A stretch of 64,000 nt of DNA from Parelaphostrongylus tenuis (lineage: Eukaryota; Nematoda; Chromadorea; Rhabditida; Metastrongylidae), in contig JAHQIW010000051.1 of NCBI GenBank assembly GCA_019055375.1, forward strand, positions 186,001 to 250,000. Reading direction: 5' to 3'. The translations under genes were made by a program, and so were the position numbers. Within the stretch, counting starts at the first letter, position 1; every line of letters starts with the position of its first letter. Positions 1 to 64,000 of this stretch are shown here, in pieces. The notes under the pieces were generated by a model. The model was not told the origin of the DNA and ran no database searches. It saw nothing but the letters and a program-made list of their open reading frames with translations.

Positions 1-152
1 TGTGACAGACTTTTAAGCTTTCTTGAAATTTGTGATGTCAATGGCTTACGTGCACTTGTCATCGGCTGCAAAAGATCTGGCAAAATTTGCTTTGCCAGAT
101 TTTAGCATTTTTATCAAATTCGACTGTTTCTTGGGCCTCGCTCAAAATTACT

Positions 153-776
153 ACATCTTGGCAGCATATTTCAAACTTGCATGAGGTCTACTACGGCACT
201 TATACAGCGCAATACACGTGTTTCAGCTTTACAGCCCCGTCAGTTGCACAGTGCCCCTCGTCTCTGCCAGTAGCTCTCGCTGGAGAACCTCTCACATAGA
301 GGCATCGTCGACAAACATGTTACACCGTAGGTAAAGTGGAAATTTACTTTACCCACGTGTAGCATATCACTGCATGTTCAGTGACATAATCACCGGACAT
401 TACAGTGATTAACAGTTATAAATATGCTGTCAGGATGTATTAATTCTAAACGAGGTTTTAAAAACAGTCGAATATAAAGGTATTATAGAAAAAATACCAG
501 TCTTGAGCAATCGACTGTTAATCCTTGCAATGTCCGGTGATTATTTCAATGGGCATGCAGTGGTATGTCACACATGAGTAAAGTGAATTTCCATTTTATT
601 TACTGTGTATCGTTTTTGTCGCCGATACCTCTACGTAAGGGGCTCTCTCCCGAGAGATATTGGCACCGACGAGTGATACTGGGTAACTGACGAGGCTGCA
701 AGGCCAAAACACGTGTATTGCACTGTATGAGTTCCGTAGCAGACTATCTGAAAGGCTAAAATATGCTGTCAGGATT
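153..776. repeat. Foldback (long inverted repeat) element
   Basis: The left arm (about 153-416) is matched by the reverse complement of the right arm (about 513-776), with scattered mismatches and small gaps. Examples are ACACGTGTATTGCACTGTA in the right arm against the complementary block near 203-222 in the left, and the shared AATCACCGGACATT block near 388-402 and 527-541. The spacer is 417-512. A 16-bp direct repeat AATATGCTGTCAGGAT lies at the start of the spacer (421-436) and again at the outer right end (760-775), so the element may have been rearranged. No coding potential is visible. The short reading frame at 87-299 falls inside the arm and is not supported as a gene. Confidence 0.8.
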
Positions 777-815
777 TCTATAACTCCTCTTCCCTAACAT
801 TTAGAGTAACTGGTA

Positions 816-900
816 GGGCGTGTGGCACTGACACGAGCGAAATCGCCAAAACTTGCCTAGGCCACTGGCATGGCAAACTTCAAAATGGCTAAAAAGCTTA
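816..900 (+). repeat. Degenerate copy of the hammerhead-bearing repeat
   Basis: The stretch GTGGCACTGACACGAGCGA followed by CCAAAAC, GGCCAC and GGCATGGCAAACTTC matches the layout of the better copies at 39.4, 45.7 and 47.6 kb (GTGGTA-CTGATGA-stem II-GAAAC-TACCAC-tail). The catalytic CTGATGA is reduced to CTGACA and GAAA to CAAAA, so it cannot be an active ribozyme. It sits directly after the foldback element. Confidence 0.4.
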
Positions 901-1280
901 TCAGATTGTAATAGGGTTTTGCATACCTCTGGCGACTTGATATAAGTTTTGTCCTGTTTTATGATTACTTATGACTCATCAAAGCTGACAAAATATATCC
1001 TTCACTGTTTTCAAATCAGTGTTTGAATCTCAAAACCCAAATATAATTCATCAAAGAATCACATTCTACAACAATAATAATCTTTTCTAAGATTTTTTTT
1101 GTTCGTGGGAGTTATGTATGTGCAGAAAATCTTGACAAAGTTATTCATTCTTTTTGGTTTTTCAAGAGTTCAAATTGTTCAAAACGAAAGAGCATTTCGT
1201 TAAGGTCATCATATCGCAGTGTCAACTTTTTCTTCACCCTGGAACTAGAGAAATAATGATGAATTGCCATGATAAACCAG

Positions 1281-4200
1281 GATGGCGCATTACTTCATAT
1301 CAATATTTCAGCTGGACTGGTTGAGCACGAAGGATCTCGAATAACTATCTCACCGTCGCAGCTGTGCTTTCTAGAAGGATGTGTTCAGGTGAGATTTTTC
1401 GGAAACTAACATATGTTGTAGATTATGAGGAATAAAAAATAATACATAACTAATCTTGCATACCCAGTAATGTAAGAGTCAGTGCTGTACGACCGTATCG
1501 AAACGTGATAGTAAAGCAAACGGGGCACAAAATGAATTAGTACTAGAAATATCATTCTATAAGTGTTCGAAGATTTTTCAAAAAAACTGTCTTTTTGTTT
1601 AAAGTCATTTCATTTTAACATGGGTAGCCTTTTAACTTTTGCCTAATTTCCTTCGGTTTTCAGATTCACTCGTTCCGAATGACCAGCTTCCGCCAACCGT
1701 TTAGGGTCACTTTTAACCCGTATCCACCTAACCGGTTCATTATCCGGATCATCGATTTCGACTTCTTGTCAGTGATTCAGATTTATTACTCATTAATCTC
1801 GATAACAGTGACTTTGAATGCTGGGATCGCATGTTTTTTCATTTTTGCAACCAAAATAGATTTCAGAAACATTAGATTGAAATGGGCCCGTCAATGAGGC
1901 GCGCTATTCTGCTTGAGAATATACCTCACTGGCGCAGCATTATTAACACTAATGCTTTTACTCAGCATTTATTACTGATTTGAGTTTTTGGTCGTTATAA
2001 GTAAGTAGGCCGTAAGCGTGATTAAATAACAACACTTTCACGGCAGCATGTTTATACTATAAACGTCTTATTTTGCTGAATATGTAGAACGTCACACTAT
2101 TTCAAAGGGCGTCAAATAGTTCAATAAATGCATGAAATGCAAAAACATCGAAGCATGTTGTCCTCACATACAATACTTTCGCAGCTCTTCGTATATAATA
2201 CATTTTAGAATAGACACAACTGTCTTATATTTAGAAAATGTGCTTATTTGAAAACGAGGCATTTCGTCATGCAGGCACTTTTCAACGGAATGTCGAATAT
2301 AGAGGAAATCTCTCTATTTTGTGGATAATCGAGTTGATACTCTAAGGATTTTTTTTACAGTGTTACCGGTCAACTTAGCGGAACGATTTTTCCACTCATT
2401 CCGTTACCAATTTTTGGAACAGTGCTAGTCTATGGTCAGTTTTCAGTCGTAATAATTGACATAAAAAGAAGTAATAAAATAAATGGATGAGTACGTCAAG
2501 AAATGGTGTGTACAGTGTTCACGATTACTGAACTGTGTAGCATCTTAACGTGAAACATTCTCTAGAATTTTGGAAAGAAAGATTATAAGGTTAAAAAATT
2601 TGTGTGTGGTGCAGTGAATGAAGGTTTTCATATACGTGCCTTGCCGTTTGATCGATCCCCCACCCGCACGCAGTTTGGAAAAAAACGTTTCAAGAGTGTT
2701 AATAATTCTTTGAAGACTCAAATCTCGGGCTACTGCGCTACGTGGCCTTAATGAGAAAAGCCTTTTCGAAATGTTGTATCAGGAAGGAAGCATTTGTGTT
2801 CCCCACACAATATATTTCTCGCAGGACAGAACTGTTTCCTGGAATTATGAGTAATCGTTCGATAGCGTAAGTTTAAGCGATTCCAGCACTGTGCCTATTT
2901 TCTGAAAGGACCGTTTCACTACAGTGTAGTAGGAAAAATAACTTGTCGGCTAGTATGTGTGTTAGATATGTGCTGAATGTGGCTCGATGCGGAGTTCCGA
3001 GTCTGATCAATCTGACTGCGCTGGCGCGTTACACATGTGGCGTACAGTTCCTGTCACTTAATTTGGGATTATTTCTCCGCTTGAAAGAAACTCCAGATAA
3101 AGCGCATGACTCTGAAACTAGAAGATTATCTCTACACTTTCACATACTTGTCGTGCTTTGCGTGAAGTAATGTAAAAGCGCGCGGCTGGTGTAAAACATA
3201 AATTTATTTTGTATGCTATGGCGTTATAAAATGGTATTTTTGAAAGAGAGGGCCTTGCGCAATAGCCAGAGATTTAGGCTTCTGAATAATTACTAGTGCA
3301 CAATTATGAAAAGCTGTTGTCTAACGGGAGGGGTCCAATCTTCACTCGTTTCCGGATAACATAAAAGAACCTTAAGGGTCATGGAGGCTATTAACTGCGC
3401 AGTACAGTCTATTTGCTCTTTTCAAACTCTTGAGAAGGCGAAATACTTGGGACGTCAGCTGTGGTGATTAGATCACACGGTAACAGCCTCGTATTTGTCA
3501 TGGAGAAAAAACACTTCTTGATCATTTTAAATTCAACGGAACTTTGGTATAAGATATTCATTGTGTCAGAAAATGCGTTATATGATTGCTCTAGATCAGG
3601 AGCGAGTTTTGGCCAACTTTTATATTTTGATTCTTTGAAGATTTTAGCGCAGTTCAAACAGCGTAGCTCATGAGAGAAGAGAGAGTCTTGCCCTTCGTCA
3701 AAGTTTGATTCCAATTCAAAAAATTATCTCAAGAGGCTCGTGTTCCATATTCGCATCGTTTCATCGATCTTATTATAGCAGTGATAATAAACATCCACTA
3801 TACGTTTTGGCTGATTACTTACATGATTACTCTCCGACATGACTAAATTTTTCTAAAAAGTCTCCAACGTTCGCGTAAATTCGAGTTTCCATAAAAAAAT
3901 ACAGCTTAATGGGACAGTACACGATTGATTTGTAGGCGCTGGAATTTCGGCGACAACTTATATGGACATTCACAGAACGTCGAATGACGAGCCGTATTTT
4001 CGAATGTTGAGCTGTAATATTGACGGCGGCATTGTCGATGCCAAAGTGACCAATATGGGACTAATCACTGACCTCGTAAACATAAAATATCATGTGAGTA
4101 TTCATCTTCCTGTCATATAATAGGATTACAAATGACCTTATGGTATTGCTATTATGGTGCTTCTTCGAGAACCTTATCCGCTACAAGTATTCTAGTCGCT

Positions 4201-7200
4201 GCGAAAATTTCCTCGAAAGCTCGGTTCAAAGTGTAATATTCTGGTTCTTGCGTACGAACGAAACAGTGCCGTATAAAGTTGTTATTTGTATGATAACTAT
4301 TGCTGAATGCATGTTAAATGGCAGCTTTTCATGGTTACTTTTGGGAACACAAACAGGCTTTGCGATCTTGTGAAACAAACCTTCCCTTTGCGAAAACAAA
4401 CCTTCCTTTACGAATGAGACTGAAAGGAGAGTCTTGGTCGAAGGATCGAGGAATGAATGGTGAAGTAGTTTATTGCTGATGCTTAGCTTTTATATAAGCT
4501 TCTTCTCTTTTCATGTCAAGCGATGATGTGAATGATGATGTTACAACCATAAGAATCCTGAGACTCGAGAAAACTCAGATGTGATATGGTTTATGGTTTA
4601 GACGCATTTCCTCTGCCTTCCTTCTATCATGTTTGAAACGTATTGGTGCTATTAGTAAAGAAAGTCTGACCAGGAGCGTCAATAACGTAATAGCTAACAC
4701 GTGAGCCAACGGAATGAACTAAACACGAGTTCGAAACGTAGCAACCCCTGGGTTTTGTTCGCATCTCAGCAATCCTGTAGTCTATTATGCCGCTTGAAAG
4801 TAGTTATGACTACATAGAAATGTCTCATGCATGTGAAAACACTTTATCTATGTCAGATTTTTTTGTAATGCGAGTGATTGATTCACTTTTTCGCAAGTAT
4901 AAGTATTCTGTGAAGAATGCTTAGATCGTCTTTTTATAATTACTCTAATTGTTTAAGATAAGCATTTGAATAAAAGATTCTAAATGACTTACCATAAAAA
5001 GTAATAAGAAATCCAACTGAAAGTAGTGGAAAGTACTTGAAGAAACCTTATTTACTTTCTGACATCCATTTGATTTTCCGGTTTTTCTCAATCCTCCTTT
5101 TCTATTTCTCTACCTTCTTTTAGCTTCCAATTCTCACTTCAAGATGTGGTTATAAAACCATAAGCACAGTTGCTTTTTGAACCTACGATGTTTTTTAGTT
5201 TACTCATTTTTTGTAATTGTTGTTGTCCAAAATATCACCGCATTTCGAACTTTCGATCATAGCGAAGTTCACTAAAAAATAATCGAGAGAAGTATGGCAT
5301 TGTGAAATGATTTTTTGAAATATTAAAATCTTCCCGGACTTTTCAGGAAGCGATGTCGTCACATTCCAAAGCACAACTTGAGATAGCCATATGTATGAAC
5401 ATTTTTCGTCTTACTGAGACACATTTCTCAAGTCGATTGTCGAGAATTCCCCGTCGAATCTCAATAAGCGATCTCTTCAAAATGTTTTTATCGGTTAGTC
5501 CGTTGTTGACCGTTGTTGAAGCATTCATTATTACAAGTCGCCATAATCAAAGGATTTAGACCGTGTCTTTTTAAACTTCGGCTTTCCATCCTTTAGTTAC
5601 AACATTTTGTACAACATTCTCAAATAAAAAAAGGTTTGCTAGAAGGCTTCATCCATGGAGAAGTGTCCAGCAATTAAGCAAAATTACTGAATACTGAACC
5701 TCAACATATTGCAATCAGTATAACTCTTGATTAAAGAGAACAACATGATTGCTAAAGATTCTTATTCAGTTTTGTTTTCTGGAATTGTGATGATCGAAAA
5801 GGCAGGCAGAGGGTTGAAGAGAGGCCGTGGCGTTACGATAGTCTGAAGGCGTCCTATTCGTTTTTTTTAACATTATCTTCCTTTATGCATCTGACCCATT
5901 GAATAGAAAAGCGTTGCAATTCATATGGTCATTGACTCAATATGCTAGCACGCGCTATCGTAGTCTTTGATTCATTGGAGTTGGTAAACTGAAAGATTTG
6001 TTTGAAGAGTGACAGGGCTGAAGTCAAGTATTAATAGGCCACCGCAATTCATTTCACAGGCCAGATGTGGATTCAGTTAACTCTACGATGCTTGATGAAA
6101 TGAAGTGCGTAGCGCATCTCTCAGAAACAACTATCGCCAAAAGTTTTATCCTTTCACTCATTTTTTTATCGAATCTCCTTCTTCATTCTCGTTGGGAAAA
6201 ATCAAAATCTAAAATGAAAAGGTTCTTCGAATGTGTGGTGGCGCGAACCGGTATCTTCTCGTTCACTCTTCCCATTTTCGTAGATGACGTTATGGCATGA
6301 GGTTTTTTGCTATACGGTATTACTATTTTCGATTCCTGGTTCTAATCAGGTTTTTTGACATCAAGTACCTTCATAAATACCCGAAAAAATGTCTCCATTA
6401 ACGAGTGTTTTGAAAATATTGCAGAATATTGAAGAACCTTGAAAATAGACTGTAAGCATCGTGCTGTTCCACAATATCCGTCGCATGTTTTACTTTGTTT
6501 ATCTAATTCAAAATCGGATTATTCTCAAAAGGCTGTACCATGTTGGAGAATGACTCAAGCTTTAGCCAAGAGGTAGGATACTAAGATACCAGCGGGGTAC
6601 TAGAAGACCAGACCAGGTCATTAGCAACTAGACCCTCCAAGTCAAGCAAAGCCCAAACTTCATGCTCGGAAGATAATACTCTCATTTTTCTGGAATTGGC
6701 AGGGCATGCTGTTTTGAGGACTGCACGGCAGCAAGCAGAAATCAATGCCGACGACCGACGGGCATAACTCGGAAGTTGGTCGCACAGTGCTAAAAAGCAT
6801 CCAAAATGAACCAGTGTCGCAATTTGCCACGATCACACTCGATCCGGCACATTGCAAAGTCCACTCGTTGCATTTTAGAGAAAATTTATCGGACTATCAT
6901 CTCTTCCGTTCCTGAAGCAGCATCCGGTGGAGAAATGATTCAAGACTACTTTCCAGCTCAAAAGTCACCTCATTGACATCTTGGTTCGCCAGTCTCATTG
7001 TCTCTGGAAGGAAGCCATCCATTTGCTCAGCAAATGATTGCATATAACTGATGATGACGGTGATTACATTACTGAATATTTGACTTCTTCTGATTAGATA
7101 ACAACTGAGTTAACAAAAACGTTAAAATGCGAAAGACTTGATGGGGCAAAACAATAAATTTGTATAGACTCTGTTACATGAATATTAAGTGTAAAGCGTC

Positions 7201-10200
7201 AATGATTTGAAAGAGTGACTGTGGCCCATTTATGATACATAGCATCGTTCAGAACCAGCCCTTGTTGATCTAGAATGCTTTCGATTCGAAGTTCCAAGTT
7301 ACGTCGCATATTACTGTAATTTCAAGGATACTTGACATTATGAAATACTCAGTGAACTCCATACCTTCATAAATTTACTCTATCTTCTAAATGGTTACTT
7401 TATTGCCATCAGAAAATAAATGGTAACGCTCCCGATGTTCATAAATCTTTCAAGGACGATGAGTAGCGGTGATCAACCGATTCATCAAATCACGGCTACT
7501 ATCATCAGAGGCAAATCCGGTATCAATCATTCACTCTAGAAAGGGTAGGAGGTTCACTGGATCCTAGACATAGGATTGAACAACCAATTACTTGCATGTC
7601 CGAGGTCACCTCTACATCGTGCTACACATGCCTCTTGAATGGAATCAGAACAAAAAATTGATTTGACAAAAGAACGACAAAGTGCAAGTATCACAAATGA
7701 ATTTAAAGGCACTGTAATGATAAGCGAACTATTTTTATAGTGAATTAGTACGTTATAGTGCCGTAGGATAATATGTGTAAAGTCATTAATTCGGTTGTGC
7801 GCATGGTCATTAAAAGAATCCTTTCGGTAGAGGTAAATCTCTACTAGGTTATGAAGAAAAAAGACCGACTTATGTCCACAAAACTGAAGAATGTTTATAG
7901 CAACTGGAAATTCTATCGCATATGTCAATTCAATTCTCGCGTTCATGGCTCACCAAGCCATCCATCCCTCCGAGGTCGGTAAATTGGTACCAGACAGGTC
8001 TCAGACTTGTCTGGGAGGATAAGCAGCACTGACTCTGTTCAGCGGGAGGCCTCCGCGAGTCATTGCAAAGGCCAGATATGCATTCAATCACCTCAAACGA
8101 AGTTAAAAATTGAAGTCGAATGCATGGCGCATCCCTCAGGGATTGATCAACGCCGAGAGCTTTATCCTTTTTTATCCTTCATGTCAATTATAACATTTTG
8201 GCTTGAACTAAGACTTGTTTATGGCGATTAAATTCCCGCAAAATCTAGACGCATATCTGAAGTTTCATGGGTGTGAAATACGAGGAGAGAGTCGAATGAG
8301 AGTGGAGTCGTGCAGTATATTGTGCTGAGTCATGTTAAGGAAAATATAACTAAAGGATTTTATTTGGGCAATAAGTTACCAACAGGACATTTCCGATCAT
8401 GTATATCCATTCGTGCAGCTCTCGACCCCGCTGGTTACGACTCGACGCGACAACGGAGACCTACGTCTCAAAATTTAGCAGCTGTTGAAAAAAAGTCCGG
8501 TAACGCCTCGTAGGAGTAAAGGGCACTAAAACATTAGTTGAACTGAAATTCTTGCACTAATCGTTTGTAAACTCTCAGGCGGACACATTAAAAATATAAA
8601 TAACATTCGCCAAGGTAACGTAAGAACCAGTTTTCTGAGAATAGGAGCAGGAAAAGTATAGGTATTGCTCCTAATCTGAACATTGAGCAAAAAATCTGAA
8701 TTATACTTTTTAGAGAGCACTCTCAACAAAAATGGACGAAATTCCATCTATTGAGCGCTCAATTTCTTTAACTCTTTGAACATGGAAAAAGAAAGAGTAG
8801 CAATTTATCGACACTGAACACTTTATACACTTTTTCATAGACTTTTCTTCGCAATAAGTTTACAAAATTGTTTTCTTTTCAGCCTACCGTCACATCGGGC
8901 GTCAACACTGGTGCAGGTAAGTGTCCTTCGTCATTAGCCCTTATGTACAAACTCTCCACTTAAGTTTTGCGCGGAATCTTTTTGATGGTGTTTATCATTC
9001 AAATGACGGAAAAATTCAGTCCGATCAAAGCGCACCCCTAGTGACTACTATGACGATCTTGAAAATGAGGAAGGAACACCAACGCAAACTTCATCGTTTT
9101 CGAAGGCGGGCGACCATGCAGGCGAGGACGGTTCGGAATTGGAGAAAATCTTGAACGAAGGTAATGCTAAAAACTAGTATTTTATGTGACTAAATCTAAT
9201 GACATGACTCGAAGCACGCATTGCTACTAAATGAAAGCAACGAGCAGTCAAAGTTCACACTTTTTTTTTATCAGATGTACAAATATGACACCGCCGTTCA
9301 ATTATTGTTTTGTAATAATAGTATAAATGCATTAAAAGCAGCACTCTATCAACAACAATTAGCCAAATTGAACCATGAGTTGAAAATGAAACAATGGAAC
9401 GTGTTATCAGCCACGGGAAAGTGATTTTGCTGCTTGACCTCATATTGCAAACGCCGATCGAATATCTCATAAAATACCTGAGCTGGGAGGTTTTAGGAGG
9501 TTTCAACTTACTCGCCTTACTCTCCCAACATTGCTCCGTCAGAATACCACTTGAGATTACCAGATTCAAATTACAGATTGGCAAATTCAAAAAGAGTTCT
9601 GCCGATTATCTACCCATCCTGAATGCTCTATTTCTTGGAATTTCTTGATAATGTATTGCTAGTTATTACGGTTATCGAGCACAAATTTGTAAAGGGGGCC
9701 ATTTTGCTGGACAAAAATTTGTAAAAGAGTATCACTAGTCAATCAAAATCTTAAATCTTGGAGAGCTATCACATGCATTTTTTTCTGGTAACGTCTTCTT
9801 ACGGCTTTGTAGTACTCAGGATATAATCATTTTCCACTCGCACGTGTGAGCTTTTCTTGTGATCACCATCACATTTTTTTGGTGAAAAGCTCTTTCCTTG
9901 AATTGCTGTAATTTTTCAATAAGTTGCCCTAGAGAATCTCAAATTATGTTTGTTTTAAAAGGGCTTTTTTCGGAATTGTAAAAAGAAATAAAAAATTGTT
10001 GACCATATACGCATCTCATGGGGCAGAGTCTTCCTTCAAATTAAGGTAATCACTCTATAGAGTAGGTTCCGTGGGTTCCGACGATTTCTACGCTATTCCT
10101 ATTTTCTGAAAGAACCTTTTCACTGCAATGGAACAAAATGCACAAGATTGAGCTTTGAAAACGCCGCGTTTTGCTTGCCGGAATTGTGAGTGGCCGTGGA

Positions 10201-13200
10201 TCAATAGCTGCAATCGACAAACCACTCAGGCACAAATCACCTGTGCAGTGTGGGTATTTATTGGTATTTTTTTGCGCAGCTCTTTCAGAAGCCGAATATA
10301 TCATATGACTTTTTGAGTTTTACACTATTTGATGGTAAATAAAAGGATCAGGGAAAAGCTTGAACATTGCATCAGGCGGGACTTAGACCCACATTTCACC
10401 CAATCCGGGAGTGCGTGCTCTATCCCTTGCACCACCCATGCCTGTTTTGACACCACTCTTTCTGTGCTTTCTACGAAATGTTATTTTGGATGCTACACGG
10501 TTGTAAAGAGGCTTTTCTGAACAACAAGTATATTTCTTGAACTCTGCGGTACGCTATTCATTGTCAACAATTTTTTCTGGTAGACTTTATCCAGAGCAAT
10601 ATAATCGGGCTAATAGTAAGCGCGCGTGACGCTTGTGAAACATAAATTTGTTTCGAATGTTACAACACCGCAAAAAGGCTTTTTCAAGAAAGTGCAGCTG
10701 GCAGTTCTCAAGATTAAGCTTTTGAATGGTTATTATATCTAATGTGAAGTCATTGCCCAACAGAGATGCTCCTTCACAAATCCGTGCCGGATAGCCGAAA
10801 GGAACCGTTTTGCTAATACTAACAATCATTGGTCTAATCCCGGTGCCAATGAAGGCATGCAGAACAATGAAAATTCTACAAGAACCATTACCCGATGAAG
10901 CCACCTGCTCAAAAGTGCATGAGTCAATTTCTGATGCTGGTTGCTATGCTGAAATATCATACACTGTTCATCAATATGCATCATAAGTAATCTGTCATTT
11001 GTCAGTAAGCATGAACCGTAAAAATTTCATCAGAGGACAATTTATGATACTGTTCTATTATGGCGGCGCCACTTGGGGCCTTCGGTACAAACTTTTTTTT
11101 GCTTTTGCAAAACGTTTTTGAAATTTGTCGATAACTCAAATCAAGTGAATTTCAATAGCATGTTTAATTTCTCAAATAGCTTATTTTTGGCGCCGAACCA
11201 GTCAAAATTAGATTTTATTCCTCATTCGAAGATTTTTCACTGAATAAAAGTTTTGTTGTAATGGACTTCTAATCTTTAGATAGGGAAAATCTTTCCGATT
11301 ATAATGGTGTATTTGGCTTTCGGAAAAAACTTCTTCGAGATTTGTAACGGCCAAAAGAATTGGGTTTCACGCTCAGGCTCTTCAAACCCACTCTTCTTGT
11401 GCGAATTGCAGAGCTCTAAGAAGTTCTTTCTGAAAAGCAAGCACATTTTCTCAATTGGAAATCTTTGCTCTATCTAATGGTTAAAATCTTCTTATGAAAA
11501 AACTTTTATCAGGAATTCTTAAATGTGAAACAAAGTCTCATTTTTGCTGGTACGGCGTTAAAAACAAACTATATGGGAAATAAAATATGCCGTTGAAACT
11601 CACTTGATTCAAGCTATCAGATAATTGTATATTCTTAGATAAAAGCAAAGAATACGCTTTTAGCGAGAGCCTCAGATGACGCCGCCGTAACAGAACAGTG
11701 CGCAATTCATTGATGATGAAGATTTCTTCTTGATTCAAGCCGGAAACTTTGGGTTTCTCTGATCCTCTATGATTTTCCCTTCACACATATGTTTCTATGC
11801 ATATATTACTATTGAGTGCGTAGAAAGTTCCAAGTTTGACACTTCATTTTATGCGCCAGTCTAACGCAGTGTGAAGACGTACTCAGTAAATGCTGAAATT
11901 TGTGCCTTAACATGGATATCAGTGTAGGTAGTCTAATGAAAGCCACCTACAAATTATAGCTGCGTTAAGAAAGCACTCCAAGTATGAAAACATAGCTTCA
12001 TTTCGCTTCTACGATGTAATAAGAAGGCCTTTTCAGATATTAAGCGCAGTGTTAACATATCCGGGATAATACTTTTGAAATGGCTAATGAAATTTTACCA
12101 ACAAAAACTTTGACCAGCTAGAAAAACCTCTGAAAAGGTGAGACTCAAAAGCGACTCCTATCGACCGGGAAGGGCAAGAGGTTAGTATTCCGATTCTCCA
12201 GCTCACAAGTGTCGCGACCTTTCACAATTGTGATTCGCAGGAAGGCTGCCTCGCGGCTAACGCTCTTGCAACAAAGGACGAAGCTTTAGTTGTTGAGAGT
12301 GTCTGTGAATCCGCTTATAATGTCTAGCGCAGTTACTGCAGCTTTACGTTACGTAGAAAAAACAAAATGGGTAGAGCTCTCAACGTTGATCAATCTCTGA
12401 GGAATGTGCCATTCATTCGACATTACCAAACATTTTGGTGTGCACTAAATACGTATCCCCATTCGCTGATTGGGGTGTCATACCGATGGATCAAGTCAAT
12501 GCTGCTATCCTCCTAGAGAAGTCTAGAAACAATTTACACAACCCGAAGCAGCGGAATGTTGCTGAGCCGTGGGAGCGTAATCGAACTATCGGCCACGTGT
12601 GCCTTACAAGTGACCTCTAATCACCATGTCATATGCGCCCACGGAGAACAGTAATACATAAAATACTGATGCATCTATATATCTACATATGCAATGCACA
12701 TTATATATCAGATCTCCCCTACGGAGGGGCAATGCCATCACCACCTGAACTCGAAGAATTTGTGGCTATCTGGTCTACTCATAAATATTCTTTTTCCGTC
12801 AGTGATTTCGCCATTGGTGACACATTTACTTCACAATACATATAAATTGATGAAGAACGGGTAGCGCAGTGACAGTGATGCATTTAACATGAACGGTGCT
12901 GCCTCGAATTTACCAACGCTCACTAGATCTGCTATCCTTAGCAATCGGAATCTAGCCCTTGTCAGAACAATTCACTTCCTGTAATCTAGATCGAAAGACT
13001 TCAATCTAACTGTCCCATTAGCACGTCGACAATGATCTGAAGCTTAGACTACACGCCGTGTGTGCGGCGGTGCAACGGAACTCTTCATCATTACACCTTG
13101 CAGTGCAAATATGGGAATTTGTTTGGTAATCACAGGTATTGAGGTGAGGTGGGAATATCATCGTGAAATGACGAAATATAGCAAAAGAGAGTTCTATAAA

Positions 13201-16200
13201 AATTTTTATAGTTATGACCATGCCCTGTATCGGAAACTCATCTATGTTTCATCGGGAAAAGCACATTCTTGTGAAACTGAAACTCTTTCCAACTGTTATA
13301 TAACTTCGTTTCTTTTTTTTCACCCATGTTTTGTAGTTATTCGATAGTATGATGAATGTCTATTCTTCCACTCAGTTTGTTTTGTGAAATATAAATGAGA
13401 ATATGTAGAGTAACATAACGATCTTCATAAATAGTTCAGAATATCATCTTTTTTTGAGTATGTCTTTTATCTCGAGATTTCTGGTTTTGAGAGAAAGCAT
13501 CGCCATAGTTTTTGCTACGGATAGCTTTATCAATGTCTCTTCTGTCATATTTTACCATTTATTATTCTATATTTTATTATATTTATATATTTATATTTTG
13601 CCATTAATTCGTTGACAACGACGCTGAAATCCTGCGCGGCACGCGGCGGCTACAATGGCGACAAAATTCCCTTAAATGAAGATAAAGATAGCACATCTCA
13701 TCAGAACACTATCAAAACGCCATTGTAGCCGCCGCGTGCCGCGCAGGATTTCAGCGTCGTTGTCAACGAATTAATTTAGAGAGAACCGACTCGATCATCA
13801 CTCAACAGCGCTTTCGTAAAAGAAGAATTTGCTTCATATACATATAAAGTGCTCTGTTAAAATAATATTTCGCCGTAATTCCTATGAAGTTATAAAAAAC
13901 TTGGGACCCCTCAAATTTTGAGATATCTTAGCAGTACCATTCAGCACTCAAAATGAAAGCAATCTATCTTTAGGAATCCGTGTAAATCTGTTCACAACAC
14001 AAGACATCACGAATGCTTTCAATTTGGTACGTAAGCTTTATCTTATTTTTATCTTATCAACTCTTTTTACCTAATTTCAAAAAGGTTACTTTCGTTCTGG
14101 CGTTTCAGGATCGTCTGCAACACGTATGGGTTGACTTGACCTTGTTGGACGCAGGCGCTACTCACAATGACTTCAGTGTTGGAATGTCAGGAGCAGTTTC
14201 GAACACCAAAACCAGTGGGCCAGTTACATTTTTATATTAATCTCACTTATTCATTCAGTACATTATGCCGGAAACAAGTAGAGTGGTAAGAGACAGAACC
14301 GTGTGTCCACAAAGCGTCACTTTCAATTTAATTTATATGAAGTGCATAACCATGTTTTCATTTTCTCGTTACAGACTAGTTTGCATTCAAAGTACTATCT
14401 AATAGTGGGTCAGCGTGTCCGCACAAGAGTCATTATGGCATAAATATTGATACATAAATATAAAAACAGTCGATGAGATGGATCTATGCATAAATATTGC
14501 GTTGGCCAATTGCGATGCACGATTTTGCTTGCAGGTGCCGCAAAACGATACTAAAACTTGGGCGGTTGAACCTCTCATCAAGAATTAATTTAGTAAATTG
14601 ATGGTGACATAACAAGATTAGCAAATGTAGCAGATGTGTTTAAAAGTGGATCAACTGCAAATTTTAAGTAGTTGCAGCGGAGTCTTCATGACATGCGATT
14701 TGGATAATGCTACTCATATTAGTAGAGTATTTGATAATTGGATTCCTCAGCATGAAGAGAGATGATAGGTGAAGACGAAGATGTTAGAGTAATGTGCCTT
14801 TATTTATTTGGATAGAAAGGTGACTTATTCTCTTATTCTTTGCGAAATAGGCAGAGTTATGATGTAGATCTAGCTCACACGAGGTCAGGAGGTGTTTGAA
14901 TGCGCGATAGTGAAGTTTTTGTGAAAGTTTAGGCCATTCATATGCGATATAGATGCGATTATACGTTAGATATAAGTAAAACTTAGAAATAGGGCAATGT
15001 GAAATATTTTATCTAACCGTGTTCCAAATCTAGTGGTATGAATAGAAGCATTCATCACGTTGCGGAGAGTTCTCAGAGCAACAACTATCTAGAACTAGAT
15101 AGCATTCTCTACCAAATAGATCAAGAACATTTCATATGCTCACCTAAATTGAAACTGTGGCGTGTTCATTATAATGGAAGAATGATGTAATAAAAGCTAA
15201 AGACTGTTTTCAATGCGGAATGAAATAGAATCTGATGATCAAAGAGAATTATTTTTATTTGACCGCCTCTGGCGGTGGTATGGTGTTCTTGTATACTCAG
15301 TGATATACCCGGGCCAACCATTGACTGCTATTCGCTAACAGATAGATGCATTGCAGCGTAGAAAAAGTGGTGTCAATACGGACGTGGGTAGCGCAATGGT
15401 TCGAGCCCTCGCCCACGGATAAGGTAAAATTTGGGTTCGAGTCCCACCTGGCGCAAAAGTTTTGCATATCACTCTACACCACTGGGCCTAGACTTTATAT
15501 ATGCCTCATCAATCAATTATAGGTTAGGTGATTAAGAATAGTTTTTTTTTTGAAGAAGAATGCACAACTCGTACAATTTTGCTTTAGACGACGTCTCGCC
15601 GTATCATGCACCTTTTCCATTCCGACTACCACAAAGTCCACAGCAACGCATGATGGAAATCATAATCTCCAACTACACCTTGAATAGTGTGCTCTATCAT
15701 GCGCATAGGTTTGTCTTATGTTATTGAAGTAGATAGCTTTACAGAAACAAAACTTGTGCATCTGCAATATATTCATGCACTCATATTTCGCATATGTAAT
15801 CTTAAACACAGGGCCACACACGCATATATCTCATCCGTAAGTAGTATGCCTGACTTTTTTATGGGCCATGCATGTGCTCTGTTATGAGCACTTATTTAGT
15901 GATATGCACGGGTTTCGGTCTTGCACAATCTCGTCAATAACACAGTCCCGTTCTTCTTAGCCAATCCTCTTGGGAGTACACAACCTATTACGTAGAGAAG
16001 GCGAAGATGTACTATTTACATGTGCCATCAAGTGAAGGGAAAGTAGACAATTATTACACAAACAAATAATTTCATTCAATTAAATGATTAATTACGTTTA
16101 CTAGATCGACAATCATAATAATAAACAAAAAGATACATAAGAAAATCCTAAAATTGCCTTTTTTGGCCTCCAAACATCTAGCAAGTTGCTAGCGAAAGTT

Positions 16201-19200
16201 TTCAACTATGCTCGAACACGTTTCCACCGTAATTTCTTCTTCAGCACGTGCCTAAGGCGATTTAAGCGTCTCTACGTTAGTGTAGCAGGTAGCTGAGACT
16301 TCTTTCACCAGTATGGACACAGGGAGTAATCCTCTGGATTCTCATCCAACAAGTTTGATAGCCAAATATCCTTACACCAAATGTCTGGAAATAGCTCTTG
16401 ACAAATGGCATCAGTTGAGAGGGCTGAATAAGAAGGAACCCAGTCGTGCTGAAGCGTAAAGCCGTCGGCACCAAAGCGTTGAGTACTTCAACGCTCCATT
16501 ATACCCGCAGAACTTGCTGCTGATAGCTAGCAGCGTTGGTTTTGGAGTTTTTGTTGACAAGGGCCAACGTCTTTTTGGTGGCACAAATGCCTGCTCAGAT
16601 CATAATAGAGGCCAGAAATAATTGCGGCCCATGCCGTTTGCTACTGCGGGCTTCTGCTGACCATTGTTGAAAAGTTGGCATCAAATCCGGCAGTTGTGGT
16701 GTGGTTCGACCGTGAATATCTTCTTATCCGTTAAAAGCACCTTTGACAAGCGTGCACCAGCTATCAAACGAATCATGTGGTGAGCCTTTGAAAGCGTGTT
16801 CCTTTTATCTCTTTACTCACAAAGTGAACACGAACGATCTTGTAGCTGTGCAGATTCAGCTTATTTTTGACAATTTTTCAAACTCCACTCGTTAATCATT
16901 GAACGCTCCGGATTGCGCTGAGTTTGGCAACGTATCTTCTGAATGTTTTCAGAGATAGACGAGGTGGTTGAGCGACGTTCTCCAAGACGGCCCTCAACCC
17001 TTCCAGTCTCTTTAATTCGTTTCACGGCTCTGTAGATACTTGCTCGTTAACATCAGTCAATTTTGACAATGTCGACCGTTTTCATTCCCGTCTTGTGCAA
17101 ATCAGCTACTGCGATTCATTCAATTTCACGACACACAACTCAAACACAACTGAAAATATACAAACAAAAAACACATTTTGGACCAATATTAAACATAGAA
17201 TATAATAGCATTATCAGAATTATTGAAAAACTTCATATCAATGCTAAAATCAACAGAATACAAAATTATTAGAACTTTTGCACCCTGTTAACTACATGTT
17301 CTCTTTATGAAAGATCAAATTTTGAATATTCTTTCCAAATATATTAAAATATAGTGGTGCCAAACTGAGGTTCAGGGTATGCCTCTCAACGGCGAATATT
17401 TCATTGCACATCTATATTTGTAATTTCGTCATAGTTTACCAAGGACACAAGTATTCTCAAACTGTATGTGTATGTCGCCAAAATCATATGAGTCAGAGGT
17501 TTTGTGTTCACGCACGAGACTTTTATCGAACAAACAACTTAAGAGCAATAATCGCCTTGATTGACGTGGACGGACATCGGAGCGGCGAACATTTGGGTGC
17601 AAATGATGTTTAGTTAGATTTAACTTCGTTAATAATCTGATAAGGCACTATTTAGGAGCAATTCATTGATGTTCCACGTCGACTCTCGCACTCCGGGTCT
17701 TGGTTCGCTACTAAAGACAACGTGCAAAGCTGATGAAGTCTGCTTATCTGATCAAGTGGAAGAAGTAAGCAGCCAATGCCATTTTTTATGTTGCAAACGC
17801 AACTTAAGTGAAGAAGGATAATTCAGATTTAACATGATATTCTGAGCCTAGGCTGTTTCTATGCATTCTGTTCTAAATATAATTGGTACATGCAGCATGA
17901 TGGTTTTGGGAATAAAGTTAATCTGCTGGTCTTTGACTAAGCAGTATATCCAGAGAAGATTTGGTTACGACAGTGAATCTATTTGTGGACGTTTTAATCG
18001 GCGCCTGACTTTTAATGCTTGTTGTGGAACCGTTTTCGAAAGGCTTTTCACCGCTGCGGCACCATTAAATGACAGACCGTTATATGAGTGATAAATGAAA
18101 ATGTTACATAAACGATTTTACGAGAAGACGTATTATAAAGTATGTTTTTTTTTCAGCTTGGTGAAGCATATCCCAATAAAACATTGCAGCTGACTATTCG
18201 GACAACTGGCCCTCCTGTTGTAAACCTTCAAAACGGTCTGTGAAATAGTGTTTCAGTTTTATTCTGTTATCTTCACACCTAAGCTACAAAATTTCCTAGA
18301 ATTTGATTTCCAACATTTTCTCTTTAGACCGCTCATGAATTTTTATATATATGTTCAATTCGTAGTCATTTATGTGGTACACCCATTAATCTACCTTCAA
18401 TCTCCAAATATATTCCTGATTTCAAATGTCCCTACTAAAATACCCCAAAAAATCTTGCAAGACAAAAAATGAATTCCTCAATTTTCAATCTGTATGCGTT
18501 TGTGATCAATTTTGCCTTGTTTTAGTGATCTGTCTTCATGTCATCACGACAGGTTGTGCTCTATAAAGAACAATTTCCCATCGTAGTACGACGGATATTA
18601 ATTTTTTCTAAAAGCTCAAAAAGTCCGACTATCTCCAAACCTCGGCATGACTGAAGAAATGTAAAACATTCTACAAACCGTCACCCTCTCCAAAAGGGGA
18701 GTACCAACCTTGTGCAAGTTTTGGATGAAGAAGGGGACGGTTCGAAAGAGTTTTACACTAATTTTTTTTGCTAATGCTCAAGATATTCTCATTTTGAGGG
18801 AAGTGACCATTTTTAGCAAAATCATGTTGAAATGAGCGCTACCAAATCTTATTCTAAACAGATATGGTCAAAATGTCCATTGACGGTCGTTGTCTCTTCT
18901 TCCTTGAGGATACAAAACGGCAGATTGGTGTAATACCCTTCTCTGCAGAGCTTCACGTACAACTGCGGACATTACCAGGATCGCTCTTAATAGGTGAAAA
19001 AACTTATCCTTTGATAGTCACCTTGTTATTTTCAATGTATCAATTATTGATTTTGTTGATATCATTTCACTTTCATTATTGTTATTATCATTTATCATAT
19101 TACTACTACTTACCTTACTGCTGCATGATGAGAAGAGAAAGTAGCTAGGTTGAAGCGCTGAAATCCCAAAACTCCCATAAACTGGGATCACTTTTCATGC

Positions 19201-22200
19201 TTTTACTATAAATGGCGAGAGTATGAAAGTCATTGAGAGACGTTTGTCTCCAGAAAACACTTGAGTTTATACGCCAACATGGAATCGCATGAGCCGTGGA
19301 CAACTGAATACTCACGTTCGAATTAGTAAATTGCTGCAGAGAAGCAATAGAATAAAAACATTTCAGAGGAGAAAGACCAACAATTATGGCTGAAACTGCA
19401 GAAACGGGGAAGAGCAATAACGAAGCCCAACCAAGCTTAACCAGTTACAAGATCTCGATTATTGTACTCGACGTCCTGATGATACATTTGCAGCTTACGG
19501 AAAGGCAATGAAGGAAGTATCCGCAGTTACTACTGATAACTCTTTGACTTCCTCATTCTCCTATCTTTTGAAAAATTAAAATCCAAAGTGCTATTTCTTT
19601 AGTGAGAAATTGAGCGACTGATTCACACAGGATAAGATCTAAACAGCTGAATACACGCTCCCCAGTAATCATCAAAACACTGACTCGGCTCTTCACACGT
19701 TGTTGCCCCATTGCAAGAATCTAAGTTAAGGGAGGCCAGCAAGGGCCGTCTCAATGACCATAAAGAAAGACCTTTACGGCACTAGCCATTTTCGCCCATT
19801 GTGCTTGCTGTCTGCCGCCTGTGAAACGCTTCACTCGAGTCAACCTAGACACAACTGACAGAACACTGGACGAAAGGAGAGCCGTGCGAGCAACTAAGAT
19901 CTCTGTAAAGATTCATCACGGTAACCTGAATCCACACGAAAACACTATTCAGTGAAGTGCTGCAAAAAAAGGAAAAATCGCTGTGTCTTTTGTAGATTTG
20001 AAGAAGGGTGTTGTTTCAATGATAAGTTCCTATTCAATGCATAGCAATCCAGATACGTAAACTTCGCAACCAGATATTACCGTTTTGTACCAATGTTACT
20101 ATCGACGTGAGAAGAGAGGCTCTATAAGTCTCTACCATCTTGCCGAAATTATTCGCTGCCACCCTCCAAAACATTAGTGAGCATTATGGTGAGACAACAT
20201 GAGAGTAAAAATCAACGGTCAACAAAACACCACCTTCACTTCACTAACGGCATCGTTGTTATAATAAGCAACAGCCAGGGGGTATGAATGTTGGACGGTT
20301 TCGATAACAAATGTAGAAAGATTGTTTTCCGACTAAATCTAACAGAAACAATGTTAATGAGAAACGAGTTTTGAATGCCGCATTCACACTTATCGGAATA
20401 AGTTCTCTGGATACTTGACTTGCGTCTTTGAGTCGGAAAGTCGTTATGATAAACCAGCTAGCCTTAGAGTTAAGCAGGACGAAGAGATCGACTTGGGAAT
20501 CGTATGATTTCGATGATGTAATAGTGCGAAGAAAAAATAGTTGACTACGCGCCCACTTTTCGATTCAGCTATAATCCCTGCCTAAACTTATGCATCAATA
20601 CCCTGGTTGCTACATAAGGTGGGAAGAGGATCACTTGACATTACTGGATGTGAAGCCAGAGTCGATCCGAAAGTACCTTATCTTACAAATAAAGGAAAAG
20701 ATCTGAAGTTTTGACCTACGTTAACTATCGAAAGTCAAAGATGCCATTCTACACGCCAGGATATCGAAAATGAGGTGGGAAGGATACGTGATGCGCTTCA
20801 ACGACAAGCGATGGACGAAAGCCGTACTGACTGGATTCCTCGAGATATCAAGCGCTGTACAGAAGGCCACCGACCCAATGCTCCACTTTCTTTGCAAAAA
20901 GTTCAAAAAAAAAACTATAATGCTCAGCGAATCCCTATAACGCGAGTGTGCGGAGTTCAAATGTCGCATTCGATCACTTTCTCGCTTCTACCACCCACAA
21001 AAGTCTTTGCAGTTTTTTGTGCACATATCTGAAGAATTCTTCATTCTTGCTGTTTTATAGCAGTGGAATGTTACGAATCAGAAAAAAGAGCGCTAGCAAA
21101 CCGGTGGTCTCGCTAACGGTAGCACAAGCTCCCGGTATAGGTGAAGTGCTGATGTAGCTCCCACCTGGTGTCGATTATCTTCATGATTCTTAAAAATGGT
21201 GGATTTTTTGTGTGTCGGCTCGGCGACTGCATGAGAATCATTGTCGTCGCCGTAGAAGTTGCTAATTGGCAGTTGAGTCAATTTTCCTTCCGATCCCATT
21301 TCTATCCACCCAGTGCAACTCAATTCATTTACTACCAAATATCAATCTTTATGCAGTTTCGATATATTCATTACTTTGTTGTAACTCTTCAGATGATATG
21401 AAGAATATCACTGAGAACATATTCAATTATTCTTTCACAGAGACACTCTAAACTTTTTCGTATTGATTTCTGAACATTTCATACTGCGGCCCTCCACGAT
21501 TTTATCATCTCTGTGTATATCCAACATGAAAAATTGAAAAAAAAAGCAATTTTGGAGCTATGTGAATGTTCATAGACGCTTACAGATAATGTAATAAGTC
21601 GAACTCGGACCTCTAATTTGAGAACAGAAAGAGACATGTAGTAATTGTGGACAGTATTCTCTCCAATAATTAAAACAGGAGGAGAAATTTCAAAACAGCT
21701 TCTCAAGACACTTGGATTACAGCAAGGACTTGGATCACGAAGCTCACGTTCAACAAAGGCATTGAGTTCTTTGGTTTGAGTGCGAGAGATTTGGATGGTT
21801 TGCGGAAGTCGACACAAAAGGCATTGGAAAATATAGCGAACGCTGCCGTCAGAAATGGCATTCCATTATCCGCTTCTCAGTTCAGGTATTCCATTTACTA
21901 GTAACTTAACAAACTAAAAATTTTTGAGAGTAACAGCCAGTTTCTTAAATATCTAACAAAAAACCTCTTATCGTCTTGACTAACGGAAACTTATCAAGTA
22001 ATCTCTAAACCTCTACTATATGTCTTCATAGTGAGTTGAGATCCGTTTACAAATAAGGGAGTTCACTATTTGAAGTAAAATGCGCTGCACACACAAGTAT
22101 ATGCATGAAAATTTTTGAAAAATTGATTTAAGCAGTTTTTGTAGACATCAATCTACAAAAAATTACTACTGCTTTTCTGATTTTCTAAAACAATCGCGCG

Positions 22201-22424
22201 ATCTGGTTTTTCAGCAGTATAAAATATTTATGAGTTGTAAATCAAGACAGTATGTAAGCATTTCCGTAACAAAAACGATTGTGTATCTGTAATGATAATG
22301 CCGATGTTTCAGCATACCTCTTCAATTGTCGGACATTCACATTTCCATTCTACCTAGTGGCGTATTTCTTCAAGCAAATGCTGATCTCTATAGCGCGTTC
22401 TACAATCATTCCAACTTTGCTTGA
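1281..22424 (+). CDS. LBP/BPI/CETP-family lipid-binding protein, 5' partial, 13 exons
   Basis: Exons read from splice sites and phase: 1281-1388, 1664-1767, 2361-2434, 3936-4093, 5347-5493, 8883-8916, 9020-9160, 13932-14026, 14109-14195, 18157-18235, 18862-18993, 21723-21885, 22313-22424 (TGA). They join in one frame to 1434 nt, 477 residues. The N-terminal BPI barrel is recognisable by PYFRMLSC, VTNMGLITDLVNIKYH and ICMNIF...LSRIP. An acidic, Ser/Thr-rich linker is encoded by 9020-9160. The C-terminal barrel is marked by FFGLSARDLDGL, VRNGIPLSASQF and IPLQLSDIHI...GVFLQANADLYSAF at the end. Family proteins are secreted or luminal carriers of lipids or lipopolysaccharide; the ligand here is unknown. 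No signal peptide is seen, so upstream exons are expected before 1281. Uncertain points: exon 1 may start at 1312, exon 12 at 21699 (same phase), and the exon 9 donor (GTTTCG) is weak. Introns up to 4.8 kb carry transposon debris. Confidence 0.8.
3428..3462 (+). repeat. Decayed Penelope-type 3' end motif
   Basis: TTGAGAAGGCGAA...GGGACGTCAGCTGTG resembles the 3' end of the Penelope-like element at 62.27 kb (CTGAAGAAGGCGAACTGCC, then GAAACGTCAGCTGTG). The GAAA core is lost (GGGA). It lies in intron 3 of the BPI-like gene. A chance match cannot be excluded. Confidence 0.3.
6013..6160 (+). mobile_element. Degenerate tRNA-derived SINE body
   Basis: AGGCCACCGC, AGGCCAGATGTGGATTCA, GCGTAGCGCATCTCTCAG and AGTTTTATCC follow the same order as in the SINE copies at 48.4 and 23.1 kb (GAGGCCACCGC, CCAGATATGCATTCAATC, GGCGCATTCTCAGG, GCTTTATC), but with many substitutions and no tRNA-like head. 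It is an old, 5'-truncated copy inside intron 5 of the BPI-like gene. Confidence 0.45.
6590..7100 (+). mobile_element. mariner transposase remnant
   Basis: The + strand frame at about 6656-6700 reads ARKIILSFFWNWQGMLF, which fits the mariner 'K-hxLSxWWDxxGhhxxELL' region. Near 6985-7095 another frame reads LWKEAIHLL...DDDGDYI, like the mariner C-terminus (RWxKxI..nGdYh). Stops and frameshifts separate the pieces and the catalytic aspartates are not traceable. It lies in intron 5 of the BPI-like gene. Family assignment comes from these motifs only. Confidence 0.5.
7938..8180 (+). mobile_element. tRNA-derived SINE, 5' truncated
   Basis: From CGTTCATGGCTCACCAAGCC to GCCGAGAGCTTTATCC the sequence is nearly identical to the SINE bodies at 23.1, 37.9 (inverted), 48.4 and 53.1 kb (inverted). 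The box B promoter portion and tRNA-like head are missing, so this copy begins just inside the tRNA-unrelated body. It lies in intron 5 of the BPI-like gene. The short frame 8007-8231 is part of the SINE, not a gene. Confidence 0.8.
10345..10500 (-). repeat. Partial tRNA-like foldback repeat
   Basis: GGCGGGACTTAGACCCACATTTCACCC...GGGAGTGCGTGCTCTA...TTGCACCACCCATGCCTGTTTTGACACCACT is the same arrangement as the left, minus-strand tRNA-like half of the elements at 37.2, 49.1 and 63.2 kb (box B complement, then box A complement). Only one half is recognisable. It lies in intron 7 of the BPI-like gene. Confidence 0.5.
12372..12641 (-). mobile_element. Degenerate, rearranged tRNA-derived SINE
   Basis: On the minus strand the tRNA-like head is recognisable at 12560-12641 (complement of GAGCGTAATCGAACTATCGG... 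and GACCTCTAATCACCATGTCATATGCGCC). The body end is at 12372-12425 (GAGCTCTCAACGTTGATCAATC...). The central body has diverged strongly or been replaced. It lies in intron 7 of the BPI-like gene. Confidence 0.55.
13603..13775. mobile_element. MITE-like element with 58-bp perfect terminal inverted repeats
   Basis: Positions 13603-13660 and 13718-13775 are perfect reverse complements of each other over 58 bases, with a 57-base unrelated loop. The arm is GC-rich (GCGCGGCACGCGGCGGC) against an AT-rich surround. TTAA occurs at both outer ends, which would fit a TTAA target duplication (piggyBac-like), although the palindromic ends make this ambiguous. It has no coding capacity and sits in intron 7 of the BPI-like gene. 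Perfect identity of the arms suggests recent insertion or gene conversion. Confidence 0.85.
15270..15510 (+). repeat. tRNA-like repeat, right half of the foldback family
   Basis: GGGTAGCGCAATGGTTCGAGCC resembles a pol III box A region and TTTGGGTTCGAGTCCCACC a box B, followed by GGCGCAAAAGTTTTGCATATCACTCTACACCACTGGG, the conserved outer end of this family. The 5' part (TGGGCCAACC..., TGACTGCTATTCGC...GATGCATTGCAGCGTAGAAAAAGTGG) matches the centre of the 37.2 and 63.2 kb elements. It is tRNA-derived rather than a functional tRNA gene. It lies in intron 9 of the BPI-like gene. Confidence 0.6.
16270..17150 (-). mobile_element. Tc1/mariner (IS630-type) transposase remnant
   Basis: Minus-strand translation shows an N-terminal helix-turn-helix stretch RAVKRIKETGRVEGRLGERR (about 17040-16975), a middle part with KRRWPLSTKTPKP and YNGALKYSTLW, and a C-terminal block FTLQHDWVPSYSALSTDAICQELF with KDIWLSNLLDENPEDYSL. 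The last block is the usual 'D..P.H.a......f.....WP..SPDLNP.DY' region, with the catalytic region eroded. Stops and frameshifts interrupt it. It lies in intron 9 of the BPI-like gene, opposite to transcription. Confidence 0.75.
19710..21160 (+). mobile_element. RTE-type non-LTR retrotransposon remnant (RT to 3' end)
   Basis: Broken + strand frames correspond to the reverse transcriptase and C-terminal part of the RTE element at 28.2-31.5 kb: SHFRPLCLLSA (about 19788), LDTTDRTLDERRA, VSFVDLKKGVV (RT motif A region, about 19983), LPKLFAATLQN (about 20139) and HARISKMRWEGYVMRFNDKR (about 20752-20811). The 3' end includes GGTAGCACAAGCTCCCGGTATAGGTG near 21120, like an RTE 3' tail. It lies in intron 11 of the BPI-like gene, in the same orientation, and many stops show it is old. 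Confidence 0.75.
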
Positions 22425-22652
22425 TGAATGGACTGCCGTCAGTCCGATGCTCCTGACTTTTTTTTGATTTCAACTGTTACCATAATCTATACCAAATTTC
22501 CATGGCAGGGTTTTGTGAGGGTAGAATGGCCGGTGTCGACTCCCAGAATCTTTTACGACTGCACCGATTCGCCAGTACCAATCATTTATGAAATGTAAAT
22601 AATTCAATAGTATGTGATTAGCCTTTAAAAACTTCTTTAATTACTAAATGTA

Positions 22653-22658
22653 AATAAA
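22653..22658 (+). promoter_or_regulatory. Candidate polyadenylation signal, BPI-like gene
   Basis: AATAAA about 230 bases after the stop of the BPI-like gene. It is one of several AT-rich candidates here. Confidence 0.35.
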
Positions 22659-23110
22659 TAATTAAATATGTGCTTGACTTGTAAAAACTTTTCATCTATC
22701 TGTTTCTCAAGCTAGCCTAGTGATGTTTTACGAGGTTTTCTCAATGTTAGATGTTAGTGTGTACTTCTTATAAATATTCCGGGTACTTCTATTTGCGCAT
22801 TAATGCCTGAAAAGGCGTATTTCCTCCATTTTTGTCACTTGTGTTCAACCATATGGAGAATATTTCCATTAATGGACCGGAAAGTCATTTTCATGGTGTG
22901 TTAATGTTTTAGCGCAGTGTATTTGTACGTAAGAAGGTACAGGTTTCCTTTGTACTGTGAACGATTACATACGACACTTCGTTGGTACATAATTTATGTG
23001 CAATCTGTAATATTGTTTACCGATAAGAGAGTCTATCAGACCACCAAGACATATTTTTAACACATTCGCGACATTGCGTACTGATTTTGCTAAATAAGCT
23101 GGTGTGCAAG

Positions 23111-23407
23111 AAGAGCGCGTGTGGCGGAGTGTTAGAGGTGCTCCGCGTCGCACGTGAGGTCAATGGTTCGATCTCGCGCTCTTGGCTCACCAAGCCGTCC
23201 ATCCCTTCGGGAATAGTAAACTGGTATCAGACTCGTCTCAGAACTGTCTGAGAGGATAAGCAGCACTGACGCGGTTCAGCGGGAGACCACCGCTAGTCAT
23301 TGTAAAAGCTAGATATGCATTCAATTACCTCGAACGAAGTTAAAAATTGAAGACGAATGCATGGCGCAATCTCTCAGGGATTGATTGACGCCGAGAGCTT
23401 TATCCTC
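23111..23407 (+). mobile_element. tRNA-derived SINE, near full length
   Basis: It starts with a tRNA-like head, GAGCGCGTGTGGCGGAGTGTTAGAGGTGC (box A region), then GGTTCGATCTCGCGCTC (box B, near 23165-23180) whose end can pair with the start as an acceptor stem. The shared body follows (CACCAAGCCGTCCATCCC, GATAAGCAGCACTGAC, GGGAGACCACCGC, CCGAGAGCTTTATCC). The total is about 297 bp, like the 48.4 kb copy. Confidence 0.85.
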
Positions 23408-23419
23408 TCAAGCTGGTGT

Positions 23420-24009
23420 GCGCCAGGGACCGTACATATTGGCGCGCGCGCTTCTCGCTGCCTTAATTCACCTCATATGCTTTTTTGCCAACTTGGTTGC
23501 AGTCAGTGATAGAGTTTAGAACACTGACTATGTATTGACCGCTGGTTAGGGTGAATTTAAGTCCACATTTGGAACTGCACAAAAAGCCGTTTCTCGAGTC
23601 ATTCGTTCATTGCTAATTTAACTGCTAATCGACTTCCATATGATTTTCAGTCAAATCGATGCAAAAACATAACTTTTTGCATGATATTACACTTTCAAAA
23701 AAAAGTACTTTTCCGTTTTTTTTCGGCCGTGTTTGAGGCCTTCGGCAGAGACGTACATTTTGTTTTTGTGAAACATTTTGGTGATCGTTCGATAGCTAAA
23801 ATCAAGTGATTTTGATTGCAAAACACTTTGGAATGTTAACAGTGTTGTGCTTGAGTGATGTCGAATAACAAAGTATAGAAAAAAATCTCACAGATACCAT
23901 TCATACACAGTAAGCGATGGGGCAAAGCTTCTCGAAATATTTTTATCTTCTGACTTTCAATTATTTCAAATGACGACAACCTAATAATAGCGTAATGGCC
24001 GGAGATCCA
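23420..24009. other. No recognisable feature
   Basis: AT-rich sequence with no exon-like reading frame with splice signals and no match to the repeats in this window. Confidence 0.5.
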
Positions 24010-24260
24010 TCACGGAAGCGCTCACTTTTGACAAGAAGACAATAGCTATGCTAAGCGCCAGTCGCAGCCCAATTTGATAACCCTCTCATTTGCGCGAAGT
24101 ATTTCTCGGACCGCCGGAAGATTGAGCAGCTCAGACACTCCTCTAGAAGATTCATGAACTGCTGAATCGAAAAGCCAAGCATGATTATCGCTTTTTGGTG
24201 TTGTATAAGAAGCCACAGAGTGGCTTGTAATGCAGAGTCATACGACACGTTGCTCTAGAG
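24010..24260 (-). mobile_element. Penelope-like reverse transcriptase fragment
   Basis: The minus-strand frame 24248-24051 reads SYDSALQATLWLLIQHQKAI...LGFSIQQFMNLLEECLSCSIFRRSEKYFAQMRGL. It is closely similar to residues about 43-105 of the Penelope-like protein at 60.7 kb (SNDSALQATHELLIQHQ..., GLSIEQFMVLLKECLNCSIF...). This is the segment after RT motif A up to motif B. It is truncated on both sides and is a fragment only. Confidence 0.75.
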
Positions 24261-26897
24261 AGCAATAGCGACGAGTGTTTTCTTTGCGTCCCTATTCTTC
24301 TCTATGCACAAAATTATGTTGCGCTCGTGGCGATTCCAGGCTTCTGAAGATGTGTGAAGATCTAATCCATAGTAACTCACGCAAACAATACAAAGGTCGT
24401 GCTTGTCATAAGCCAAAACACCACCCGACCTTTTCTTAGTTCATCGTTTTGGCATTAAGGAAAGCTGCGCAGTAGCTATTCGAAACGAAATTCAATTAAG
24501 AGGGGAGAGGAGAAGAAACTCCTGGGCTCCGAATTGGTTGGTTTTGCGACGAATACGTCTGAAATGGCGACGCCTAGGAAGATACTTTGTATACCCGAGC
24601 ATCAGCCTCCGAGAGAACATCTTCATGTTATATAATTATAAATGTATAATTAAGGTCGGAAAAATTGCAAGTATTGTCCGAGATGGGCCGAACATCGACA
24701 CAATAGATGATTAAAGATGTGATTTATCGCGAAGCAATTCCAAAGTTTCGAGAATCTCATTACTTTTCACTGTTTCTTGAATTTGGCAGTGAGAATCAGC
24801 TGTACTGTTATAAAAGATTTTCAAATCACTAAGTAATGCCTTCACATTGATTGGCGAATTTGGTTGACCTAAGCGAAATCGCATTTTATAGCGTCCGATC
24901 GGCATGGGAAGAAATTCATTCTTTGATATAAGTCAAGTGTACCATGTGTAAATGTGAATAAGGAGTAGCTCTGCCGACTACATCACTTGTGGAATGGCGC
25001 ATACTATTGAGACATTCGCTGCGATGACTTGTTTTGTAAGGAATCTAACAGAACTTCGTAAATTTGTTCCATTGTATCCAAAGCCTAGAAGTAAATCTCT
25101 CGCTTCAAACAAGTTTCCTCTAAGTGCACAAGGTGTGTTGTCCTTACATTCACATAGAGGATTGATTTCTGACCAAACGTTACTCTTGCAATCGCGATAA
25201 GACAGTACCGCGGCATTTCGTAGTGGTCTTTGCCGATACTACCCAGCTTCTCTGATTCAGTTCTTTTCCGGAAAACGCCTGGAGGAATTCACACACTTCA
25301 AACCGTACGCATTGCCTTATCCAGCTGAGAATGGGAGAGCAAGTGAAGCTACGATACAATAAAATTCTATACGTGTATTTTTTCAAACAATACAGCTTAG
25401 GCATACCATTTGCATTGTTGCACTTTGAGGTGAGACGTATTCATTGCTAAGACTCTTAGGATTTTTCTGTTAAGTCAAGATTTTGAGACAATTTTTTCGA
25501 ATATAGACACATTCAATATCGCTTTCTGTCAAATTCGCTGTGTAGTTGAGCAATGTATTTTGAATGCAAAAGTTTTTTCCTTTCCCTAAGTATGCGCAGT
25601 ATGAAGGTCGTTCCATAAATCAAGCTTATCGTCAAAACTGGCATTTCGCAAGCTATCGAATGACTATGGAATCAAAGACTAAAAAAGGAGGCAGTCCTAT
25701 GTACAGTTGAAATTATGTTTACCTTCGGAAAAATGCCAATTTCATTCGAGTGCGGATTTATGTAGGATGTGCGCAGGATGTGTGCAGGATGCATGCAAGA
25801 TGTATGCAAGATGTATGCAGGATGTATGCAGGATGTTCTAGTTAGGACATAGAGTGTAACTCGTCTAAAACTCATACACGGCATTTAAGAGGAAAATACA
25901 GCATTGTAAAATTTATGATTTCCGTGGCACAAACCATGCAATTATTTGGTACCCACTTCTGCAATTACAAAAGACGCCACTTGAACTTAATTTTAGCTGC
26001 AGCTGAATGCAATTATCACCAGAAACGATGTTTTTTTCTTACACTGCCAGTTTCTGAAAATTCTGATCTGAACAAGATTTTAGGATCGATTCGAGAATTT
26101 AGAGTCCATATCAGGGTAATTTATTCAGGAAAAATGAACGCTTAATCTGTCCTCCTACATTTAAGTTTTTCTCGTCTTTATTCGATTTCATGAACAGCCA
26201 TTTTCAACAAGAACAAAATTGCTTCCGTCTACAATCCGTATGGCCTAGTGAATGTACGCATCTGTAATTGTCGACATGCACTCGCAATACTTCAGAGAAA
26301 TTTACAATGGCATGCCAGAAATGACTTGAAGTTCGAGAAATTTGCGCTTTAGAGCGACGATTTCAACGAGGCTCAATGCAACGCAGTTTGTGTGAATTTT
26401 TTCTCATTTTTTCATTTGCTTGCCTTTTTCATGCCTTTTCTCTGTTTTCTACTTTGTGTTGATTTGGGAAAAGAATGATCTTCGATGTGATGCAAGTGAG
26501 TTTGTTGATGAGGATTCTGCGAACGCTATTCTAGAGGCATGAACGGAAATGAATTATGTGTGACTAAATTAATTCGTATTTCTCAGTTTAACCCAATCTG
26601 ATATCAACATACTCTGTTTCCAATTTATTTCATTTCACATTTCGGTGGCGTAGAAATATTTGAACAGTGAATTTTCTTATTTAACGGTTGAACATGTGAG
26701 GTGAGCTCATCATCTGTGGCCAACCATTGCAATAGCAACAACGAACAAGTTTTTCCACAACAAACTGGGACGCCATCAAGACCACGCATTAGTTTTGGAA
26801 GCCTGTATGGAGTAAGGAAAGAAAAGGCGCTCCTTTATGGCAAAAAATTTTGGTGATAAAAAGAAACGCAAGCACAAAATTTACTCTTCCTTTCGTG
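24261..26897. other. Mostly featureless intergenic stretch
   Basis: No convincing gene was found. Short open frames at 24711-24905 and 25180-25404 (minus) and 24994-25200 and 25915-26145 (plus) lack family motifs or clear exon boundaries. The only structured element is the 11-bp tandem repeat at 25757-25837. Confidence 0.45.
25757..25837. repeat. Minisatellite, 11-bp unit (about 7 copies)
   Basis: Imperfect tandem copies of ATGTATGCAGG (variants ATGTGCGCAGG, ATGTGTGCAGG, ATGCATGCAAG, ATGTATGCAAG). Confidence 0.85.
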
Positions 26898-27661
26898 TTA
26901 GGGAAAAAAGAATTCAGGTGCTCCATATCTAAATCCTGTAGATCGAGGCAAAAAGTTTGGCTTGTGGGTTCCTTTGAGGACAGCAAGATGAATGAGCTGC
27001 TCACGCTTCAGAGCATCGTATTCAGGTGTGAACATCTCGGATATACGCTTTCTTGCCTTTTCGATCAGAGAAAGACATCTAAATTGAATCATTTGACTAT
27101 CTCCATTTTCACATACGGATCAGCACTGCTCACTCGGCACGTGAAGACGATTCTGCTTCAATAAACACGTGTGTGTCCTCTCTGAGGTGCTCAAATCCTG
27201 GTCTGCAGCGAATTTTGAGGAGCCGCTTGCTGTCCTGAATTTGTGTTGTTCTCAGATGTATCTCTCTTATGCTACAGAAGCATTTTTCATTGAGTTACGT
27301 TATTGATCAATTACTTTACAACTCGAGAAGAGGATTAATATGCTGACGATCACTACTTACGTCTACCACTAGTGAGCTGAAAAGCTAGTCTAAATCAAAC
27401 ATTCACCTTGACACTTCCTATGCCTCGGATACTGAGTTGGCACCCTGTCTCGCGTTGAAAATCTCTAATTGTCATTCCATTTGGCCCGATGATACGTTCG
27501 ATATAACTGCATTTCACTTCACTGAACAAACGTCGTCATTTAATTGCACTATATAGGCAGAAGTGTTGAAAATTGGAAAAAAAAAATGTGAAGACTTACG
27601 GTGGAGGTGAGGGAATGTAAACTTTTACGGACATTGTGACACCGCTTTCAGTCTCTTTTTC
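26898..27661 (-). CDS. STAR-family KH/QUA2 RNA-binding protein, 3' four exons
   Basis: Minus-strand exons: 27661-27600, 27521-27407, 27234-27134, 27078-26898 (TAA). The phases fit (2, 0, 2) and give 152 residues after the first visible base. Exon 1 has KVYIPSPP, matching the 'KLYVPV' lead into a STAR KH domain. Exon 2 carries the KH core YIERIIGPNGMTIRDFQRE then TGCQLSIRGIGSVK (GxxG = GPNG). Exon 3 has FEHLREDTHVFIEAE, and exon 4 gives KRISEMFTP...REQLIHLAVLKGTHKP, the QUA2 pattern. STAR proteins (quaking, GLD-1, ASD-2, Sam68) bind RNA and control splicing or translation. The N-terminal QUA1 part is not found: the start is either the ATG in exon 1 (27629) or, more likely, upstream exons beyond the RTE insertion at 28.2-31.5 kb. 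The exon 3 acceptor was chosen at AATTCAG because it restores phase and homology. Confidence 0.8.
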
Positions 27662-28239
27662 CTGAAAACCGTTAAATCCACTGCTGATGCGGTAGCAATA
27701 GCAAATCATTCAACCGTCACGATACTCGCCAGTTTCCATCTTCGCTTTGCTTTTAAATTGAGTTTTACACGCCAAGATCGCTCCTATGTTTGGCGTTCAG
27801 GCCGTATATATGAAGGTTCCAGATGATCAAAGAACCCTTTTACGAGTAAACAAAGCAAAATTGTTCAGTTTGATATGTTGATTCACTTACCCCGAGTGAC
27901 CTCTCCGCCCATTTCATACAGAACTAATTTTATTTTCATTGACTCTTTTCAATGATATTGATCATCCTGCATGAGTAGTATGAAGTGATGCAACAATAAA
28001 AAAAAGACAGTTCAGAAAAATAGATTTAACAATTTGTAGAAGTTTACTGATGTTATTTAAATATATCTGAGAGTACATATATTACCATGAATCAATATAT
28101 GAGAGTATTGAGTGGTTGCAAACATCCGATATCAGGTGATAATTTACATCGCGAGTTTTAATTGTACATACTGGGTAAGCTGGCAAGCACTGCACCACCA
28201 ATGTCATCGTTCTACTACCGCTCATTTTTCAATATATCA
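27662..28239. other. No recognisable feature
   Basis: Upstream flank of the STAR exons. It contains a minus-strand ATG frame of a few codons near 27740 that does not join in frame to the KH exons. No QUA1-like exon was recognised. Confidence 0.4.
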
Positions 28240-31200
28240 TATTATAGTTGCCAGCGTCCCTGGTTTAGGTAAAGCGCGAGCTCACCACCTGTCACTTGTA
28301 TCACCTGTCGTCCCGTTGATCGTCGAGTTACTCGAACAGGCATCAGCAACACTTCCATTGTTTCCCATCGAGTACAAGAGTAGCCCAGTGGGTCCTTCTC
28401 ACTCTAGGGATTCGCTAAGCATCATTTTTTTCTTTTTTGCCTTTCGCGAAAAAACTGAACCTTCGGGTCGGTGCTCTTTCTGTAGAGCTCGTGATGTCCC
28501 GAGGAATCCAGTCAGTAACAGCTCTCGTTCATCGATTGTCGTTGAAGCGCATCAAGTGTCCGACCCACTTTATTTTCGATATCCTGGCGTGTAGATCGGT
28601 GTCTCTAATCTTCGATCGTTGACGCAGGTCGGAACTTTAGATCCTTTCTCTCATTGGCGAGATACGGGATACTCCTACCATGAACCTTTCGACTGTGCGT
28701 TCAGTAGCCAAGTAATCTTTCATCCTGCTAACGTAACGACCAGGTTTCTAATGCATACGTTAGGACAGGGATAACATTCTAGTCGAAAAGGTAGGCACGG
28801 AGTCGGATGTTCTTGCTCCTCTACACAATATCCTCGATGCTCTTAAACGTTCCCCAAACTGCTCATTTCCTCCTGCTCAAGTCTGAAGCTAGGTCGTTCA
28901 TCATGTCGATTCCACGACCTACATTGACGTAACTGGAGCATTCGGAGATTGTCGTTCCGTTGAGCGTTAATGGGGCATTCGAAACCCATCCATTCCTCAT
29001 GAACATTGTTTTCGTTAGATTTAGTTGAAGACCAATCTTTCCGCAGGCGTTATCGAAATCGGTCAACATTCGTTCCGCTTGGCTGATGTTTGGTGTTATG
29101 AGAACGATATCGTCAGCAACGCGAAGATGCTTCAATTTTTTAAAATTTTTGACCGCCAATTTTCACTGCCGTATCGTCCCATTCCAATGTTCGCATGACA
29201 TTTTGGAGGGTGGCAGTGAATAATTTTGGCAGAATTGTATCGCCTTGTCGAACCCCTCTTCTTATGTCAATGGTAATATTGTTGTAGAGTGGCGATAGTT
29301 TGGTCGTGAAACCTTTATATGGCTCACGAATGATCATTACTTACCGAGTAGGGATGCCCTGGTTGTTCAGAGCTTCTATAACCGCTTCTATTTCCACTGA
29401 ATCGAAAGCTTTTCAAATCGATGAAAGCAAGACGAAGCGGTATTCGTAAATGTGGTCTACGGTGCAAGTCCTTCTCGGAACCCTGCTTGTTCGCATGGCT
29501 GCCTTCTTCCAGTGTCCTGTCAATTCTGTTTGGGGCGACTCGAGTGAAGAGTTTATAGACGACGGACAGCAAACACACTTGGGATAATTGCCTGTGTCGT
29601 GAAGATCTTCCTTTTTGAACAATAAGACGGTCTTGCTGGTTTTCCATTGAATGGGAACCTTGCATTCTGACAGGTAGCTAGTGAAGAGCTGAGCCAGGGT
29701 GTTGATGAGAACTGGCGGCAGGTTCTTCAGGTGTTCTGGTCTAATTCTGTCTAAACCGGGTTGTTCTCTTCTTCACCGACGATATAGCAGGGCGGATTTC
29801 AGAAGGGAGGACCGATGAACGACTGATTCATCCTCTTTCACTTTATATGACGGTAAAAGGACGTGGCTAGCAAAGAGATCCGAGTAGTACAGGTAGAAGA
29901 TTTCCTCCGTTGCTCTTATAGAAGCTGTAAGTGTCCCATCAAGGTGTCGGGGTGCAATCATCTTGAACTTGTAATTGGCGAAGCTTCACTGGGTCTTGCC
30001 TGTAGCTCGTGCGATTTCACGTTGACGTATCAGCTCGAGTGTCTGCGGAGGCACGCGTCTCTTCGTGACCTTATTACTCTCGGCTTTCATAGCGCTAACG
30101 TGAAGATGTTCAACGAGTCGATCGTACTCTTTGTCGATGTTGTCGACAACGGTATCTTCTCAAGAGCCGACTAATGGTTGAATACATCCCAGTTTATGGT
30201 AGTTGTGGGACTTCGTTGTTCGAATTTAGCGGCTTTCTCACCTCTCCGCGAAAAACGGAACGTTGCGCGAAAGAGGCGATGGTCTGATCCCGTGTAGAAC
30301 TTAGGAACAACAGGGACATCGGTCAGGCAAAACCTTCGATTTACTAAGATGTGGTCTATTTCGTTATGGTACTCTCCATTGGAAGATTCCCGCGTCCATC
30401 GCTGAGAGTGAGGCTTTTGGAATTGCGAGTTACAATGGATAATTTGGGTCGTCATGATAAACTCAGATAGCCTCTCACCCTGTTTATTCCATTCTAGTCC
30501 GTGGGTCCCAATGTGGCGTTCTTCAAACTTTCTTCTAGGTCCAATTTTTGCATTAAAATCTCCGAAATGACCTTGAAGAATGTATGATCTTCTCTGAAGA
30601 ATTTCTCGAGGTCCATATGAAACGCTTCGACTTCGTCTTCGTCATAGCTTGATGTTTGTGCGTAAGCAACGAAGATGGTCAAAGCCAGCATAGAACCACA
30701 TCGTTTCAGCCGTAATCGTCCGATACGGGTTGTTAGTTGTTCAAACAAATCAGTGTTCACGGTCAAATTCGATTTGACGAGGACACCAACGCCGCCGACA
30801 GCTCTGCTGTCGCATGTTCCAGGGAACAGTTCTTCTCCGGTGTCATGAACAGCGTGAAAAGGATGGCGCCTTCTCGTCTCAGCCATGTTAATGACGTCGT
30901 ACCTTATTCTCCTTGCTTGAATCAATAGATCTTCTACAGCGGATTCGTGAGCAAAGGTTCTTGAATTGTAAGTATAGATCGTCATTTCAGTCCGTTTCGA
31001 TTTTGGCAGCCTAGTTTGGCCCTGAGATTTTAGCATCCTCTCCGTACTCGTCCTAGCTGACGCCACCGTACCAGGGGCTCTTTCGGGGTCAGGGGAATGA
31101 GGCCCATATTTGTTAGTGTTTTTGGCATTTTGATACCCAACGTATAGCTTGCTAGGCTCTAAACGTGGGGCTGGGTACTCACTAGCAGCTTGCCAGTCTC

Positions 31201-31470
31201 TCTCGGAGGAGCGGGAGGAGCTTATTTGTTGGAGGCGACTCCTAACCGCCTCCCATATGCTTCCCAGCAGCTTGATTGCAGGCTTTTGGCCGACTTGACT
31301 CGTAGAAGAAGAGTTTTGTGAAGTCGGCGATGCAGAAGCAGGGAGCTGGCCCCTGAATCCACCTGCGTCGCTAGGAAGCACACGATCGCCTTTGGTTCGC
31401 GTTTATTCCCTTCTCCACCACCTGGGGACGCGCCACATGCCCTCGCGACTAACCGGGCGAGATCCCTTAA
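28240..31470 (-). mobile_element. RTE-type non-LTR retrotransposon (APE endonuclease + RT), frame-broken
   Basis: Read on the minus strand. At 31381-30494 a 295-residue frame has a basic N-terminal part, then an APE-type endonuclease start (MTIYTYNSRTFA, YDVINMAETRR, VGGVGVLVK). After a frameshift, 30455-30171 has the endonuclease end (NEIDHILVN, FYTGSDHRLFRATF). The reverse transcriptase follows in pieces: LSQVCLLSVVYKLFTRV, AFIDLK (motif A region), RRGVRQGDTILPKLFTATL (motif B) and LRVADDIVLITP (motif C, where the usual FADD is VADD). The C-terminal part near 28600-28440 matches RTE 3' regions. The order and size (about 3.2 kb) fit RTE. Several frameshifts make it non-autonomous now. It lies just upstream of the STAR exons in the same orientation. 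Plus-strand frames here (28112-28594, 29863-30174) are antisense shadows. Confidence 0.9.
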
Positions 31471-33401
31471 AGAGGGAGGTCAATGGTATGTGGATATATT
31501 AAAGATTATTGCCTATAAGACAATAGAGCAAAGCCTGTTCTATATTTCTATGAGGTTACGGCTCCTGAAGTACACTAAGATCGAGAATTTTAAGATATTA
31601 TTAATGATTTGATTTCTCATTGAAAAGTGCAATATCATTTTCGTTGAATCACTCATTTTTTATAACTTTTTAGCATATTTCAATATAAATCAGCCTTATT
31701 GATGTTTTTTTTTTACCATATTCATCCATTTACTGACAGACAAACTCCCTTAAGGAAATGAAAATCAAAATTTGATTTGGAAACTACCACAGTTTCTTTG
31801 AGACGCGTTGCGCTCGCCACTCAATTCCGCTGTTTACCCGCGCAGGAAATCGACACAGATTTCAACGGGTTAGGCGCATTTGACACTAAGCTCTGAATAA
31901 TCTCCCAAAATACAGCTGCTTCACCATAATTTTAAAATTGGAGTAATAAAGCCTGAAACAAATGTGCTGCTTTCAAACGCTCACATTAGTTGTGTGCTTA
32001 TTTAATCAACTGAGCAGTCTGAAACTCAGTGGGTCAATAAAAAACATCACGAGTTTTTGATCATCAGAATCACAGCGTAAACATATGTGTTGGTAAAGCT
32101 CAAGACTATGGTAAATGTCGTGCGCTGTAATAATACGTTATATTCTTGGAAAACCTTTTAAAATTACCACCAACTTTCCTTTGCAAGTACAACATACATA
32201 AGAACCTTTAATTTTCCTTTGTGCTTCTTAGCCAACGAAGGACCGCAGCATATTAATAGAGGATTTTTGACATCTTTGAACGATGAGTACAAATATTGCT
32301 TTTTTACCGAGCAGAGATCGAATAAATAAAAGTTGCACCACCAATCTTATTCTGAAATCTATAAGATAGATCGTTGACACAAAATGAGGTGGTTGACAAC
32401 TGATAGGGAAATAACTCGTACAGATAAGTACTACTGGTTGAGTTCCTCTACTTCGTATCGCGTTCCACTTTACTAAACCCACCTTGATGTGAATTCAAAG
32501 GCCTTCAAACTATGAATAATTGCACAGGTAGTTGAATCGCATGACTGTACTGATAGCGAAAAGAAATTGATGGCCCCGAGACGTCATCTATAACCAACTA
32601 TTGTAGGAACACATTGGAAATTATAGGAATATTATATAAGCTTAGATTCTGATCCCTTATACTGAAGTCAAATGATAAGTACCAGACAAACTATGTCACA
32701 ATCGTCCTTTCTAGATTCAACACTCCAAAGTTTTGATCAAAAGAGGAAAATAGTTTACTGCATGCGTTTATGCGCAAGAAATAGAGAACAGAAAATTTCA
32801 ACCTTTTTGTTTGCTGCTTTATCGAGTTTTTCAGTAGAATGGTGTGGCATTTAGTAAAATTAAAAGAATGCTGAGATAGGAGTAAAACTAAAAACCGGAT
32901 GATTTTGCGTCGGGGTCTACGATGGTACCGTGAGGCCACCTCAAACATGTGAAGTAGCTGTTCGTGTTCATGAGACAAGAGTGCGAGCTTTCAAATCTTA
33001 ATTGTGCTTTAGTATTCTTCCGTTCAGATACTAGATAGCTTTAGAAACTTTATAATAGCTTGCTTAAGGTGAAGACGAGATGCTTGGAGATATCTGTGGA
33101 TTTTCAGCGTAGTTTGATTATCACTGTTAGAAAGTCTCAAAAATAGCGCACAGTGATGACATATTGCGCTCTACCCAGACTTCATTTTCCCTACGAGATA
33201 TGTTCATTGAACGATTCTAATCATCAAAAACCAAGCAAATGTTTTCAATCTTATCACAGAGTTTTGGAGTGCGATCGGCTGCTGAATATGTACACAGTCT
33301 TTGTGCCCATTTCACAAACATCATATTTACTTTTATGCACCTATTTGGAGTTATATTAAGCAGCCGAGTTTCCGAAGTTTCATGAGTGCTGATTGTCAGC
33401 C
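31471..33401. other. No recognisable feature
   Basis: AT-rich intergenic sequence between the RTE element and CAP gene 1. No exon-like segment, transposase motif or shared repeat was recognised. It should contain the promoter of CAP gene 1, but no element could be identified. Confidence 0.45.
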
Positions 33402-35063
33402 ATGCTCTTTACCGCTGTATTCACACTGGTAAGTCTGTGAGTCAAGCTTAGACGTTCTAAGCACTCTGAAAGAGCTGCGAATGTACAAATATCAAACAAG
33501 TGGCATAGGTGCTCGTTTACTATGGCATCGTCCAGTACTCTTGAATTCTTTGAAGCACTTCAAAGTGATTTTTCAGATCGTGCTAGGAAGATTTCATGTG
33601 AAGGCACAGATAGACGCGCAACAATTCCTTGCTTTCTCAGGGTTTAACGGAACGAAAACTTTTCTTGTGAGAATAGAATACTACAATGTTGAATCGGCAA
33701 ATTCAAATGTCACCAAACCACCCGAACCAACAACACGCGGACCTATACAATCAACAACAACAGGGCCTATCAAATCAACAACAGGAGGACCTATCCAATC
33801 AACAACAGGAGGGTCTACCAAATCAACAACAGGAAAACCTATCAAATCAACAACAGGAAAACCTATCCAATCAACAACAGAAGGGTCTACCAAATCAACA
33901 ACAGGAAAACCTATCCAACCAGGAGGAGGTACTCATTTTCATTACTTTAGGGGCACTGCTAACTACTGGATTTTTTTTGTGATTGAACTGCTCAGTGGCA
34001 GTAACCGAGCCTTTTAGATAAATGCAAACTGAACAACGGGATGAATGACGGATTGAGGGAGGTCTTTCTAAGTGACCATAATAGATTAAGGTAATGCTTT
34101 TGATGAATTCACGTTGCATTCGTAAAGATTTTTGAGGGACGACACTTTTGTTCAACGGAAAATGCATGAAAAATGGAAGACTTTTTTCAATTTTAGCAAG
34201 TTTTTTCCTCTTCTACAGATCAATGACGGCTAAAGGTTTGGCTGAAAACCCTCTCGGCACAAATCGCAAGGCACCAAAAGCGGCTCGAATGCTCAAAATG
34301 GTCAGGTGTAGTGGCCAGCCTTTTTCCAACTTTTTTTTTCGGGAACGAGAATTGCAGCTAGCATTTCTATTATCAGATTTATGACTGCAAAATCGAGGAA
34401 AGCGCTGCCAACCATGCGAAGAAATGCGTGTTCCAACACAGTTCAGGAAGTGGTAATGGTGAAAACCTCTGGGTAATGTGGCCAGCACAAAAGAATTTGA
34501 CCCAGATGGCTATATCTGTGAGTTGAGATCTTCTAATACATGTATAATAAGCGAAACCAATACAACGTTTTTTAATGATAAATCTTCAGCTCTGACACAA
34601 TGACCTTAAACGATATGTTTTTCAAGGCCAGCCAATCATGGTTTGATGAATTGAAAAAATATGGAGTTCCACCAGATAATAAACTCACAGAGGAGCTTTG
34701 GAATCGCCCAAAGATGGCAATTGGTCATTATACTGCGGTATGGGTTTTTGCTCCAGGTTCTTTTTATTGAAAAAATATCTTGCGATTTTTATGAAGATGG
34801 TGTGGGAAGGTACATACAAACTTGGCTGTGGTATTGCAACGTGCCCGGACAAGACACTTATCACCTGCCAATACTCACCCTCGTACGTTACGTGTTTTCA
34901 AAAACTATTCTGCAAAAAAAGTGTTTAAGTGAAATATTGCAGAGGTAATTGGATGGGAAACGTAATTTACACTATTGGAGAGCCTTGTAAGACTGACGAC
35001 GATTGCAAGTGCGACGGATGCAAATGTAGCCGCGACGAAGCGCTCTGCATCAAACCAAACTAG
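33402..35063 (+). CDS. CAP (ASP/SCP-TAPS) secreted protein 1 with Thr/Pro-rich repeat stalk
   Basis: Eight exons: 33402-33428, 33577-33928, 34018-34090, 34219-34300, 34377-34517, 34627-34737, 34797-34882, 34943-35063 (TAG). They join to 993 nt, 330 residues. Residues 1-20 (MLFTAVFTLIVLGRFHVKAQ) look like a signal peptide. Residues about 56-126 are eight 8-residue units such as KPIQSTTG and GPIKSTTG. The CAP domain starts near 127 and has DHNRLR, GENLW (206-210), GHYTAMVWEGT (258-268) and LITCQYSPSGNW, the standard CAP signatures. A Cys-rich tail follows (CKCDGCKC...LCIKPN). CAP proteins of parasitic nematodes are secreted and abundant at the host interface; the molecular role is not established. 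The Thr-rich stalk is likely O-glycosylated (inference). The start was chosen because all paralogues have a 9-codon first exon. Introns 5 and 6 end in AAG rather than CAG. Confidence 0.87.
33715..33925 (+). repeat. 24-bp coding repeat array (CAP gene 1 stalk)
   Basis: About eight tandem 24-bp units within exon 2, each giving an 8-residue unit xPIQSTTx, xPIKSTTx or GSTKSTTx. Several units carry Lys and only one carries Glu, so the stalk is neutral to basic, unlike the acidic array of CAP gene 2. Confidence 0.9.
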
Positions 35064-35112
35064 ACTGATCGCAACTGCTTGTTGTGTATTTTTGTGGACG
35101 AAATAATGAAGT

Positions 35113-35118
35113 AATAAA
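35113..35118 (+). promoter_or_regulatory. Polyadenylation signal, CAP gene 1
   Basis: AATAAA 50 bases after the stop codon. Paralogues 2 and 3 have the same signal at a similar distance. Confidence 0.7.
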
Positions 35119-36651
35119 AAGGAATATCAAATCTTCACTTCTCATGACTTTTGTACGAAAAAGAAACGAATGGGAAATGTGCTGTGCTCCGCACTACTCA
35201 TGAGGACGATGTGGTCTAATATGAGTATCAGATTGTTTCCAACCTCTGGTCTGAAAATAGTTTGCCAGGCTTAATGGAATAATATGTAGCGCATAGTAGC
35301 AGCGTTATATCTCTCTATTGATACATCAATGCTTCTTTTACGTCATTGTATCATTTTAACTCAGTGGACCTTATAAATGTAGAAAATTCATCATTTATTT
35401 TCGAGAAACTGTCATTGTTATGTTTGAATCAGAAATTGAGTGTTTCTTTCCTAACTCAGCCAAAAAAGATAAACTTCTTGTGAAAAATAATATAGGCACA
35501 AATAATACTGATAGAAGAATTCCTTGAAAACCACGAGTGACTTTGTGGCTTATTTGATTTCCAGTAAATCAGTGGTGGTCGACTAGTCTATTGAAGATGA
35601 AAAGTCACGACGCTTTGAAAAACTGCGACCGCCATCGTGTTTGAACAAACACGATATAAGACTATTCTTAATTTCTCGAAGAAAAAAAATAACAGCTTAG
35701 ACAATAGAGCAGATAGAATGTTGAACTTTTTCAGTGCTCTTCCTTCTCCCTTCTATGTAAATTATGAATAAAGTTGATCCTTTACAAATAATTCTTTGTA
35801 CGAAAATAGTCTGCTAAATTTTCAATTTAGGTGTGAATCCAACAGGCGATTCAAGCAAAGCCATTTTTCTACGCTTCAATCCACCTTGAATAAAAAAAAA
35901 ACGCATTCAAGGTGCAATTTAGCTAAACCATGAAGCGACCTATCGCTATAGAAAAAAGTGGTTCAAAGTATATTACGAAGGATAAAGCTCTCAGCTTAGG
36001 TCAGCTTACGAAGACCTTTCTTTTTCAACTATTCTCTAAATAACCTTCGTGCTATACTGACATCGTGAACTGTATCAGATTTGTGAATAAGTTTTGCAAT
36101 GATAGAGGCACATTTCGTAATATGAGCGAACATCCTCACGTGTCCACTGTCCGCTCTGCCGTTACAACTTCCATTACGCTTCTCGAACCCCCCGATGTCG
36201 TTGCTTGTTCGCTCGGCCTTTGCTCTCCAGGTTGCTTAACGTATCGCCTCATTCTATGTTCATATTGTACAAGTAACTTGCAGCTTATAGACTTCTAATA
36301 AAGCTCCCTTTAATATACCTCTCATGGTACACGTAGTCCATAACTCATGGTTCACTCTGATGATGGCACTTACGGCGTTAATCATATAATATTCCGCTCA
36401 TAACTCTTCGTATCATTAGTTACAATTGTATGACACGTTGTGACGTCAGTATTGGTCAGGCATAGGTTTCTCAACCGCATAGCACCTTCTGTATAGCCCT
36501 GCTCCTTTGACTGGTGCCTTTCAATCGTCGTGTCCGACATTAATCGGACATGGCATAACTTCAAACATAGCCAACTAATACAGTATTATATTGCGACTGT
36601 TTCATTACTAATCTACTAATATAATAGCTATTCCGGCAGGACTTCGGCTTC
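35119..36651. other. No gene; one small perfect hairpin
   Basis: Intergenic. The only structure noted is a 10-bp perfect inverted repeat, CACCTTGAAT (35882-35891) and ATTCAAGGTG (35905-35914), around an A-rich 13-base loop. It does not have the histone 3' stem-loop sequence. Its significance is unknown. Confidence 0.5.
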
Positions 36652-36900
36652 TCCATCATCCGTGAGCGGCCGGTTGATTTTTTTCCTACCTCTGCTTTTG
36701 ATTTCGGCCTACCCATCTCTGAATGAACTAGTAGCGAGGATCCTTTGTCGAATCTCATTCCGTGGGAACGACACCATGAAGACCCGAAAAAGCCTTTGCA
36801 AGGCTACGTCAGGAAACCAAGGATTAGTATATGCACGACCAGCAATGTACCATTTGGAATATGTGCTGGGTCTGTGCAACTAGTGAAGGCGGACCATTTA
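36652..36900 (-). repeat. Dispersed repeat shared with 50.2 kb (inverted)
   Basis: The reverse complement of this stretch matches 50236-50470 in order: TAGTTG or TTGCAC next to CAGACCCAGCACATATTCCAAATGG, ATTCCTTGG or ATCCTTGG, CTGACGTA, CCTTGCAAGG, then the complement of TCTCTGAATGAACTAGTAGCGAGG and AAATCAACCG. The left arm of the 36.9-38.3 kb foldback starts within it. No protein family was recognised in either copy. Confidence 0.7.
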
Positions 36901-38272
36901 AGTATTAATATCTAAGTATTCCAGCATTACGAGTTTTGTCAACTTTTATGTCCTTATTCCATGGACAGTTGTATCATTTGTAATTTTCAACCTTGGCCAT
37001 CGTTATTGTCGTTATGTTAATGCTGGCATCACTCAGGTGAAGATTTAATTACGTAGTTTTGAGGTAGCACAGATTTGTAGCAGTTGAGAAGAGTCACGTG
37101 GTAGTCCCAGCAAAAACTCAATCAAGTCATCTTCAATTTCCTTCCATGCGGTTAGAGAATATAATTCTTTTTATTTAAACGCTTTTAGCTGTGGCATGAT
37201 GTTAAGATATACCCAGTGATGTAGAGTGATGTGCAAAACTTTCGCGTCAGACGGACTCGAACCCGCATTTCACTCTATACAGAAGCGCGTGCCTCTAAGC
37301 CGTTGCACTAGTGACGTCTATTTGGTCATCTACATTTACCCACTGGGTATACCTATAACATCATATCAGCGCTCAAAGCGGTTAATAAAAAGAATTCTAT
37401 CCAATCATCCATACCTGTCAGCGTGACTGGGTTCAATGCCGATATCAACTACCTGGGCCAAACCGCTGACGGTTGGATGGTGAAAGACTGATGCATTGTA
37501 GCCTAGAAAGAGTGGTGAGGAAGCCAAGTGTCAGTAGCGCAACCGGGTTAGAGTCCGCGCTCCTGCATTAAGTGAGGTACGGGTTTGAGTCCCAGCTGAC
37601 GCGAAAGTTTTGCTCATCACTCTACATCACTGGGTATATCTTGACATAATGCCACAGCTAAAAGCAGTTAAGTAAAGGGCATTCTATTCTCTGACCGCAT
37701 GGAAAAAAATTCAAGCTGACTTTATTGAGTTTTTGTTGGAACTGCCACGTGACTCTTATTAATTGCTACGAAGCTGTGCTACCTCAAAACTACGTGGGCA
37801 AATCTTAACTTGCGTGATGCCAGCATTACATAACGGCATTAACATTGGCCACGATAAAAGGATAAAGGATAAAGCTCTCGGCGTTGATCAATCCCTGAGG
37901 GATGCGCAATGCATTCGACTTCAATTTCTAACTTCGTTTGAGGTGATTGAATGCATATCTGGCCTTTACAATGACTCGCGGTGGCCTCCCGCTGAACCGA
38001 GTCAGTGCTGCTTATCCTCCCAGACAAGTCTGAGACCTGTCTGGTACCAATTTACCGACCCCGGAGGGATGGATGGCTTGGTGAGCCATGAGCGCGAGAT
38101 CGAACCATTGACCTCGTGTGCGACGCAGAGCACCTCTAACCACTGCGCCATATGCGCTCAACGATGGAACATTACAAATGATACAACTGCTCATGGAATG
38201 AGGAGCTTAAAGGTTGACAAAACTCGTAATGCTGGAGTACTTAGATACTTAGACACTTAGATGGTCCATTTG
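36886..38272. repeat. Long composite foldback element with head-to-head tRNA-like halves
   Basis: The left arm (about 36886-37310) and right arm (about 37500-38272) are inverted copies. Paired blocks include GTAGTTTTGAGGTAGCAC against CCTCAAAACTACGTGG, AGTCACGTGG against CCACGTGACTC, ATGCTGGCATCACTCAGG against GCGTGATGCCAGCAT, and CGAGTTTTGTCAAC against GTTGACAAAACTCG. The inner part carries two outward-facing tRNA-like segments: 37240-37315 on the minus strand (box B complement GGACTCGAACCCGCA) and 37525-37605 on the plus strand (TAGCGCAACCGGGTTAGAG; GGGTTTGAGTCCC). In the plus copy GTGTCAG and CTGACGC can pair as a 7-bp acceptor-like stem. The right arm is interrupted by the SINE at 37855-38160. 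Confidence 0.8.
37855..38160 (-). mobile_element. tRNA-derived SINE inserted in the foldback's right arm
   Basis: On the minus strand a full-length SINE: head from 38160 (GAGCGCATATGGCGCAGTGG...) with box B complement near 38090-38106, then the shared body, ending in a short GATAAAG-type tail at 37855-37872. The foldback's left arm has no SINE at the matching place, so the SINE inserted after the foldback formed. The 165-residue plus-strand frame here is a shadow of the repeats. Confidence 0.88.
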
Positions 38273-38299
38273 ATGCGAAAGTCTTGCACATCACTGTAG

Positions 38300-39430
38300 A
38301 TCACTGAACTAGAAAATAGTTTTTTCAGACTTGCTTTCGTCACTATGAGTGAACTTTTACTGTTTATTGTAACTAGAGTTTCACTTTCAACTCTAAAAGA
38401 TCAGTCTTTTTGATGCACTAAAGCGTAACATTCTTATTCTATTTTTGACACCGAAAATAGAAGAACTGAAGAAGGTAGGCTCAGATGCCTCCTTGAACGG
38501 CGTCTATGAAGCTTCAGTTATAGCGTATTTCCACATAAAAATTGTACTGGCTGTTATCATATGCTATAATTCATATTTCTCACTGGAGAACTTGATTGAG
38601 AAGACTCCACTTTTAGCAGCCACAAGGCTATCTTCCACTGGGGATGTTCTCCTCAAAGATGATGCTTGACGCTCATTCTTTCAAACGCAGGCTAGCATTC
38701 TATAGGCAGATTCTTTCGTACGACAAAGTTCAGCTACAGAATAACATATTTGAGTAGCACACTTTTTTTTCATTGTGTGTGAACAACACAGGAATGAGCT
38801 CACTCCATTCAACGGATTGTGTTAACGTCCGAGCTTCATAGAGTGTGCTATGATCAAAGCCTTAAAAGTCACATTTGAAAAAGAAGCGATACCGCTTTGT
38901 GCTGGTTCAAACAAGGTCAGTTTGTAAAAGTGTATAAGGGTTTTCGATTACGAAGGAGAATATGCGCAGCTTCAACGCCTGACCATTGTCATGCAAATTG
39001 TTTAACAAGCTTCGGCGAATACTCTTCTAACGATGGATTCCATAAATGTTTGTGAGCATCGACGTCCACAAAGACGCACCATCGCTACCTGTTGAGGTGT
39101 GCTCCCAGACCCGAGGTAAAAAATTGTTTTGGGTCGAAAAACCCTAGTAGCACTGGATATGAGCTCATCATGAATGATATATCATAGGGAAAAACAGAAA
39201 TCCTAAAAAATCAACCACTGGCTTTCAAGAATCATATATACTCCATAGTCTGAAAGTCTGTGGAAATATATTGGAGTGCCACAACGGGATTTTCGAACAT
39301 CAGTTGAATGAAAGGCAAAGTTTGTGTATGGTAAAAGCCACAAAACATTGACTGGAAAAAAGACTGCGCAACACGTGAGATTTTACCTAGTATGCGCCGA
39401 GGCATGTTCCTACTCTGTTATCATCACTGA
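38300..39430. other. No recognisable feature
   Basis: Its first 30 bases (GCGAAAGTCTTGCACATCAC...GATCACTG) resemble the outer end of the tRNA-like foldback family. The rest, including the open frame 38445-38669, has no motif or splice support. Confidence 0.4.
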
Positions 39431-39535
39431 GGGGGTGTGTGGTACTGATGAGACGAGCGAATCCGTCGAAACATACGCATACCACTAACATGCAATACCA
39501 AACCTCCAAAAAGGCATAGTAAGAAGTCTCTGGAA
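39431..39535 (+). ncRNA. Hammerhead-ribozyme-like repeat, copy A (one core deviation)
   Basis: CTGATGA at 39445-39451; stem II GACG (39452-39455) with CGTC (39464-39467), loop 8 nt; GAAA at 39468-39471; stem I GTGGTA (39439-39444) with TACCAC (39480-39485). The segment before the cleavage position reads GCA where the best copies read GTA, so the expected A-U pair next to the scissile site is lost and stem III is minimal. The downstream tail (ATGCAATACCAAACCTCC) is shared with the copies at 0.8, 45.7 and 47.6 kb. Confidence 0.6.
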
Positions 39536-40641
39536 ATATATTCCATAGTTATCGCCGTGGACATAGACGTTAAAAACACCTTGACTACTGTCTAACTATA
39601 TCAAAACTATCAGAACCGTTTGTGCAGTCTTAATTTCGGAGATCTTTCTAGTAAGGACCATCACAATAGTTTTTTAGGCAGTAAGGGTCATACAGAGCGT
39701 TATAATAGTCATGAATTCCTATCAGCTCGATGATATGATCATCACAAAGTCTTAGAAAAATTGATATTGTATTAGTGGCCGAGTAACCGACTTAGATTTT
39801 TCAATGCTCGATTACTAGGGATTTGTTCTCGAAGCTTTGAGCATCTGACTGCAATTTACAAACTACAAAAGGAGGCTGATCTTTAATGCGCTCAACATTG
39901 ATCACTCATGAAACTTCGACCATGCAGCTGTTGCAATATTATTTCAATAATTCGAAAGACTGAAGATGAATAAAGTAAACATGGTATTTTCAAACATGCG
40001 TATTGACTATGTAAACATTTATTCCAACAGATATAGTCTGAAACTCAACAACCAATAGAAAAATCCATTTGACTTTTCACAATTCGAATCATCGAGTAAA
40101 CATAGTGGATGATGAATATGGAGATGAAAGTGAATGTCGTATCTTACAGCATTGTCAGATATTTTCAAAAGATCAAAAATGTTGGATCTAGAAGACTGTG
40201 AATTTTTTCAAAAACTGATCACTTGATTCCTCTTTAGTCATTTCATTCACAATGGAAGAATTTGGTTTATATATGGTTTATCTTCCACTGCACTATCAAT
40301 AAACAAATGAACCGATTCAAGTTTTCTTTCGTGCTCTGCTACTAATAATTTCGACAAGGTGCAGTCGATATACGTAGGACAAGAAGGTTGCCACTACACA
40401 TCCAACCCTTGCCATCACTAATTGAAGATGCCTTCTTGACATTGAGATGAACGATGTAAAGACTATAAACAAAAAGCGCTAAGGATTCCTAAGTTTTGAG
40501 TTCGCATTTTTTGGGACTTCAGAAGCGTTGATTTTACCGTTTGGAAAAAATTCCACCAGTGAAGGAGACCAGAGAGTAGCATATCTAGTATCGTAGCACC
40601 GTTATATCGCGAAGGATACAACATGCTTTGAGTTGTTAGGT

Positions 40642-40695
40642 CTATGGTATACAGGCGCCTATATCGTCCTATTGGGACTCATCAGTACCACCCTA
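40642..40695 (-). ncRNA. Degenerate hammerhead in the opposite arm
   Basis: Minus strand: CTGATGA (plus 40685-40679), stem II GTCC with GGAC and loop CAATA as in the other arm, but the GAAA core reads GATA. Stem III can still form (TAG with CTG, loop GCGC) and the GTA cleavage triplet and TACC are kept. The A-to-T core change should abolish or greatly reduce cleavage. Confidence 0.55.
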
Positions 40696-40911
40696 CCTCA
40701 GTTCAGCCGATCCCTTGAGGTTAAATAATCTTCTATAAAGGAATCGAAGCCAAATATCACCCCAAGTCAGGTGATGTGCTTACCTGACATTGTGATGACC
40801 GCCAGTCGAGTACGTAGCTGTTATAAATGAATTACTGTTTTAATGTTAATACTCGGTGTCGATTCCTTTATAGAGGATTATTTAACCTCAGGGGATCGGC
40901 TGAACCGAAGA

Positions 40912-40963
40912 GGGTGATACTGATGAGTCCCAATAGGACGAAACAGACGCCTGTATACCACTC
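40912..40963 (+). ncRNA. Hammerhead ribozyme (complete core)
   Basis: Read directly: CTGATGA at 40920-40926; stem II GTCC (40927-40930) with GGAC (40936-40939), loop CAATA; GAAA at 40940-40943; stem III CAG (40944-40946) with CTG (40951-40953), loop ACGC; then T40954-A40955, predicted cleavage after A40955 (GTA triplet). Stem I is GGGTGATA (40912-40919) with TACCACTC (40956-40963), one A-C mismatch and one G-T pair. All invariant hammerhead positions are present. Its stem II and core closely resemble hammerheads known from animal retroelements and satellite repeats. Activity is inferred, not shown. Confidence 0.8.
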
Positions 40964-40984
40964 GACCTAACATCTCAAGACATG

Positions 40985-41758
40985 TATATCTTTATCAAAT
41001 TATATTATTTTGAGCGGATCAATAACAAAGCGGTCGATAGAGAAGAGTTATAACTTTATATGGATCAAACAAGGTTTCTTCTACAACTGTGTTATGTTCT
41101 TGATTCCGTAGGCCCTCAAACATCGAAAGTTTCTGGTTTATTGTTGAAAACAATTATTGGAATGTATGTACCGCGAAATCGATTGCTTTTTGTGTTATTG
41201 CAGTAGATAAAAAACGGGAGAATTTTTATGACAAGCCAATATATACACATAGAGCATATGTATAAAGAAATAGAACGCTTTTACATCTTGAAAGAATAAG
41301 ACTGTCATCATATTTCAATAATTTAATGTGGAACACTTTATCTACTTCTCCATATAGCAACACTTATGACAGTGAAACAAATAGAGGGCTAGATTTTTCG
41401 TATACTCTTCCTTCCTTCTTTTGAATTATGCTTAAAGCTGATTTTCTTCAAAGTATACAAAGTATATTCTGTTGAACGATAGAAAATGGGTTTTTTTTTT
41501 GATATACGAATGACAAAAGTTTTCATTCGGAAAATTTTTTCTGGAATGATCTGGAAAATTTTTGAACCTTTGAAAGTTTCATTTTTACGCGCAATTCAAC
41601 AACAACAGCAACATTCACTGTTCTTCAAAGTGTAGACCTTTCCTTTTTGCTTCATTTCAAATTTAAGTTTCGCTTCCATGCGTAAGCAACATCAACAACT
41701 GTAGTAATATTCTTCAACCTATAGGACACATTGTCCACGACTTTCCTTCCATCGTTAT
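40985..41758. other. No recognisable feature
   Basis: AT-rich sequence between the hammerhead inverted repeat and a mariner fragment. No gene or repeat was recognised. Confidence 0.4.
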
Positions 41759-41998
41759 TCAAGATTCCGGATCTGCTCGGAGTACTATTCCGGCTCCTTC
41801 AATATTGCAAAAGCTCTTGACATAATTCTTCAAATTCACTAAATAATCTAGATCGATGGCTTTTAAAAGCTCCTGTAATGATTGAAAGAGGTCATAACTA
41901 GATAGAGCAACGTCTAAACTGTGGGGAAGGTACGGAAAAACTTTGATACCTTCCAGTTCTTCAAAGTTGTCCTTGGTATTCTTGACCGTATTCAATGG
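41759..41998 (-). mobile_element. mariner transposase C-terminal fragment
   Basis: The minus-strand frame reads ELEGIKVFPYLPHSLDVALSSYDLF then QSLQELL, which fits the mariner block 'LPHPPYSPDLAPSDYHLFRSLQ' including the altered catalytic-aspartate segment. Nothing upstream continues it. It is a decayed fragment. Confidence 0.6.
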
Positions 41999-42002
41999 AA
42001 CT

Positions 42003-42185
42003 TCGTGACCGAGTGGTTATAATGCTCGTCGCGCCGCGTAGAGCTGAGCTTCACTCCATTACTCTCTTGCAGTGAATGACAACGCTCCACAGCCAGGCTA
42101 TCTTAGAGATTGCACGGAGACTCGCTCAACCAATATTCGACGACGTTCAAGATGAAGAAGAAAAACCGTATTGAATGCTAGGAGT
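42003..42185 (+). mobile_element. Second tRNA-like SINE family, copy 1
   Basis: GTGACCGAGTGGTTATAATGCTCGT (tRNA-like box A region), then GAGCTGAGCTTCACTCC (box B-like), a body with CCACAGCCAGGCTATCTTAGAGATT, and the end ACGTTCAAGATGAAGAAGAAAAAC. The minus strand of 47815-48010 follows the same order (GTAGCCGAGCGAATGTAATGC, GAGTTCCACCC, CTATCCTCGAGATTTC, CGTTCAAGATGAGGACGAAAA). It is a diverged pair of one SINE-like family. Confidence 0.55.
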
Positions 42186-42651
42186 ACCGTGATCCGTGCA
42201 GTGAAAAAAAAATGTTGTGAAGACTGATCAATCATGAGCTCAAGTCTGATTGATATCTAATATATTTTTTGATGCAATATAAAAACTGACAATAAAAAGC
42301 GGCATAAAAATATCAAGGGAAATGATTTCCCAAGAGTTTTTTCGCTCAACATGATAATTCTCTCGAAATGAACGTTTACGTTCAGTCCAGTGGTAGACTA
42401 GGGTTTCGAGTAAGGATTTGGTCTGAACCAACATTGAAGTTAGATATAACTCTAAACTTCTATCCAAGGTTTGCACTTATGGCTGCGTTAAGTTGCAATC
42501 CTTTTGTAGGTCCTTATACTTTGCGAATGACCTTATTTGGAATCATGGGAGCCCCTCTTCACACATAATACGGACAATAGCACATTCCCCATTCTTTTCT
42601 TTTTCGTGCTATAGTCGTGTATGTGGCGTATGACTAATTTCTTTACTAAAC

Positions 42652-42657
42652 TTTATT
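42652..42657 (-). promoter_or_regulatory. Polyadenylation signal, CAP gene 2
   Basis: AATAAA on the minus strand, about 41 bases after the stop. Confidence 0.65.
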
Positions 42658-42697
42658 GTTTCGTACACGAACATGCCCAGTAACATTTGTGGTCAGT

Positions 42698-44725
42698 CTA
42701 GTTCGGTTTGATGCAGAGCGCTTCGTCGAGGCTACATTTGCATCCGTCGCACTTGCAATCTTCGTCGGCTTTACACGGCTCTCCGATGGTGTAAATTATA
42801 CTTCCCATGTAGTTACCACTATATAGCTTTGTATGACCAATTTTTAGAACATAACTTGAAAAAAAGAATTATAACGTACGGAGGTGAGTATTGGCAGGTG
42901 ATAAGTGTCATGTCCGGGCACGTTGCAATGCCCACAGCCAAGTTTGTAAGTACCTTCCCACACCATCTTCATGAAAATCAATAGGTAATTTTCAGAAAAA
43001 AACACGATAGAACAATAACACATACTGCAGTATAATGACCAATCTGCATTTTTGGGCGATCCCAAAGTTCACTTGTGAGCATGTTATCTGATGGAACTCC
43101 ATATTTTTTCAATTCGTCGAACCATGAAGCACTTGCCTCGAGAAGTATACCATTAGAGATCACTGTGCCTCTTTTAGAGTTGAGAATCATCGCGAAAAAC
43201 TTATCGCAGTGAATTTGCGAATTCCAAATGGCTAAGATTTCAACTCACCGATGTAGCCATAGCAGTTAAATTTTTTTGTGCTGGCCACATTGCCCAGAGG
43301 TTTTCTCCATTGCTACCTCCTGAAGTGTGTTTAAATTCGCAATTCCTCGCATGCTCAGCGGCAGTTTTTTTCGACGTTGCAATCGTAAATCTAACAATAA
43401 AAACCGCTATTAGTGGCTTTCCCTGGGAAGAGGGTGGAAGAAGCTGAGTCCAATCCCTTACCATTTTGAGCATTCGAGCCGCTTTTGGTGCCTTGCCATT
43501 GGTCCCGAGAGGATTTTCGGCCAAACCTTTAGCCGTCAATGATCTATAGCATAAGAAAAAGGCTTGTCAAAACAGAAAACTATTTCGACTTTCTTTTTTT
43601 ATGACCTCAATCACACACGAGTTTTTTTTAGAAAAAAAACGAATGCTTATGAGATTTATCAAAGACAGCACCTGAATTTATTGTGGTCCTCCAAGAAGAT
43701 ATTCCTTAATTGGTCATTCATTCCGTTATTCAGCTGGCATTTGTCTGAATGCTCGTTTACTGTGAATGTTCAATCGACTCGCCAAAACATATTTCAATAG
43801 TTTACAATGTCTCTGTTATGATGCAAATAATTAAAACCTGCTCCTGGTTGAACTGGCTCGCTCGTTGTTGGTTGGATTGGTCCTGTTGTCGTTGACTGGA
43901 TTGGTTCTCCTGTTGTTGATTGAGGTGACCCACTTGTCGTTTGTTGGATTGGTTCGCAAGTGGCAGGTCGAAATGGTTCGCTTGTCGTTGATTGAATTGC
44001 TTCACTTGTCGTTGATTGGAATGGTTCACTTGTCGTCGATTGGAATGGTTCACCTGTCGTTGATTGCAGTGGTTCGCCTGTCGTTGGCTCTACTGGCTCA
44101 GTTGTCGTTGATTGGATTGATTCACTTGTCGTTGATTGGAATGGTTCACTTGTCGTCGATTGGAATGGTTCACCTGTCGTTGATTGCAGTGGTTCGCCTG
44201 TCGTTGGCTCTACTGGCTCAGTTGTCGTTGATTGGATTGGTTCACTTGTCGTTGATTCGAGTGGTTCACTTGTCGTCGATTGCAGTGGTTCACCTGTCGT
44301 TGATAGGAGCGGTTCTTCTGTCTCAACTGACCTGTCTGTCGTTGGCTGAAAAGGTTCGCTTGTTGTGGGCTCGACTGGTCCTTCTGAAGTTGATTGAAAT
44401 GGTGCTAATGTAGTTGGTTGATCTGGAGTAGTGTCGTTATTTGAGTTCATCCTGTAGAATTCCATTTTCAGGACGAATTTCTTTGTTAGGTTATATCCCT
44501 TGAGGACAAGAGGTTTTTCCTCATCCATTCCGGCTTTTGCATGAAATGCTCCAGATAAAAACTGAAAAATGACTTCAAAAGTTTATCGAAACGGCGGCTA
44601 TGTTGAGTAGCAAATGTGTAACCAATTTCAATTCAAATAAATGATTTACCAATATCAATTATTATTCTCGAATGTTCGAGCCGAATTGAGCAACTTACCA
44701 GTGCGAGTATAGTAGTTAATACCAT
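42698..44725 (-). CDS. CAP (ASP/SCP-TAPS) protein 2 with long acidic Thr-rich stalk; two +1 frameshifts
   Basis: Minus-strand exons matching paralogues 1 and 3: 44725-44699, 44561-43838, 43744-43672, 43543-43462, 43390-43249, 43136-43026, 42966-42880, 42818-42698. The signal peptide is MVLTTILALFLSGAFHAKA, and a second ATG 9 bases upstream (44734) is possible. Exon 2 (724 nt) encodes about 22 units such as SEPFQSTT, EPVEPTTG and EPLQSTTG. CAP signatures: DHNKFR, GENLWAMWPAQKNL, GHYTAMVWEGT and tail CKCDGCKC. Against both paralogues, exon 5 has one extra A (seven-A run, 43375-43381) and exon 7 one extra base (GTGGGCATTG against GTGGTATTG, near 42930). As written, reading fails in the CAP domain. 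Both may be assembly errors, since every splice site is kept; otherwise it is a recent pseudogene. Confidence 0.8.
43841..44413 (-). repeat. 24-bp coding repeat array with 120-bp higher-order duplication (CAP gene 2 stalk)
   Basis: Tandem 24-bp units encoding 8-residue Thr-rich units, nearly all with Glu. Within it 44041-44160 and 44161-44280 are a 120-bp tandem duplication differing at only a few positions. Part of the same unit recurs at 43990-44040. The 182-residue plus-strand frame across it is a shadow. Confidence 0.92.
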
Positions 44726-44739
44726 GTTTGACATTGAGC

Positions 44740-45740
44740 TATCGCTAAGTTCGATGCTGTCAGCTGCTTTAATATTCCCCCTAACAGTCGAAGAAGAGTC
44801 AATATTTTGTTTTGAACAGCGCGGATTGCCTAAATACATATCCAGTCAACTGGCGGCAGTCTCAAACACAGTTGATCAATTCAGGACGACCACATGGCTT
44901 TTCATCCTTGAAATCATTCAGTAAACATACCTGGTGGTGAAAACGTAGGCATTGATGCACGTCGTCATATATGGCAGTTTTATGCGGTAATTCTGACGAT
45001 TCTGACATAATCGCTTTAGGTTTCTTTAGAATCCGATTATTCTATTGTCATTCGAGAGTTTTTATGTGTTTATTTGATCAAAAACATAAGTAAATTAACC
45101 AAAATGTTTTCAAATTTCTCATTTTTCAAAGGTTGTCTCTATCGCTAAAGTGCGTAGAACGAATTTCAGTATTCATTAACAGAGACAATACAGTGACTGA
45201 TGTCAAAACAGCAAAAGTTGCCTACTGTGAACACTAACTAGATGATTTGTTGATGAGCTTTCAGGTTATGACAAAGGTACATACAAGAGGACATTATGAA
45301 GCAATCGTCTTCCTTTCATCTCATCGCAATGATTCGAGCTGAACGTCGAGGATAGATTCTTTTTATGAAGCAGGTTATCATTGTCGCGTTGCATCAAGTT
45401 CAATGGTGAAGTAAAGCCTACAAGAACGAGTGGACTTAGTCAACTCCACCTTCCAAACTAAACAAGGCATGCTCTACTGATATCAGAATAAATTTGCTTC
45501 ATTAGTACCAATCTATACTGTTTAACTTAAAACATCATGGACTGGTAAGCGATTCAGTTTACCCATCAATTAGCAGTTGCTCACATTATTGAAAAATACT
45601 TGATTAATGTGTCCTATCAATTGATAAGATGGAAGGCGTTCTGTAGAACTGAAGTGTTCCGGTATCAGATTTCCGACGAAATATTAGTGAGAATGTCCAG
45701 AATCTCAAAAGCTCCATACAAAAGATTTTTTTTGAACCAA
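44740..45740. other. No recognisable feature
   Basis: Upstream flank of CAP gene 2. No core promoter element could be identified with confidence and no repeat was recognised. Confidence 0.4.
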
Positions 45741-45741
45741 C

Positions 45742-45855
45742 ATTAGTGAGCCGTAAAGCATGTGGTACTGATGAGGCGTGCGAAAACGCGGCAACGTTCC
45801 TGTACCACTAAGATGCCATACCGATTTTTTGAAGGTTTGAAACACTCTATCAGAG
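45742..45855 (+). ncRNA. Hammerhead-like repeat, copy B (core damaged)
   Basis: GAGCCGTAAAGCATGTGGTA leads into CTGATGA (45768-45774). Stem II is GCG (45776-45778) with CGC (45787-45789), then GCAA in place of GAAA. TACCAC (45803-45808) pairs with GTGGTA (45762-45767). The tail AGATGCCATACC...GTTTGAAACACTCTATCAG is shared with the 47.4 and 47.6 kb copies, giving a unit of about 110 bp. The C in the GAAA core should inactivate it. Confidence 0.55.
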
Positions 45856-47390
45856 TGAATCGAATTTTTGAGCGATCTTTTGACTGTGATGTCAATAATC
45901 ATGATAACTCAATAGTGTCAATGATCAAAAAACAAGTGGTCCACTTGAAATGATTTTTTAAGTTTCAAACAACCATCAGTTGATCATATTTGTACAGAGT
46001 CAAGTGTTGTCTCAAAACAACGTATTTGCTTTGGTTGGTTTCAGTTGCTCAACTCGTAGAATAATATGAAAACAGATGTACTGGTGAAGTTTTTGTGGAG
46101 GGTCATTCAAAGACTGTTGATTTATAGTCTCACCCTAACTATCTTTAACTATGGTGAAAGTGTCTGATAGCTTTAGAAGCAAATCCGATTATGCGGGTAT
46201 CCATATAATGTAGTAGATAGCTTAAATACTATCGCGCGTGTTTTTTATCGTGGAGTTTTACGGTCGGGACTTCTTTTAAGACTCTTTTTATTTGCATTAA
46301 TCATCATAGACATTGAACAAAGGTTGATAAGTGATATAAAATGAAGCACATCCGCTCCTCATTGTGTACTCATGGGATCTGGAAACTTGCCTGTCATCCT
46401 CATTCACTGAGCACTACCTACAGGCCTTTAGTTAACATTGAGTTGTTATGCGACAGATAATGCCCCAGTAATCAGGCATAGTCTAAGCTGCAGAATATTT
46501 GAAAGAGTACTGTCTCGAATCGTTTTCTGTGTAAATTTTTAATCAGTTGCAATAACAACATTGCCCGTCCTCCCTTCAATACATGCAGGGATTTTGTACC
46601 CAACGCATAAACTACAGAATATTCAACGGCACTAATTCTGTTGAATTCCGATAGAACCTGGCTTTCCTTCAGTCATAACAGAGCTATGCCGTCTTACATA
46701 GCAGTATAGAGCATTTGCTCAACAATATGTGAGGCAAGTGTTGCTGCACTTGCTCAACGCCAAAAAAGTAAGTGTGTTATTGGCTTCCCAGTGAGAATTT
46801 GAGCATGAGGGATCTGCTAATTACTGAACAGTCAACGTAGACACATTTTATACGCTGTTAATTTTTGCAAATGCTTTGAAATCTTCTTATGAACTATCTT
46901 TTTTTTTTGAAAATTTGCGTGAGGGTCGAATAGGATCATGTCTCTGAAACTAGTCTTTGATATTGAACGAAATTTTCAGCAAACAATTCTTTTATGATTT
47001 GTTAGTTAATCATATGTGAAGCTACATGTCTAGGTATAACGAGCTAACGTCGCGCTGATTATGAAGTCATCCAATAACCCTTCCTCTGTGGGGTCAACGT
47101 CGCCGATTGGTAGAATAACCGGTAGTAACTCAGATTACAGTTTCTCAGTGCTTCAAAACGGTAGCATAATTACTATCCGGCAGTAAAATGACTGCAAGTA
47201 AACTTCGACGGCGCAGTGACTATGCAGCTCGGACCACGCGAAGACGATAACGGCATGCCTTAGAGAGTGCTTCTAGCTGTGCACTCATAATATCATGCAC
47301 ACCACCTCGCGGACAAAGTCGCCGTTTTAATCGTTTTGTCAATTCAGTGCGAGATTAAGATATGAAAAGGTTTTTTTTTCTGAAACAACG
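45856..47390. other. No recognisable feature
   Basis: Intergenic AT-rich sequence with no supported exon, transposase motif or repeat. Confidence 0.4.
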
Positions 47391-47393
47391 ATA

Positions 47394-47507
47394 GCGAGCC
47401 GTAAAGCATGTGGCACTGATGAGTCACTCGGAAACGTCGAAAAGTTCCTAGAGCACCGAAATGCTTTGCCAGACCTCCTAAATTGCTTAAAACATTCTGT
47501 CATTGTT
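47394..47507 (+). ncRNA. Hammerhead-like repeat, copy C (stems eroded)
   Basis: GCGAGCCGTAAAGCATGTGGCA, CTGATGA (47416-47422), GAAA (47439-47442), then a tail ATGCTTTGCCAGACCTCC...TTAAAACATTCTGTCA. Stem II (GTCA/CGTC) and stem I (GTGGCA/GAGCACC) contain mismatches. The 5' flank AGCGAGCCGTAAAGCATGTGG is nearly the same as in copy B, so the unit extends upstream of the ribozyme. Confidence 0.5.
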
Positions 47508-47620
47508 TCATATGCTTCGTAAATGCGGTACGCTCAACCGACTATCAATCACACTGGAACGTGACATCGATTATTTTACTTGACGTAGAGTGTAACTTCT
47601 TCGGCACCGACTGCAGACCT

Positions 47621-47730
47621 GGGCCGCAGGATATGTGGTACTGATGAGGCGTGCGAGAGCGTCGAACCTGCGTATACCATCGCGATGCTATGCCAGAGCC
47701 CATGAAAGTCTTAAAACATTCTATCAGACC
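47621..47730 (+). ncRNA. Hammerhead-like repeat, copy D (near complete)
   Basis: CTGATGA at 47641-47647; stem II GGCG (47648-47651) with CGTC (47660-47663); GAAC at 47664-47667 (third A replaced, or one A lost); cleavage region GTA at 47672-47674; stem I GTGGTA (47635-47640) with TACCAT (47675-47680). The tail ATGCTATGCCAGAGCC...CTTAAAACATTCTATCAG is shared. It begins only about 115 bp after the end of copy C and is in the same orientation. Confidence 0.6.
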
Positions 47731-47794
47731 GGCTTTTAGCACTTTATTTGATTCGTTATCACAATATATTTCTCACTGTGCTGATTCCAGTACT

Positions 47795-48020
47795 TCTAGT
47801 GTTCAGTTCGTTTTTTCGTCCTCATCTTGAACGGCCTAGAATAGTGCCAATCGGTTTTTCTTGAAATCTCGAGGATAGTCTGCCTTTGGCAATCAATAGG
47901 GCGTTGTTGTTGGCTGCCGGAGAGCTGGAGGGTGGAACTCGGCTCCATGAGCGCCGCAACGAGCATTACATTCGCTCGGCTACGGCGCCCCATCTGACCA
48001 ACAATAGCATTTGATGCCAT
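47795..48020 (-). mobile_element. Second tRNA-like SINE family, copy 2
   Basis: Minus strand: GGCGCCGTAGCCGAGCGAATGTAATGC (tRNA-like box A region), GCCGAGTTCCACCC (box B-like), then the body shared with 42003-42185, ending CGTTCAAGATGAGGACGAAAAAACG. The 74-residue open frame here is a product of the repeat; no protein family was recognised. Confidence 0.55.
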
Positions 48021-48398
48021 CTCCGAAATCTAACCTCACACATAAACCTACTATCAGTGTGAAAATAATTTATTTTAAGAGAATCAGCTTCACTTGAAGC
48101 TTGATGAAGAACACTCCATCTCTTTTATTGGCTGAGTGTTTTTTCAAAAGTTCTTTCAGCCTTCCTTATGCATTCATCAGAATATGATGACAGCCAAATT
48201 CACCGGAGATCAAAAGAGCTGTGAAACTATCCGCAGTTTTTGCGGAGTTCAATGTACTTCAAATTTTATACATGTAATAATAGCTTGTGCATAAAGTCGA
48301 GTAGCCACCAGTCCACCAAACGATATCAGGCTAACCAATCACCCATATGATATACCACTCTCCATTCCGTCTGCTGTTCGTCCGAATTAATCAACGAT

Positions 48399-48722
48399 AT
48401 CACAATAGCGAGGAGCGCATGTGGCGCAGTGGTTAGAGGTGCCCTGCGTCGCACACGTGGTCACTGGTTCGATCTCGCGCTCATGGCTCACCAAGCCATC
48501 CATCCCTCCGGGGTCGGTGAATTGGTACCAGACAGGTTTCAGACTAGTCTGGGAGGATAAGCAGCACTGACTCGGTTCAGCGGGAGGCCACCGCGAGTCA
48601 TTGTAAAGGCCAGATGTGCATTCAATCACCTCAAACGAAGTTAAAAATTGAAGTCGAATGCATGGCGCATTCTCAGGGATTGATCAACGCCGAGAGCTTT
48701 ATCATTTTTATCACAATAGCGA
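48399..48722 (+). mobile_element. Full-length tRNA-derived SINE with 13-bp target duplication
   Basis: The body runs from 48412 to 48709 and is flanked by identical 13-bp copies of ATCACAATAGCGA at 48399-48411 and 48710-48722. The head is GAGCGCATGTGGCGCAGTGG...TTAGAGGTGC (box A) with GGTTCGATCTCGCGCTC (box B); GAGCGC and GCGCTC can pair as an acceptor-like stem. The tRNA-unrelated body ends in a short T-rich tail after CCGAGAGCTTTATC. The target duplication proves retroposition and marks this as one of the younger copies. No intact tRNA cloverleaf with a normal anticodon loop was found, so it is not called a tRNA gene. Confidence 0.92.
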
Positions 48723-49114
48723 TTGAATGTCAATTATTATTTCCCAATAGTTCGTCCGCAGATTAATGAAGTCAGTGCGATAGCGACGTTCAAATACGTA
48801 GGCCACCTTCCTAATCATCTCATGTTCAAGCTGTATTCCATGCGGCAGCTCTGGTTGCTCAAACTACTCCATCATATCCTGTCTGATTTGCCATGAGAGA
48901 TAGTTAACTGCGAAAGTAGTCTTTATTCTAATGAAAGCGACCTATTTTTTTCTTCAGAGGCGGATAATTCGATTATTCGTTTGTTCTCCGATATAATCAA
49001 CTTTTTTGTTACATGTTGCCCACTTAGGGTAAGCGATCCAAATAAGTGAATAGTAATTTACTAAATTACGAAGAGGTAAAATCAAGCAGGCATAGTAGCG
49101 CAATAAAGTAGTCG

Positions 49115-49385
49115 AAATTATACCCAATGATGTTAAGTGATGTGCAAAACTTGTGTCTCAGGCGAGACGCGAACCCGCATTTCATCCTATCCGAGAGCGC
49201 GCGGTATATCGCTTGCACTACCTACACCTGTTTTGCTGCCACATTGTAGCGTAGAGAGAGCGGTGGCAAACGGGCGTCGGTTAGAGCAAGGAATAGAGCA
49301 TGCGTTCCCGGATAGGGTGAAATGTGGTTTCGAGTTCCTCCTGACGCCGACGTTTTGCACATTACTCAACATCATTGGATATATA
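49115..49385. repeat. Compact head-to-head tRNA-like foldback element
   Basis: The left end TACCCAATGATGTTAAGTGATGTGCAAAAC is complementary to the right end GTTTTGCACATTACTCAACATCATTGG. The minus-strand tRNA-like half lies at 49160-49240 (GACGCGAACCCGCATTTC) and the plus-strand half at 49275-49360 (GGTTAGAGCAAGG; GGTTTCGAGTTCC). About 270 bp in all, lacking the long outer arms of the 36.9 kb copy. Confidence 0.75.
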
Positions 49386-49425
<40 letters not shown>

Positions 49426-49442
49426 TACACATATATATATAA
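49383..49442. repeat. AT dinucleotide microsatellite
   Basis: Mostly (AT)n with a few GTAC or ATAC interruptions, adjoining the right end of the foldback element. Confidence 0.9.
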
Positions 49443-50210
49443 TATCATACCACTGCTAGAAGTCGTTAAATGAAAGTAATAGGGTAATTTTTCAACTATC
49501 AATACGATAATAGCCCGTCACAATCACTGGAACGAAAGCTGAGTTTGTATTCAAAAATTAAGCTTTACAGCCTTTACATAAGCGACCACGACCGCTTTCT
49601 TAGATTTCTGAATGATTTACGGTAACTAATAGGACTTCCAAAGTTGATGTTTTGGTTGACTTGTAGGTGAATTGCTCCTTCATTCCGTGCAACGAAGCAA
49701 CTAGTTTTTTGACACTCGGTCCTTTAGAAATTTATTTCAAACTAAAACTTTTTTCGGAGCAAGCTTGCGTCATAGTTTAATGACAAAAGATTCCTTTTTT
49801 TTCTTCAATATGGCAGCGAATTCTTAATTGAGACGTCCACCTCCTCTTTCTTCAGTCTCCCTGATCGAAAGTGCAGAAAGCTTTACAGTTCTATTATCTA
49901 TGAATTCTTCATTGACACTACATGAGATGTCGACTAAAGTCGATCCTGAAATCGTCGTCAGTGACATAATGCCAGAGATGGGTGAGAAAAAAGAATGCCC
50001 TTCCATTATCTCCATCCTACTTCATGCATTTAAAGAAAAACCGTTTTTTGCTTTTGTGATGTTTTATTAATCATTCGATGGTATAAATCGTGGCAATTAA
50101 AAAATTTTAGTTCGCTAAAGCAGTCAAAAAAATTTGGTTTTTCGCACTCGGAGCGCTTCCATTGCTCCGCTGTGTGAATGGGGTTTCACTTTGGCACCAA
50201 GTCAACGCTC
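49443..50210. other. No recognisable feature
   Basis: Open frames on both strands at 49824-50070 overlap one another. Neither has flanking splice support or a known motif. Confidence 0.4.
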
Positions 50211-50475
50211 TTACTTACTTACTTACTTGCTTAGATACTTAGATGATCCGTCTTCACTAGTTGTACGGACCCCAACACATATTCCAAATGGTATATTGCT
50301 GATCATGCATGTAATATTCCTTGGCTTCCTGACGTAACCTTGCAAGGACTTTTTCATGTCTTTCCTTGGCCGGGCTTCCTACTAATTGATTCAGAGATGG
50401 TGCTAGGCCAAAATTAAAAGCAGAGGTTGAAAAGAAGATCAACCGACGGCTCACGGATGACGTAGAAGCCAAAAT
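50211..50475 (+). repeat. Dispersed repeat shared with 36.65 kb (inverted), led by a TTAC tandem run
   Basis: It starts with (CTTA)n-like sequence (50211-50234), then CTTAGATGATCC, CACTAGTTG and CCCAACACATATTCCAAATGG, matching the reverse complement of 36652-36900. The CTTAGATACTTAGA run also ends the right arm of the 36.9-38.3 kb foldback, linking the two families. The minus-strand frame 50472-50257 is not assigned to any family. Confidence 0.65.
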
Positions 50476-50876
50476 CCAGCCAACTCTCTTGGCTCTGAAC
50501 GAGGCGGTGTCGCCAAAACGTCAGCCTACGATTAACACTATATTTTCTACTAACTACAACAACATCAACAACAACTACTATTGCCACCTCACGTCATGAA
50601 GAGCTAAGCCTCTCATACAAAAAAAGTTGACCTTTTTCAGAATATGTTCCTTTTACAAATATGGAGAATCTTTGTTTGCTGCTCAAATTTGCCTGAGATA
50701 AGCGTTCACATTCAAATCAATAGCTGACTAAACCTCACAATTTTGGCAAAATCATAATTTTACCCCTTAGCTTAATCAGATATCGACTTACAGTTAAGTC
50801 AAACTATAGTAAGCTTCGTTTATAGGGTCCACACATAGTCGTAAAAGCAGTGGTTTGGTTATTTTCTTTACTGATC

Positions 50877-50882
50877 TTTATT
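50877..50882 (-). promoter_or_regulatory. Polyadenylation signal, CAP gene 3
   Basis: AATAAA on the minus strand about 41 bases after the stop, the same spacing as in CAP gene 2. Confidence 0.7.
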
Positions 50883-50922
50883 ATGTTACTCTAAAATATT
50901 CACAATAACACTTGTGATCATT

Positions 50923-52295
50923 CTAGCTCGGTTTGATGCAGAGCGCTTCGTCGGGGCTACATTTGCATCCATCGCACTTGCAATCTTCGTCGGCTTTACA
51001 CGGCTCTCCGATGGTGTAAATCATATTTTTATTGTAGTTACCACTGCAGTGCTTCAATTGAACGTTTTTTTGTGGAATAATTTGAAAAAAAGAGTTATAA
51101 CGTACGGAGGTGAGTATTGGCAGGTGACAAGAGTCATGTCCGAGCATGTCGCAATACCACAGCCAAGTTTGTATGTACTTTCCCACACCATCTTCAAACA
51201 ATTTTCTAAATAATATTAGAAAAAGTGCTTTTGAAACAAAGATATACACCTGGGTATAATGGCCAATAGGCATCTTTGGGCGATACCAAAGCTCGTCCGT
51301 CATCATGTTATCTGGTGGGACTCCATATGCTCTCAATTCATCGAACCACGATGTGCTGGCCTTCAACAGGATAACATTACAGCTCCCAGTGCTTTTATTT
51401 GTGTTATAATCCCAACTCACATATGAAGCCGCCTTGGTTAAGTTTTCTTGTGCTGGCCACATTCCCCACAAGTTTTCCCCATTGCCGCTACCTGAGCTGT
51501 GCTTGAACTCACATTTGTTTGTATGCTCGGCGGCGGTTTTCTCGAGGTTGCAATCGTAAATCTAAGAATAAAGACTTCTGGATTTGGGTCCCCCGCTGGA
51601 AAAAATTGGAACAAAGTCGATTCATTGCTCTGACCATTTTGAGCATTTTGGCCGCTTTTGGTGCCTTGCCATTGATACCGAGAGGGTTTTCAGCCAGACC
51701 TTTAGCCGTCATTGACCTATAGTCGAAGAACAAGCTTGTTAAAATAGGAGAAATTCTAATCTTTGACTAATTTCTTAAAGATCATATGCAAAACCATCCT
51801 CTAAACAGTTTAGCTAAATGCATTACCAGATCATCAAAACTTACCTAAATTTATTATGGTCATTCAAGAAGACGTTCCTTAACTCGTCATTCATCCCGTT
51901 ATTCAGGTTACATTTATCTGAAAGGCTCGCCCACTTCAAATTATTAATCGATTGACCAACTTACAAGTCATCACTAAGTAACGTATCTACTATGATGAGA
52001 ATAAGTAAAACCTGCGCTTGGTTGTACAGGTCCGCTTGTCGTTGACTGTACTGGTCCATTTGTCGTTGGTTGGGTTGGTTCGCAAGTCGCCAGGTCAGTT
52101 GGTGCGCTTGTCGACGATTGGAACTGAAACATCAATTTGAAAGTGTTCCGAAGTGGTGAAAGATTTGGACGATGCAACAATAATAGGTCAACATACTAGA
52201 CCCGTTATGCTCGAGTATTTGGTGTTCTTTCTAGTTTCCAAGCACTTAAGCTTAAATGAAAAACCTACCAATGTGAACGCAATAGTCAGCAACAT
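50923..52295 (-). CDS. CAP (ASP/SCP-TAPS) secreted protein 3, short stalk, intact
   Basis: Minus-strand exons: 52295-52269, 52123-52012, 51917-51845, 51716-51635, 51561-51421, 51360-51250, 51191-51106, 51043-50923 (TAG). They join to 753 nt, 250 residues, without a frameshift. The signal peptide is MLLTIAFTLFQSSTSA. The stalk is only about four units (CEPTQPTTNGPVQSTTSGPVQPSAG); the N-terminal segment found before the repeats in genes 1 and 2 is absent. The CAP domain has DHNKFR, GENLWGMWPAQENL, GHYTQMVWEST, LVTCQYSPPGNY and tail CKCDGCKC...LCIKPS. Every CAP signature is present, so this is the best candidate for a working gene on the minus strand. Intron 5 (51361-51420) is exactly 60 nt, has no in-frame stop and ends in TTGAAG, so a retained form would add 20 residues. 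Confidence 0.88.
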
Positions 52296-53000
52296 AACTG
52301 ACACCAGACACTCACGATGATCTGATGGTTGAGCTGCTTTAAATTTTCCCGATTAGGGTCAGGGAGCAAAAGCAAATATATTGTTTACAAATGTGCAGAT
52401 GGATTGTGTACATATTCAGTCAACCGACCAAAATTCGAATCTCAATGATTAAACTCAAAACATCTGCTCTGTTTGTGATGGCTAAAATAGTCAAAAATAT
52501 ATTCCTTGTCTAAATTTATCTACTAGCCACATAGCTCGTTGTGAAAATAAAGGCGAAGCTGAACGCTATGTACCGCCATTGTCCGATACTTCTGAGAATT
52601 TTTTTACTATCATTAATCAAAGTGGATTGAAAATTTATCTCTCTTCAAGCACTTCAACTTTTCGCTAAGAATTTCATTCCACCAACGAATTGACTGGAGG
52701 TCAATGATTCTAAACTTCGCCGCTTCAAACACAAGACTGTTGGAAACGAGCGACACTTGGTACCCAGTATTGTTGTGTGATGGGCTCGAGCCATGATTGA
52801 GACATATGTGGGGGTACAGCATACCATCGAAGTCCACGATATAAAAACAATACCATTTAAGAGTTTTGCTGCTATATTAGCATTAGTGTTATTATACTTC
52901 GCATTGCTCTTACCATTAGGGAAGTAAATCAAGCAAACACAAAAGTATTTATCTAATTTCTCAAGATTTCTTATGTTTCACTGCTTTTTTTCGCAGTATT
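52296..53000. other. No recognisable feature
   Basis: Upstream flank of CAP gene 3. The open frames 52613-52932 (minus) have no motif or splice support. Confidence 0.4.
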
Positions 53001-53003
53001 ATT

Positions 53004-53045
53004 AGGTTGGAGAGTAATTTTTCGGACTTCTTCGTTTTTCTTGAT
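53004..53045. repeat. Possible mariner terminal repeat
   Basis: TTAGGTTGGAGAGTAATTTTTCGG resembles the 'TTAGGTTGG...' ends of mariner elements. It directly precedes a SINE insertion and no transposase is attached, so this is a weak call. Confidence 0.3.
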
Positions 53046-53050
53046 TAAGA

Positions 53051-53294
53051 AGGATAAAGGATAAAGCTCTCGGCGTCGATCAATCCCTGAGGGATGCGCC
53101 ATGCATTCGACTTCAATTTTTTGACTTCGTTTGAGGTGATTGAATGCATATCTGGCCTTTACAATGACTCGCGGTGGCCTCCCGCTGAACCGAGTCAGTG
53201 CTGTTTATCCTCCCAGACAAGTCTAAGACCTGCCTGGTGCCAATTTACCGACCCCGCAGGGATGGATGGCTTGGTGAGCCATGAGCGCGAGATC
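53051..53294 (-). mobile_element. tRNA-derived SINE, 5' truncated
   Basis: From GGATAAAGGATAAAGCTCTCGG to CATGAGCGCGAGATC it is nearly identical to the minus-strand copy at 37.9 kb. The sequence stops inside box B, so the tRNA-like head is missing. The frame 53094-53435 begins in it and is not a gene. Confidence 0.85.
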
Positions 53295-53815
53295 TTGATT
53301 TTGTTGATTATTTTTCATAAACTAAATACCTTGTTTTTGCCATCGTTCAGAGCAGCTTCTTGTGGTTATTCTGATATGAAACATTTATACATTTGTTTCA
53401 AGATAAGATTGTCTCAGAGCAAAAACTATCGCTGATGTTGCACGAGTATCGTTTGCGTTCAGTTACTGCTAAGACTTTCTGCCGGGTTATTACCATATTG
53501 ATAAGAATTGCATTCGCAATCCTAGGTCTCCTGCCTCGGTCTGAATGCTTGTAATTTTGAGGAGTGACACTGAATGTTTGCGTACTTCATCAAATTAGAG
53601 CTACCACAGGGCTGTCACTCTGTGTGTGCGTGTCAGTGAGGTAGAAGTTCACTGAGTCGTAAAAGGAAGAATAATCTTCGTTTTTGAGATAATCTAAAAT
53701 CGAGAATAGGCCACTCAAGCGTGGCAGGTGATAGATGGTAAAGGTGTTTTTGTGCTCTCTAAATTCTCCAAGATTAGGACAAAGACATCATCACTTATTT
53801 GAAACTTTTGATATT

Positions 53816-54570
53816 AGGCTAGTGCAAAAATGATGACGATTTCAGATCGTGAAATATAAAATATCATAACTAACCTTAGACACATGTTCATTAATCAAAT
53901 TAGGGACCTTTACAACCGAAACATTCCTGCCAACGAGAAATAAGCTTGCTTTCCGTGTAGTATAAAATCAGTGCCTCGGGACTCGATGAACTCTTGAGAG
54001 GCATTTTCTGCATTCTGTAGAATGTGAAGGCGTTTTTCGGGCAAAAAGTTGTCGAGATGCTTGAAGAAGTGGTAACCAGTGAGCATGAGGTCAGGCGAAT
54101 ACGCAGAATGAGGCAAAACTTTAAAATCTAATTTGTCCAACTTTTCAGGCGCTCGTTGTGCTACGTGTGGCTGCCGGCTGGCTGTAATCAAACCATCATT
54201 AAATTTGCACCAACCTTTTTCACCTTCGCACTTTGCTTCAAATGACGAACCACCTTAGCAAAGTCGACGTTCAATTTCTCTGCATCATCTTGTGTAGTCT
54301 TAAGAGAATCAACTTCGGTGAATGCTTTTAATTTGGACATTGTCAAATTCCCTTGGAGGGCACTACATTCCCAATCTATAAGGCTCTCGGCTCCTTTACA
54401 AAACTTTTTGAACCACCGCTGCACTGTACGTTCCTTAGCAGTTCCTGGACGGAATGCATTGTTGATGTAGCCAGTAGTTTCCTCTGCTTAAGACCCATAT
54501 TGAACTTCCTATTGAACGGACCGAAATGGTCAGCTTTTGCAACAACGTAATTTCTTCCCATAGTCTAGAA
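53816..54570 (-). mobile_element. mariner element, internally deleted
   Basis: Minus-strand N-terminal part (54424-54190): QRWFKKFCKGAESLIDWE and LKAFTEVDSLKTTQDDAEKL then VRHLKQSAKVKKVG, the mariner helix-turn-helix region. It then jumps to the C-terminal part (54175-53915): PHVAQRAPEKLDKLDFKVLP, HSAYSPDLMLTGYHFFKHL. The central catalytic segment with the first aspartate is missing. At 53816 the sequence TTAGGCTAGTGCAAAAATGATGACG resembles a mariner terminal repeat (TTAGGTTGGTGCAAAAGTAAT type, as in the irritans group). The other terminal repeat was not found. It cannot code for an active transposase. Confidence 0.78.
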
Positions 54571-55559
54571 CAAATATGAAATAAACATCAAATGAAACAT
54601 TATGAGAGCAAAGAATAGAGCTAAAAATGTACATAAAAATGGCATATGAAAGGAATGCATCTATTGTAGATTTTCTTCCGACATCAAGCGGCAAATTTCA
54701 GCAACGCATAAACCTCCATTCTTTTTCCACTAAACTAATATATTGAGGAGCTCTATGACAAATTCCACTGGAAAACTGTTGTGATCGTTGGGAAAAATAA
54801 TATTTCTATACCTTCCATTTCTGTTCTTAGTCTAAAATCTGATTTAAATACTACTTTTCTAAACTCTAAAATTCAATAATTTGATTCTACAATTTATGGA
54901 TAGCCTATAGCCTTGAATTCCGTAAGAAATTAAACGACGTATAGTATAATGGTGCTGTTCTTGAACAGCTCTCAAAGTGGTGACTGTCAACGTCAGCGAC
55001 CATTTAATTCATGGATGTCATCGTTGCCCAATAAGGTGACATAAGGACTTATGTTTTATAGAGTACGTAATAATGTTATTCAAAAAAATTTGGAATGTAG
55101 TGGCACACGGCTATCATATCTTCACTTTCATCATTTCGTATGTTTCTTGAATTAGTTCAAGGTTTAAAAATCAGGTTATTGATCTGAATAGATTCGTGGA
55201 GCTTTTTTCCAAGTGTTTAACATGTACATAGTCACTCTGGAGATTTCAAAACAACGTATTAATATTCAGCTTTCGAACTGCAAATAATATGCAAACAACT
55301 GCATTACCAAAGCTTCAATGAGCGCTCTAAGATAAGCGCATTAAAGACCAACGTTTTTAACTTCGATTCCAATGTTTGAAGCGTTAAGAATAAATTCCGA
55401 ATATCCGAGCTCTCAGAAATCTACCTACTCAGATGCTCAAATGCTATCGAAACATCAACTTTGCTACCAATCACTACAGAGCACGTCATCGGTAGATTAA
55501 AAGATATCATTTAGGCATCTTCTACTATACATTAAGAAAGAAGACCTGTGTTTGTAAGA
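54571..55559. other. No recognisable feature
   Basis: AT-rich sequence upstream of the mariner remnant. No gene, terminal repeat or shared repeat was recognised. Confidence 0.4.
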
Positions 55560-56050
55560 ATGTTTAGAGCCTTCTTCGAAACTAATACGTCAGTGGCTTT
55601 CGTACGTTTCGGCGGTGTCGTCCACCTTATCAGGGCCACACGCTACATACTCAACCCTACTTTATAGCAGGAATGGGAAGACGTGTTTTTGGTGAGTGTA
55701 CGTGATTGTGGTTGTCACCATTTTTTGAAGAGATGAGATGGGCGTACGACCGAAACGTACGTAACCTACTGACTTATGAACTTCGAAAAGGCTTCAAACA
55801 TTGTCACAAACTATATTGATTGCTGATAGAGAGGTTCAAAAATAGTCCACTGGAAGGTCGTCTACATTCACTATAACACGTAATTCATCTACTGAAAAAA
55901 CTGATGTTAACCATGATTACGTGCTATCACCAAAACGCTTCCCATTCCTGCTATGAAGTTAGGGTTTGAGGGAGGAGGAGTGGGGTAGTTGTGATGAAGT
56001 GGGTGACACGGCCGTGACGTACGTAAGCACCTGACGTATCAACCTCGAAA
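55560..56050. repeat. Foldback cluster carrying three Penelope-type hammerhead-like motifs
   Basis: The left arm (about 55560-55720) and right arm (about 55900-56050) are inverted: CTCAACCCTACTTTATAGCAGG and AATGGGAAGACGTGTTTTTGG against CCAAAACGCTTCCCATTCCTGC and TAGGGTTTGAG. Each arm ends in a motif ACCGCCGAAACGTACG or GGCCGTGACGTACG followed by a CTGACGTAT...TTCGAA...GCTT tail. A third copy, in the plus orientation, lies between them (55735-55800). Confidence 0.65.
55594..55640 (-). ncRNA. Minimal hammerhead-like motif, Penelope type
   Basis: Minus strand: CTGATAA (plus 55633-55627; the consensus is CTGANGA, so one core change), stem II GGTGG with CCGCC and loop ACGACA, GAAA (plus 55610-55607), then CGTA with a one-pair stem III and a GTA cleavage triplet. 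GTGGC and GCCAC can form stem I. The very short stem III is typical of hammerheads described in Penelope-like elements. Confidence 0.45.
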
Positions 56051-58519
56051 AAGCTTCGATAATCCCAAAAAATCAGAAAAATCGCACACTATATTGAATG
56101 TTTACAGCGAGCTCTGAAAAACAGTCGATTGGAAGGAACTTCCTCATGACTGATTCCAAGACAACATTTCTAACACATAGATTTAACGTAAATAAACCAA
56201 ATAGCTGTGAAAAATTGTAAAAGACACAGTTTTTTTTTGTATAAGACACCTCATTATATTCAAATAGCATTCGGACGGCCCGCTAGTCAAGGAATTGTCG
56301 ATACGGAATCACACTGGCAGTGGCAAATCATATTGCATTGAAGCCCAACAAAATCCCTTTCTTTCCGTACAGGCACGAAACTGACTGTTGTGAAGATTTT
56401 CAAACGACTGGTCTTTGGAAGTTCGGGGAAAAGCCAGCCCAGGCAACTTGTGAGACTTTTCATTAGCACTTGAGTTTACGCATAGTTGAAACTCTCATTC
56501 AGATGTTATGGTATCTTCTGATTTGAAGAAAGGAAGACGTTCTTTAATTTCTATCTCTACATGCTATCACAAAGCTCGCATGTTTTATTCGCAATTTTCA
56601 AAAGACCGTCTCATCTAATGGATTAGGGAAGCATTTTTTCTGCACTCAAAAAATCACTTACTTCCACTTTATTCTGAGTACATGGTGGCAGCTGCATACA
56701 TAGATCCCTACGAGGAAAAGCTTTCCGTAACCGAACAAAATCATCTGAAAGCTTTTTTGTATCTATAGCAACACCTACCTGCTAAGTGGTCTTTCAATTA
56801 TCTCTAGAATTTTTGATCCTTACAATGTAGCCGCTTCTTTTCTTTATCTCTTTTCCTCATCTTTTATCCTCACTAAATAGTTAATACTGAGCTATCTATG
56901 TATAAACGCTTGCTTACCCAAGCTTGATGTGCGTATACCGCAGGCACGAAGTGCACTTCGTTGTTTAACGCAAGACAAGTACCGTCCCACCAATGAGCAT
57001 ATCTATACATACTCAAAAGCACGTGGATGTGATGAAGAACGAACGGAAAACGTTTGCAATTAGATACTCTCAAAGGTTGAACACCTCTAAGAATGGTTGA
57101 GCTGCTAGAACGTATATTTGACCTACACAATGGCTCTGCAACAACTCACAGGTGTACCATATTCTTTCTTCTAAATTAAGTCGATATCAAATGCCTAGAA
57201 CTAAAAAGAGGCTGTAAGCACCTAAGAAATTTGTGCTTTTCACACCATAAAAAAACACAAGGCACAAGCTCTTGGCACATAATCTTTATCCTCAATGGAT
57301 TACCCACATTCAAAATTTTCTCTTCATAGCTTGCACACATTTGTTTAGCATTCTATTGGTTACCGAGAAAGGCAAAATGAATATTTTGATTTACCATGGC
57401 AAAATGCAAAAAACGTGGGTGCATATCTCACAGTCCATCCTCACTTGAATTTCTTTTATCAGATAGCGCAGATGTCTAGAATTCTAGGTTGCAATAACTT
57501 CAAGGATGTCAGTTAATAATCAAACATAAAAAGTGTTCCGTTGACAAATTTCTAAACTTCGATAAAGCCAGCCATTCGCCTGTATATAACTCAGTAATTC
57601 TTACAAATATTTCCAGTGTTTGTAAAATTCCTAGGTAACTAAGCAGTGCCATGTCCTGAGGTTTTCGGTCAGAAGCGAATGGAAGAAGACGTTCTAAACT
57701 TGTTTATCGACTCACAATCGTCTTCTGAGCGAAACCGTGTCAGAAGCGGAAAAGAATGAGACGTCTCAACGATAACACGACGACCTCGCTCACAGGGAAC
57801 TTGCGACTCCACCTCCATTGTATGTGATAATGGGCTGTTCCCAGTGGACCATTCGGATTCCGATGCTCAACTGGGATGCGGCCGCCACTGCAACTCGGCG
57901 ATACTGAAGTAGATAGCACTCAGCCCAGACGCCCCACACGAGGTCCAAAGAATCACCGTAGTTCTCTCATGACTGTCTCTTTGACAACTGTAAGCCGATC
58001 ACTATTGTAAGCCAATCATTACCGCTAATTTATTTATTATTGTCTCCTGGCAAGCACTTATTATGTTGTATTCTCAATACTCACTTTCCATTTCTCATTC
58101 CTTTGTCATCACTCGTTTTTTTGATAATGTTGTTATGTATATATAGGCTTGATTGCTTAACTACTACTCCATAGCCTAGCATGTTAGATTAAGTTTTCAA
58201 CAACTACAACGAATCCACTGAATCCTTATCATGCTAAACATAGAATCAATTGAGATCTTCCCTAAACTGTTAGATGTGTGTGATTCTGACGTTTTTTTTG
58301 CTATAATAATGGTAAAAAAATATGAGACTTAATTTTTTTTTGCCTAAAAGTTTGTTAGAAACGCTATTTATTCATATCTTTGTTATATATGAAGCATTTT
58401 GGATGATAGTTTTCGTTGCACTTTGAAGATGACGACTTTTATAACCGAAGAACGACGTCATTTTTTGATTTGCTAATTTTTAGTTTGAATCTAGTAAAAT
58501 CAATGGTAAACTGACGGTG
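56051..58519. other. No gene recognised
   Basis: No supported exon. The GC-richer stretch 57650-57980 (GAGCGAAACCGTGTCAGAAG, GATGCGGCCGCCACTGC) may be part of a dispersed repeat but has no second copy in this window. The open frames 56073-56270, 56287-56469 and 56873-57130 (minus) lack motifs. Confidence 0.4.
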
Positions 58520-59750
58520 CAATGTCGGGAGAGTAAGACGGGCAAGGTGAAGCCTCCTAAAAGCTTCCACCTCAGCTTCGTAAGATTCAATCGGAGATTG
58601 GTCTTTCCAAAAGCGTTGTCAGTAGGTTAACATTCGCTCGGCCAAATTGATGCCTGGTGCTACAAGAACTATGTCATGAACAATGCGAAGATGTTGCAAT
58701 TGGACCGCTGATTTCCACTTCTGTTTGCTCCCATTCTGGTACTCGCATGACGTTTCGTTAGAGTGACAGAGGGTAACCTTGTCGAGATGGTATCGCCTTG
58801 TAAAACTCCTCTTTTTACGTTCATCGTAATATCGCTTCGGTATGGCGATATTTGATCGTGAAATCTTTACATAGGTCACAAAGAATCTTTGTGTGCTGAG
58901 TAGGTATACGTTGACTGTCTACAGCTTTTTCGACTGCTTCTGCTCAAAACTGAATTGTGGCTTTTCTTAATATCGATGATGATACAGAGTGATCTTTTGT
59001 GCATCTGCGAAACTGCAATGAGTTTTGTTATCGGGTGGACTTCTCTCCAGTAATAAATGATTTTCTAAACTCTGCTTATGCCCATTACTGTTCTCCGGCT
59101 AGTGTTCTGCCAATCCTATTGGGTGATCAAGTGTTTATAGTTGGCAGACAGCAATTAGAATGGACGATGAAACTGTCTCAACGTCTCCCTTTTTACTAAT
59201 AGCGCGGTCTTGCTGATCTTGCATTACAGAAACCATGGAACCTGACAGGCAACTAGTGGGAGTAGAGTTAGTGCGCCGATGAGAGCTGTTGGAGGCGCTT
59301 CACCATGTGTTTGAATTTTATCCTGCCTGTACCATAAACTGGTGTATTCTTCATTGGAGAAATAGCCTGACTGCGTTTAGAAGGGAGAGCCGGTGTAACA
59401 ACGAAACCATCCTCTTTGTTTCATATGACATAAAGAGGACGTGGCTATCAAAGAGTTCGGAGTAATACTCATAGATGAAATTCCTTATCTTTCTAGGAGC
59501 TGTAATTGTTCCGTCAGGATGTCAAAACCCAATCATCTAGGTTTCGTAACTGACCAAACCTTGGCGGATTTTAGGAAAGCCTTTTCTCAGATCCCGCTAT
59601 AACTGCTGCTCTTCTGTCTTTCACTATCAGTGACGACGGCCCCGTCTATGTGTTCAAGTGAGCAATCGATTCTACCAATTGAATTTACTCTGTAACAAAC
59701 GATTCTGAAAGTTTTAACGAGACTTTAGTGCCGATTAGAGTGGCCTTCCT
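58520..59750 (-). mobile_element. RTE reverse transcriptase remnant
   Basis: The minus-strand frame 58879-58619 reads QLQHLRIVHDIVLVAPGINLAERMLT, corresponding to KHLRVADDIVLITPNISQAERMLT in the 28.2-31.5 kb RTE (motif C, with the DD altered to HD). Neighbouring frames cover the preceding RT block (complement of GTCACAAAGAATCTTTGTGTGC...) and extend to about 59750. Many stops; an old fragment. Confidence 0.7.
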
Positions 59751-60580
59751 TGACCATACCATGCCTAAAAAGCGTAAGCGCACATTCTGTGCTCAGAAGA
59801 CTACAGAATTTGTGTGTAATGGTAGCGACCTTTATGTGATTGAAGATGTGCACGAAGTGTTGTGTAAAACTGACATGTCACTTGATGAATAAAAGGTAAC
59901 ATCTCTGCATCAAAAGTCACGAAGCGAGTTCTTCATTGATGACTTATTCAGGAGAAGGGGGCACCAAAGTCGTCGCAGTGTAAGGTCATCGTTGTAGTGC
60001 AGTGAAAACATTTAATTTTTACTCGTTCACAATGCGAGCTGGCTTTTCTATGAAAATATCAACTTGAAATAAAGTTACAACAAAAGCTGCAATCCGGCTG
60101 ATTTAATACTTTTTTACATAGAATGATAGAAAAATACTCTTCTATGAGCCAATCAAGTTTCTAACTTCGGTCTCGTTAGTTACCGTAAATTATTCACAGT
60201 TGTAAGAAAACAAAAGAATTAGCAAAAAAAGTTCTCCACATAATGAAGACAAACGACTGAATACTATTGCCCCTAATCATTTCGGATTTGAAAAAGAGGA
60301 ATGCGTGGAGATTCATGTCGGATATAGGTTACACAACACCTTTGTCTAAGGTGAACATTCTGAAGAAATATCTACGAGTAACATCAGCCTTCTCAAATTC
60401 TAAGTGTAAGGCGGGATATAGTTTGATCGATGAGACTGATTGAAATGTAGCGTAGAATAACACTATTAACCCTTATACCTCTGGAAGTATTAAATAAAAC
60501 TTCTAATTTGAAAGTTTGCTATGTTCTTGACTTCATAGATTCTCCAAAATGCAAAAAAAAATTGTTACTTATTATCTAAA
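59751..60580. other. No recognisable feature
   Basis: A plus-strand stretch from 59760 could encode a short frame starting MPKKRKRTFCAQ, but it has no splice context or family match. The remainder is AT-rich and may include the decayed 5' part of the Penelope-like element. Confidence 0.35.
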
Positions 60581-60699
60581 ATCCAGTATTGTTGTGCTTG
60601 AATCGAGTTAAGTGCCTTTTTTGCCACAGCACCTCCAGAACTTTTATGACAAGCACAGATATCGGCAAGAAATATTAATGCAAAAATGACATTCAATTA

Positions 60700-62066
60700 T
60701 TGCTAGGACACATTCCAGCCCATCTGACGAACACTCAGATGTTCCTGGATCGTCTACTTAACGCGAACCCGAACAGCGCGTACGTAATGGAGTCATTCGA
60801 CGTCACTGCTCTATACACCAACGTATCGAATGACTCCGCATTACAAGCCACACATGAGCTTCTGATACAACACCAGGGAGCTGTAAACATGTATGGCTTG
60901 TCGATTGAGCAGTTCATGGTCCTGTTAAAAGAGTGCCTGAACTGCTCAATCTTCAGATGGTCCGCGAAGAATTTCGCACAAATCAGAGGGCTGGCAATGG
61001 GGCAGCGACTGGCGCCTAGCCTAGCGATTGCCTTTATGTCGAAAGTGGAAGCACCAGTGATGGATCTCCGGCCATTACTCTACTGTAGGCATATAGATGA
61101 CTGTTTGGTTATCTGCTCTACTCAAGAAGAGCTAAATAATTGCTTTAGATTGTTGAATGAACAGTCAGAGTATATAAAGTTTACCCGTGAGATACCAAAA
61201 GATCATTGGCTTCCTTTCTTGAACGTGCAAATAAGCTTAAGCGAGAGCGGCTACATCACAAAGTGGTACCGGAAGCCAAGTAGTAAAAATATCCTGGTTC
61301 ACTATCTCTCTTCTCATCCCTCACATACGAAAAAGGCGCTAGTAAAGAACATGTTTCGAACAGCAGCCAGCGTATGTACTGGGGAGGAGCAGAGAGAAGA
61401 ATCCGTGAAATTGGCTCGGGAAATAGCCACTTCTAATGGATATGAATTTGTAGCCCCTCGGCTTAGGTTTAGAGGAAATAGTGCGCCTCCGAACGAAAAC
61501 TCGAATGAAAGGAAAATCCCGTTCGTACTCCTGTTCTTTTCAAATGAGATTAGTACAGCTATAAAACGCTGTTTGAAAAGAGCGGGTTTAGAGCAATCTG
61601 TGTCCATTATTGAAATACCACCGAATACTCTAAAACGCCAACTAGTTCGCAACCGCTTATACGACCGTCTCTGTTTAATGAAAGACTGTAGAAATATGTC
61701 CTAACGGCAGAGACGGTGATTGCACGAGCGTAGGTACAGTCTACCAAATCTCTTGCAAAGCGTGTAGCGATAAATGTATTGGCGAAAACAGGTAGGCCGC
61801 TCTATGCCCGCATAGAAGAACACTTAGCTGATAAGCGTCTTAAAAGACGGAACACCCCGCTAGGGACGCATAGAGAACAGAAACACGACGGAGCTGATTT
61901 TGAGATTGAAGTCACCATCCTTGCGCAGGAACAAAAAACATCAGCGCGAAAACTTCTTGAAGCACTTTGGATTAATACCACCAATCCAACTATGAACCGC
62001 AGGGAGGAATGCCTTGTTATCACACGTGATTTTAGTCAATATGTAAGACTGTTATTTGATAGGTAA
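60700..62066 (+). mobile_element. Penelope-like element: reverse transcriptase + GIY-YIG endonuclease
   Basis: The frame 60700-61704 (334 residues) contains RT motif A ESFDVTALYTNVS, motif B RGLAMGQRLAPSLAIAFM, motif C YCRHIDDCLVI (HIDD in place of the usual YIDD) and the Penelope-typical LPFLNVQI...WYRKPSSKN and HPSHTKKALVKNM. After the stop, 61704-61790 in another frame reads GTVYQISCKACSDKCIGE. The frame 61779-62066 continues GRPLYARIEEHLADK...LEALWI, giving a GIY-YIG endonuclease with a small frameshift inside it. Single-ORF RT-GIY-YIG elements are Penelope-like retroelements. Here the 5' part of the RT (before motif A) is short and the two frames are separated, so it is probably inactive but recent. 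A related fragment lies at 24.0 kb. Confidence 0.9.
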
Positions 62067-62262
62067 GGTGCATTACGAGCCTATGTGATCTCTTTGCGGT
62101 TGTCTCCACTTGAATCATTCAGTGGAACACATATAAAAAGCGGTGAGTATGTTGAGAGTTGATTTTGTGCTTGATGCGATTGAAATCTAGGTGTGGTGAT
62201 TTTTTCTAAAAGAGTATTGGAGGTGTTTGGCTTATTGGATTGCGGACAATTTGACCTTTCCA

Positions 62263-62298
62263 GGCTCTGAAGAAGGCGAACTGCCGAAACGTCAGCTG
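62263..62298 (+). ncRNA. Minimal hammerhead motif at the Penelope-like element's 3' end
   Basis: CTGAAGA at 62267-62273 fits CTGANGA. Stem II is GGC (62275-62277) with GCC (62283-62285), loop GAACT, plus one extra A (62274). GAAA is at 62286-62289, then CGTC with a one-pair stem III and the canonical GTC cleavage triplet (62291-62293). GGCT (62263-62266) pairs with AGCT (62294-62297) as stem I. Penelope-like elements are known to carry such minimal hammerheads in their terminal regions. Stems are very short, so activity would probably need a dimer (inference). Confidence 0.6.
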
Positions 62299-62339
62299 TG
62301 AATAAATTTTATTGTAACACCTCGTGTTTTGCTTAAAGA

Positions 62340-63020
62340 AGAAAAACAGTAATTATATTAATGCAAAAAGTTTTTTGAAAGCCAGATATGAATTCAGTCC
62401 TCTGAATCTTCACTAGGTCAGCGATGGTCGGTTATGTGATCAAAAATAGGACGCCCGGCAACCTAGAAAATCAAGGCTTTTATTAGAATTTAACAAATAT
62501 AGTATGGAAGACTCTCCTTAATCCTTCAAAAAGAAAACCGACACTGAACCAGATGCAATGTTGACTGTTTGTTGGGACCCTTCCTTAATTCTCAACTGAT
62601 TTACAGTTAAAGCTAATTCATCTTGAAAAGTATAATTTGCACAACAACAAGGTAGATGTGATTGTTGCTAAGATATGATACATGTGATAAATACTCACGT
62701 CTGATTCAATGGTGGGCCAAGATTAAAAAAAAAAGGATCCAGCTGGAAGCAACAGTCAAGAATACTTCTGCACTTATGCCTAGATTCACTTTTGATGGTA
62801 GACTAAGTCAAGGTATAGACACTGTTTGAAGGAAGGTTCCTTGAGCCCCTAAACATGTTACTTTCTTTGAATTTAGTACACCCCAGCTTAAAAAGAGTAC
62901 GGAGGCATATTTGTTTTTTTATCTCGAATAGACATGCATTGTTATGTTTTGATGATTCTCTTTAATCTTCATTACTATTCCATCTACGATCATGCAAAAA
63001 AAAAAACAGTTATGATCGGT
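62340..63020. other. No recognisable feature
   Basis: AT-rich sequence between the Penelope-like element and the CAP pseudogene. No repeat or gene was recognised. Confidence 0.4.
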
Positions 63021-63021
63021 A

Positions 63022-63870
63022 TACTTCGGTTTAATGCGGAGCGCTTCATCGCGGCTACATTTGCATTCGTCGCATTTGCAATCGCCGTCGGTTTAACACG
63101 GCTCTCCCATTGTGTAAATTATACTTCCTATTCTTTCCACTAAGAAATTGTAGTAAATACAGGATGATCAGATAGAATTCTTTTTATTTAACCGCTTTGA
63201 GCGATGGCATGATGTTATAGTTATACCCAGTAATGTAGAGTGATTTCAAAACTTTTTCGTTAGGCGGGACTGGAACCCGCATGTCATTTTATCTGGAGGC
63301 GCTACTCCAGCCCATTGCACTACTGACACCCATTTTACCATCACTTTTTCTACGCTAAAACCATACATTTGATCATTCAATGTCGATGCCGACTACTTGG
63401 GCCACACCGCTGACGGTTGTTGCTGACAGATAGATCCGTTGTAGCGTAGGAAGAGTTATGGCAAAAGTGGCGTCAGTAGCAACGAGTCAGACCACGCGGT
63501 TCCGAATAGAGTCAAATCGGATTCGAACCCCGGCCAACGCAAGTTTTGCACATTACTTTACATCACTGGGTCTCGTTGAGTACTTTGTTCCAAAGTGGTT
63601 TCAAAAAGCAATTATAACGTACGGAGGAGATTCATAGCAGACAGCATTTGTCTTATTCGGGCACACTTCAATGCCAGATCCCAGATTGCATGTATGATTC
63701 CACATCATCTTGAGAAAAATTATAATTTCGATTTACGGAGTATTTCAAGAGACTTCAAAGAAAAAATGCGTACTGCAGTATAAGTAAAAAGTTAGCCCCT
63801 AACTATGAGCATTTTGAGCATTCTCGCCGCTTTTGCTGTCTTGCCGTTGCTATCAAGAGCCGTCAGTGAT
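63022..63870 (-). pseudogene. Decayed fourth CAP (ASP) gene, interrupted by a foldback element
   Basis: Minus strand, pieces in gene order. The exon 4 remnant is 63870-63809 (62 nt against 82, with a stop; ending AAAGCGGCGAGAATGCTCAAAATG). The last few codons of exon 6 (TATACTGCA) lie near 63780-63774. Exon 7 is 63708-63623 (86 nt as in the intact genes, MMWNHTCNLGSGIEVCPNKT). Exon 8 is 63139-63022, with frame loss at its start, TAA where the paralogues have Lys after GEPC, and Arg for the Cys before IKP. Exons 1-3, 5 and most of 6 are missing, or lie beyond the window for exons 1-3. The foldback at 63172-63573 sits in what was intron 7. Confidence 0.85.
63172..63573. repeat. Head-to-head tRNA-like foldback element inside the CAP pseudogene
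   Basis: GAATTCTTTTTATTTAACCGC at the left matches the arm of the 37.1 kb copy. Inside are a minus-strand tRNA-like half (GGCGGGACTGGAACCCGCATG, then TTGCACTACTGAC) and a plus-strand half (GTCAGTAGCAACGAG; GATTCGAACCCCGG). The inner ends TACCCAGTAATGTAGAGTGAT and TTACTTTACATCACTGGGT are complementary. Confidence 0.78.
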
Positions 63871-64000
63871 CCATAATCCAAAAAAGTGCTCTTTAATATT
63901 GTAGAAAATTTTCAGTTCCAAAGTTTTTTTTGAGACTGGACAAATGTGATATTTCATCGAAATAATTAACGAGATGCTTATTAGGTTCATGAAGAACATT

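Follow-up and report, generated by a model that had tools for sequence, protein, structure and literature searches.

Mirror-image inserts of a hammerhead retrozyme family in Parelaphostrongylus tenuis and their probable insertion by Penelope-like machinery

A repeat within a 64,000-nucleotide stretch of Parelaphostrongylus tenuis DNA (the window, part of a 481.5-Mb assembly) carries an apparent hammerhead ribozyme, here called 'a', which raises the question of whether the motif is genuine and by what route such a repeat was inserted. The core elements listed by the original prediction (CTGATGA, stem II, GAAA, stem III and the GTA triplet) were each recovered where it had placed them (Table 1), and its stem I with one mismatch was confirmed, 7 of 8 positions pairing, with an A.C mismatch at the third pair and one G-U. 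The motif has the CUGANGA...GAAA core, NUH triplet, three stems and open stem I of type I hammerheads. A strict descriptor (CTGATGA, 4-bp stem II, GAAA, 3-bp stem III and UH triplet, with at most one mismatch among eight stem I pairs) matched the window only at 'a' and gave 0 matches in 150 dinucleotide shuffles, in agreement with the expectation that such a combination would rarely arise by chance; a looser descriptor gave 1 match in 150 shuffles. The 24-nt core with up to three mismatches occurred at 2 sites in the window, with 0 expected (100 shuffles).

The covariance model gave a different answer. The original prediction had named a sub-threshold score as grounds for rejection, and the Rfam family Hammerhead_1 (RF00163) scored 'a' at 24.4 bits against a gathering score of 34 (E 0.16 with 4,227 families on 64 kb; E 0.001 on a 411-nt stretch), in a cmscan alignment that takes a cut register other than GTA. 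We uphold 'a' despite this score because the genome-wide family and the compensatory changes described below outweigh it. Judged on its sequence, 'a' is a real type I hammerhead motif and not a chance match.

Table 1. Coordinates of the retrozyme insert, hammerhead motifs and Penelope-like features in the window
Feature	Position	Strand	Remarks
Whole element, old head-to-head retrozyme insert	about 40612..41045	.	arms joined 5'-to-5' at centre
Left arm	40612..40834	-	outer 3' end in zone A, ~monomer 36-37, by eye
Right arm	40850..41045	+	outer 3' end at monomer position 89 (zone B)
Type I hammerhead 'b', left arm	40642..40694	-	core broken, GATA for GAAA
Type I hammerhead 'a'	40912..40963	+	intact core; stem I with one A.C mismatch
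'a' CTGATGA	40920-40926	+	
'a' stem II GTCC/GGAC	40927-40939	+	loop CAATA
'a' GAAA	40940-40943	+	
'a' stem III CAG/CTG	40944-40953	+	loop ACGC
'a' GTA triplet	40953-40955	+	
'a' predicted cut	between 40955 and 40956	+	
Hammerhead 'c', second family	39431..39500	+	C for U16.1
Decayed hammerhead 'e'	45754..45823	+	GCAA, broken stem II pair, G at cut
Decayed hammerhead 'f'	47402..47471	+	225 nt upstream of 'd', same strand
Decayed hammerhead 'd'	47627..47695	+	one A of GAAA missing
Decayed hammerhead, one arm of another inverted pair	55580..55647	-	E 5.6e-7
Weak partner of the 55580 hammerhead	55981-56041	+	E 0.082
Decayed hammerhead	814..880	+	E 1.1e-6
Penelope-like reverse transcriptase ORF, candidate relative of mobilising machinery	60700..61704	+	
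Minimal Penelope-type hammerhead, no stem III	62267..62293	+	complete core; downstream of RT ORF

The element around 'a' is a palindrome. Positions 40621-40985 match their own reverse complement at 77% identity, and the two arms match the 281-nt family monomer of locus L010 at 80% and 82% identity. Hammerheads 'a' and 'b' both read outward from the insert centre, one per strand; the core of 'b' lies at 40685, and its Rfam score was 16.7 bits, again below the 34-bit gathering score. The right end of the insert was set by the monomer match and the left end by eye on a lenient alignment, which crosses zone A (defined below) into likely flank; the strict BLAST piece of the left arm covers 40637-40834 and stops at monomer position 13. 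No target-site duplication survives at the window insert, the best candidate by eye being GTTATA, and a 6-bp TTATAT duplication was dropped once the monomer alignment had shifted the right end. The best reading of this sequence is a decayed fossil copy of an animal (non-LTR) retrozyme.

Other interpretations of the element were set aside. A Pol III B-box near the insert centre (GGTGTCGATTCC, GGCTTCGATTCC) was seen by eye only and judged to be at chance level. A viroid-like rod with ribozymes of both polarities facing each other was dropped, since any head-to-head insert yields facing ribozymes of both polarities. A frame at the core beginning MSPNRTKQ was considered as the start of a Penelope-like element (PLE) protein, and the motif was absent from the 120 PLE proteins listed. 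The 47-aa frame at the hammerhead core gave no protein homologue, and a 22-nt pattern had 0 matches in collections of viral contigs and genome contigs.

Folding of the whole-element RNA predicts a hairpin of -227.4 kcal/mol versus -165.4 for the best fold that keeps the ribozyme, which is thus ∼62 kcal/mol less stable, whereas in a transcript of the right half alone the ribozyme fold is predicted to cost only ∼2 kcal/mol. According to this model, 'a' is masked by the other arm in a whole-element transcript. The suggestion that this copy is the best candidate for an active ribozyme in the window consequently stands only in part: 'a' is the best-preserved classical copy there, hammerheads 'b' to 'f' all carrying lesions, but the other arm masks it, better family copies exist elsewhere, and the Penelope-type hammerhead of the window has a complete core as well. 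Given the age of the copy, its mismatch and its masking partner arm, self-cleavage by 'a' itself appears doubtful.

A search of the assembly with the core pattern CTGATGAGTCC-N5-GGACGAAA returned 928 and 1,009 exact matches (1,937 in all) against 0 for the reversed-pattern control, which bears out that the type I hammerhead is genuine and belongs to a repeat. We sampled 66 loci (L009-L074), i.e. all non-window clusters among the first 100 of the 1,937 places listed; each has at least one intact core, so that short or ribozyme-less inserts are under-counted. Together with the window, these loci define a ∼281-nt retrozyme-like monomer that is often tandem, with copies spaced 280-286 nt apart in the first 20 sampled loci and up to four units per arm. 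The monomer has a GC content of 44.5%, and its longest stop-to-stop stretch, taken on the circular unit, is 96 aa. A type I hammerhead in tandem units of 150-450 bp, GC below 50% and duplications longer than 4 bp, which are among the features by which retrozymes are recognised, are all present. The largest array fetched (L009; G000:C149:42000-47500) holds 4 + 4 intact-core units and lies in an AAT microsatellite.

The 67 loci (66 plus the window) comprised 43 '-+', 1 '--+', 13 '-', 10 '+' and 0 '+-' arrangements, so that family copies point away from the insert centre: arms run outward in 44 loci, inward in none, and a single arm is present in 23. One insert, L020/L021 (G000:C179), is mirrored near both ends of its contig, representing either a large palindromic contig or an assembly artefact; L021 was counted in the orientation classes, the unfiltered end counts, the tally of flanking repeats of at least 10 nt and the 70-arm and 40-pair statistics, and left out of the tallies of flanking repeats of at least 9 nt, of arm lengths and distances and of stem pairs. 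The window was left out of the duplication-defined-end and arm-length/distance tallies. More than one monomer was present in 35 of 108 arms (maximum 1,242 nt), for which the template was therefore not a cut linear monomer, but circular or multimeric. The median distance was 0.010 from one arm of a locus to the other, 0.005 inside a single arm and 0.069 across loci. An origin of both arms from the same RNA is not claimed, since the sister arm was nearest for just 25 of 48 copies.

The ends of the inserts were measured along the L010 unit, with position 0 as the first base 3' of the ribozyme cut. Outer 3' ends fell for 66 of 70 arms (at least 90% identity) into two zones that were drawn after seeing the data, zone A at 24-58 and zone B at 76-97 from the cut, and the inner 5' ends of the same arms were uniform (KS p 0.59). 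Exact flanking direct repeats of at least 9 nt were found at 37 of 65 loci, 26 of them being 12-14 nt long, and repeats of at least 10 nt flanked 30 of 67 loci versus 0.5% of 600 mismatched flank pairs. The duplications measure 9-16 nt, plus 21 nt in one microsatellite locus; those of L009, L020 and L074 lie in simple repeats. Because the duplications bracket the entire mirror-image insert, each insert represents one event. When ends were defined by duplications, all 64 lay in A (35) or B (29), and 26 of the 27 head-to-head inserts with duplications, which span 147-2,406 bp, had one A and one B end (p 4e-7), with 12 A-left/B-right, 14 B-left/A-right and 1 A/A. Without the duplication filter, the head-to-head loci gave 37 opposite and 3 A/A among 40 classifiable, with 4 unclassified. 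Judged on alignment for the right arm (B, 89) and by eye for the left (A), the window insert fits this pattern.

The circular unit is predicted to fold into neighbouring hairpins at 6-65 and 73-123, whose apical loops (25-49 and 85-113) contain, by hand count, 33 of the 35 ends in zone A and 25 of the 29 in zone B. The fold reached -84.6 compared with -65.9 +/- 5.1 for shuffles, and a ribozyme-competent circle is predicted to cost 3 kcal/mol.

Upkeep of the ribozyme was assessed across family copies. In 35 copies outside the selection, 7 of 420 cells in the 12 core columns departed from the majority, against 116 of 1,827 in the upstream columns (Fisher p 4e-5), a comparison that is biased since loci were chosen for one intact core and copies are non-independent; maintenance of the catalytic core is thus suggestive only. 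Among 117 hammerheads with up to four core mismatches, all six inner stem I pairs were formed in 89, a tally that favours pairing as the 3' strand was taken as the best-pairing of seven offsets. Stem I pair 3 occurred as CG (96) or GC (5), and stem III as TAGGCGCCTA (69) or CAGGCGCCTG (4), both compensatory, along with uncompensated stem III forms (CAGACGCCTATA, 2). By eye, the inner helix of stem I has 6 bp and is separated from an outer helix by a bulge of 3-4 nt in the 3' strand. The family stem III is self-reverse-complementary, like hammerheads proposed to act as dimers in the accessible part of PMC3088659.

A wider scan of the window found related motifs at 39445, 45768, 47416 and 47641. 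Hammerhead 'c' belongs to a second family whose pattern has 11 genome matches; it is flanked by 19-nt direct repeats (39254-39272 and 39524-39542, 18/19 identical) 270 nt apart, which could be either a target-site duplication around an insert of ∼251 bp or part of a tandem unit. Hammerhead 'f' keeps its core letters and has lost three core-adjacent stem I pairs and two stem II pairs; perfect matches between the flanks of 'd' and 'f' were discarded as overlaps of the same DNA. A covariance model trained only on 'c', 'd', 'e' and 'f' recovered both palindrome arms (E 0.0012 and 0.0071), plus the hammerheads at 55580(-) and 814(+). When eight window copies were aligned, in an alignment that was fitted to the structure, standard pairs filled 84.7% of pair cells versus 76.3% on shuffling (0 of 500), and the covariation score was 0.301 versus 0.179 (1 of 500 shuffles as high), every slid control being lower; both sides changed in 6 of 16 pairs, a figure that 52 of 500 shuffles equalled or exceeded, and 39 of 500 showed at least as many pair types. 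On 'c' to 'f' alone, covariation did not reach significance, with 272 of 500 shuffles scoring at least as high.

The window contains further repeats. Long palindromes lie at 155-775, 11009-11740, 13603-13775 and 49103-49398, the last of which looks tRNA-like, with a B-box-like sequence by eye, and in which ARAGORN finds no tRNA; it may be a mirror-image SINE formed in the same way as the retrozyme inserts. A ∼245-300 bp repeat is present in five copies (7935-8180, 23110-23406, 37858-38160, 48410-48709 and 53049-53294) that are 86-96% identical pairwise, i.e. a young repeat family. Minisatellites of 24-nt units occur in open frames at 43851-44322 and 33728-33915, the ORF at 43797-44528(-) having a likeness to Cornifin repeats just under the Pfam cut-off, and a helix-turn-helix fragment of a Mos1-type transposase at 54191-54487 falls slightly below it.

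Also in the window is a PLE (60700-62330) with a reverse transcriptase (RT) ORF and a minimal hammerhead. The best relatives of its RT are in strongylid nematodes, Angiostrongylus first, with Haemonchus and Ancylostoma too, to which a LINE endonuclease ORF in the window likewise points. The Penelope-type hammerhead pattern had 2,465 exact matches in the genome (control 0), and close opposite-strand pairs among the first 100 of the 2,465 places listed run '-' then '+'. Eight PLE loci were fetched, five of which (L075-L079) were picked for the closest hammerhead pairs among the matches listed. Duplications in these five measure 9, 15, 12, 12 and 12 nt. Downstream of the ribozyme cut, every insert ends at 60-79 nt on one side and at 113-121 nt on the other. 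In L080 the ends are at 57 and 133, the second lying 12 nt past the five-pair range; L081, with an 11-nt duplication containing one mismatch, agrees only by eye, and L082 does not form a pair. In published PLE biochemistry, two adjacent internal RT starts form a 'tail' signature that is called unique to PLEs, and both strands are extended (PMC11167929); rotifer PLEs are described, in the accessible part of PMC3846280, with inverted head-to-head terminal units and an optional 31-bp tail on one of them. PLEs have also been proposed as the mobilisers of retrozymes on the grounds of co-occurrence, shared type I hammerheads and tandem layout (PMC7229834).

Based on the family, the orientation rule, the zones, the A/B pairing, the duplications and a handful of PLE inserts, we propose, with a probability of roughly 0.8, that Penelope machinery copies circles or multimers of retrozyme RNA into cDNA, starting at both ends of a DNA break. 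A non-coding RNA of ∼281-nt units would be cut by its type I hammerhead, and the units circularised or left multimeric. The PLE protein would cut both target strands, and the resulting DNA ends would yield duplications of mostly 12-14 nt. Reverse transcription would begin internally, at the loops of a neighbouring pair of hairpins that lie immediately 3' of the ribozyme cut, one DNA end priming at site A and the opposite end at site B. The two cDNAs would extend toward the 5' side, sometimes for more than one round of the unit, stop at scattered points and then be joined, leaving a mirror-image insert with its 3' ends outward. PLE-type two-ended priming on circular or multimeric ribozyme RNA is the most likely origin of the window insert. 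Several observations sit less easily with the proposal: 23 of 67 loci have a single arm only, a few head-to-head loci are A/A when the duplication filter is lifted, the window insert retains no target duplication, and of the three further PLE loci one fits by script, a second only by eye, and the third does not form a pair. The tail length and strand behaviour published for PLEs, given below, also differ.

A narrower version, to which we give slightly less than even odds, holds that a single RNA circle made by the hammerhead is held by a PLE protein dimer, each subunit opening one hairpin loop and priming one target end, so that full insertion would be obligatorily asymmetric and mirror-image. 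If true, this would make the retrozyme a minimal RNA parasite of the PLE machinery and the PLE 'tail' a footprint of the subunits' division of labour.

Four other explanations were weighed against Penelope-type insertion of circles or multimers. The template could be a linear multimeric transcript of genomic tandem arrays, with the hammerhead incidental or used for trimming only; such arrays occur, and arms across the cut site require just an uncut junction. We nonetheless regard this as unlikely, since multimers of this kind would be cleaved by a ribozyme that stays active, circles are known from published animal retrozymes (PMC7229834), and the core changes less than the upstream region (7/420 vs 116/1,827, biased by the intact-core selection). 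Insertion by a LINE enzyme through frequent twin or dual priming, as for human L1, would draw on LINE endonuclease and RT fragments that are present in the window, and L1 twin priming shares the geometry of two inverted cDNA fragments within one target duplication, as far as the accessible part of PMC2837659 describes it. There, however, it is a variant tied to poly(A), one cDNA starting in the poly(A) tail, whereas head-to-head retrozyme inserts make up most of the sample and are linked to two internal loops, both cDNAs starting in fixed internal zones. This, together with a two-site signature that is called PLE-unique (PMC11167929) and is present in PLE inserts of the same genome, makes a LINE origin improbable.

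That the inserts are inverted repeats, in a window with other palindromic repeats, might suggest a fold-back (MITE-like) DNA transposon that happens to bear a hammerhead in both arms. A terminal-inverted-repeat element would have two identical fixed ends, but within an insert the two arms are unequal in length and have different outer ends (A versus B in 26/27), inner breakpoints are scattered and duplications range over 9-16 nt (21 once), so that this explanation is highly improbable. Just as hard to credit is a chance or dead motif without a ribozyme history: the sub-gathering Rfam score speaks for it, and the 0/150 shuffles, the 1,937 genome matches and the compensatory changes speak against it.

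For the integration of animal retrozymes, the dozens of copies sampled here appear to record a mechanism in which both ends of the DNA are primed, copying starts in two zones inside the RNA, and the template can run across the cut site. The retrozyme pattern agrees with PLE inserts of the same genome and with published PLE biochemistry. Head-to-head insertion would also explain palindromic repeats that are easily mistaken for fold-back transposons. We found no description of a head-to-head architecture for a retrozyme in the open-licence literature, covered mostly as titles and abstracts.

Several known systems resemble the family. The metazoan non-LTR retrozymes, tandem copies for which a LINE or PLE was suggested as mobiliser (Cervera and de la Peña 2020, PMC7229834, a paper in which the word nematode is absent), share with it the type I hammerhead, small tandem repeats, GC below 50%, the lack of a long coding region and target duplications longer than 4 bp; they are described as tandem, whereas here the head-to-head form predominates and the outer ends fall into two zones. 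In Schistosoma, a parasitic worm of a different phylum, short repeats known as SMalpha SINE-like elements (Ferbeyre 1998, via PMC8490949) likewise contain a type I hammerhead, and the accessible part of PMC8490949 mentions no head-to-head architecture. With the PAc and Adineta Penelope elements, as described in PMC11167929 and the accessible part of PMC3846280, the retrozyme inserts share two adjacent internal RT starts, head-to-head units, both-strand priming and short duplications. The PLE tail is 30-40 bp long (PMC11167929) versus an A-B distance of ∼50 nt in the retrozyme, and the in vitro work found no start-site difference between strands, whereas nearly all head-to-head retrozyme inserts use one A and one B. 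Unlike PLEs, which are recognised by an RT and a GIY-YIG endonuclease, the 281-nt unit encodes no protein (no open stretch exceeds 96 aa) and has a hammerhead with stem III. By analogy, the best reading is a retrozyme that works like a PLE but is not one.
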